DNA from: a virus
Length of the DNA stretch: 39,685 nt
IMG/VR virus record: IMGVR_UViG_3300028384_000779
Span: 1-39,685 of that record
Direction: 5' to 3' (one strand)
The notes beneath the pieces were generated by a model that saw only the letters and a program-made list of their open reading frames with translations, made no database searches and was not told where the DNA came from. Positions 1 through 39,685 of this stretch are shown here, in pieces. The translations under genes and the position numbers were made by a program. Within the stretch, counting starts at the first letter, position 1. Each line of letters opens with the position of its first letter.

Positions 1-18
1 TGATTTAAATGTCAACGC

Positions 19-3000
19 TTAGGCTACTCTCACCCACAATTTAATTGTGCTGTGGGTTGTCTGGGTAGACTGTACAGTGAGACCTGCCCAAGAATTATCG
101 TACTGTCCACTATACTGCTTAACATAGTTTCCAGTAAACGTGCCTTCATACGAAGCAATGTACTGTTTTGTGTACTGTCCTATATATGTCTTGGTGTATG
201 TCTTGTTGAATACCCCTTCAAATGTACCAGTATATTGCTTGGTGTAGTATCCTTCAAAAATTTGAGAATATTGACCTTGATACAATTTTGTGTACTGGCC
301 AATATATGCTTTCTCAAATTGGTTCAAGAATGTACCGTCGAACGTACCTTCATACTCTTTCGTGTACACTTTCAAGTACGTGCCACTGTATTGTCTTTGG
401 AATGATCCTTCGAACGTTCCAGTGTACTGACCAAGGTAAGTCTTTGTATACTGACCAGTATACGTTCCTACCCAGACTTTCACGAAGTCGCCAATGTACG
501 TACCTTCATAAGCCTTGTTGAAGGTTCCTTCAAATGAATTTCCAAACGACCCTTCATATGACTTAGTAAACTGTCTACTGTATTGCCCGGTATAACTCTT
601 AATATAGTTACCTGTAAACGAGCCTTCGTACTGCTTAGTATAGTTGCCGAGATACGTTTTGTTGTAAGAGCCTTCATACTGTTTAGTAAACGTACCTTCG
701 TATTCTTTGCTGTAGACTTTTAGATAAGTTCCGCTATACTGACGCTGGAAAGTACCCTCAAACAATCTGCTATACTGACCGACATAGCTCTTTGTAAATT
801 GTCCAACGTATGCACCAACATACGTTTTGTTATAATATCCAGTAAAGGTGCCTTCATATTGCTTAGTAAATACGCCTTCGAATTGCTTAGTGAATGCCCC
901 TTCAAACTGTCTACTGTACTGTCCAGTATAGCTCTTAACATAATTACCAAGGTACGTCTTATTAAATGTGCCTTCATAAATCTTATTGTATATGCCTAAG
1001 AACGTACCTTCATACTGCTTAGTGTAGTAGCCTGTAAACGATCCTTCATATTCCTTACTGTAAACTTTTAGATAAGTTCCGCTATATTGTCTCTGGAACG
1101 AACCTTCAAATGTTCCTGTATATTGGCCAATGTAAGTTTTCGTAAACTGTCTTGAGTAGACCCCTGTATAGGATTTTACAAAGTTTCCTGTAAACTGCCC
1201 AGCATATGATCTAGTGAACACTCCTTCAAACAATCTGCTGTAAGCGCCAACATAAGATTTAGTATACTGACCAGTGTAAACGCCTACATAAGTCTTCGTA
1301 AAGTTCTTATCAAACGAACCTTCATACTGCTTAGTGTATTGGCCAAGATATGTTTTAACATATGCCTTCTGCCATCTTGCTTGCCACTGCTTAGAGTACG
1401 TACCTGAATACACGCCTTGATATGCATGTGCACCTTCATATACGCCAACATAGTATCCAGTATAAATTCCAGAGTATGCTTTAGTATAAGTCTTGTTGTA
1501 GTAGCCAGTATAGTATCCAGTGTAATCACCAGCATATGTTCTTGAACCAGACCACAACTTAGCATATGCCTTAATGTACGCTACACTTATGTACGTCTTA
1601 TTGAATGCACCTTCAAACGATCCAGTGTACTGACCATTGTAGGTTCTAGTACCCTCGTACTGACCTGCGTATGACTTGATATACTGGGGTGCGTAAGAAC
1701 GGAGATAGTTTGTTGTGTATTGTCCTGTGTATGTTCTTGTACCAGCGTATGCTTTAGTATACGCTTTGTTGTATGTACCTTCGTACTGCTTTGTATAGAA
1801 CCCTGTGTATGTTCGCGAACCTTGGTACTGCGCTGCAAACTGACCAGCGTAGTGCTTGCTGAAAGAACCTTGGTAAGACTTGAGATAGTGTTTGACATAG
1901 CTTTTCGTATACGCCCTATTATAGTTACCAACATAATTTTTAGTGAACACGCCTTCATACAAAGCGCTGTAAATGTTAATATAATTCTTTGCATACAGTC
2001 CAGTGTATACTGCCAGATACTGTTTGTTAAATGATCCTTCGTATTGTTTAGAGTACTGCTTAACAAAAGCGCCTTCATACAGTGCTGTGTATTGCTTATT
2101 GTACTGTCCTACGTAAACCTTTAAGAATAAGCCAGTGTACGTCTTTGCGTACTGCTTAGCATACACGCCTTCATAATTCTTAGCGTAGTTTGTAGTATAG
2201 GTACCAGCATATGCGCCTTCATAGTTTTTACTGAATTGACCTGAGTACGCACCTTCATAGTTCTTACTAAACTGGCCAGTATACGTACCGCCATAAGAAC
2301 CAGTATAAACGCCTGCATACCCTTTGTTGTAAATCCCTTCATACGTCTTAGTATAGTTGGTACCATACGTTCCGCTATAATCCTTAGCGTAGTTTTTATT
2401 GTAATCACCAACATAGTTAGTTGCATACTGCTTGTTGTAGTTGGTTACATACGTTCCTGAGTAAGCGCCTTCGTAGTTCTTTGAGTAGTATCCAGTATAT
2501 GCAGCACCGTAGTTTTTATTGTATGTGCCAGTAAACGTGCCTTCGTATTGTTTATTAAAGGCGCCAGTAAACTGTCGCGTATAATGTTTAACGTAACTCT
2601 TTAGATACTGCTTTAAATAATTTCTACCATACGTACCAGAAAACTGTCTAGCATAGTTTCCGCCGTAATTCTTTTGCCAGTTTACTGCATATGTTTTTGT
2701 CCAGTTCTTAGCATATACGCCAGTATAAGCTCTTACATAAGCTCCAGTGTATTGCTTAGCATAGTTAGTCGCATAGTATCCAGTATACTGACTTGCATAG
2801 TTTCCAGAATAATTCTTCGTGTAATTGATAGTGTAATCTTTATTATAATTACCAGTATACGAACCAGAGAACGTTCTAGAATAAATGCCGGTGTATTGTC
2901 TATTGTAATTGATTACATAATCTTTATTGTAGTTGCCAGTATACGAGCCAGAGAACAAGTTTTCATACAAACCTGTATATTGTCTGTTATAGTTGATAGT

Positions 3001-5838
3001 GTAATCTTTATTATAGTTACCAGTATAGGATCCACTAAACACTCTCTCATACAAACCAGTGTATTGTCTGTTATAATTGATTACATAATCTTTATTATAG
3101 TTGCCAGTATAGGCTCCGCTGAACGCTCTCTCATACAAACCAGTGTATTGTCTGGTGTAGTTAACTACATACTGTTTATCATAGTTTCCAGTATATGAGC
3201 CAGAGAAAGTTCTAGACCAAAGACCCGTGTAAGCTCTTTGATACGCAATTACATAATTCTTTGCATAGTTGGCACCGTAGTATCCAATATAAACGCCCGA
3301 ATATGCACCAGCATAATTCTTCGTATAGTTTCTAACATAATCTCGGCTGTAGTTAGCTCCGTAGTATCCAGTGTATGTTCTATTATAGTACCCAATATAT
3401 GTAGAGCCAAACTGACGGGCCCAGTTCTTTGCCCATGCTTTCTGGTATGCACCTACCCAGTTGCGGGCATATGTGCCAGTGTATTGCTTTAAGTAATTGG
3501 TACCATACTGTCTGTTAAAGTTGCCCGTAAACTGTCTCGCCCAAATTCTATCGTATACACCAACCCACGCTTTCTGCCAAATCTTAGTGTAGTTGCCTGA
3601 AAACGTTTTGTTATATAATCCGGTATAGCCTCGGCTGTAATACCCAACGTATTGTCTATCGTAGTTCTTAGTCCAGTTACCAGTCCAGTTCTTAGTGTAG
3701 TTTACGTTACCAGTATACTGAATAGTTCCACCGCCGCCAGCATAATTAGCGCTGTAGAAACCTGTAAAGGACTCTTCTAATTCTGGATCAAATACAGTAC
3801 CACTCCATCCAGGACCAAGATAGTTAGTAGCAATATCGTTACTGTAGTTTACAGTGCCAACCCAGTTACCAATAAACACTCTGGTATAGTTGAGTGCGCC
3901 CTTTGCACCTGAGTTAAAGAACTGAGAATAATATCCAAGGAACGTGACTGATCTAGCATAGTTTGTTGCAGGACCTGTAAACTGTGCAGTGCGAGTGTAG
4001 TTGATTGCATAGTAGCCAATATATACTCTGTTGTATCTTCTAACCCAGTTACCTTGCCACGCTCTAGTCCACGTTTCAGCAACTTGTCTAACATAGTTGC
4101 CCGTGTAAATTCTATCATAGTTTACTAGGAACGTGCCAGTGTAGTAACCAGTAAAGTAACCTTCGAACAGGCGTTGATATGTTTTAGTCCACTGAACAAG
4201 ATAGTTAGTGCCATAGGTACCAGAATAGTATCCAGTGTATGTGCCTGAATAAAATGCTTGAGAATGCTTTACCCATGCCTTTGTCCATTGAACTGTCCAG
4301 TTACCAGCCCACGCCCTTGTCCAGTCACCTGCCCAAGCCTTAGCAAACTGCTTGACGTAATTCTTCTGGTAGTTTGTTGCATAGTATCCCGTGTATGCAC
4401 CTGTCCAGTTACCAGCCCACGCTTTACCAAACTGTCTAACGTAATCCTTGTTATAGTTTCTAGTGTATGTGCCAGAGAATTGTCTTTCATAGGCACCGGT
4501 CCACTGACGTTGCCATAACCCAGTATATGCCTTCTGATAGCTTGTACCATACGTTCCGCTAAACTGTCTATTATAAGCACCAGTCCACTGACGTTGGTAT
4601 AATTTTACGTAATTCTTTTGATAATTGGTCGCATAGGTTCCACTAAACTGTCTATTATAAGCACCAGTCCATTGACGCTGATACAGCTTGACATAATTCT
4701 TTTGATAATTGGTAGCGTACGTACCACTAAACTGTTTATTATAAGCACCAGTCCATTGACGCTGATACAGCTTAACGTAATTCTTCTGATAGTTAGTCGC
4801 ATACGTTCCGCTAAACTGTCTCTCATAAGCACCAGTCCATTGGCGCTGATACAACTTCACATAGTTCTTCTGATAGTTCCTTGCGTAGTACCCAGTATAC
4901 ACGCTTTCGTAAACACCAGCATAAGCCCTTTGATAGTTTGTGGTGTATTGACCAGTATACGTCTTATTGTATGTACCAGAGTACTGAGCACCATATGCTT
5001 TGTTCCATTGCTTCTGATAGTTTCTTGCATAGAACCCATCGAAGCCTTTTTCATATGCTCCAGTATATTGCTTGAGATACTGCTTACCGTAATTTCTGTT
5101 GTAGTTTATTGAAAATGTTCTAGCATATACGCCAGAATATGTTTTATTATAAAGTCCAACATATTGGCCTACGTACGCTTTGGTCCAGATTTTCTGGTAA
5201 GTACCTGCATATTGCTTCTGCCAGTTTCTAGCATAAATTCCAGTATATGCTTTTTGGTATGTCTTGGTATAATGCTTTGTCCAGTTAGTCTGGTACAGCT
5301 TAGTATAGTTTCTAACATACAAGCCAGTATACTGCTTAAGATATTGTTTGTTCCACTGACCTACTCCAGCATATGCTTTCTGATACTGCTTAACCCATGA
5401 ACCAATGTATTGCTTGGTATAGTGCTTGACAAAGTTAGCTGAATATTCTTTAGTCCAATTGCTTACGTACGTCTTTGTCCACAGACGATCAAACTGACCT
5501 ACATAAGTTTTCTGGTAGGCTTTAGTGTAAACGCCTACATACGTCTTAGTATAATTCTTAGTGTAGTTTCCAGCATACTCTCTAATGTAGGCTGTCTGAT
5601 ATGCCTTAGCATATGCTCCTACATAAGCAGTTTGATAGTTTCCAGTATATTCTCTGGTGTAATTCTGATTGTAGGTTTTAGCGTAGTTTTTATTAAATAC
5701 ACCAACAAACGTTCCGTGCAGGAAGTATCGTATACTGACCGGTGTACGACTTAATGTAATTGGTCGTATACTGACCATTGTACGTTCGCGTTCCTTCATA
5801 CTGTTTAGAGTACACCCTCTGGTAATTAATACCAGCAT
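19..5838 (-). CDS. Giant tetrapeptide-repeat tail fibre, distal (C-terminal) segment
   Basis: This is the 3' part of a fibre gene that starts at 8039. The first ~37 residues of the open frame (about 5838-5731) do not look like a start; they are out-of-frame read-through of the repeat. Real coding in this frame begins near 5728 and runs to the TAA at 19-21. Almost the whole product is a four-residue repeat with Tyr, Phe or Trp at every fourth position and Gly, Lys or Arg two residues later (for example NYTKTYVGVYTKAYQKTY). If the chain is beta, the aromatic and the Gly/Lys/Arg positions fall on one face, as expected for a fibrous trimer; this is inference. A non-repeat island with an acidic loop (FDPELEESF) lies around 3720-3960. 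The last ~20 residues leave the repeat and end in KLWVRVA. It follows the 1177-aa repeat fibre and the S74 fibre, which supports a tail-fibre role. Confidence 0.7.
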   Translation of the reverse strand: MLVLITRGCTLNSMKERERTMVSIRPITLSRTPVSIRYFLHGTFVGVFNKNYAKTYNQNYTREYTGNYQTAYVGAYAKAYQTAYIREYAGNYTKNYTKTYVGVYTKAYQKTYVGQFDRLWTKTYVSNWTKEYSANFVKHYTKQYIGSWVKQYQKAYAGVGQWNKQYLKQYTGLYVRNYTKLYQTNWTKHYTKTYQKAYTGIYARNWQKQYAGTYQKIWTKAYVGQYVGLYNKTYSGVYARTFSINYNRNYGKQYLKQYTGAYEKGFDGFYARNYQKQWNKAYGAQYSGTYNKTYTGQYTTNYQRAYAGVYESVYTGYYARNYQKNYVKLYQRQWTGAYERQFSGTYATNYQKNYVKLYQRQWTGAYNKQFSGTYATNYQKNYVKLYQRQWTGAYNRQFSGTYATNYQKNYVKLYQRQWTGAYNRQFSGTYGTSYQKAYTGLWQRQWTGAYERQFSGTYTRNYNKDYVRQFGKAWAGNWTGAYTGYYATNYQKNYVKQFAKAWAGDWTRAWAGNWTVQWTKAWVKHSQAFYSGTYTGYYSGTYGTNYLVQWTKTYQRLFEGYFTGYYTGTFLVNYDRIYTGNYVRQVAETWTRAWQGNWVRRYNRVYIGYYAINYTRTAQFTGPATNYARSVTFLGYYSQFFNSGAKGALNYTRVFIGNWVGTVNYSNDIATNYLGPGWSGTVFDPELEESFTGFYSANYAGGGGTIQYTGNVNYTKNWTGNWTKNYDRQYVGYYSRGYTGLYNKTFSGNYTKIWQKAWVGVYDRIWARQFTGNFNRQYGTNYLKQYTGTYARNWVGAYQKAWAKNWARQFGSTYIGYYNRTYTGYYGANYSRDYVRNYTKNYAGAYSGVYIGYYGANYAKNYVIAYQRAYTGLWSRTFSGSYTGNYDKQYVVNYTRQYTGLYERAFSGAYTGNYNKDYVINYNRQYTGLYERVFSGSYTGNYNKDYTINYNRQYTGLYENLFSGSYTGNYNKDYVINYNRQYTGIYSRTFSGSYTGNYNKDYTINYTKNYSGNYASQYTGYYATNYAKQYTGAYVRAYTGVYAKNWTKTYAVNWQKNYGGNYARQFSGTYGRNYLKQYLKSYVKHYTRQFTGAFNKQYEGTFTGTYNKNYGAAYTGYYSKNYEGAYSGTYVTNYNKQYATNYVGDYNKNYAKDYSGTYGTNYTKTYEGIYNKGYAGVYTGSYGGTYTGQFSKNYEGAYSGQFSKNYEGAYAGTYTTNYAKNYEGVYAKQYAKTYTGLFLKVYVGQYNKQYTALYEGAFVKQYSKQYEGSFNKQYLAVYTGLYAKNYINIYSALYEGVFTKNYVGNYNRAYTKSYVKHYLKSYQGSFSKHYAGQFAAQYQGSRTYTGFYTKQYEGTYNKAYTKAYAGTRTYTGQYTTNYLRSYAPQYIKSYAGQYEGTRTYNGQYTGSFEGAFNKTYISVAYIKAYAKLWSGSRTYAGDYTGYYTGYYNKTYTKAYSGIYTGYYVGVYEGAHAYQGVYSGTYSKQWQARWQKAYVKTYLGQYTKQYEGSFDKNFTKTYVGVYTGQYTKSYVGAYSRLFEGVFTRSYAGQFTGNFVKSYTGVYSRQFTKTYIGQYTGTFEGSFQRQYSGTYLKVYSKEYEGSFTGYYTKQYEGTFLGIYNKIYEGTFNKTYLGNYVKSYTGQYSRQFEGAFTKQFEGVFTKQYEGTFTGYYNKTYVGAYVGQFTKSYVGQYSRLFEGTFQRQYSGTYLKVYSKEYEGTFTKQYEGSYNKTYLGNYTKQYEGSFTGNYIKSYTGQYSRQFTKSYEGSFGNSFEGTFNKAYEGTYIGDFVKVWVGTYTGQYTKTYLGQYTGTFEGSFQRQYSGTYLKVYTKEYEGTFDGTFLNQFEKAYIGQYTKLYQGQYSQIFEGYYTKQYTGTFEGVFNKTYTKTYIGQYTKQYIASYEGTFTGNYVKQYSGQYDNSWAGLTVQSTQTTHSTIKLWVRVA
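25..1420 (-). repeat. 348-nt higher-order repeat, distal array
   Basis: A near-identical run coding QRQYSGTYLKVYSKEYEG recurs with its anchor base at 373, 721 and 1069, spacings of exactly 348 nt (116 residues, 29 tetrapeptides). The array is therefore made of long units that were duplicated as blocks, in addition to the basic 12-nt period. Confidence 0.75.
2800..3240 (-). repeat. 84-nt tandem repeat block A (28 residues)
   Basis: The anchor string coding the QYTGLY or QYTGIY part recurs at 2889, 2973, 3057, 3141 and (diverged) 3225, each 84 nt apart. Each unit codes 28 residues, seven tetrapeptides, of the type NYNRQYTGLYERVFSGSYTG followed by NYNKDYVI. Confidence 0.85.
4457..4880 (-). repeat. 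84-nt tandem repeat block B (28 residues)
   Basis: The anchor coding the RQWTGAY part recurs at 4497, 4581, 4665, 4749 and 4833, each exactly 84 nt apart. Units read NYQKNYVKLYQRQWTGAY plus a variable residue pair, then QFSGTYAT. The unit length equals that of block A although the sequence differs. Confidence 0.88.
5707..5734 (-). other. Frame change 2 in the giant fibre gene
   Basis: The middle fragment reads IKSYTGQYT to about 5729, while the next frame becomes repeat-like at GTFVGVFNKNY from about 5715 downward. Between the last Tyr codon (5732-5734) and the next in-register Phe codon (5707-5709) there are 22 bases, where the four-residue register needs 21. That fits a one-base excess. 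It does not compensate the change near 6085, so the three segments use three different frames. Confidence 0.6.
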
Positions 5839-5924
5839 ACGCCTTATTAAAGTATCCTGTATATTGGCCCGTGTAAGTTCTAGAACCTGAGAACTGTCTT
5901 GAAAATTGACCGATGTATGTTTTT

Positions 5925-7250
5925 ACCCAGTTGCCAACATATGCCTTCTGATACTGATCTGCATACTGCCCAGCAAACGTGCGTGAGCCCGAGTATACTC
6001 CTTCATACGTGCCTTCATATGTCTTGACATAGTCTTTGGTGTAGGTGCCTTCGTAATTGCCGGCAAACACGCCTTCAAACTGTCTGACGCCGGTACTGTT
6101 TTGTAAAGATGCCAGTAAATGTGCCTTCATATTGACCAACATACGCCTTTGTGTATGAGCCAGAGAACTGTCTTGAATAAGTTTTGTTAAAGACGCCAGT
6201 AAACGATCCCTCGTACTGCTTATTAAATGCACCTTCGAACTGACGGCTGTATTGGCCAGTGTATGATTTTAGATACGTACCGACATACTGACCAGTATAT
6301 TGCTTTACATAAATTCCAGAATACACGCCAACGTATGTTTTTGTAAACTGTTTGTTAAACGCGCCTTCGTATGATTTTGTGTACTGGCCAGTGTAAGTCT
6401 TTACAAAGTTGCCTAGATACGTTTTATTGAATACACCTTCAAACGTGCCCGTAAACAGTCCAAGGAACGTCCCAGTATATTGACCAACGTAAGCCTTTGT
6501 GTACTGACCAGTATAGTTTCCTACATACGTCTTAGTGTAGTTGCCAAGAAACGTTCGTTGATATTGTTTCGTGAAAACGCCTTCAAACGTTCCTTCATAC
6601 TGACCGGTATATGATTTTAGATATGTTCCGACGTATTGGCCTGTGTACTGTTTAATGTAAATTCCAACATACGCCTTTTCATATTGACCAGTGTATGTTT
6701 TAGTATAATTTCCAATGTACAGTTTTTCATATTGACCAACGTAAACGCCAGTATATGTTTTATTAAACACGCCCTCAAACGTACCAGTATACTGTTTAGT
6801 GTATACACCTAAGAACGTGTTGTCATATATGCCTGTGTACGTCTTAATATACGTACCAGTAAATGCTCTGGAATACGTATCAGTAAAATATCCAGTAAAC
6901 GTTCCTTCATATTGTTTCGTGAACGATCCTTCAAACTGGCGGCTATACTGACCAGTATAAGACTTTAGATAAGTTCCGACCCATTGACCAACGTATTGTT
7001 TTGTATAGATGCCAGTGTAGGTACCTACAAACGAACCTTCATACTGCTTGAGGAAAGTTCCTTCATATTGCTTTTCGTAGTTACCAGTAAATGTGCCTTC
7101 ATATTGGCCAACATAGGTTTTGGTAAACTGTCTACTATACTGTCCTGTATAGGACTTTATGTAATCCTTGGTAAACGAACCTTCGTAATTCTTTTCCCAT
7201 GCGTGAGTGTAGACGCCAGTATATACGCCAGTATATGTTTTATTGTACAG
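5925..7250 (-). repeat. 348-nt higher-order repeat, proximal array
   Basis: The DNA coding TYLKSYTGQY recurs with an AGAT anchor (plus strand) at 6271, 6619 and 6967, spacings of exactly 348 nt. This is the same long period as in the distal array of this gene, and the anchors are related in sequence (TTTAGATAAGTTCCG at both ends). Confidence 0.75.
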
Positions 7251-8039
7251 TCCAACGTAAGTTGCACCGTAAGAAGAATCTGTTACATTGTATCGAGTGT
7301 CAGTGATGGTGCCACGTTCTTCCCACGTTTCTCCAGGGCCAGCTGGATTAGACGCAGACAGCTTATACTGACCAATTCCTGTACTTGATATTTGATTTCT
7401 TAGTCTTGCAGTTAGTGTCTTAATGTCTGCATCAGACATTTCTCTGATGCTACTAGTGTTGTACAGTTTAGCAGGTCGAGTAGTAGAAGGAGCAGATACA
7501 CCCTTTGTCTTTCTCAACAAATAGTATACAGTCGATCCAGTAGTATTAGTAGAGAACTGCGAATCAGTTATTGTAGATCCAGTGTTAGTATACAGATCTG
7601 AGTCTGGATTCGATGAAGCAATTATGTATGATCCTAGACCATTTGCAACCAAATTAGATAGTGCACGGTCAATCAGCACATCGTTAAGGTTGTTACTATG
7701 CTCTGCAGCATACCCATTGTCGTCAATGAATAACGGATACACCATTGACGATTCAGATGCAGATGACAGATTTTGTCTCAGTGTGTACGTAGTAGTTGCT
7801 GTGGTATAAGGACCGGGATGATCTCCTACTGCGGATGCATCAGTGTATTTGGTATCGTCAAACGTTCCCGCATCGGTGCCTTGGCCACCGATGTTAATGG
7901 TTCCCTCAATGTTACTGGTATCAGTAGCGAACTGTGTCAGGATCTGATGAACCGCATAGTCCATCTCTGTGTCGGTCATCTCCTGTAAGCCAAGAAATGT
8001 TCCTCCACCAGTTGCTTTGATTCTTAAAGGGTTACCCAT
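6075..8039 (-). CDS. Giant tetrapeptide-repeat tail fibre, proximal (N-terminal) segment
   Basis: It starts at ATG 8039, seven bases after the stop of the upstream fibre gene, with no strong Shine-Dalgarno sequence. A perfect late box TATAAATA lies 51-58 bases upstream (8090-8097, minus strand). Residues 1 to ~255 are non-repetitive and begin MGNPLRIKATGGGTF...EMTDTEMDY, an N-terminus of the kind seen on structural proteins of marine T4-like phages; I take it as the virion-attachment part. From about residue 260 the aromatic tetrapeptide repeat starts and continues to the end. The reading frame closes at TGA 6075-6077, just after a 4-base excess in an RQF-coding unit; dropping four bases (ACAG) restores RQFEGVF in the next frame. 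As it stands the product is 654 aa. The intended protein would run on to position 19, about 2670 residues. Confidence 0.75.
   Translation of the reverse strand: MGNPLRIKATGGGTFLGLQEMTDTEMDYAVHQILTQFATDTSNIEGTINIGGQGTDAGTFDDTKYTDASAVGDHPGPYTTATTTYTLRQNLSSASESSMVYPLFIDDNGYAAEHSNNLNDVLIDRALSNLVANGLGSYIIASSNPDSDLYTNTGSTITDSQFSTNTTGSTVYYLLRKTKGVSAPSTTRPAKLYNTSSIREMSDADIKTLTARLRNQISSTGIGQYKLSASNPAGPGETWEERGTITDTRYNVTDSSYGATYVGLYNKTYTGVYTGVYTHAWEKNYEGSFTKDYIKSYTGQYSRQFTKTYVGQYEGTFTGNYEKQYEGTFLKQYEGSFVGTYTGIYTKQYVGQWVGTYLKSYTGQYSRQFEGSFTKQYEGTFTGYFTDTYSRAFTGTYIKTYTGIYDNTFLGVYTKQYTGTFEGVFNKTYTGVYVGQYEKLYIGNYTKTYTGQYEKAYVGIYIKQYTGQYVGTYLKSYTGQYEGTFEGVFTKQYQRTFLGNYTKTYVGNYTGQYTKAYVGQYTGTFLGLFTGTFEGVFNKTYLGNFVKTYTGQYTKSYEGAFNKQFTKTYVGVYSGIYVKQYTGQYVGTYLKSYTGQYSRQFEGAFNKQYEGSFTGVFNKTYSRQFSGSYTKAYVGQYEGTFTGIFTKQYRRQTV
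6081..6092 (-). other. Frame change 1 in the giant fibre gene (4-nt excess)
   Basis: On the minus strand the reading is TACCGGCGTCAGACAGTTTGAAGG. Sister units in the same gene read TAC-AGC-CGT-CAG-TTC-GAA-GG (Y S R Q F E G). Removing ACAG, or equally one copy in the overlapping CAGACAG, restores the sister pattern. The frame then passes from the proximal segment to the middle fragment. Confidence 0.7.
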
Positions 8040-8045
8040 GTACTA

Positions 8046-11000
8046 TTAAGCCTTATATTTGAATGCTGCGTCGCCGTATACGTTTCCAGTATTTATAAAT
8101 GTTACTCTAGCCGCACTATAACCTTTAATAGCTGACCCGGGTAAACCACCATCTCCTGATTGCGCATATTGCGAGTAATTAGTGCCGGGATTAGTTTCAT
8201 CTTGTGAGCTATCCTCACTAGTAAAACCTCCTGCTCCAATACCAGCTTGACCTAATAGTCCTCCATCTCCCCCATGTATTCCGTAATGTACCGCAGAATT
8301 CGTACCATTAATTTTGCTAGACGATTCTGTAATATATGTAACAAAAGTTCCTCGATGATATCCAGCACCAAATCCACCTTTACCTCCAGCTAATGTAGCG
8401 GAAGAACCGTTGATGGGATATCCACCGCCGCCACCGCCACCACCGCCGCCGGCGATAGTACCATAGTTCTCAATGTAAAGATCAACATCACCATCCATCT
8501 TGATAGCATGGCCACCATATGAACCGGACGTACCAAGTCTAGTTGTCGTGTTGACTCCGCCCTGTCTACCTGAAGATCCAATGATGCCGCCACCATCTTC
8601 AACTTTAATTTTGACTTTATGTCTGAACTCACCCCTCACCAGGTTGAGCGTTGTAAGATCGAGTGCAACATTAGCAGTATCTTGTGTAACACTAGTTAAG
8701 GCACCTGTCTGATTGTTACCAAACATAAACGTGCCTGCAGCAATATTGATTTCTAAATGCTGTGGTCTACTACCAGGTGACTTGCCTAATGCTTCTAATT
8801 CTGTTCTTACATTATAATTGAAAGTGTTAGATGTAATGTTAATCACCGAGCGTTCATATCCAACGTGCGCTGTTTTCCACTCATCGTTTTCTTTAACACG
8901 AACAGCAATGATTTCTTTCCACTCGTCGTTTTGTTTTACTCTGAGCGTTTTAACTTGCTTGAACTCATCTCCTTCTTTGACCTTAGTAACAACGCCAGCA
9001 GTCAATTCTCCAGACTTAGTGTTTGCTACATCTGTCGTTTTGATATATGATTTGTTATATCCTACTAGGCCTTCATACGAATTCGTGTAGTAGATGTTAC
9101 CGTTGTAAGCCAGAGTTGGAGCAGGACCAGCATATACGCCGCCATAGCTCTTAGTGTATTGACCAAGATAGGTTTTAGTATAAGTGCCAACATAAGCCTT
9201 CTCATACAGCTTACCGTAGTCTTTTGTAAACGCACCTTCGAATTGTTGATCAAACGCTCCAGTAAATGACCCTTCGTATTGACCAAGGTATGTTGCCGTA
9301 TACAGACCAATGTATGTTTTTGTATATTGGCCAGTGTATGTTTTTGTGTATCCTTTTAGATAGCTCTTATCATATGTTCCTGTGTACAGACCAGTGTACT
9401 GCGCATTAAACAAACCGCTAAACAGTCTTGAGAACGTGCCCACAGTTTTACCGTTGTACGTTTGGGGTCCTTCAAATAAGTTCGAATACACACCTTCCCA
9501 CTGCTGTATAAAGAATCCTTCATACTGCTTCGTATAAATGCCTGTGTAGGTTCCCTCATATACACCAACGTACGTTTTAGTGTAAACGCCTTCGTATTCT
9601 TTTTGATAGTTTTTAGTAAAGTATCCTGTGAACGAGCCTTCATACTGTTTAGTAAACTGACGAGAGTAAGTACCTTGCCAGTAGCCAATATAATCTCTGC
9701 TACCAGCATACGCTTTCTGATATTGCTTATCCCAGTTCTTATGATAACCGCCAGACCAGTTTTTAACATAAGCGCCAATATAATCTCGGCGATAGTTAAT
9801 ATTGTATTGCTTTAAGTATTGGCGCAAGTATACGCCAGTATACGCTCCAGTATAAACACCAGCCCACACCTTACCATATGCGTCAGTGTAGTTTTCAGTG
9901 TACTGTTTGTTAAAGAATCCAGTCCAGTTTCTCTGATATGTTTTAGTGTAGGAACCAGCATACACACCAGTGTACACGTTTTGCCAAACACCACCATAAA
10001 ACTTTTGATATTGTCTGGTGTAGTTGGTGGCATAATTCTTATTATATGTTCCTTGGTATGTTCCATCAAACGTACCAGTGTACTGCTTACCATATTGGTC
10101 CGCATATGTCTTAACATACGAACCTTGCCACTGCTTATCGTAGTTGCCAGTGTACGCTCCGGAATATTGTTTAGTAAATTGGCCCGCGTAGTTTTTCGCA
10201 TATTGCTGTTGCCAGATGCCTAAGAAGTGCCTTGTCCAAGATGCAGCGCCTAGATAATTAGTACCAAAATATACTAGTCCTTGATAAATATCTTCGAAGT
10301 CATCTGATTGGAAGTATCCTACTCTAGCATAAGTAGGAGCTCCGGCCCAGTTTCTTGTATTAGCACCTTCATATTGTCCAGCCCACAGTCCTGTATATGA
10401 AGAGCCACCTGAGTACGCTGAAGCATAAGATCCAGCGTACTGCGAAGCATACGCACCAGTCCAGTTTCTCTGATATCTTTTAGTGTATTGACCGACGTAT
10501 GCTCTATCGAATGTACCTGACCACAATTTGGCATATGCGCCTGCATATGTTCCGGTCCACTGACCTACATATGCCTTCTGCCAAATTTTACCATATTGCT
10601 TAGCATACTGTCTAGTCCAATAACCAGTATAATTCTTATTATAATCGCCTGAGAATGTGCCAGCATACTGTTTATTGTAGTCGCCGACGAAAACACGGTT
10701 GTAGGTCTTTTGATATGCTTTCTGCCAAATCTTGGAATAGCTGTTACCAAAGTACCCAGTATAGTCACCAGAATACTCGCCCGAATATTGTCTTTCGTAA
10801 TTCGTGCCCCAGTGCTTCTCAAAGTTTTTCTGAAACTGGCCTTCATATGATTTCTGGTATGCTTTATTCCAAACTTTGATATAACGCTTAGTATAGTTTC
10901 TAGTATAGAAGCCATCGAAAGTAGCGTATGATTGATAAGTTCCTGTAAAGTATCCAGTATACTGCTTATCAAACAACTTAGTGTATACGCCTTCATACTC

Positions 11001-11579
11001 TTTCTGATAATTCTTAGTGAAGTATCCAGTATAGTCCTTAGTGTAGTAACCAGTGTAGTATCCTGTGTACGTACCTTCGTAAGCCTTTTCGAATTGACGA
11101 CTGTATATACCAATTCCGTCTCTTGCAAACTGACCGGTGAAAGAACCACCATATTGTGTGTTGTAAGGACCGCCAGAGAAGTTGCCTTGATATTGACCTT
11201 CCCATTGCTTTGCCCACTGCTGCGAGTATGTGCCGGTGTATGTCTTTACGTACGCTTTAGTATACGTCTTATTAAAGTATCCTGTATACTGTTTATCAAA
11301 TGCGCCTTCATAGCTCTTATTGAAAAAGCCCGTAAACTGTCTTGAGTAAATTCCAATGAAGGTACCAGTATACTGACCGAGGTAGACCTTTGTCCATATC
11401 TTACCATACTGCTTGGTATAAACGCCCTCATAATCTTTGTTGAAGAATCCTGTGTATGTCTTGACGTACCCGCCCACGTACAAAAGCGTAGGCGTGACGG
11501 TATTGAGTCCAGCATAAGAATGCGTGAAATCTCTTGTCGTAGTACCTAGGTACGTTTTTGCGTAGTTAATTGTTGCCAC
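8046..11579 (-). CDS. Tetrapeptide-repeat tail fibre with poly-glycine adhesin end
   Basis: It starts at GTG 11579 behind an AGGAGA Shine-Dalgarno sequence. Residues ~5-845 are the aromatic tetrapeptide repeat found in the next gene, interrupted around 10250-10450 by a non-repeat island with an acidic loop (FQSDDFEDIY). Residues ~848-900 carry three copies of a KVKEGDEFK / RVKQNDEWK / RVKENDEWK motif, a connector common in phage fibre tips. Residues ~900-1177 are a distinct C-terminal domain with Gly-rich runs: ten glycines at ~1043-1052, then GGKGGFGAG and GIHGGDGGLLG. Such runs recall the polyglycine-II sandwich of T-even gp38-type adhesins (S16 gp38), so this is the likely receptor-binding end. 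That assignment is by pattern only. The gene is a probable paralogue of the giant fibre gene downstream, which lacks this tip. Confidence 0.75.
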   Translation of the reverse strand: MATINYAKTYLGTTTRDFTHSYAGLNTVTPTLLYVGGYVKTYTGFFNKDYEGVYTKQYGKIWTKVYLGQYTGTFIGIYSRQFTGFFNKSYEGAFDKQYTGYFNKTYTKAYVKTYTGTYSQQWAKQWEGQYQGNFSGGPYNTQYGGSFTGQFARDGIGIYSRQFEKAYEGTYTGYYTGYYTKDYTGYFTKNYQKEYEGVYTKLFDKQYTGYFTGTYQSYATFDGFYTRNYTKRYIKVWNKAYQKSYEGQFQKNFEKHWGTNYERQYSGEYSGDYTGYFGNSYSKIWQKAYQKTYNRVFVGDYNKQYAGTFSGDYNKNYTGYWTRQYAKQYGKIWQKAYVGQWTGTYAGAYAKLWSGTFDRAYVGQYTKRYQRNWTGAYASQYAGSYASAYSGGSSYTGLWAGQYEGANTRNWAGAPTYARVGYFQSDDFEDIYQGLVYFGTNYLGAASWTRHFLGIWQQQYAKNYAGQFTKQYSGAYTGNYDKQWQGSYVKTYADQYGKQYTGTFDGTYQGTYNKNYATNYTRQYQKFYGGVWQNVYTGVYAGSYTKTYQRNWTGFFNKQYTENYTDAYGKVWAGVYTGAYTGVYLRQYLKQYNINYRRDYIGAYVKNWSGGYHKNWDKQYQKAYAGSRDYIGYWQGTYSRQFTKQYEGSFTGYFTKNYQKEYEGVYTKTYVGVYEGTYTGIYTKQYEGFFIQQWEGVYSNLFEGPQTYNGKTVGTFSRLFSGLFNAQYTGLYTGTYDKSYLKGYTKTYTGQYTKTYIGLYTATYLGQYEGSFTGAFDQQFEGAFTKDYGKLYEKAYVGTYTKTYLGQYTKSYGGVYAGPAPTLAYNGNIYYTNSYEGLVGYNKSYIKTTDVANTKSGELTAGVVTKVKEGDEFKQVKTLRVKQNDEWKEIIAVRVKENDEWKTAHVGYERSVINITSNTFNYNVRTELEALGKSPGSRPQHLEINIAAGTFMFGNNQTGALTSVTQDTANVALDLTTLNLVRGEFRHKVKIKVEDGGGIIGSSGRQGGVNTTTRLGTSGSYGGHAIKMDGDVDLYIENYGTIAGGGGGGGGGGYPINGSSATLAGGKGGFGAGYHRGTFVTYITESSSKINGTNSAVHYGIHGGDGGLLGQAGIGAGGFTSEDSSQDETNPGTNYSQYAQSGDGGLPGSAIKGYSAARVTFINTGNVYGDAAFKYKA
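8090..8097 (-). promoter_or_regulatory. Late promoter box TATAAATA before the giant fibre gene
   Basis: It is a perfect match to the T4 late promoter -10 box, read leftward, inside the last codons of the upstream fibre gene and 51 bases before the ATG at 8039. No other -35 element is required in T4-type late promoters. Confidence 0.6.
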
Positions 11580-11592
11580 CAGGCTCTCCTAA

Positions 11593-11922
11593 TTAAAGAG
11601 TCTGATACCAGATGTCTCCATCGTTGCCTATAGTGTCATCATCTGGAGCACTAGTAGAGATGTAGAGTTTTTGGTTGGGCGCATGCTCGAATGTTCCAGA
11701 TCCCTCTGAATTAGCTGCAGCGTAAGTCACGCCCGTGACGTTAATACTTGCTTCTGAAGCAGCAGTTACTCTTCCTTTATCATCAACGGTGAAGGAAGCT
11801 AACTGTGTATTATTGGACGTATAATCGGCTGCTGTTACGCCAGAATCGTGCAATGCATCATTTGCTACAAGGCCGTCAGTACCAACGACTACGTTAGCAT
11901 TGTGTAAAATTTGATCAGCCAT
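11593..11922 (-). CDS. Small virion or fibre-associated protein, 109 aa
   Basis: It starts at ATG 11922 and overlaps the stop of the S74 fibre gene by eight bases (ATGGCTGA), which suggests translational coupling; GGGAGG lies about 13 bases upstream inside that gene. A CATAAATA late-type box lies at 12034-12041. The product is Asn/Asp/Thr-rich with no membrane segment. It contains TVDDKGRVTAASEA, a phrase common in phage tail fibres, and ends NDGDIWYQTL, a frequent C-terminal motif of small fibre or collar proteins. No enzyme motif is seen. By context it is a tip, connector or chaperone of the fibre set; its exact role is unknown. Confidence 0.6.
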   Translation of the reverse strand: MADQILHNANVVVGTDGLVANDALHDSGVTAADYTSNNTQLASFTVDDKGRVTAASEASINVTGVTYAAANSEGSGTFEHAPNQKLYISTSAPDDDTIGNDGDIWYQTL

Positions 11923-14900
11923 TGTCTACTTCGCGCCTCCCTTCTAACTCTTTTACTCTACCAGATAACTCTTTGACGGCTTCAATGAGGAGCGGTATCA
12001 AGCTATTGTAGTGTACTGTTCTGTATCCACGGCTATTTATGTTTACAGCGTGAGGTAGGATTTGTTCAATCTCTTGAGCAATTACACCGTACTCTTTCTT
12101 GCCAACTCTTTCATCTTGAATGTTCTGATTCCATTCAAATTCATAACCGCTAACTTGTTCTATTTTACTCAAAGCCGTATCAATAATCAACAAGTTTTCT
12201 TTCAAAAGTTTGTCGGAAGATTGAGCAGCTACGATGTCATCTCTAGCATAGATGTTATCTGCAACAACGTACGATGCAGTACTGTTAGTAAATGCAGAGC
12301 AGTTGATTGTTGAGTTTCCTACTAGCACTTTATCTGCTAGGTGAGCTTCTCCCCATTGGTTACTTGTTGTACCAAGGTCTCTAGATGTTGCATCAGGAAT
12401 GAAGTGAGTGTTAACAACAGCGTTAGCCATGTTAACGGTCACTCTATCATTACCGTTACCAATCTTAATTGAGTTGTTTGCTCCACCGTCTGTTGCAGCA
12501 CCTGTAAATTCTGCTTTATTAGTTACAGTCAAAGTAGCTGCTGTGGTAGTGTCTGTAGTCAGAGTCGTATCACTTGGTAATGTAGCAGAACCTGTGATTT
12601 CTAGATCTGCGGCTTGTAACTTACCTGTTTCAAATTTAACTTGAGTTGAATTTGAAGAAAGGTTTGCATAAACTGTGCTGTTACCGAAATTGACTGTTGC
12701 ATCTTCAAAGCTAGAAGAACTTCTAACTCTTAATGTGTATGTGTTTGCTTCACCAGATGAAGACGTACCAATATCAAGATCGCCTTCACCGATCAAATCA
12801 CCTTCTACAGTAAGATTCTCACCAATGGTACCAGACTTTGCAACACCTAATCCACCTGCTGTTGTTATTGCGCCAGTAGTATTTGAAGTGCTGTTTGTTG
12901 TGGAATCAACATCTAGCGATCCACCAATCAACGCATTGCCAGATGAATTAATTGCCGCAGCAGCAAGGTTCCATCTTCTATCAGCATGTCCTAGAGCAAC
13001 ATCATTTGCATTAGGCTCTAGGCTTGCATCTACCTGAGCGTTAATCGTGATTGTATCATCTGCAGCACTACCAAGATCCAAGCTACCGTTAAATGTAGCG
13101 GTACCTTCAACAGTCAAAGTACTGTCAAAGTCTACAGCACCTGTTGCACCAAGAGTTGCTAGATTGGAGTGACCAGTAACATTAGCGCTTGCGGCTTTCA
13201 TATTACCTTCAAGCACCGAATCGCTTCTTACTCTCAATGTATAAGTGTTAGCTTCACCAGACGTAGTGTTACCTACATCTACTCTTGAACCACCTATTGC
13301 TAGTCGAGCAGTACCAGTAACGTTAGCTGAAGCTTCTGCAACAAAGTCGCCACCAATATACGCTTTCTTTGCAACGCCTATACCGCCAGAGAATTTACCT
13401 GAACCGGTTGTTTTGCTAGACGATTGCGTGGCGTCGGTCACTGTTACGTTGCCGCTAAAATGTCCTGTTTTTGCGCTTAGGACCCATCTATGATCCCCGT
13501 CTCCTAAAGAAACGTTGTTGCCATGTAGCGGAAGAAGACCGATAGTGCTGTTACCCACTGCTGATCTAACTACCAATCTATCTACAGCAACTGTAGCAGT
13601 TGGAACAGTGTTACCAATTATTACTCTGCGATTAGCACCTCCGTTCCAGGTCTCTGCTCGGATAGATGTCGTCGTAGAGTTAGAAACGCTAAAATCAAGA
13701 CCTACGTTGGCACTTCCTGAGATGTTTGCATAGCCATCAACTGTTGCATTTTCAGAAACAGTTAGCAGTCTGGTTCTTGAGTTGTCAGCATTCAAGTTCC
13801 ATTTTAACGATGTTGATCCTAAATCTCTACTGTTTGTAGAGTTAGCAGTTTCGTCAGGTAAGAACGATGTATTCGCCCTTCCTTTAATTTGAATAATATC
13901 TGTAGCTGCGTCACCTAAGATGACACCGCCTTTAATGTCTGTGTTACCGTGAACAGTAAGGTCTTCGCCTACCGTTGCAGATTTAGCAATACCCGCACCA
14001 CCTGAAACTATAATACTACCAGTAGTATTTGAAGTGCTGTTTGTTGTGTCTTCGAACGTTGCTGCACCAGACACTGCAAGAGTACTATTAAGATCCGTTG
14101 CACCTTCAGCTTGTAATGTACCATCAGTGAACACGGCTGTTGTGGATATAGATGTATTGGTGGTCGAGTTACCAACGATAATTGAATTGTCCTTGATAAC
14201 GACTTCAGTATCTGATCCATCGCCGACTGCAATTGCTGTAGTATTAGCGTGAACATCAGCGCCAACATTTAGCTGTACCGTTACGTTAGCTGTTCCAGTA
14301 ATGTGAGCGTCACTCTTAGCTCTAAACAAACCATCAACGTTTGCTGTTGATTGGAACAAAGCTGAACTTACTACATCTAGCTCTCCTGCTACATCAGCGT
14401 TTCCTTCTACATCAAGATTCTCACCAATTGTTACTGTTTTGGCAATACCTGCACCACCGCTTACAACCAATGCGCCAGTTGTATTGGATGTGCTGTCAGT
14501 AGTGTCTTCTACAGTCGTGACACCAGCAACATCTAATGTATCATTAAGGTCCGTGGCACCTTCGACAGTCAACGTTCCGTCAGTATCAATGTTACCCGTC
14601 TGAGCGTCAATTGCACAGTTTGTTGTTGAGTCTCCGACGTAGATATCATCTTGGAATTCAGAAGTACCTTGAACCTGAAGAGTGCTCTCTAGGGTGGTCG
14701 CTCCAGCTACATCAAGCGTGCTATTAAGATCAGAAGCACCAGCAACAGTTAATGTTCCATCTGTATCGATGTTTCCTTCTGTAGAGATGTGGGCGTTTGC
14801 TGTAGAGTTACCGACTGTTAGAGAACCGTCTACTTGAGCGGATCCGTCTACGTTAATATCGGAATCGAAATCTGCGTCTTTTTGTACGTTAAGTTTGTCA

Positions 14901-16120
14901 GTTAAAACTGTGTTAGAGTTAACTGTAAGTAGATCTGAGTTAGCATCACCAATGTTAACGCCAGTACTTGTGATGTTTACGTTCGTAGTCGATATGGTTG
15001 CATTGGCACCAGAAATGTTTACATCAGGTGCGTTAATGTCAACTAATGTAGCACTATCAATATCTACTGTTGCAGAATCAATATCCAGAGTAGTACCATT
15101 GATATTTGTTGTTGTAGAATCTAGATTAGCTGTAGTACCTGCAATGTTTACAGTAGTTGAATTAATATCAGTTAGCGTATTATCAATGTCAATGTCGCTA
15201 TCAAAATCATTAAGCGTAGCTTCAGACTTAAACAGTGAAGCCGAGCTATTAATGATAACTTGATCTGCACCAATGTTTAAATCTTCTGAATCTTCTGTGA
15301 TATTAATGTTAGCAGTGAAGACAGTGTTCGAGTCTACATTGAACTCGCCCGCTGTAGTGTTGCCGTTAATATGAACATTACCAGCATTAATGGTTGTCAG
15401 ATCATTGTCAATATCTACGTTGCTGTTAAAGTCATTTAGAGTTGCCTCTGACTTAAACAACGATGCAGAAGAATTAATAAACACCTCGTCGGCGCCAATA
15501 TTGACATCTAAAGCATCTTCGGTGATATTAACATTAGCAGTGAACGTTGTGTTAGAGTCTACATTAAGCTCGCCAGCAGTAGTATTGCCTTGAATGGTAA
15601 CGTTGCCAGAATTGATAGTAACCAAATCATTATCAATATCAACGTTAGCATTAACGTCCATGATAGTATTGAAAATGTTTACGCCAGCGTTTGATTCAAA
15701 GATATCAGCAGTTGTGTTTACAGTAACGTGAGTGTTATCAGAATTAGAAGTTAACTGGAAACCAACGTTAGTTACAAATACGTTAGACTGGGCATGAATA
15801 ATCGAAGTGTTGTTGCCGTCATCCACGAACACAGCATTCGTTGAAATGACTAGGTTAGCCTGCGGAGACCTAGTTCCGTAATGAGTAACGTTACCAATAG
15901 CACCGCCAATCTCATCAAATACGATCAGCGTATTAGATCCAAAATAACCGTTTACATAACCATTACCAACAGTCTCAGCTCCTTGAGTATTATTAGTAGG
16001 AGCTGTAGTAACCACATACTTTTCCATGTCGTATGTAATTCTGTTTGTAAGATCAACCCACTCTCTAAATGTATCAGATGAGGGGGTAATGTTGGCACTG
16101 GTATAACTATTACTGGACAC
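11915..16120 (-). CDS. Tail fibre with C-terminal peptidase S74 (intramolecular chaperone)
   Basis: It starts at GTG 16120, chosen because AGGAGG lies at ideal spacing and the frame overlaps the upstream gene by 11 bases. The N-terminal ~110 residues (TFREWVDLTNRITYDMEKY) are non-repetitive and probably attach to the virion. Then come three 75-residue repeats (DNA spacing 225 nt) of the NVDIDNDLVTINSGNV type. These are followed by many fibre repeats with the phrase VVSGGAGIAKTVTIGENL and TSNTTGA linkers. The last ~100 residues, from SSDKLLKENLLIID, form an S74 domain: Ser and the nearby Lys are the expected autocleavage residues, followed by the typical EYGVIAQEIEQILP and a C-terminal helix. 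In this family the domain drives trimer folding and then cuts itself off. It is probably one of the host-contact fibres. Confidence 0.85.
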   Translation of the reverse strand: MSSNSYTSANITPSSDTFREWVDLTNRITYDMEKYVVTTAPTNNTQGAETVGNGYVNGYFGSNTLIVFDEIGGAIGNVTHYGTRSPQANLVISTNAVFVDDGNNTSIIHAQSNVFVTNVGFQLTSNSDNTHVTVNTTADIFESNAGVNIFNTIMDVNANVDIDNDLVTINSGNVTIQGNTTAGELNVDSNTTFTANVNITEDALDVNIGADEVFINSSASLFKSEATLNDFNSNVDIDNDLTTINAGNVHINGNTTAGEFNVDSNTVFTANINITEDSEDLNIGADQVIINSSASLFKSEATLNDFDSDIDIDNTLTDINSTTVNIAGTTANLDSTTTNINGTTLDIDSATVDIDSATLVDINAPDVNISGANATISTTNVNITSTGVNIGDANSDLLTVNSNTVLTDKLNVQKDADFDSDINVDGSAQVDGSLTVGNSTANAHISTEGNIDTDGTLTVAGASDLNSTLDVAGATTLESTLQVQGTSEFQDDIYVGDSTTNCAIDAQTGNIDTDGTLTVEGATDLNDTLDVAGVTTVEDTTDSTSNTTGALVVSGGAGIAKTVTIGENLDVEGNADVAGELDVVSSALFQSTANVDGLFRAKSDAHITGTANVTVQLNVGADVHANTTAIAVGDGSDTEVVIKDNSIIVGNSTTNTSISTTAVFTDGTLQAEGATDLNSTLAVSGAATFEDTTNSTSNTTGSIIVSGGAGIAKSATVGEDLTVHGNTDIKGGVILGDAATDIIQIKGRANTSFLPDETANSTNSRDLGSTSLKWNLNADNSRTRLLTVSENATVDGYANISGSANVGLDFSVSNSTTTSIRAETWNGGANRRVIIGNTVPTATVAVDRLVVRSAVGNSTIGLLPLHGNNVSLGDGDHRWVLSAKTGHFSGNVTVTDATQSSSKTTGSGKFSGGIGVAKKAYIGGDFVAEASANVTGTARLAIGGSRVDVGNTTSGEANTYTLRVRSDSVLEGNMKAASANVTGHSNLATLGATGAVDFDSTLTVEGTATFNGSLDLGSAADDTITINAQVDASLEPNANDVALGHADRRWNLAAAAINSSGNALIGGSLDVDSTTNSTSNTTGAITTAGGLGVAKSGTIGENLTVEGDLIGEGDLDIGTSSSGEANTYTLRVRSSSSFEDATVNFGNSTVYANLSSNSTQVKFETGKLQAADLEITGSATLPSDTTLTTDTTTAATLTVTNKAEFTGAATDGGANNSIKIGNGNDRVTVNMANAVVNTHFIPDATSRDLGTTSNQWGEAHLADKVLVGNSTINCSAFTNSTASYVVADNIYARDDIVAAQSSDKLLKENLLIIDTALSKIEQVSGYEFEWNQNIQDERVGKKEYGVIAQEIEQILPHAVNINSRGYRTVHYNSLIPLLIEAVKELSGRVKELEGRREVDNG
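12034..12041 (-). promoter_or_regulatory. Late-type promoter box CATAAATA
   Basis: It matches NATAAATA, read leftward inside the S74 fibre gene, 112 bases before the ATG at 11922. It could serve the 109-aa gene and the repeat fibre after it. Confidence 0.35.
15120..15700 (-). repeat. 225-nt tandem repeat in the S74 fibre
   Basis: Matching positions of the DID/NVDIDN-coding string fall at 15181, 15406 and 15631, exactly 225 nt (75 residues) apart. Units include the runs FTANVNITED, INSSASLFKSEATLNDF and GNTTAGE. Confidence 0.75.
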
Positions 16121-16334
16121 TATTTCCTCCTAAGGCCCTCAGCATACTTTTGATCTCACTCATATCGTTCTTCAGATCATCGAGCTCTTGACCTAACGAA
16201 TCAATTCGTTGAGCTCTCTTGCGTTGCTCCTTATACTGAGCATATGCTGCTACATCATTATTTATAAGTGCCATGCTAGATGGATCTCTTAGGAACTTTT
16301 GATCTTCTGTTTCAATTAGTATTTTCTTTTTCAT
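16110..16334 (-). CDS. Small coiled-coil protein, 74 aa
   Basis: Its ATG at 16334 overlaps the stop of the DUF4815-like gene (TAATG), and its end overlaps the GTG of the S74 fibre gene by 11 bases, so it sits in a coupled run of three genes. The N-terminus is basic (MKKKILIETEDQKFLRDP), followed by SMALINNDVAAYAQYKEQ. The C-terminal half (DSLGQELDDLKNDMSEIKSM) has heptad-like Leu/Ile/Met spacing typical of a coiled coil. Similar small proteins occur between structural genes in marine T4-like phages. A role as fibre-assembly chaperone or connector is inference. It carries the AGGAGG and a late box for the next gene inside its own sequence. Confidence 0.65.
   Translation of the reverse strand: MKKKILIETEDQKFLRDPSSMALINNDVAAYAQYKEQRKRAQRIDSLGQELDDLKNDMSEIKSMLRALGGNSVQ
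16259..16266 (-). promoter_or_regulatory. Late promoter box TATAAATA before the S74 fibre
   Basis: It is a perfect T4 late box, read leftward inside the 74-aa gene, 139 bases upstream of the GTG at 16120. Confidence 0.55.
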
Positions 16335-19300
16335 TATAACGACACCGCTATTGCTCTGTAATCTTGAATGTAAGGATTGTAGAATGTAGAAGTTGCAGTC
16401 ATCACAATCTTTATTGCAAGATACTTATATCCAACGTGCTTGACTTGGTTAGAGTCATAGTATACGACTTCAAACTCTTCTTCGGGATCTCTAAACGCCT
16501 GTCCCACATGCGTAGAATCCACTTTTGAAATCACACTTCCAATTGTGCTAAACGGAGCTGTGTCAGCTAACGTCATTGAAGTTCCACTAGCAATTGCTGT
16601 TACGACACTGATAAAGTAGTCTGTTTGATCGTTCGTATCTATAATCTTAACTAGATCACCAACGCTTAGATCATTAGAGTAATCAGTACCTTCACCAGTG
16701 ACCGTAGCAGAACCACTAGTCATGATAGCTTTACCGTCAATCACAGTGGTATCAGGCGTATCTACAAATTCAAATTCATATTCGACAACATCGCCTCTAT
16801 CTGATGTAGAGCTAATCTTATCTTTGTTGATACCTGTTCTCTGAAGCAATGACCAATTCTTATCTTCAAATCCATCAGAATCTTCAGCGTTCATGATCTT
16901 AGCATAAACATGAACATCCGTACCAGCTGGCTTATATGCATTAAGAATTACCCTAATGTCTTCTGCATCAAGGCCTTCTGCAAGCTCAATTGTTCTTGAC
17001 ACATACTTAGCCAATGCAGATCCTTCGTCAGTAACATGCTCGTCTGTTCTGTCGTTGTTGATCAAGTTTTCATAAATCAACATTTCCTGAGATTGGAGAT
17101 CAATACAACCGGCATTGAACCAGTTATCCGCAGTAAGTGCATGTCTAATGTTTATGGATTTCTCACCGCTGTTGTTTTCAATCTCATTTGATCTACTCAT
17201 AACTTTGATTGGCTTAGGACTGTAATATCTATCATTCAAAGCCATCAAGTTGTATGGAGCATCTCCAGAAGTATCGCTGCGCTTTGCTTTAATTTGAGTG
17301 TTAATTTCTGCACCGTTAGGAATGTTTCTATACATTCTTGGTTCGAGATAACTTATGTTAGTATCAACAACCTCATTAATTGTAGCATTAGCGTTTGAGT
17401 CACATCCAATGACCACGTCATCATTAGCAAATAAGAACGTGCTGTTAGTTGCACTACTATCGTTTACCATTATTGTGCTTGTGTTGGGATCAATCTGTGT
17501 AAACTCAGCACACGGCGTGAAGATGACGTTAGCATTAAAGGTGCTGTTGCTGCTAAACTTAGGTGACCCTCTCAATACCAGATGACTTGAGTTTGATACA
17601 GAATCAACCTCGACAACATCATAAGCAGTGTTGTCGGATGGGCCGAGCGCCACTACAATTCTACTACCAGCGCCAAGACCTGTTATCGAAGTGAAGTCGA
17701 TAGGATTGGTAGTAGTGGCTGTAACAATATTATTACCTTTAGTGACCTTTACGCCACCAGCAGAATTAGCCGCTAGCTTAAACACTTCTTCACCAGGAGT
17801 GAAGTTGCCATTAATGTTGGTTGTGTTAGATTGAAGGAACTCGATATCTTCGTTCTCTAGAACAACCTGAGCATCCTGTGTAACAAACCAAGCACTGAAC
17901 AATCTAAACTTAAGGTCTTCATCGACATATTCGGTCCATGTTCTGTTGTTTGTTGATAAGAACATTGTACCGGTTCCCCAGTCTTGATTGTTGGTAACAT
18001 TTGTTCTTAAATCTCTTTCACCTGCCTTTGCTGTGTACACTTTGTACTCAGGACTGTTACCATCAGGAAGAATTACAACACAGTACTCTCTACCAGCCTG
18101 AACGGATACTGGCGATCTAAACGTAAACGTCGTACCAGTACGGCCGTTAGAGCTAGTATTGATTCTACTTGAGCTCAAATGAACTCTACTGAATGGCAGC
18201 ACTTTAGGTCCAGGAACCCCGTTTACAGTCTCTCTAATTTCAATCTTACATCCTCTTCTTCTGTCTTTATTTGAGAAGAAGATTTCGATGCCTGTTAGAT
18301 AACCGCCATCAGCATTACCGAATGTTGAAGGATCTAAAAGGAACGTCTGTGCTAACGGATCCATACCATCTTCCCACAAATCATCACGGCCCCTTCTATC
18401 TTCATTCATTCTTGGAGGCGGCATGGTCACAGGAGGCGTTTGAGGCACTGGCTGTTCAATTGGCGGTGGTAAAGCAACCGACCCTTCACCATCTTGGAAC
18501 GATGGTGTAGGCGTAGGTACCGGTACAGGTGTTGGTACTGGAACTATCACGTCTACCGGTACTGGTACTGGCAGAGGCACGACAGGTCCAGGAGTCTCGA
18601 TAATAACGGGCGGTCCAGGAATAGTTGGCCCAGGAACTTCGACAGGTATTGGGTTAGGCACAGGTACCGGAATCTCAGGTCCTGGAATAAACACAGGTAC
18701 ATCAGGTCCTGGTACTGGCACTGGAACGTCTACTGGAACAGGAACCTCAATATGATTTTCAATAACAGTCACTTCAGCAGGTGGAAGTGGAGTAATTACT
18801 TGCTCACTTGTCGTAGAAGTAGTTGTCTTTGTTGTTGTCTTTGTTGATGCGCTAGGAACAGCTGCTCTTGTGGAGGTGATAATATCACCTTTTTTAACTG
18901 TGAAGTTATAACAGTTGAATCTAGCGTTCGCAATAGAAACCGCATCCTCTGATAGCTGATTGCTGTTTTGAACGTCAGCAATAACAAACTCACGCTCGCC
19001 TGCAAAGAATCTGTTCGCAGGAACTCTGAACACACCAGTGATAGTGCCGCTTGCATCAGAGGTCAGAGCATCACCAAATGCGCCTGATCTATGAATGAGT
19101 CTTCTTCTACGAGAACTTGAGAATCTATCTTCAACTCTGATTGAGTCAACACCGTTAACTTTTCTTGCACCAGAACAATGAGTTGTTACGTTTTCGCCAT
19201 CAAAGAATACGTAGTGTCTCATACCAGGTCTCAATCCAGTAGCTTCAAATCTAATAGTAGTACCAGGAATGTATGGTTGGAACGACAGATCCGTAACAAA

Positions 19301-22300
19301 GTCACCGACTCTTTTAGTCGTGGTTCTTGCGCGAGCGCTAAGTTGTGTAGTAGTTTGCTTGATTTGTTGTTGTTTAACAATTTCAACAGTATTAGTGACT
19401 TGTGTATCACTTGGCACAGACGATACAACTTTAGTTGTAGTCGATTCAGATACAACCTCAGAAGAAGTCATTTGTTGAGGCGCGACTTTGTTAAGCTCTT
19501 CAATAAGTGCTAATGTACTACTAGCAGTATCAATATCAATTTGTACTGCAGCCTCTGGCGCCTTGACGTTATCGACGCCTGCAAGATAGTCTGGGAACAA
19601 TTCAACTGTTCCGTTGTATTGCCACAGAGCAGTTGTTACTGCTCTATCTCTTGTAGCTCTAATTTGCTGCGTGATAATTCTGTTTCTATATCTTGGGAAC
19701 ACGAGGTCATTGGATCTCGTGATCTTATTGCCGTTTTTGAACTGCAACGGTATAGAATAGTTTTCAAATCTAGACACCAACAAATCTCGTGCTGCATCAA
19801 AACCAGCCTTGAACTCGGTGTTGAGAGGGTTACCAGCAGTAAACGAACTGAAGTTGTCTACAATGAAACCGTTCTTAAATCTGTTAGTTGTCGGATCAGT
19901 TCTTCCTGGAATTGGCTTCTCAGAAGTTAGCTTTTCAAGAAGATTCAGCGAAGAGTAATATTCCAGATTGGTGACACGTTGATCAATCGATCTAATGTCT
20001 TCCATAGTATATCTTCTAAGCTGAGTTGCTTTGATTATAACACCTAGATCCGGTCTCTTATAATATCTTGCATCTGGTTGTGCAAGTGATGGGTATACAG
20101 GTACATCAATAGTAGCAAGCTGCATAGCTCTATCTGGGATAGGCGGCAGCTGCGGGAATGCACTCGGTGTTCCTTTAACAATTACAAATTTGTTTGCTTG
20201 AATTACTAGTCTATCTTTTCTAGGAAGATAGAACTCAGTGTCTCCAATGAAGTTTGTATCTGGAGCTGGAATCTTACTAGGTTCGTTGATTCGTTCGTCA
20301 GATGATGGATTAACCGTTGCAACACCAGAACTCAAATTTGCTTCTTCTACAGCAGTGTTAGCTACTTCAGGTCTAAAGTCAAGACAATCTCTTAGACTAA
20401 ACTCTTTACCAGATTTGCGTGAAACGTAAATTGGAATTTCTTGAGTAGTTACGGCAGCCGTGTTTGCTGTATTAGCATCATCAACAGGATAGGAATTTAC
20501 AGAGAAGAATCCTTGACCCGTTCCCTTTAGGAAGTGTCTAAATCTTACAATAAACTGATCGCCAGCAGCAATAGACAACGATGCGCCAGGCTTTCTTCTT
20601 AGCTTACTTAAACCGTAACGATTGTCATGTTGACCGTTATCTAGTCTAAATTGATCAGTTACGTCTGTTCCAGACGTTGCAATAGAAGCAAAGTTAGAAG
20701 AGTTTGCTGTGTCAGCGCCACTACCTTTATACACAGACACCAACTCAAACCCGTCAACGACACCGAGGTTCCAAGGTCCAGTAGTACCACCATCGTTACT
20801 ATCAACGTCAATCGCTACTTCAGTAGTACCTACTGTTTTTAGGGTTCTATTTGCGTTCTCTTCTTTGACGTTTACTAGTAAATCAAAATCTAAACTTGCA
20901 GCGAGGTCTTCGTTAATGTCAATCACCATCTGTGTCGATGAGCTCGAGATCACAACATTCGCGCTGCTGTCGTCATCTAGAGAAATTGGATACCCTTTCT
21001 GGAAGGTTCTCAACAAGTTTACGTTGCTGTGATTATTAAGGTCTCTGTCTACAGTAAAAGCAGACGAGTTAATAACACTTCGTACTTGGTAAGGGCCGTC
21101 TGTTTGAAGGAAATATAAGTCGCCTACTTTAACAGTTGAAGTAGATGCAATGCCTGAAATCACGTTGCTGCCAGATGTCGAATCAGCTGTAGATGAAAGT
21201 GCTGCGGCCGCATTCACATTCTCAGTAGGAATGATTATCAATCCCTTTTCTTGAGTATTAGACAAGGTGCCATCACCAAACGTAAACTTTTCATCATTCA
21301 AAAGATTTAACGTATCAGTACCAGAAGTACTAAAGGTACCAGTCATCTTTTTCTTGTACGTGTACGTAGCGCTGTTCGCTACATCTTTAATGCCAATCTG
21401 ACCAATTGGGAATACAAGTTCATTCTTTTGACTATCAACCAATCCTGCAGTGCTTGCAACGACGTCAGCAAGACCAAAGAAAGATCCGTTGGTTTCTGTC
21501 AAGCCAGATATTGTACCGCTATAGTGACAAACGCCTTGGACGTTTCTGAAACTCTTACCACGGTTCATCTTAACGTTATACAAATAAAGATTGTATTGGC
21601 TGTCGTGGTTATTGTTATTGTTGTCTTGAGATTCAATAGATCTGACTCGAGCTGTACCAATAACATTTACCGTCGAACTATCGTATGTTACCGTTGAGCT
21701 AGTTACTGTTGGATCGGCAGGATTAGGAGAGTTGTGAGCATTAAACCCACCGTCTGTTAGTACAACTGTATCACATACATCGTGACCAAATTGGCCTGTT
21801 AGATGATCAACTACTAGATAGTTACCAAAGTTGAGAGACAATGTCTGATCTGTAACAGTGTTAGTGGACGTGGCTTTATCTAACGGCATTCTACTTGAAG
21901 ATACCGTTTCCATTCTCTGACCTTTGTTGTATCCAATACCGGCACCAATTAAAATAGCAATCTTATCTGTGTTTTGACTTATTGCCTGCGATCCAATAGA
22001 GAAAGGATCAACAACATAATCGCCGCTCTCTTCAAAGGTCCTTCTGGCCAACTCGTCGCCTAGTAGATTCAACTGAGCTTTTTGGTTCAGCTGAACTGGG
22101 CGGCCGCCTTGGAACTCTACGATAGAAAGGAAGTTGTTAGAAGCAAGAGCATCTTGCGATGTGTTAACAACGAGTACCGGCGTGAGCTTTAATCTATCAG
22201 CACCAGGGGCGTTTTCATTATTAAAGCCAGAAGCGTTGTCAAGTAATGATGTGTCAGAGGAAGCGTTTACAATAGCTTCGGTGGTTCTAATACCAACAGT

Positions 22301-23215
22301 TACTTGATCAGGAAAATCCGTGTATTTTGTTACGACGATCGATTGATCTTCGAATCTTTGGAAATGGCCTTTCTGGAAAATCACACCATCATTAACTGTC
22401 ATTCTAAACGCTCTACCTACAGCGTCAAATTGTGAGTTACCAGCCTGTTCAAAAGACGAGTTTGCAATTGTAAGAGTATTCAGCTTTTTCAGGTTAACGG
22501 TGAACTCGTCATTTACAGTAGCATTAGCTGCATCACCGTTAGCAAATGTAATTTGAATGGACGTGTTATCGTCTGGTGTGAATCCAGTACCGTTAGCAGT
22601 AACGTTAATGTGATCAACGTCAGTACCTGCAGCTACTGTTACAATGTTTGCTTCTGCGCCAGTACCACCACCAGTAGTTACGAACGTGATAGTGTCACTA
22701 TTGGAGAATGCAGCGACTTCAGCATTAGATACTTCAACGCTCTCGATAGTACCGCTTGCTGGGAAGATATCAATAGTTTCACCGGCTGTGTAAGCAGACT
22801 CACCCCCAGTACCAATGTTCAAGTAGTGGAAGAAAAGAGTGTTGAGACCTGGGTTTTGCGTCTCAAGACCAGTGGCAGTGTCAGCGACTCTTGCTACCAA
22901 GTTAGACTGGTTTCTAATATAATCGCCTTCTGCAAAGGTAGACATAACAACATCTAGATTACTTGTGTCCTTATCATTAATCTTTGCATACTTCAATTGA
23001 TTATCAAAACTGAAGTTACATCCCTTAATGATGCTACCTTCTTTAAACTGCCAGGAACCAAATCGCTCAATTTGGTTTTGAAGAATAGTTTGAAGCTGTG
23101 TTAATTCACGAGCTTGTAGAGGCACTGCAGGTTTGAACAGAACCCTGTTAAAATTTTTCTCTTCGTCATAATCGTCGTAATATGGATTGACGTTTAAATC
23201 TGTTTCAAGTGCCAT
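16334..23215 (-). CDS. Giant baseplate-peripheral structural protein, DUF4815-like, with Pro/Val linker
   Basis: It starts at ATG 23215 behind AGAGGAATAA. At 2293 aa it is the longest intact gene here. The N-terminus (NPYYDDYDEEKNFNRVLFKP then QARELTQLQTILQNQIERFG) is the typical start of DUF4815 structural proteins of marine myoviruses. A middle region has MNRGKSFRNVQGVCHYSG. Residues ~1478-1605 are a long Pro/Val/Gly linker of PVPVP and PGP units. After it comes a beta-rich domain starting DPLAQTFLLDPSTFGNADGG, with WTEYVDEDLKFRLF, also common in this group. It follows wedge gp8 and precedes the fibres, the place T4 uses for gp9/gp10/gp11, so a role in linking the fibres to the baseplate rim is likely but inferred. 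Confidence 0.75.
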   Translation of the reverse strand: MALETDLNVNPYYDDYDEEKNFNRVLFKPAVPLQARELTQLQTILQNQIERFGSWQFKEGSIIKGCNFSFDNQLKYAKINDKDTSNLDVVMSTFAEGDYIRNQSNLVARVADTATGLETQNPGLNTLFFHYLNIGTGGESAYTAGETIDIFPASGTIESVEVSNAEVAAFSNSDTITFVTTGGGTGAEANIVTVAAGTDVDHINVTANGTGFTPDDNTSIQITFANGDAANATVNDEFTVNLKKLNTLTIANSSFEQAGNSQFDAVGRAFRMTVNDGVIFQKGHFQRFEDQSIVVTKYTDFPDQVTVGIRTTEAIVNASSDTSLLDNASGFNNENAPGADRLKLTPVLVVNTSQDALASNNFLSIVEFQGGRPVQLNQKAQLNLLGDELARRTFEESGDYVVDPFSIGSQAISQNTDKIAILIGAGIGYNKGQRMETVSSSRMPLDKATSTNTVTDQTLSLNFGNYLVVDHLTGQFGHDVCDTVVLTDGGFNAHNSPNPADPTVTSSTVTYDSSTVNVIGTARVRSIESQDNNNNNHDSQYNLYLYNVKMNRGKSFRNVQGVCHYSGTISGLTETNGSFFGLADVVASTAGLVDSQKNELVFPIGQIGIKDVANSATYTYKKKMTGTFSTSGTDTLNLLNDEKFTFGDGTLSNTQEKGLIIIPTENVNAAAALSSTADSTSGSNVISGIASTSTVKVGDLYFLQTDGPYQVRSVINSSAFTVDRDLNNHSNVNLLRTFQKGYPISLDDDSSANVVISSSSTQMVIDINEDLAASLDFDLLVNVKEENANRTLKTVGTTEVAIDVDSNDGGTTGPWNLGVVDGFELVSVYKGSGADTANSSNFASIATSGTDVTDQFRLDNGQHDNRYGLSKLRRKPGASLSIAAGDQFIVRFRHFLKGTGQGFFSVNSYPVDDANTANTAAVTTQEIPIYVSRKSGKEFSLRDCLDFRPEVANTAVEEANLSSGVATVNPSSDERINEPSKIPAPDTNFIGDTEFYLPRKDRLVIQANKFVIVKGTPSAFPQLPPIPDRAMQLATIDVPVYPSLAQPDARYYKRPDLGVIIKATQLRRYTMEDIRSIDQRVTNLEYYSSLNLLEKLTSEKPIPGRTDPTTNRFKNGFIVDNFSSFTAGNPLNTEFKAGFDAARDLLVSRFENYSIPLQFKNGNKITRSNDLVFPRYRNRIITQQIRATRDRAVTTALWQYNGTVELFPDYLAGVDNVKAPEAAVQIDIDTASSTLALIEELNKVAPQQMTSSEVVSESTTTKVVSSVPSDTQVTNTVEIVKQQQIKQTTTQLSARARTTTKRVGDFVTDLSFQPYIPGTTIRFEATGLRPGMRHYVFFDGENVTTHCSGARKVNGVDSIRVEDRFSSSRRRRLIHRSGAFGDALTSDASGTITGVFRVPANRFFAGEREFVIADVQNSNQLSEDAVSIANARFNCYNFTVKKGDIITSTRAAVPSASTKTTTKTTTSTTSEQVITPLPPAEVTVIENHIEVPVPVDVPVPVPGPDVPVFIPGPEIPVPVPNPIPVEVPGPTIPGPPVIIETPGPVVPLPVPVPVDVIVPVPTPVPVPTPTPSFQDGEGSVALPPPIEQPVPQTPPVTMPPPRMNEDRRGRDDLWEDGMDPLAQTFLLDPSTFGNADGGYLTGIEIFFSNKDRRRGCKIEIRETVNGVPGPKVLPFSRVHLSSSRINTSSNGRTGTTFTFRSPVSVQAGREYCVVILPDGNSPEYKVYTAKAGERDLRTNVTNNQDWGTGTMFLSTNNRTWTEYVDEDLKFRLFSAWFVTQDAQVVLENEDIEFLQSNTTNINGNFTPGEEVFKLAANSAGGVKVTKGNNIVTATTTNPIDFTSITGLGAGSRIVVALGPSDNTAYDVVEVDSVSNSSHLVLRGSPKFSSNSTFNANVIFTPCAEFTQIDPNTSTIMVNDSSATNSTFLFANDDVVIGCDSNANATINEVVDTNISYLEPRMYRNIPNGAEINTQIKAKRSDTSGDAPYNLMALNDRYYSPKPIKVMSRSNEIENNSGEKSINIRHALTADNWFNAGCIDLQSQEMLIYENLINNDRTDEHVTDEGSALAKYVSRTIELAEGLDAEDIRVILNAYKPAGTDVHVYAKIMNAEDSDGFEDKNWSLLQRTGINKDKISSTSDRGDVVEYEFEFVDTPDTTVIDGKAIMTSGSATVTGEGTDYSNDLSVGDLVKIIDTNDQTDYFISVVTAIASGTSMTLADTAPFSTIGSVISKVDSTHVGQAFRDPEEEFEVVYYDSNQVKHVGYKYLAIKIVMTATSTFYNPYIQDYRAIAVSL
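18420..18790 (-). repeat. Pro/Val-rich linker coding region
   Basis: It codes about 120 residues in which proline alternates mainly with valine, glycine or isoleucine (VPVPVDVPVPVPGPDV and similar). The DNA is a low-complexity mix of GGTACTGG, GGTACCGG and GGTCCAGG words on the plus strand. It separates the N-terminal two thirds from the C-terminal domains of the 2293-aa protein. Confidence 0.85.
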
Positions 23216-23223
23216 TTATTCCT

Positions 23224-25341
23224 CTAAAATTTTATCATTAGCTTGACTCGTTCTGTTTGCGAGTCGCTTCTTGTAATCGGTGTAATGTTTTCAACGTAAA
23301 TAATTTCTCCGGTATGTGGCGTAATGTCAGGACCATTTTCACTAGTATGATATCCTTGAGCTTCGCTATCTGATCCTCTGAAATATACCTCACTACCTGC
23401 TTCAGACTCGTTGAAATTGCCCTTCTTGTTTGTCAGCGTAATTGAGCTAGCAGAAGTATTTATACTATGAATGAAGCCTTCCGCGTCAGTTGTATCCTGT
23501 GTAATTTTTTCATCTATTTGAAAATCGAGAGACGATGCGTTTACAAATCCAGACAATCTTGTTCTTTGATCGAACACAGAAAATCCAGAACCATCTCTCT
23601 CATTGGTTTTAAAGCTAGCGATTGTAGATGTGGTTCCAGAAGTACCGCCTTCAATTTTATGCGTTGTGTTCGAGCTTGACGTAGTTACAAATTGCCCATA
23701 AACATTTGATACTGTAATTGTAGAAGCAGTACGTCCAGAAATGACACCAAATGCACCACCAGTATTTTGAGTTAACGTTTCTTCGTCAGAGAATGATGTT
23801 CCGGATCCGTCTGCGAGCGAAGAAGTTTTCGTGTTGGCAATCGTCAAAACAACGTTTGCAAATAACGGATCTTTTAATATTGTAACCTGTCTAAAGTCAT
23901 TAACAGCTGGAATTTGATCGCTCTCACTGTTTTGGAAATCGACAGAAACGCCCACAGTATCTGCATGTAGTTCGTTGATTGGATCAGAGCCATGTCCTCC
24001 CTTAGGTGATATAATTGGAATTACATTAGCATTCTCAGCTGAAAAATCACCACTAAGTCCAGTGTTGCCTAAAACCTGTGCAGTAGCATAACTGTACCCT
24101 GAACCCCTTGCAGTGATCTCAATTGTATCTATAGAGAAAGTGGCTGTATTAACAATTGCCCTTCCTTCTGCTCCTGATCCGTCACCGCTGATAACCACAC
24201 GCGGGGTGATTTCAAAAATAGATGTTGTGTCAATTGACGTTGCAAATGCACTGGGTATTAATACCCTTCTTGCAGAACCTGTTACAATGTATTCGCTGAT
24301 CGTCTTAGCTTGTCCTGCGCCCGCTCCTGCTGCAATGTATAGTGTGCTTCCTTTATAGAAATCAGTATTAGCAGAAAGAGATGACGTAGAAGATGTTGCA
24401 CTTGTAATGGTTCCTTCTGCAGCACTAGACTGACCAACAACAGTAACATTGCTCGTTTGACCAAAGAAGTTGCCTTTGATATCCGTAACTCTTAAGAACG
24501 TACTGTTAGCTTCAAGCACTGTACCGTTTGCAATATTGTTAGCTGTGTTAGGATCGTTGTTACTATCTAATAGATCACCATTAGCATGTTTACCAAACAG
24601 ATCAATTTTCTCGATTTCAAATGTACCTGAAGTAGTCGTAATTGCAAGATTGGCTCCTGTCAAGGACTCCAATTCAATAATTCTGGTGTTACCGTTTACA
24701 GCAGCTACTTTAACTACTCCATTAGCAACTGAAAAATATCTACTACCACCATTCCTAACGTCGACGACGTCGATAGATCCAGCTACTGCATTTCCAGTTA
24801 CATTTGCATCCTCGACGTACGGGATTTTATCAGATGTTGCAAATTTGTTGTACGTCGCTTCAGGGATCTTAAACATATACTTCCACTGATATTTGTCACC
24901 AGTAGTAATGTAGATATCATCATCTGCAGACGTTTCAATTAGCTGAGGCTTGTCAGTAGATGGCTTGCCTCCGTTATTAAATAAGCACTTGAATACTGTA
25001 TAGTCGCCACCAGACTCTTGTACAACTACAAAGAATCTTTTGTTTCGCAAATCAACCTTATGATCATACTGCTGATATACAGTACCACTAGTCCACTCAT
25101 AATTATCTACCATGTGCTTCATATCATTTGTGGTGATTTGCTTACCGTAAATCATATCACGGTAAATCTGGTAGAAATTGTCTTCTAATGAAGCGCCGGG
25201 ATCAGGCGGATCGTTATCATCTGTAAAAGCTACATGCTTACCAAGAGTAACGTAATAAATTGAATTCGCAGTTTCGTCTAATGACTCAACAAACTGCTTT
25301 GCATTGTGTGTTTGAAAATTTGTCGTTATTAGTTTTGTCAT
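23224..25341 (-). CDS. 8: Baseplate wedge protein gp8, enlarged
   Basis: The ATG at 25341 overlaps the stop of the previous gene (TAATG) behind GGAGCGG. The ends match T4 gp8: the N-terminus has the NSIYYVTLGKHVAF pattern and then WKYMFKIPEATYNKF, and the C-terminus has HTGEIIYVENITPITRSDSQ, close to the T4 ending HSGEMIYMENRPPI. At 705 aa it is about twice the T4 length of 334. The extra ~350 residues lie in the middle and are Gly/Ser/Thr-rich beta repeats (ITARGSGYSYATAQVLG and GTTSTIASF types). gp8 in T4 is a dimeric wedge component that contacts gp7 and gp10; the order after gp6 and the gp7-position gene agrees. Confidence 0.85.
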   Translation of the reverse strand: MTKLITTNFQTHNAKQFVESLDETANSIYYVTLGKHVAFTDDNDPPDPGASLEDNFYQIYRDMIYGKQITTNDMKHMVDNYEWTSGTVYQQYDHKVDLRNKRFFVVVQESGGDYTVFKCLFNNGGKPSTDKPQLIETSADDDIYITTGDKYQWKYMFKIPEATYNKFATSDKIPYVEDANVTGNAVAGSIDVVDVRNGGSRYFSVANGVVKVAAVNGNTRIIELESLTGANLAITTTSGTFEIEKIDLFGKHANGDLLDSNNDPNTANNIANGTVLEANSTFLRVTDIKGNFFGQTSNVTVVGQSSAAEGTITSATSSTSSLSANTDFYKGSTLYIAAGAGAGQAKTISEYIVTGSARRVLIPSAFATSIDTTSIFEITPRVVISGDGSGAEGRAIVNTATFSIDTIEITARGSGYSYATAQVLGNTGLSGDFSAENANVIPIISPKGGHGSDPINELHADTVGVSVDFQNSESDQIPAVNDFRQVTILKDPLFANVVLTIANTKTSSLADGSGTSFSDEETLTQNTGGAFGVISGRTASTITVSNVYGQFVTTSSSNTTHKIEGGTSGTTSTIASFKTNERDGSGFSVFDQRTRLSGFVNASSLDFQIDEKITQDTTDAEGFIHSINTSASSITLTNKKGNFNESEAGSEVYFRGSDSEAQGYHTSENGPDITPHTGEIIYVENITPITRSDSQTERVKLMIKF
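23457..23464 (-). promoter_or_regulatory. Late promoter box TATAAATA before the 2293-aa gene
   Basis: It is a perfect T4 late box, read leftward within the end of gene 8, about 240 bases upstream of the ATG at 23215. Confidence 0.5.
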
Positions 25342-28300
25342 TAACTTACCGCTCCAATCGAGCTGTTGGCAACGGTAATAACATTGTTAACCGTGCTCTC
25401 TTTCACTACTCTACCGAATAGCTTAGTACCTGCAATGTGCGCAACTTTCAGTACTATATCTCTATATTTATCCAAAGACAACCCGGACTCAATAACATAT
25501 GAGAATGATTGATATTGGTCGTTATCGTGTATATATTTATTGTTAAGGAATGACGTCTTGTCTTCCCAGAAGCCTTCGCCGACTCCTGTAGTTGTTACAT
25601 TTGCAGTACCAGATACCACGATATTTTGATCTGCATTAGAAGATACTAACGTCAAGTTAGCATTGTGTTGATAACCAAATCCACTATCAATAACTTCCAT
25701 TTCTGTCACAATACCGTTTGCGGCTTGTGCAATAGATGTCAGATTAGCGTTGTCGCCTATTGGCCTCGAATTAGCATCAGGTTCAACTGACACCACTGTA
25801 CCTGTAGCTCCAGAGGTAGCTCCAGTAATTACAGCATCTTCTACTAGTCCTACAGAGAAAGAAACTCTCTTCACCAATACAGCATCGTCTTCTAAATCAG
25901 CTTTAACGATGCCTTTGGAGGTAGCACTACTTGCTGAGCTTTGCGTGTTAGCTATTTCACCTCTAATGTAGTCTACGTTAGTATTAGGCAAAGAAGCAAA
26001 GAACAATAGGTTAGCGCTGTCGTCATAAAACGGAACGTTGTTAGATGCGTCCACAGAACCATCGCTTAGCTTGATTCTAGAATTTTTTACACTGATGTGA
26101 GTGAGGTTTTGAGCGTAAACTTCACCGACAGCATTTGCAGTTGAATTGATTACCTGTTGTACAGAACCGCCTATTGCAAACGATTCAGTGTTAACGGAAA
26201 ATGAGTCTCCGTTAGTATATGCACCCGCCATGCTCTGAAGTCCTAAAGACTGACCCTGTTCAGAGATAGTTTGATTTATTGTTTCACCTACTACGAACGT
26301 TCCAGTTTTACCAGACAAATTCATTTTGATATCTCGTCTGTCAAAACCTGCTACGCCTTTCGTATAAACTCTAACAAACGGATTCAAGTTATAATTCTTG
26401 CCTGGGTTGATCTCAGACAGAGACGTAATGGTTCCTAGATTGCCTGAGAATCTAGTGAGTACGGTATCAAGAACGCTTGTGAAGTCGCCGTTATCGTCTT
26501 TAGGGAAACCATAACCAAAATCAAAATTGGCTGTAAAAGTTAATCCAGATCCACCAGATAAATTGTCAGTGTTACCAGCACTGGAGCTATAAAATCCTCT
26601 GCCTGCTTCGTCAACTTGGATTGACGTTACTACGCCTGACGCGTCTGTAACAAGATTGGCAGTTGCATTAGTTGTAGGAGAACCACCACCGGCGCCTCCT
26701 CTATCAAAAACGATCTGCTGATTGTTCGTATATCCTGTACCGCCTGCTGTCACCGTTACGCTGTCCAGGAAACCAATTCCGCTGTTACCGCCATCAATGA
26801 TACAATCTAGATAAGAAACATTTGCTGTATTGTTAGCGCCAATAAAATCAGTATAAAGTGTAACTGGATCTTCGTTTTCTAGCGATCCAATTTTAAACGT
26901 TGCTCCAGAACCAGATCCTACCAGCACAACGTTAGCATATGTGTTAGATGTTTCTCCAACAATATGAGCAGCAGCATTAGCTATAAACGTTCCAGAGGCA
27001 CCGTTCGTATACACAACGTTTCTCAAACCAAGGTGTGTTGAGTTTTGGCCAATCACTTGACCTGTGATAGAAACGTTTGAAAACACGTCAACTACAGCTT
27101 CGAGATTTCCGGAAAACTGATCATCAGAATCAAGACTGCTATAATCAGTTCCAACAATAGCTATGTCTGATACCCCGGTATCAGTTACGCCACTCGTATC
27201 AATGGTTACAATAGCATTTGTTCTTCTGCCCTTAACCTTTTTATCTGGATTAAATTCCCCAACCACATCGCTGACTACTACCTTTGTGCTATTTGAAGTT
27301 GCAATAGTTGCGTTTGCACCTGATGTAGTTACACTGACGCCAATAATGTTAGCTGAATCACTAGACCCGTACGTTATATCATCTGTAGTGTTGAATACGC
27401 CAAATGCCCCATTAAGGGTAACTACAGAAGAGTTAACAGAAGCGACAATTCCATTAGCTCCGGTGTTTGCTTGCGTGATAGTAGATCCAGTCGTGAATGC
27501 TGCTGTGTTAGATATAAAGGAAAGCTCAATATCGCTTTCTTCGTCAATCTTCTCATTAGCGCCGTTGGCTTCAAAAACATGGTTAGCGTCGTCGTATGTG
27601 ACAGTTAGACTTCGGGCTGGACCAAATGTTCCAGAGGTAGGAAACACAGTTACGGTTGCATTGGATGTTACGACATCCTCTAGTTTGATCAAATATCCGT
27701 TAGCAATCTCATTGTTAGCGCTATCCAATCCTTTAATGATTGGGTTGCTCGTGTTATCATCATCAGCCAAGTACAGCTGTACTTTAGTGATAAGATCAGC
27801 TCCACTTAGGATAGTAACTTGCTCTAGTGTCTGTTCTACGTTTTCGAAATCAAGAAACTCAGCATTGTCGACGAAAGAAGAGTTGGTATATGACTGAGCA
27901 GCGTTTACTATGTTGTCTAATTCAAGATTCTTATCGTTGATGTCAATTGTAGTAAACGTTGTGTTTGTTGTAAAACCAAAACCACCATCATTCAATGTAA
28001 AGCTAACAAGCCCGGTTGCATCATCAACGGCAGTGACTCTTGCTTTACCCTGTCTGCCTGAATCTGCTGTTACCTCAAAAATATCACCAATTTGATTGTT
28101 ACTACCACCGAGCGTAATGTTGATGCTAGATAGCGAGCCAGTAACCACAGGCATGTCATCCTGTAGACCGTCAGCTGATTTAGTGATTACTTCGCCTCTA
28201 TTGAAATCTCCTCTGAGATTAGACAAACGAAGTACATGAGTCTTTACGCCGTTCAGTAGCTTTGTAGATATAGTCTCTACGAATGCCTTTGCTCCTGTCG

Positions 28301-28781
28301 TTGCTCCTAGAATCTCAATTCCCTCGAGACTTTTTAAATTGTCGTAACTAGGAGCATATACTTCAATGTACCTTGGAAGAATGAATTTAGCATCGGATGG
28401 TCTAATTACATCATCAGAAGGATAATGTACAGTAGCTGTATCATTAAAAATCATCCTAAACAATAATTGAATTGCTCTTGTAGATCCTTTGGCTTTATAG
28501 AAATCAAAGATGTTCTTAACAGTCAGTCGATCGTCACTCTTCAACAGACCAGGAAGATCAGCAAGATATGTTTCTTTGAACTGCTCTAAGAACTGAGCAG
28601 TAGTTTTATCTATATCATTATACTCTAACTGATTTCTAGAGACGTCGAGAGTTTCACCAGATGACTCTAGGAACTCATAATACGCTTCCAAAAATAAACG
28701 AAACGTTTCACCTTCTTCAGCGTAGAATTGCGGAAACTGGTCTTTTACAAAAATAGAGACCTTGTCCTCAATCTCTCTCAT
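25341..28781 (-). CDS. Large baseplate wedge protein in the gp7 position
   Basis: The ATG at 28781 overlaps the gp6 stop (TAATG) behind AGAGAGGT. Residues 1-150 are helical and begin MREIEDKVSIFVKDQFPQFY then TFRLFLEAYYEFLE, an N-terminus shared by many phage baseplate proteins, with KNIFDFYKAKGSTRAIQLLF following. The rest of the 1146 residues is beta-rich and repetitive, with GGTGYTNNQQIVF, DEAGRGFYSS and VIDSGFGYQHNANL units and ATTGA/GATGTV turns. Length and position between gp6 and gp8 match T4 gp7 (1032 aa), the wedge initiator. Sequence likeness to T4 gp7 itself is not evident to me, so this is a positional assignment. Confidence 0.6.
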   Translation of the reverse strand: MREIEDKVSIFVKDQFPQFYAEEGETFRLFLEAYYEFLESSGETLDVSRNQLEYNDIDKTTAQFLEQFKETYLADLPGLLKSDDRLTVKNIFDFYKAKGSTRAIQLLFRMIFNDTATVHYPSDDVIRPSDAKFILPRYIEVYAPSYDNLKSLEGIEILGATTGAKAFVETISTKLLNGVKTHVLRLSNLRGDFNRGEVITKSADGLQDDMPVVTGSLSSINITLGGSNNQIGDIFEVTADSGRQGKARVTAVDDATGLVSFTLNDGGFGFTTNTTFTTIDINDKNLELDNIVNAAQSYTNSSFVDNAEFLDFENVEQTLEQVTILSGADLITKVQLYLADDDNTSNPIIKGLDSANNEIANGYLIKLEDVVTSNATVTVFPTSGTFGPARSLTVTYDDANHVFEANGANEKIDEESDIELSFISNTAAFTTGSTITQANTGANGIVASVNSSVVTLNGAFGVFNTTDDITYGSSDSANIIGVSVTTSGANATIATSNSTKVVVSDVVGEFNPDKKVKGRRTNAIVTIDTSGVTDTGVSDIAIVGTDYSSLDSDDQFSGNLEAVVDVFSNVSITGQVIGQNSTHLGLRNVVYTNGASGTFIANAAAHIVGETSNTYANVVLVGSGSGATFKIGSLENEDPVTLYTDFIGANNTANVSYLDCIIDGGNSGIGFLDSVTVTAGGTGYTNNQQIVFDRGGAGGGSPTTNATANLVTDASGVVTSIQVDEAGRGFYSSSAGNTDNLSGGSGLTFTANFDFGYGFPKDDNGDFTSVLDTVLTRFSGNLGTITSLSEINPGKNYNLNPFVRVYTKGVAGFDRRDIKMNLSGKTGTFVVGETINQTISEQGQSLGLQSMAGAYTNGDSFSVNTESFAIGGSVQQVINSTANAVGEVYAQNLTHISVKNSRIKLSDGSVDASNNVPFYDDSANLLFFASLPNTNVDYIRGEIANTQSSASSATSKGIVKADLEDDAVLVKRVSFSVGLVEDAVITGATSGATGTVVSVEPDANSRPIGDNANLTSIAQAANGIVTEMEVIDSGFGYQHNANLTLVSSNADQNIVVSGTANVTTTGVGEGFWEDKTSFLNNKYIHDNDQYQSFSYVIESGLSLDKYRDIVLKVAHIAGTKLFGRVVKESTVNNVITVANSSIGAVS
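25465..25472 (-). promoter_or_regulatory. Late-type box GATAAATA before gene 8
   Basis: It is an NATAAATA match read leftward, 124 bases before the ATG at 25341. A second one (AATAAATA) is at 25534-25541. One of these could drive gene 8. Confidence 0.35.
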
Positions 28782-30571
28782 TAAGACCTCTCTTGAATAA
28801 TTCTAATTGTAGGCAAGTTGTTATATGTCAAAATAATATTCTTATTAGATACGATCGTTCTAGATACTGGCCTTGCAAATACTTTAATAGCCTCACCAGT
28901 AAACAGGCTAGTCTTAAACGACTTAATGCTTACTGTACCAGTAACATAGTCGACCGTTCCAATGTCTGTATCAATAACTTCAAGACCGGCCGTCGAGTCT
29001 TGAACTATCTGAAGTACGCCCAGACCGTTGTCTCTAAAGGAGCATCCTAGATTGTTATTAAACGTAAACGTAGTCGATCTGATTGGTGCGGTACCATCAA
29101 CAAACTGGCTGTTAAGTGGAATCTCTCTGTAGATCTCATTATTAAACTGCAGCAAGTGCGTTTCAGTCTTATTGAGTTGTGGTACAAACCTTTTCTCTAG
29201 AGTAACATCTGCATCAGTGTTAAGTATTGAAGGATCTGAACTGTCAATTGCAGCTGCTACTTTAGACATTCTCAGCTTAGTATCAAAATCGCCGATGTTT
29301 GCATCAGTGTGTGATTTGATTGCCGCTATGACTGTATTCTTTATTTCGCTATCACTCTTAGTGGTGACATTAGGATTATAACGCACTGAGCAACTAAGGT
29401 CAACATACAAAAATTCTGGATCGACTACTACAGGAACAATAGAAAGCGGTGCACGAAGACGTGCAAAGGACTCAATGTCTCTTTTTCTTGACAGAGGTAT
29501 ACCTTCAGCATTTTTCAAATCCACAGAAATGATTACTTTACCAAACTGAGGAGGAGTTGCTTCTTCGCCACCATACACGTTGATTGCTTGAACGTCAGAA
29601 AAATTCTGTTTGATGAGCGTCTTATAGTCAGACGTTGTAACTGTTCTGTCCTGAATAGTAAGAGCTCTAGTAGCATTCTTTTTTATAGAATTGTCAGTCT
29701 CTGCTTCACTACCGCCTCGTGCAGGTGTAGTGGTGGTAATGGTAACATTGCTATACCCTTGAATGTCTCCTACTAAAGTAAACACGTTTGCAGAGTTGGG
29801 AACTTCGCCGTTACTTTTACGGTACGTTGCTTGGATAATATTTCCGTTGTCAAGACTCTTGCCTAATACGCCATCACCAAACTGTATCTCGTATCTTCCG
29901 TTCTCTGCAGGAACAATAAAATAAGTATTTGTTGTACCGTTAATTCCAATAGTGTTTAAGTTTCTAGTCCACTCTGAGTTTGCTGTATCCGTTGAGGAAA
30001 CAATTACCTTAACGATGAGGCTGTCAGTATCAATTTGCGAACTTTGTAGTACGAACCTTTGATCAGTGTTAGCAGTATCAGCTTCAAACAGCTCAGAAAC
30101 AATTTCGCCCTCAAAGATGTTTAAGTTGTTAGCAAAGTAGTTACCGTCGCTATTTTGATTAATAGTGATGCCTTCGTTTGTAGAGAATGTATACGACTTA
30201 GAATCAATCGATGTTGTAAAGGACGTGTACTTAGGAATAGTAATTGAAGCGGGCGTATCTGTTGGCGTAATTTGCAATCTAACCACAGCCTTGGAACTTG
30301 CTCTAGATTGAGGTAGATAATTTAACGTCTTTGCGTGCGATACGATACTATCTCTAAGAACAGCTGAGTTAATGAATCCTTCATTGGCTACCATGTTGAG
30401 GTAGAAATTATTCATGTAGGTATTGTAGGCAAGCACGTCCAGTAGTACGTTCAGATTCGAGCCTGCAAAATCGTAATCTTTGAGCACGCTTTGAGTCTGA
30501 AGATAATTCTTCAGGTTTGATTTAATATCTTCGAAGTTAATGTTTGCTACTGATAGCGCTGTGTTTGCCAT
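28781..30571 (-). CDS. 6: Baseplate wedge protein gp6
   Basis: The ATG at 30571 overlaps the gp25 stop (TAATG). The N-terminus has the gp6/gpJ-family pattern: INFEDIKSNLKNYLQTQ, then VLLDVLAYNTYMNNFYLNMV and ANEGFINSAVLRDSI. Later come YEIQFGDGVLGKSLDNGNII and RALTIQDRTVTTSDYKTLI, the typical J-like core. The 596-aa length is close to T4 gp6 (660). gp6 dimers form the inner ring of the baseplate and hold the wedges around the hub. Its partner gp25 is encoded just upstream, as in T4. Confidence 0.9.
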   Translation of the reverse strand: MANTALSVANINFEDIKSNLKNYLQTQSVLKDYDFAGSNLNVLLDVLAYNTYMNNFYLNMVANEGFINSAVLRDSIVSHAKTLNYLPQSRASSKAVVRLQITPTDTPASITIPKYTSFTTSIDSKSYTFSTNEGITINQNSDGNYFANNLNIFEGEIVSELFEADTANTDQRFVLQSSQIDTDSLIVKVIVSSTDTANSEWTRNLNTIGINGTTNTYFIVPAENGRYEIQFGDGVLGKSLDNGNIIQATYRKSNGEVPNSANVFTLVGDIQGYSNVTITTTTPARGGSEAETDNSIKKNATRALTIQDRTVTTSDYKTLIKQNFSDVQAINVYGGEEATPPQFGKVIISVDLKNAEGIPLSRKRDIESFARLRAPLSIVPVVVDPEFLYVDLSCSVRYNPNVTTKSDSEIKNTVIAAIKSHTDANIGDFDTKLRMSKVAAAIDSSDPSILNTDADVTLEKRFVPQLNKTETHLLQFNNEIYREIPLNSQFVDGTAPIRSTTFTFNNNLGCSFRDNGLGVLQIVQDSTAGLEVIDTDIGTVDYVTGTVSIKSFKTSLFTGEAIKVFARPVSRTIVSNKNIILTYNNLPTIRIIQERS

Positions 30572-30951
30572 TACCCTATTCTCTCTATCTGTAAGTTAAG
30601 TCTCTGAGGCTCATCAATATTTATTATAGCAAATTTAACTCCGACCATCATTGTGTTGTTGTCCTCATCTGGACTAACTGTTACGTCTAAAATCGTAGCT
30701 CTCGGTTCGTGGTTGTCAATTGTCTCTGTAATCAACTGCTTGATAAGCTGAGCAGTCTGAGGCGTAAAGTTTTCAAACAGCATTGATCTAATCTTAGAAC
30801 CAATGTCAGGCTGCATTAGTCTTTCGCCTCTGTTAGTTAAAATTAAATTCCTGACGGCCTGCTTCACAGCATTTTCGTCTGATTTGAGCGATAGATCCTT
30901 CTTTACAGGATGCACCGCGAAGCTAGTGTTGAAGTCAGAAAAAGTACTCAT
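30571..30951 (-). CDS. 25: Baseplate wedge protein gp25
   Basis: It starts at ATG 30951, with GGAG 14 bases upstream. At 126 aa it is close to T4 gp25 (132). The sequence has the GPW/gp25 family core: AVKQAVRNLILTNRGERLMQPDIGSKIRSMLFE, quoted here only as its key blocks NLILTNRGER and PDIGSKIRSMLFE, then a C-terminal beta hairpin (VGVKFAIINIDEPQRLNLQI). The GER-x-M-x-P-D-x-G motif is diagnostic. gp25 binds the gp6 ring and the first sheath layer and helps trigger contraction. Confidence 0.92.
   Translation of the reverse strand: MSTFSDFNTSFAVHPVKKDLSLKSDENAVKQAVRNLILTNRGERLMQPDIGSKIRSMLFENFTPQTAQLIKQLITETIDNHEPRATILDVTVSPDEDNNTMMVGVKFAIINIDEPQRLNLQIERIG
30618..30625 (-). promoter_or_regulatory. 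Late-type box AATAAATA before gene 6
   Basis: It is an NATAAATA match read leftward inside gene 25, 47 bases before the ATG at 30571. A similar box at 30957-30964 lies only six bases before the gene 25 ATG, which is too close to be a convincing promoter. Confidence 0.3.
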
Positions 30952-30962
30952 AAGTTTATTTA

Positions 30963-32024
30963 TTACTCCACAAACTCAATGAACTGTAACGCTTTAGTTT
31001 TTTCACCAATGTCCTGATGCTTGGCGTAATAAAATTTAAAATCATAGTCAGATAGCTGCCATTTTACAGGTACAATGATAGTGAGTCCTAAATCATATTT
31101 TGCCTTTCGACTATCATATCTAATATCCTTTTCTAGCATTTTGATATGGTGTCTAAGAGCATTTGCTCTTTCTGCTACAATAGCTTGACCAGTTTCTTCT
31201 GCTAAATTGTTCAATTCTCTAACTTCGGCCAATAGCGGTTTTTTCTCGTTGTTAATCCTGTCTCTGATTCTTTTGTTGACCTCGGCTTCTTCAGGTGTCA
31301 TTTTTCTTGTAACAATGTTAACTGCCTTTTCTTCAACTTTCTTTTGCGTCTGATTTACTTTTTCTACCACAGGAGCTGCAACATTCTTAGCTGCCGGTTG
31401 AACTTGTTCAGCAATCTCTGTAGGTTGTAAAGACTCCAGCCCTTCTTTAATAGCATTACCAGCCTCATCTATTTTAATGTTAGGTATCTGAGAGCAGACC
31501 TTATCTTTGAGAGCTTGAACATCAGTTTCGAATGGAGGCAGAAATCCGCCCACAGTTTCTAGAATTTTTTCTGGAGTAGGTAGCCCATTGTTAACTAGAT
31601 CCAGTGCAGATTGTGCAGCTCCTTCGATAGAGTTAGCATCAATGCCTAGCTCGTTTAGCACTCCAGTTGTATCAATGTTCAGAGCTTTATCGATTGCTGT
31701 AGAATCAACACCAATACTACCAAGCAGTCCTTTAGTATCTACGCCAGGGAAGTTTTCAGTGAGACTCTTATACTTTTGTATCATCTCTCCTGGACTATCA
31801 GCAGCGTCAAGCAGACCTTGAATTTCACCTTGTAACGTCAAAGCAGGAGGCTCTGGTAATTTAATAGTTTCTTGAAGTTTACCTAGTACAGACTCTGAAG
31901 CAGCATTAAGTTGACTATTCAGAGAAGCAAGAGCATCCTCTTGCAATCCAGCAATCGTTTCTTCTGCTGTTGCAGCCAAACTTTGAATGTCTTTTATTCC
32001 CTGAGGGATTCCACAATCTGCCAT
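30963..32024 (-). CDS. Uncharacterised hub-region protein, 353 aa
   Basis: It starts at ATG 32024 with a strong AGGAGG whose bases are also the last codons and stop of the PAAR gene. Residues 1-110 are helical and polar (ETIAGLQEDALASLNSQLNA). Residues ~95-170 carry short repeats with the phrases GVDTKGLLGSIGVDS and GVLNELGIDANSI. Residues ~220-320 are charged and coiled-coil-like (KKVEEKAVNIVTRKMTPEE, AEVRELNNLAEETGQAI). The C-terminus (DLGLTIIVPVKWQLSDYD) is more beta-like. No signal peptide, membrane segment or enzyme motif is seen. Placed between the spike tip and gp25, it could be a hub or tape-associated structural protein; I cannot name it. Confidence 0.6.
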   Translation of the reverse strand: MADCGIPQGIKDIQSLAATAEETIAGLQEDALASLNSQLNAASESVLGKLQETIKLPEPPALTLQGEIQGLLDAADSPGEMIQKYKSLTENFPGVDTKGLLGSIGVDSTAIDKALNIDTTGVLNELGIDANSIEGAAQSALDLVNNGLPTPEKILETVGGFLPPFETDVQALKDKVCSQIPNIKIDEAGNAIKEGLESLQPTEIAEQVQPAAKNVAAPVVEKVNQTQKKVEEKAVNIVTRKMTPEEAEVNKRIRDRINNEKKPLLAEVRELNNLAEETGQAIVAERANALRHHIKMLEKDIRYDSRKAKYDLGLTIIVPVKWQLSDYDFKFYYAKHQDIGEKTKALQFIEFVE

Positions 32025-32025
32025 A

Positions 32026-32289
32026 TTATCCTCCTATGTTCACGTTACCTGAACCGCTTGCAGCGTGACCGCAAGTTGCTGCGTCGCCAGCTCTTGATAT
32101 GCCGATACCATTGGCCTTTACTGTACTCGATCCCGCGGCCATAGTAGGCGCTGCATGGGGTCCAGTACCGTGACCTGTTATTGCATCACCAATTCTAACA
32201 GCTCCTTTGCCGTTAATGTTTACGTTGCCAGAACCACCTGTAATTATAGCTCCAGCACTGTCCTGTCCTTTTCTAGCTCCACCTGGCAT
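32026..32289 (-). CDS. 5.4: PAAR-type spike tip protein (gp5.4-like)
   Basis: Its ATG overlaps the gp5 stop (TAATG). The 87 residues are Gly/Ala-rich with PAAR features: GAVRIGDAITGHGTGPHAAP, then SSTVKANGIGISRAGDAATC and GHAASGSGNVNIGG. The spaced His (two in the first run, one in the last) and Cys are the usual metal-holding residues of PAAR tips. T4 gp5.4 (97 aa) sharpens the end of the gp5 beta-helix needle. The adjacency to gp5 fits. Confidence 0.85.
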   Translation of the reverse strand: MPGGARKGQDSAGAIITGGSGNVNINGKGAVRIGDAITGHGTGPHAAPTMAAGSSTVKANGIGISRAGDAATCGHAASGSGNVNIGG

Positions 32290-33710
32290 TAGTTCAAGTC
32301 AATCGTACCCGCATCCATATCAATAGACGATCCACCATTAATGTCCATTGACGTGGCATCGGTAGTCAATGCTCCTCCATAACTTTCGGTTACAGCGCCG
32401 CCTGTCGTCTCTGAAATTGTAGTAGCTACGTTGATCGTCTGAGAAGCGTCGGTTTTGATAAACATATCTCCAACAGCTTTCATCGTTGTAGTGGCCTGTG
32501 AACCTATCAACAAATCAGAGCCTGTAATGATTGTGCTGTTGCCAGCTACCTTAAGACTGTAATTTGGATTCTCTGAACCGGATACGGTTCTATTAGTGTT
32601 AGCAAAGTTCTTGATCTCTTCTTTACCAACAATTGTTTCTGTTCTCGTATTAGAGTTAGTCTCGCTGTATGCACCAATCTTGATATGTGCAGTTACACCA
32701 TGTACTGTTTGATACTTATCTCTATTGATAACGATGGATTGATCTGACAAAATTTCTTTAGCCTCGTTACCAGCAACTTTCTTAATGTAATCGCCACCAA
32801 CCGTCAAGAAGTAATCGTTCTCGACCTCAGTGAACATATTGCCCTTGACATACAGTCTAGCGTCGCCTTCAACCCTAACATTGACGCTGCCCTTGACCAG
32901 CACGTCTTTGTCATTAATGATAATTTCATAGTCATTTCCGTTTACCTTTGTGACACGATTACCGTCTGGCTGAACCTCCATAAAGGTACCGGTCGTATGA
33001 TACCAATGAATACGCTCTGCATCTGGTGTATCATCAACTTCAAACAAATGACCTGCTTCAGTGTACCAAACGTGATTAAGTGGATATACTGACTGAGGCA
33101 CTGTAGGAGGAAAGTCTGGTCCTTGTCCTCCAAACCTAGGATGCGGCTCGTCAAATTTAGGCCTCACATAATAGCTATCAGCTTTGTTGGGCTGCACTTG
33201 TTTGACTTCTGGTGCTCTTGCAGTCTCAATATCAGTAATTCTCTTATCGCGTTTTTCGATTAGAGTAATATGATCTTCTGCAGTCTCATCGCGAGCATGT
33301 CTGTTGACTGATGATTCATTCAACTCAGCAAGTTCTGGATCATTGAGCGGATAGATTTCATTTGGATCATTGAAACCTCTATCTTTGTTTGGGGGTTCGC
33401 TTGGATTACCAACAAGAGTACCCATAACCAATGGCTGCTGAAACTCACCTTCATCTAAGAAGATACCAAACACCCATGAACCCTCAACAATACCTGTTGG
33501 CGATCTACCAACACCACTCATGCTAGCTGAAGTGACGGGATTGAGAACGATTGCCCATGGAAGCAGTTCAGTTGGTACTAACGACTTATCGCTGTTGTGT
33601 ACGCTGTAAACTCTGACCTTCACTCTTCCTAGCTTATCAGGGTCGTTTCTATCTTCAACGACTCCGACAAAATGTCTCATTCCTGTAAAACTAGCCTGTC
33701 CACTGTCCAT
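32289..33710 (-). CDS. 5: Baseplate spike gp5 without lysozyme domain
   Basis: It starts at ATG 33710 behind AAGAGG. Residues ~10-110 form the gp5/VgrG OB-fold (HFVGVVEDRNDPDKLGRVKV, LPWAIVLNPVTSASMSGVG, GSWVFGIFLDEGEFQQPLVM). Residues ~120-215 are a charged, Pro-rich linker where T4 gp5 has its lysozyme; no lysozyme-like sequence is seen. From ~240 to the end (473) is a repetitive beta region of the needle type (VKGSVNVRVEGDARLYVKGN, MKAVGDMFIKTDASQTINV), ending SSIDMDAGTIDLN. The protein forms the trimeric membrane-puncturing spike under the hub. T4 gp5 is 575 aa; the missing domain accounts for the shorter length. Confidence 0.88.
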   Translation of the reverse strand: MDSGQASFTGMRHFVGVVEDRNDPDKLGRVKVRVYSVHNSDKSLVPTELLPWAIVLNPVTSASMSGVGRSPTGIVEGSWVFGIFLDEGEFQQPLVMGTLVGNPSEPPNKDRGFNDPNEIYPLNDPELAELNESSVNRHARDETAEDHITLIEKRDKRITDIETARAPEVKQVQPNKADSYYVRPKFDEPHPRFGGQGPDFPPTVPQSVYPLNHVWYTEAGHLFEVDDTPDAERIHWYHTTGTFMEVQPDGNRVTKVNGNDYEIIINDKDVLVKGSVNVRVEGDARLYVKGNMFTEVENDYFLTVGGDYIKKVAGNEAKEILSDQSIVINRDKYQTVHGVTAHIKIGAYSETNSNTRTETIVGKEEIKNFANTNRTVSGSENPNYSLKVAGNSTIITGSDLLIGSQATTTMKAVGDMFIKTDASQTINVATTISETTGGAVTESYGGALTTDATSMDINGGSSIDMDAGTIDLN

Positions 33711-33712
33711 TA

Positions 33713-34972
33713 TTAACCTCTTGCAACCACGTTCTTTTCTGGGTTCTCAACATTAGCTCTGTAGCTTTCTTTATTAAGAACTAAAATACATTCATACTCT
33801 TTTCTATCCACCATGTGGAATATCTGTGTTATTAACCATTTGCCAGATATCTTGGGCTCCTGCTGTTTACCTTTTGTCTTAGCAGAGAGCTCCATCATAT
33901 CAAGATCAATAACTGTTCCTACTGTCAGCTCACTGTTGCCGGGTATACGTGCCCTGGCTCTTACACCTTTAAGCGAATCATAATAGAAACGTCTTCTTGG
34001 AATCAACGCTTCAAAGTTATTTGATATGCTTGGATCAGATTTTGACTCATGAATCCACCTCGTACTGTTGACAGTGTTCAAGTGACGATCCATTAACTCT
34101 TGGCTGTCATAAGACATTGCGACGTCATCTAAGTGAGCGAAGTCGCCGAAGTTTTCTTTGACTAGTAACACATTTGTTATGATCGTCTGATTTATGAGGT
34201 CGATTTTTTTACACTGGTTTGCATAAGAGCCAGACTTAATTCTATACATAACGTCCTTGTTAGAATCAAAGCTAATCTCTTCTATCATGAACTGTGAGTC
34301 AGGATCGTTATTGTTTTCGGATGACGTGGGCGTGTATTTGTATTTGACTGCGTCGGATCTATTCTCATCAATCAGTCTTTCAATGTTGTGAAAGTGAAAC
34401 CCTTTAGAGTTTTCATAAAACGTAAACAGGCTGCTCGAGTACCTTGAGTCAAACGAACGTCTCGTCAGCATCTGATAAGTTTCATACGGCGTCATTCCAG
34501 GAACAATGAACCTATCAATCCCAGACGTCTCATGTATGTCCAATGGCTTATCTGTACCCAGCGTATCAAACACATCTTGCACAGCATCACTAATTTTTGA
34601 GTTATATGCTTTGTTAATGTCAGTTGTCGATTGAGTAAAATGCTCTGGCGTCACTCCAAACATCTGATATACCTTACCAAAACCACTATTCGGATCAGGC
34701 GTAACTTCAATCTTATAGACCTGAAACAACATGCTGATCTCTTCTTGACCGGGACTGTTAAACGTCAACTCAAATGTTTCTGTGCCATCAAAATCAACTT
34801 TGTTGAGAGCATCCGCAGCGTCTACGAGAGTTAGTTTGGATTGTACTGAGTCCTTAAAAATGTCCTCTTGTATTTCAAAGTTCGTAAATGTATTAGTGAC
34901 GTTCAATGAACCACCAGAGTGCTTGAATTCAACTAAACTTATTTTACGACTTTTCTGAATATACTTAGACAT
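33713..34972 (-). CDS. Baseplate hub protein, gp27-like
   Basis: Its ATG at 34972 overlaps the gp53 stop (TAATG) behind GTGGAT. At 419 aa it is near T4 gp27 (391). The order gp53 - this - gp5 - PAAR fits the hub subunit that carries the spike. Blocks of the VgrG/gp27 type are visible: an N-terminal beta domain (FEIQEDIFKDSVQSKLTLVD), VPGMTPYETYQMLTRRSF followed by SLFTFYENSKGFHFHNIE, and a C-terminal VGTVIDLDMMELSAK then ISGKWLITQIFHMVDRKEY. The 'screen...ENSKGFHF' block is typical of hub proteins of the gp27/Mu gp44 fold. Assigned by position, length and these blocks. Confidence 0.7.
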   Translation of the reverse strand: MSKYIQKSRKISLVEFKHSGGSLNVTNTFTNFEIQEDIFKDSVQSKLTLVDAADALNKVDFDGTETFELTFNSPGQEEISMLFQVYKIEVTPDPNSGFGKVYQMFGVTPEHFTQSTTDINKAYNSKISDAVQDVFDTLGTDKPLDIHETSGIDRFIVPGMTPYETYQMLTRRSFDSRYSSSLFTFYENSKGFHFHNIERLIDENRSDAVKYKYTPTSSENNNDPDSQFMIEEISFDSNKDVMYRIKSGSYANQCKKIDLINQTIITNVLLVKENFGDFAHLDDVAMSYDSQELMDRHLNTVNSTRWIHESKSDPSISNNFEALIPRRRFYYDSLKGVRARARIPGNSELTVGTVIDLDMMELSAKTKGKQQEPKISGKWLITQIFHMVDRKEYECILVLNKESYRANVENPEKNVVARG

Positions 34973-35532
34973 TATCCACTCATAGCTTCTTTGAGCAACT
35001 CAGACGCTCTATCAGCCATTCTATAATCGACCAATTGAATAGTTCTTTTTGCCTCGTTTAACTCATCTTCATAATTAAATGCATACACCGGCTTATAATT
35101 AGAAGCATTGACAGCATTGGTTATACCAGGAAGCACTGTAACAGTACCTGCTGTATGAAGATCATACGTTTCTTTGCTGATTGTAGTCCCAGTCTCGCTG
35201 TTTTTGTAATGTAATATTTTTGATCTAGCGGTCGTCAATGAACCATACTTCTCGGCCATTGCATCGTAGAACTGAGCTTGACTTAGTGGCCATTGGTAGT
35301 ATGGATCTACGATGTCATTGGCTAGAAACACCAACCATACGAGTTCTGGGTCATCGTAATAGTTAGCTGCTACTTGATCTGGTCGTTGATCGTGTTCAAT
35401 GACGTACTTGTAAAATGTAAGAGGATTCCTTAGAATACTTTCTTTGATTCTAGGTCTTGCCATGATGTTTTTTGCAATCTTGGCACCATATGTAATTGTA
35501 GGAAATCCTTTGAAGTATGCTTTTGAGGCCAT
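34972..35532 (-). CDS. 53: Baseplate wedge protein gp53
   Basis: Its ATG at 35532 overlaps the gp48 stop, behind GGAGGATTATCAATA. The 186 aa match T4 gp53 (196): RPDQVAANYYDDPELVWLVF and LANDIVDPYYQWPLSQAQFY are the family signature (T4 has a NPQLYWVLLMCNDNYDPYY run). gp53 is a LysM-like wedge protein that joins neighbouring wedges around the hub. Confidence 0.92.
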   Translation of the reverse strand: MASKAYFKGFPTITYGAKIAKNIMARPRIKESILRNPLTFYKYVIEHDQRPDQVAANYYDDPELVWLVFLANDIVDPYYQWPLSQAQFYDAMAEKYGSLTTARSKILHYKNSETGTTISKETYDLHTAGTVTVLPGITNAVNASNYKPVYAFNYEDELNEAKRTIQLVDYRMADRASELLKEAMSG

Positions 35533-36380
35533 TATTGATAATCCTCCGATGTCCAGATTTCAACTTCTTGGAAGCCCATAGTCAAATCAATCACAGCTGG
35601 AGCTCCAGTACCTGCCATTAATAAGTTGCCACCTTCAGGTTGATAGTTTGCTGAAAACTCAGTGACTGCAGCTCTTTTGAAGAAATGTAAAAAGTCACCA
35701 GACCCTTGATAGAAACAGTCTACTTGATTTGGATATTTTAGGTAGAAGTTATTTTCTGAGGTAACAAAAGACGGGTGTATAGCTTTTTGAAGTGACTTGA
35801 TTATATCTTTTAGAGTTCTGCTCTCCTCTTCTGACTGAGGTGCTAACTTCCAATTTAGCGTAAACTTTTTCAAACCAACTTGCTGGAACAATAGAGCTAC
35901 GTGAGGATTAGTGACGTTTCCTAATGCTAAATCCGAAGCGTTTTTCAAAGATTGAACTGGATTGAGTTCCCTAGCAATTGCTCCGCCTAACTGAATTGTA
36001 GATGCAGCTAGCTTCGTGTAATCAACTTTTTCTGGCTGTTCACTGTCTCCAGTTTCATTGCCTGCGTTTTGAAGTTTGTTTACTAATTCTCCGCCAACAG
36101 ACGTTAATGATGCTCCAACTGTACCGAGAGCCGTTTCATTATATGACAGCGCAGCTGCATCAGTAATTCCAGAACCTGGTAACGGCAATGCTACTGACAA
36201 CGTCGTTTGCTCGTTTGCAGAATCACCGTTAAAGTTGTAATCGACAAAATTCATAAGGAAGGAATGCACGCCGAGATCTGCAGGAAAGCTCATCACGCCT
36301 ACCAATCTATTTTCGTCTAAATTTCTTCTAATTTTTTCAGCCGCGTTGAGCGGGCCCTTTCGTTTTCTACCTATTTCCAT
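35532..36380 (-). CDS. 48: Baseplate tail tube cap gp48
   Basis: It starts at ATG 36380 with AGGA eight bases upstream in the 20-bp divergent gap. It is the first gene of the leftward run. The N-terminal part is (RKRKGPLNAAEKIRRNLDEN) then a Gly/Ala/Ser-rich middle. The C-terminal part FTLNWKLAPQSEEESRTLKD resembles the T4 gp48 phrase FTWDLTPRSTEDL, and the end is VIDLTMGFQEVEIWTSEDYQ. gp48 sits on the hub as the first tube-like ring, below gp54, whose likely gene is on the opposite strand at 37481. At 282 aa it is shorter than T4 gp48 (364). Confidence 0.75.
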   Translation of the reverse strand: MEIGRKRKGPLNAAEKIRRNLDENRLVGVMSFPADLGVHSFLMNFVDYNFNGDSANEQTTLSVALPLPGSGITDAAALSYNETALGTVGASLTSVGGELVNKLQNAGNETGDSEQPEKVDYTKLAASTIQLGGAIARELNPVQSLKNASDLALGNVTNPHVALLFQQVGLKKFTLNWKLAPQSEEESRTLKDIIKSLQKAIHPSFVTSENNFYLKYPNQVDCFYQGSGDFLHFFKRAAVTEFSANYQPEGGNLLMAGTGAPAVIDLTMGFQEVEIWTSEDYQ

Positions 36381-36400
36381 TATTGTTCCTAAATAGCTCT

Positions 36401-36829
36401 ATGGCATACAGCGGTAAGTTCGTTCCTAAACGCCCGGAAAAATATTCTGGCGATCCTTCTAACATTATTTATAGAAGTTTGTGGGAACTAAAGCTAATGA
36501 AGTATTTAGATGCGCACTCTGAGATAGTTAAATGGGCTTCGGAGGAGTTTGCTATACCGTACCGAAGTCCAATAGACAGACGTATGCACAGATACTTTCC
36601 GGACTTCTGGGTAGAAAAGTCAAACGGTGAACAGATAGTGATTGAAGTTAAACCAAAGCAGCAACTTGTACCGCCAAAAAAGCCAAAACGTCAAACAAGA
36701 AGATACTTGAAAGAAATGCACACCTATGCTATCAATCAACGTAAGTTTGAGGTCGCAGAAGAATTTTGCAAAAATCGAGGAATGAAATTTATGATCATGA
36801 CTCAAGATAACTTAGGAGTTATAGGCTAA
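36401..36829 (+). CDS. 4: Head completion protein gp4 (nuclease-like)
   Basis: The ATG at 36401 is preferred over an in-frame TTG at 36383 because the T4 homologue also begins a few residues before the GGKFVPK-type block (here MAYSGKFVPKRPEKYSGDP). The 142 aa match T4 gp4 (150): IIYRSLWELKLMKYLDAHSE, then IVKWASEEFAIPYRSPID, HRYFPDFWVE and IVIEVKPKQQ. The conserved E, PDF and E-x-K residues are those of a TnsA/PD-(D/E)xK-like fold. In T4, gp4 acts with gp50/gp65 to finish filled heads before tail joining. No clear Shine-Dalgarno sequence precedes the ATG; the 20-bp gap also holds the gp48 ribosome site on the other strand. Confidence 0.88.
   Translation: MAYSGKFVPKRPEKYSGDPSNIIYRSLWELKLMKYLDAHSEIVKWASEEFAIPYRSPIDRRMHRYFPDFWVEKSNGEQIVIEVKPKQQLVPPKKPKRQTRRYLKEMHTYAINQRKFEVAEEFCKNRGMKFMIMTQDNLGVIG
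36466..36473 (-). promoter_or_regulatory. Late promoter box TATAAATA for the leftward run
   Basis: It is a perfect T4 late box read leftward, 86 bases before the gp48 ATG at 36380. It lies antisense inside gene 4, so leftward transcription would start within gene 4. Confidence 0.6.
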
Positions 36830-37488
36830 TGCCAGCATACGCGTTCAAGAGAGTTCTCAAAATGACAGAGGATAACTTCGATATGGAATTTAAGTCCATG
36901 AGGGATCTTTATGTCAAAGAAAATGGCGACCCAATTGAGTATCTTAGAGAGATGGCCCAAGAGGAGGTCAATAAAAGACCACAAAAAGTTTTGCAAGGTG
37001 CTGGACGTACAAAGCGACTTCTTCCTGGACGATTGTATATGTTCAAGTACAATCCAGTTGGAAAAGGTACAGAGAGACTTCCATACTACGATATGTTTCC
37101 TGTCGTGTTAGTTATCAATGTGTACGATAAATACTTCCAAGGCATCAATTTCCATTACCTGCCTCCAATATACAGAGCAGAGTTAATGGACCAGCTTTAT
37201 AGATTTGTTATTGCTCCAGACGTACAATCAAAAGACATAGGCTCATCGATACGAGCTAGATTGAACACAAATAGAGTTGACTACGGTTTTATGAGCAAAC
37301 GATTTAATCTAAGATCATTTAAACCAATGTTCAAAAGGTATAGAAGGTCTAATGTAGTTGGTCCTTACTTGTACGTTCCTCCTATCGGTTGGGACGCAGT
37401 TATGATGATGCCGCTTCAGAGGTTTAGAGGAGCTGGTATAAATAGAGTATACAAGGACTCTTTAGAGAAGAGAAGACGACGTGGCTAA
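36829..37488 (+). CDS. Conserved late protein, 219 aa, function unknown
   Basis: Its ATG overlaps the gp4 stop (TAATG), with TTAGGAG upstream, so it is coupled to gp4. Key blocks are LLPGRLYMFKYNPVGKGTE, LPYYDMFPVVLVINVYDKYF and GINFHYLPPIYRAELMDQLY. This 'PG-x-LY...LPYYD-x-FP...NFHYLPP' pattern recurs in uncharacterised proteins of many T4-like phages. The C-terminus is strongly basic (KDSLEKRRRRG), which would suit DNA contact. Position next to gene 4 recalls T4 gene 2 (DNA end protector), but I see no sequence proof. The perfect late box for the next gene lies in its last codons. Confidence 0.6.
   Translation: MPAYAFKRVLKMTEDNFDMEFKSMRDLYVKENGDPIEYLREMAQEEVNKRPQKVLQGAGRTKRLLPGRLYMFKYNPVGKGTERLPYYDMFPVVLVINVYDKYFQGINFHYLPPIYRAELMDQLYRFVIAPDVQSKDIGSSIRARLNTNRVDYGFMSKRFNLRSFKPMFKRYRRSNVVGPYLYVPPIGWDAVMMMPLQRFRGAGINRVYKDSLEKRRRRG
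37437..37444 (+). promoter_or_regulatory. Late promoter box TATAAATA before the gp54-like gene
   Basis: It is a perfect T4 late box, read rightward inside the end of the 219-aa gene, 37 bases before the GTG at 37481. Confidence 0.6.
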
Positions 37489-38320
37489 ATTAAAAGACAT
37501 TGCATCAGACATATTTAACATTGCTAAGGGCATTGGTCTTAGTAAGCCGGCTACTGGTGATCAACAAGAATTCAGTCTTGACAAGTTCATGGGTAAGATG
37601 CAGGAGCGTAACAGTTTAGCTCGCGCAAACAGATACGTCGTTCGTATTGCCCCTCCTCAATGGGCTTTAGAATTGGGTGAGAAAGAGACTGCAGACGATT
37701 TAGTTTTCTTTTGCGATAATGTAAACTATCCTGGAACATCCATCATTCCAGTTGACATTAAGAGACAGGGACTAGGTACATTTGACCGTAGACCTTCCAA
37801 CATAATTGCTGATGAAGTAACAGCATCTTTTATGCTTGATAACACTGGACGTAATCTAAACTTTTTTCACAAGTGGGCTCAGAACATTGTAAACATGGAT
37901 GAATCAAAAGGTCCATACGGTGTAACCAACAATGCTACTTTTGGTGAGATCCAATACAGAGCTAGATACACAACCACGATGGAAATTGAGATGTACGATC
38001 AAGCTGCAAACTTGATTAATCGTGTTAAGATGTTTGAAGTATGGCCGTCTCAAATCTCACCAGTAACCCTTGGTTGGGCTCAGAATGATGAGTACGCAAG
38101 AGTCCAAGTTAACTTCCAACAAAGATATTATACTATCGATGAGTTTGAACCTACGGCTTCAGATCCTCGACAGATGAGTGCTTTTGAGCAGCTATTGAGA
38201 ATTGGTCAATCAGCAAGAGCTCTTAAGTCAAGTTTTAAAACACCTAACAACGTAGGTGATGTTATTAACGTTGTAAGCAACACCCAAACGTTCTTAAAGG
38301 CGCTTGGAGGTAAATCATAA
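37481..38320 (+). CDS. Tube-family protein, probable tube initiator gp54
   Basis: It starts at GTG 37481, overlapping the upstream gene by eight bases, with only a weak purine-rich ribosome site. The 279 aa show the tail-tube fold pattern: LARANRYVVRIAPPQ, LVFFCDNVNYPGTSIIPVD, a central ADEVTASFMLDNTGRNLNFF then HKWAQNIVN, and a C-terminal FEVWPSQISPVTLGWAQNDE followed by VNFQQRYYTIDEF. It is longer than the tube protein gp19 (163 aa in T4) and nearer to gp54 (320), with added N- and C-terminal helices. That, plus gene 48 and 26 nearby, favours gp54, the ring that starts the tube. A plain tail tube protein is the alternative. Confidence 0.65.
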   Translation: MAKLKDIASDIFNIAKGIGLSKPATGDQQEFSLDKFMGKMQERNSLARANRYVVRIAPPQWALELGEKETADDLVFFCDNVNYPGTSIIPVDIKRQGLGTFDRRPSNIIADEVTASFMLDNTGRNLNFFHKWAQNIVNMDESKGPYGVTNNATFGEIQYRARYTTTMEIEMYDQAANLINRVKMFEVWPSQISPVTLGWAQNDEYARVQVNFQQRYYTIDEFEPTASDPRQMSAFEQLLRIGQSARALKSSFKTPNNVGDVINVVSNTQTFLKALGGKS

Positions 38321-38332
38321 TGGAGAATTGTA

Positions 38333-39037
38333 ATGGCTTTACCCAAAATTCAGCAACCGCTGTTTCATTTAACACTACCTGTGTCTAAACTAAACGTAAA
38401 ATTCAGACCTTTCCTAGTAAAGGAAGAGAAGATTTTACTTATTGGTAAGGAAGGTGGTTCTGCTCAACAAATGACTGCGATCAAGCAACTGCTTAAAGAA
38501 GTAGTCATTGAACCCGAAGACTTTAAACCTCAGGATCTGACGCTTGTCGATATGGAATACTTGTTCATGAGATTGAGAGCAAGATCAGTACAAAACGTTG
38601 TTGAGCTCAGATATAGAGATAAAGAAGACGGAGAAGTGTATAAGTTTAGTATCGATCTAGATGAAGTAGAACCCGAATTCAGTGATGAACACGTCAGTGA
38701 AATTGATCTAGATGGCAATATTGGTGTCGTGCTTAGACAGCCTACACTTGGCATTGTAGAAAAGTTAAACATTAAAGAAGGCGAAGAGGCCAACCGAGAA
38801 TCAGTATACAAGTTGTTAGCAAGCTGTATTGAGAGAGTTTACGACAGTGAAGAGGTGTATGATGACTTCACAGAAAAGGAAGCAGTAGAGTTTTTGCAGA
38901 ATCTTGACATGGCAATGTTTGAGAAAATCAAAAAGTTTTACGATACTCTACCCAAGTTATCTTACACGCTGAACTACAAAAACAAGATGGACAATGAGAG
39001 AAAAATCGTTTTGCAGGGGTTAGCCGATTTTTTTTAA
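38333..39037 (+). CDS. 26: Baseplate hub / tail assembly protein gp26
   Basis: It starts at ATG 38333 behind TGGAGAATTGTA. The 234 aa begin MALPKIQQPLFHLTLPVSK then VKFRPFLVKEEKILLIGKEG, the signature of the T4 gp26 family (208 aa in T4). The middle is acidic (KFSIDLDEVEPEFSDEHVSE) and the end is helical (FLQNLDMAMFEKIKKFYDTL). In T4, gp26 is needed to build the baseplate hub. The last codons are GAT TTT TTT TAA, so the gene ends in a T8 run that is a -1 slippery site, and the stop overlaps the ATG of the next ORF. Confidence 0.8.
   Translation: MALPKIQQPLFHLTLPVSKLNVKFRPFLVKEEKILLIGKEGGSAQQMTAIKQLLKEVVIEPEDFKPQDLTLVDMEYLFMRLRARSVQNVVELRYRDKEDGEVYKFSIDLDEVEPEFSDEHVSEIDLDGNIGVVLRQPTLGIVEKLNIKEGEEANRESVYKLLASCIERVYDSEEVYDDFTEKEAVEFLQNLDMAMFEKIKKFYDTLPKLSYTLNYKNKMDNERKIVLQGLADFF
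39028..39035 (+). promoter_or_regulatory. Probable -1 ribosomal frameshift site (T8 run)
   Basis: Eight T residues give a T-TTT-TTT heptamer in the zero frame (39028-39034), immediately before the TAA of gene 26. A -1 slip reads TTA ATG TTG and continues into the next ORF, making a gp26-extension fusion of about 317 aa. Confidence 0.5.
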
Positions 39038-39285
39038 TGTTGCTGAGCCATAACACGCTCGCAAATTACTACTCAACCATTTTCGCATTGGTTCAGCATC
39101 ATAAATACAATATATACGACGTGGAACATTTGATTCCATATGAGCGTGATATTTACGTTGCTATGTTAGTCGACCACTTGAAGAAAGAAAAAGAAAAGTG
39201 GGAAGCGCGAAAGTCTCAGCAAAGTCAAAAGTGGGAAGCGCGAAAGTCTCAGCAAAGTCAAACAGTCAGGAGATATAAAAAGTAA
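39037..39285 (+). CDS. Small tail-assembly ORF, possible -1 frameshift extension of gp26
   Basis: The ATG at 39037 shares its A with the gene 26 stop (TAATG). The product is 82 aa: NTLANYYSTIFALVQHHKYN, then IYDVEHLIPYERDIYVAMLV, then a charged Lys/Glu tail. The 'Y-x-x-x-D-V-E-x-L-I-P-x-E-R-D-I-Y-V' block is typical of the second part of phage tail assembly chaperones. There is no separate Shine-Dalgarno sequence, so it is made either by re-initiation at TAATG or by frameshift. The C-terminus holds a perfect tandem duplication KWEARKSQQSQ x2. It lies just before the presumed tape measure gene, where such chaperones are found. Confidence 0.6.
   Translation: MLLSHNTLANYYSTIFALVQHHKYNIYDVEHLIPYERDIYVAMLVDHLKKEKEKWEARKSQQSQKWEARKSQQSQTVRRYKK
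39100..39107 (+). promoter_or_regulatory. Late-type box CATAAATA
   Basis: It is an NATAAATA match read rightward inside the small tail-assembly ORF, about 180 bases before the ATG at 39287. Confidence 0.3.
39196..39261 (+). repeat. 33-nt perfect tandem duplication
   Basis: Two identical 33-nt copies (39196-39228 and 39229-39261) code KWEARKSQQSQ twice in frame. The identity of the copies points to a very recent duplication. Confidence 0.95.
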
Positions 39286-39286
39286 C

Positions 39287-39613
39287 ATGGCAGAAGAAGA
39301 AACTAAAACATTTCACCCAGCTGACACCAACGGCGACGGTAAGGTAAGTCCAGAAGAAGAAAGAATGTATCTTGAGTTCAAGAGAAAGGAACTCGAAGAT
39401 GCAGATGCAATGAGAGATGCTCAACGAAGCATGACGTGGTTCGCACTGTTCGGACTACTGCTCTATCCGTTTGCAGTTGTACTCGCAGATGGCATTGGTC
39501 TCGACAATGCGTCTAAGATATTAGGTGACATGGCTGCAACCTACTTCGTGTCTGTAGCCGCAATCGTAGCTGCCTTCTTTGGTGGCCAAGCATACACATC
39601 GAATAAGAAGTAA
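39287..39613 (+). CDS. EF-hand protein with two membrane segments, 108 aa
   Basis: It starts at ATG 39287 with AGGAG about 14 bases upstream. Residues 13-24 (DTNGDGKVSPEE) form a complete EF-hand calcium loop: D1, N3, D5, G6, V8, S9, E12. A charged helix follows (YLEFKRKELEDADAMRDAQR). Two hydrophobic stretches are visible, MTWFALFGLLLYPFAVVLAD (~49-68) and MAATYFVSVAAIVAAFFGGQ (~82-101). That is the size and shape of a small membrane protein. A holin-like or virion-membrane role is possible but unproven; it lies among tail genes, and no lysis gene is visible nearby. Confidence 0.7.
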   Translation: MAEEETKTFHPADTNGDGKVSPEEERMYLEFKRKELEDADAMRDAQRSMTWFALFGLLLYPFAVVLADGIGLDNASKILGDMAATYFVSVAAIVAAFFGGQAYTSNKK

Positions 39614-39616
39614 CCT

Positions 39617-39685
39617 ATGGCGCTTCCAACAGTAGAAGTCAACGCTCATATAGATCCTAAGCCAATTGCTGATGCAATCGCTGAG
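39617..39685 (+). CDS. Start of a further late gene, cut by the window edge
   Basis: An ATG at 39617 opens 23 codons to the window end (MALPTVEVNAHIDPKPIADA...). It begins three bases after the stop of the EF-hand gene; no strong ribosome site is seen. Following gp26 and the chaperone-like ORF, the tape measure (gp29 role) is a reasonable guess, but 23 residues cannot show it. Confidence 0.45.
   Translation, partial: MALPTVEVNAHIDPKPIADAIAE

What the first reader, a model, noticed from the sequence alone, without database searches (positions are those of the whole stretch)
19..11579. Two adjacent fibre genes built from an aromatic tetrapeptide repeat
About 11 kb codes an almost unbroken [YFW]-x-[G/K/R]-x repeat, roughly 3,300 residues over two genes. 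Long runs show no other amino-acid pattern. If beta, all aromatics and the Gly/Lys/Arg positions face one side and the Thr/Ser/Val/Asn/Gln positions the other, which suggests a stacked-aromatic fibre unlike the usual triple-beta-helix repeats. I know of similar repeats in marine phage proteins, but not of a described structure.
Basis: partly seen in the sequence, partly recalled or inferred. Interest (0 to 1): 0.85.

Follow-up and report, generated by a model that had tools for sequence, protein, structure and literature searches.

The report
Giant aromatic-repeat phage fibre cassette
Two neighbouring genes in a T4-like phage encode very long fibres made almost entirely of a tyrosine/phenylalanine-every-fourth-residue repeat, and in hundreds of related environmental phages this fibre is locked next to a predicted sugar-adding enzyme and two other genes, which suggests a new kind of chemically decorated phage fibre.

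Summary
The repeat is real. It runs through two genes: 8046-11579 (1,177 aa, ending in a Gp38-type adhesin domain) and 19-8039 (about 2,670 codons). In this contig the second gene is broken by two frame changes (about 6085 and 5715); close relatives carry it as one intact ORF of 2,093-2,838 aa. The repeat has no match in Pfam, PHROGs or PDB sequences, and among 50,697 GenBank phage records only Phage C48C1 has it.

The larger finding lies outside the window. In related IMG/VR contigs, fibres with this shaft, a shared N-terminal region and a C-terminal cap (...T..LWVRxA) are followed by the same three genes: a small predicted coiled-coil protein, a GT-A/GT8-type glycosyltransferase with an invariant DxD, and an H-x-N...H...R protein. 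Every contig with DNA beyond the fibre has the glycosyltransferase (42/42). Starting from the third gene alone, 58/58 loci have the glycosyltransferase directly before it and a fibre upstream. The related phage HTVC008M, with the same surrounding gene order, has none of the four.

I propose a long virion fibre that is folded and glycosylated by its own cassette. Fibre: well supported. Modification of the fibre: inferred from linkage. Shaft fold: unresolved (AlphaFold pLDDT 27-34).

The parts
8046..11579 (-). Fibre gene A, 1177 aa: repeat shaft (about residues 1-850), short VKxxDEWK linker repeats, Gp38-type C-terminal adhesin domain
   Evidence: intact homologues in L010-L015
8070..8714 (-). 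Gp38 adhesin-like domain (glycine-rich tip) of fibre gene A, residues 956-1170
   Evidence: Pfam PF05268 E 6.9e-8, 33 bits against a cut-off of 25; PHROG 2056; same domain in 7 of 50 related contigs
19..8039 (-). Fibre gene B, about 2670 codons, present here as three ORFs in three frames; one ORF of 2093-2838 aa in relatives
7275..8039 (-). N-terminal region of fibre B: three tandem modules of about 85 aa (LQEMTDTEMDY-type), presumed attachment part
   Evidence: alignments A1 and A3; no PDB or family match
6075..8039 (-). ORF segment 1 of fibre B (654 aa)
5693..6232 (-). ORF segment 2 of fibre B in another frame; only about 5715-6090 carries the repeat
19..5838 (-). ORF segment 3 of fibre B (1939 aa); the repeat begins at about 5715
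22..93 (-). Conserved C-terminal cap of fibre B (WAGLTVQ...STIKLWVRVA)
11593..11922 (-). Conserved 109-aa protein directly before the fibre pair, also in relatives
   Evidence: PHROG 36881; L263:1401-1730
11915..16120 (-). Separate tail fibre with Peptidase_S74 chaperone C-terminus (1401 aa), no aromatic repeat
16334..23215 (-). 2293-aa virion protein, VrlC-like by synteny; marks the upstream border of the host recognition cluster
   Evidence: PHROG 358, Pfam DUF4815; order compared with HTVC008M

Best explanation
The two genes encode very long virion fibres of a T4-like phage related to cyano- and pelagimyophages. Fibre B attaches to the virion by its modular N-terminus and ends in the LWVRxA cap; fibre A carries a Gp38-type receptor-binding tip. 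The [YFW]-x-[G/K/R]-x shaft is most likely extended beta structure with an aromatic/Gly face inward and a Thr/Ser/Asn/Asp face outward, in an oligomer. In relatives fibre B is the first gene of a four-gene cassette. The small coiled-coil protein (CC) probably helps it fold or assemble, the GT-A enzyme (GT) probably adds sugar to the shaft (Thr/Ser on the outer face, or Tyr as in glycogenin), and the H-x-N...H...R protein (OX) probably oxidises or otherwise modifies it. Shown: repeat, purifying selection, Gp38 tip, synteny, cassette linkage, DxD. Inferred: presence in the virion, oligomer, fold, modification of the fibre, roles of CC and OX.
For: Repeat statistics and selection. Gp38 tip. Position after baseplate and VrlC-like genes. 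GT: Pfam Glyco_transf_8 above cut-off in the clade nearest the window (27.2 against 24.3 bits); DxD invariant in 41/41; in the PDB profile search the top hits are glycogenin-1, each weak (E 0.06-0.8). Linkage: order fibre-CC-GT-OX with near-zero gaps in 39/41 loci; the other two have extra fibre genes between. GT in 42/50 contigs; of the 8 without, 7 end inside the fibre and 1 is not a family member. Reciprocal test from OX alone: GT 58/58, fibre 58/58. In GenBank phages fibre, GT and OX occur only in C48C1. The searched first 99 kb of HTVC008M, including its host recognition cluster, has none.
Against: No proteomics, no reliable structure, no assay. The window contig ends 18 bases past the fibre B stop, so the cassette itself is seen only in relatives. 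In L280/L298 extra fibre genes intervene, and OX has paralogues elsewhere in C48C1, so linkage is not wholly exclusive. Glycosyltransferases near fibres in pelagimyophages were interpreted as host LPS modifiers (PMC7029224). OX has H-x-N where 2OG oxygenases have H-x-D/E, and no profile match to them.
Confidence: 0.6

Rival explanations
1. The fibre is an ordinary receptor-binding fibre and the linked glycosyltransferase changes the host surface (O-antigen) to block superinfection; the two travel together because both are host-specific parts of the host recognition cluster.
For: Pelagimyophage host recognition clusters contain GT8 enzymes interpreted this way (PMC7029224); Pfam GT8 includes LPS glucosyltransferases, and a weak profile alignment to E. 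coli WaaO covers the DxD region.
Against: The association is 1:1, with fixed order and overlapping genes, over families with only 25-35% identity, and the GT was not found in any GenBank phage without this fibre, which a free-standing LPS modifier would not predict.
Confidence: 0.25
2. The shaft is a flexible, largely disordered or phase-separating aromatic-rich tether rather than an ordered beta fibre.
For: Both AlphaFold monomer models have mean pLDDT below 35; the sequence is low in complexity and rich in Tyr and Gly.
Against: The strict four-residue spacing over up to 157 units, two-faced alternation and purifying selection imply a periodic structure. Low pLDDT with 7-9 shallow, repetitive sequences is expected for obligate oligomers too.
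Confidence: 0.2
3. Tyrosines are the chemically active part: the cassette oxidises or cross-links tyrosines (dityrosine-like) to make a tough fibre, with glycosylation secondary.
For: Y is the main residue at the invariant position and a conserved H/H/R protein is always linked.
Against: Several families use F at most aromatic positions (Y share ranges from 0.03 to 1.0), and the third protein is not shown to be an oxidase.
Confidence: 0.08
4. In this phage fibre B is dead or phase-variable because of the two frame changes.
For: Three ORFs in three frames.
Against: Relatives at about 62-65% identity are intact; a contig from repeat-rich environmental reads is prone to local misassembly, and the repeat is unbroken on both sides of each frame change.
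Confidence: 0.15

Closest known systems
Gp38 tail-fibre adhesin (Pfam PF05268) of T-even-type phages
   Same: C-terminal glycine-rich domain of fibre A passes the Pfam cut-off
   Different: There it is a separate protein that caps gp37 (from general knowledge); here it is fused to an 850-residue aromatic-repeat shaft. Fibre B has no such domain
Phage C48C1 hypothetical protein WJE88074 (3347 aa)
   Same: N-terminal region, YxGx/YxRx shaft, YTLYVRVA end, followed by CC-GT-OX
   Different: One gene, no Gp38 domain, interspersed extra domains, super-period of 3 units instead of 7; annotated only as hypothetical
Pelagimyophage host recognition cluster (HTVC008M and metagenomic relatives, PMC7029224)
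   Same: [quoted passage not shown] fibres, GT8 and oxygenase genes are present in that island in the group
   Different: HTVC008M has no aromatic-repeat fibre and no CC, GT or OX homologue there; the paper describes neither the repeat nor the cassette in the passages read
Glycogenin / GT8 glycosyltransferases
   Same: GT-A DxD motif; Pfam GT8 match in one clade; glycogenin is the top PDB family in the profile search
   Different: Marginal E-values for most members; substrate unknown

Membership tests
T4-type tail fibre with Gp38 adhesin tip | Gp38 domain above the Pfam cut-off | tested here: met
   fibre A 33 bits against 25; fibre B has none
T4-type tail fibre with Gp38 adhesin tip | shaft homologous to gp34/gp37 families | tested here: not met
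   no PHROG or Pfam match for either shaft
Triple-stranded beta-helix fibre | trimeric beta-helix structure | tested here: inconclusive
   monomer AlphaFold models pLDDT 34 and 27; no trimer job available
S74 chaperone-terminated fibre | Peptidase_S74 domain at the C-terminus | tested here: not met
   absent in fibres A and B; present only in the separate fibre 11915-16120
GT-A glycosyltransferase (GT8-like), downstream gene in relatives | DxD metal motif | tested here: met
   invariant in 41/41
GT-A glycosyltransferase (GT8-like), downstream gene in relatives | curated GT8 profile cut-off | tested here: met
   27.2 against 24.3 bits in L263; only 5 of 36 members match GT8 at all at E up to 0.1
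2OG-Fe(II) oxygenase, third gene | H-x-D/E...H metal triad | tested here: not met
   H-x-N...H...R-x-T, the N invariant
2OG-Fe(II) oxygenase, third gene | profile similarity to known members | tested here: not met
   no Pfam or PDB hit, hhalign negative
Virion protein | peptides found in purified virions | not testable with these tools
   no isolate or proteome at hand

The most novel reading that the evidence does not exclude
A widespread, undescribed class of phage tail fibre built from an aromatic tetrapeptide repeat, with a dedicated gene cassette that glycosylates and oxidatively modifies the fibre, comparable in logic to collagen or S-layer maturation but encoded by a phage.
Probability: 0.45. 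Interest if true: 0.9.

Novelty: new variant of a known kind. Interest (0 to 1): 0.77.

Why it matters
A perfectly linked glycosyltransferase makes fibre glycosylation in phages directly testable, and the shaft may be a new beta-fibre architecture. It also offers a fibre-centred alternative to the published view that such GT8 enzymes modify host LPS.

Tried and rejected
AlphaFold2 monomers of the N-terminal 420 aa and C-terminal 300 aa of fibre B: unusable, so no fold search was run. DNA-pattern scan of cellular genomes: only low-complexity tandem repeats such as FxGxFxGx. GenBank hits to Synechococcus phage S-RIM2 and Vibrio phage F23s1: rejected; S-RIM2 is an LTGNVTGN repeat without aromatics, and the F23s1 match is a DNA tandem repeat. 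PDB hits to PRDM9 zinc fingers: chance periodicity. Third gene as a PKHD-type or annotated phage 2OG oxygenase: no profile support. Programmed frameshifting as cause of the two frame changes: considered unlikely because relatives have one frame.

Full report
What is there. The window is a complete IMG/VR record of 39,685 bases. On the minus strand it carries a T4-type baseplate module: tail tube cap, gp53-like and gp5-like proteins, PAAR, gp25-like, gp6, gp8-like. A 2,293-aa VrlC-like protein follows, then a 74-aa protein, an S74-type fibre, a 109-aa protein and the two repeat genes. The gp6 protein is closest to Caulobacter phage Cr30 and Sinorhizobium phages (39%). The gene order matches that of Pelagibacter phage HTVC008M, so the repeat genes sit in the host recognition cluster described in PMC7029224.

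The repeat. Fibre A (8046-11579) is 1,177 aa with a Gp38-type tip (Pfam 33 bits against a cut-off of 25). Fibre B (19-8039) is spread over three frames here. The repeat continues through both frame changes. Relatives L011-L015 have fibre B as one ORF of 2,093-2,838 aa, with N-terminal MGNPL... and C-terminal LW[LVI]R[VT]A. I cannot tell whether the frame changes are real or assembly errors. Runs of aromatics at spacing four reach 157 units, against at most 10 in shuffles. Aromatic columns stay aromatic in 278 of 283 comparisons, while synonymous sites are near saturation. A 28-residue super-period (z 6.7) is shared by several relatives, but other families show 3 or 5 units, so it may reflect duplication as much as structure.

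The family. Where the ends are present they share N-terminal modules (PLKxxxxxxLQEMTxxExDY-like) and a C-terminal cap. Over 138 distinct capped fibres the consensus unit is [YF]-[TSA]-G-[NTD], and sizes run from about 344 aa to over 3,700 aa. The statistic on the cap arginine is partly built in by my search expression. Half of 50 contigs carry T4-type gp6 (26 of 50, all fragments). Gp38 tips occur in 7 of 50, mainly in the window's clade. The genome-contig scan gave only low-complexity repeats in cellular genomes.

The cassette. Directly 3' of the capped fibre come a 140-280 aa protein (CC; coiled coil is judged from its sequence only), a GT-A enzyme (GT) and a roughly 230-aa protein (OX). Contigs were chosen by the fibre DNA pattern alone. 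The GT profile hits 42 of 50 once each. Of the 8 without it, 7 end inside the fibre ORF and 1 is not a family member. In 39 of 41 examined loci the four genes follow one another in this order, mostly within about 120 bases or overlapping; in the other two, extra fibre genes intervene. Reciprocal test: 80 loci were chosen by an OX peptide pattern alone. Of 58 with enough upstream DNA, all 58 have the GT; 55 show the fibre automatically, and the remaining three also have it on inspection. In 50,697 GenBank phages, fibre, GT and OX each match only C48C1, with queries from two to four different clades. The searched part of HTVC008M has none.

The enzymes. The GT has invariant RxK, P, Y-x-D-x-D and further W, D, N positions. 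One clade passes the Pfam GT8 cut-off; many others match GT families weakly. The top PDB sequences for the profile are glycogenins, each at E 0.06-0.8. OX has invariant WHxN...N...D..GW..K...H.A...R. The spacing recalls 2OG oxygenases, but the H-x-D/E feature is not met and no profile supports it. I keep 'oxygenase-like' as a motif-level lead only.

Reading. The fibre identity rests on the Gp38 tip, synteny and repeat architecture. Fibre modification rests on linkage, and a hypothesis that the GT acts on the host surface stays open (PMC7029224). Thr/Ser/Asn on the outer face and Tyr on the aromatic face are both possible acceptors. C48C1 also encodes a UDP-glucose dehydrogenase and a nucleotide-sugar epimerase, which fits donor supply but proves nothing. 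The shaft fold is unknown.

Noticed in passing
window 5705-6095: Two frame changes in fibre gene B; cause (real or assembly) unresolved.
   Followed up: partly
L264:7121-16849 (G032): A 3,243-aa repeat fibre with a Gp38 tip next to a fibre B homologue longer than 2,369 aa: over 5,600 residues of fibre in two genes.
   Followed up: partly
L001 (Phage C48C1 OQ984149, protein WJE88074): The shaft is interrupted by several related-looking non-repeat domains of about 130 aa, as if decorated at intervals.
   Followed up: no
OQ984149 18267-18920 and 40130-40804: Two further paralogues of the third cassette gene, one beside the tail tube gene and one beside a NifU-like gene.
   Followed up: no
window, L011, L013, L014, L055, L080: 28-residue (7-unit) super-period of Gly against Lys/Arg units.
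   Followed up: partly
KC465899 57442-59681: HTVC008M carries four annotated 2OG-Fe(II)/phytanoyl-CoA oxygenase genes in a row in its host recognition cluster, near the fibre genes.
   Followed up: partly
window 30963-32024: 353-aa protein in the baseplate module with no PHROG match.
   Followed up: no
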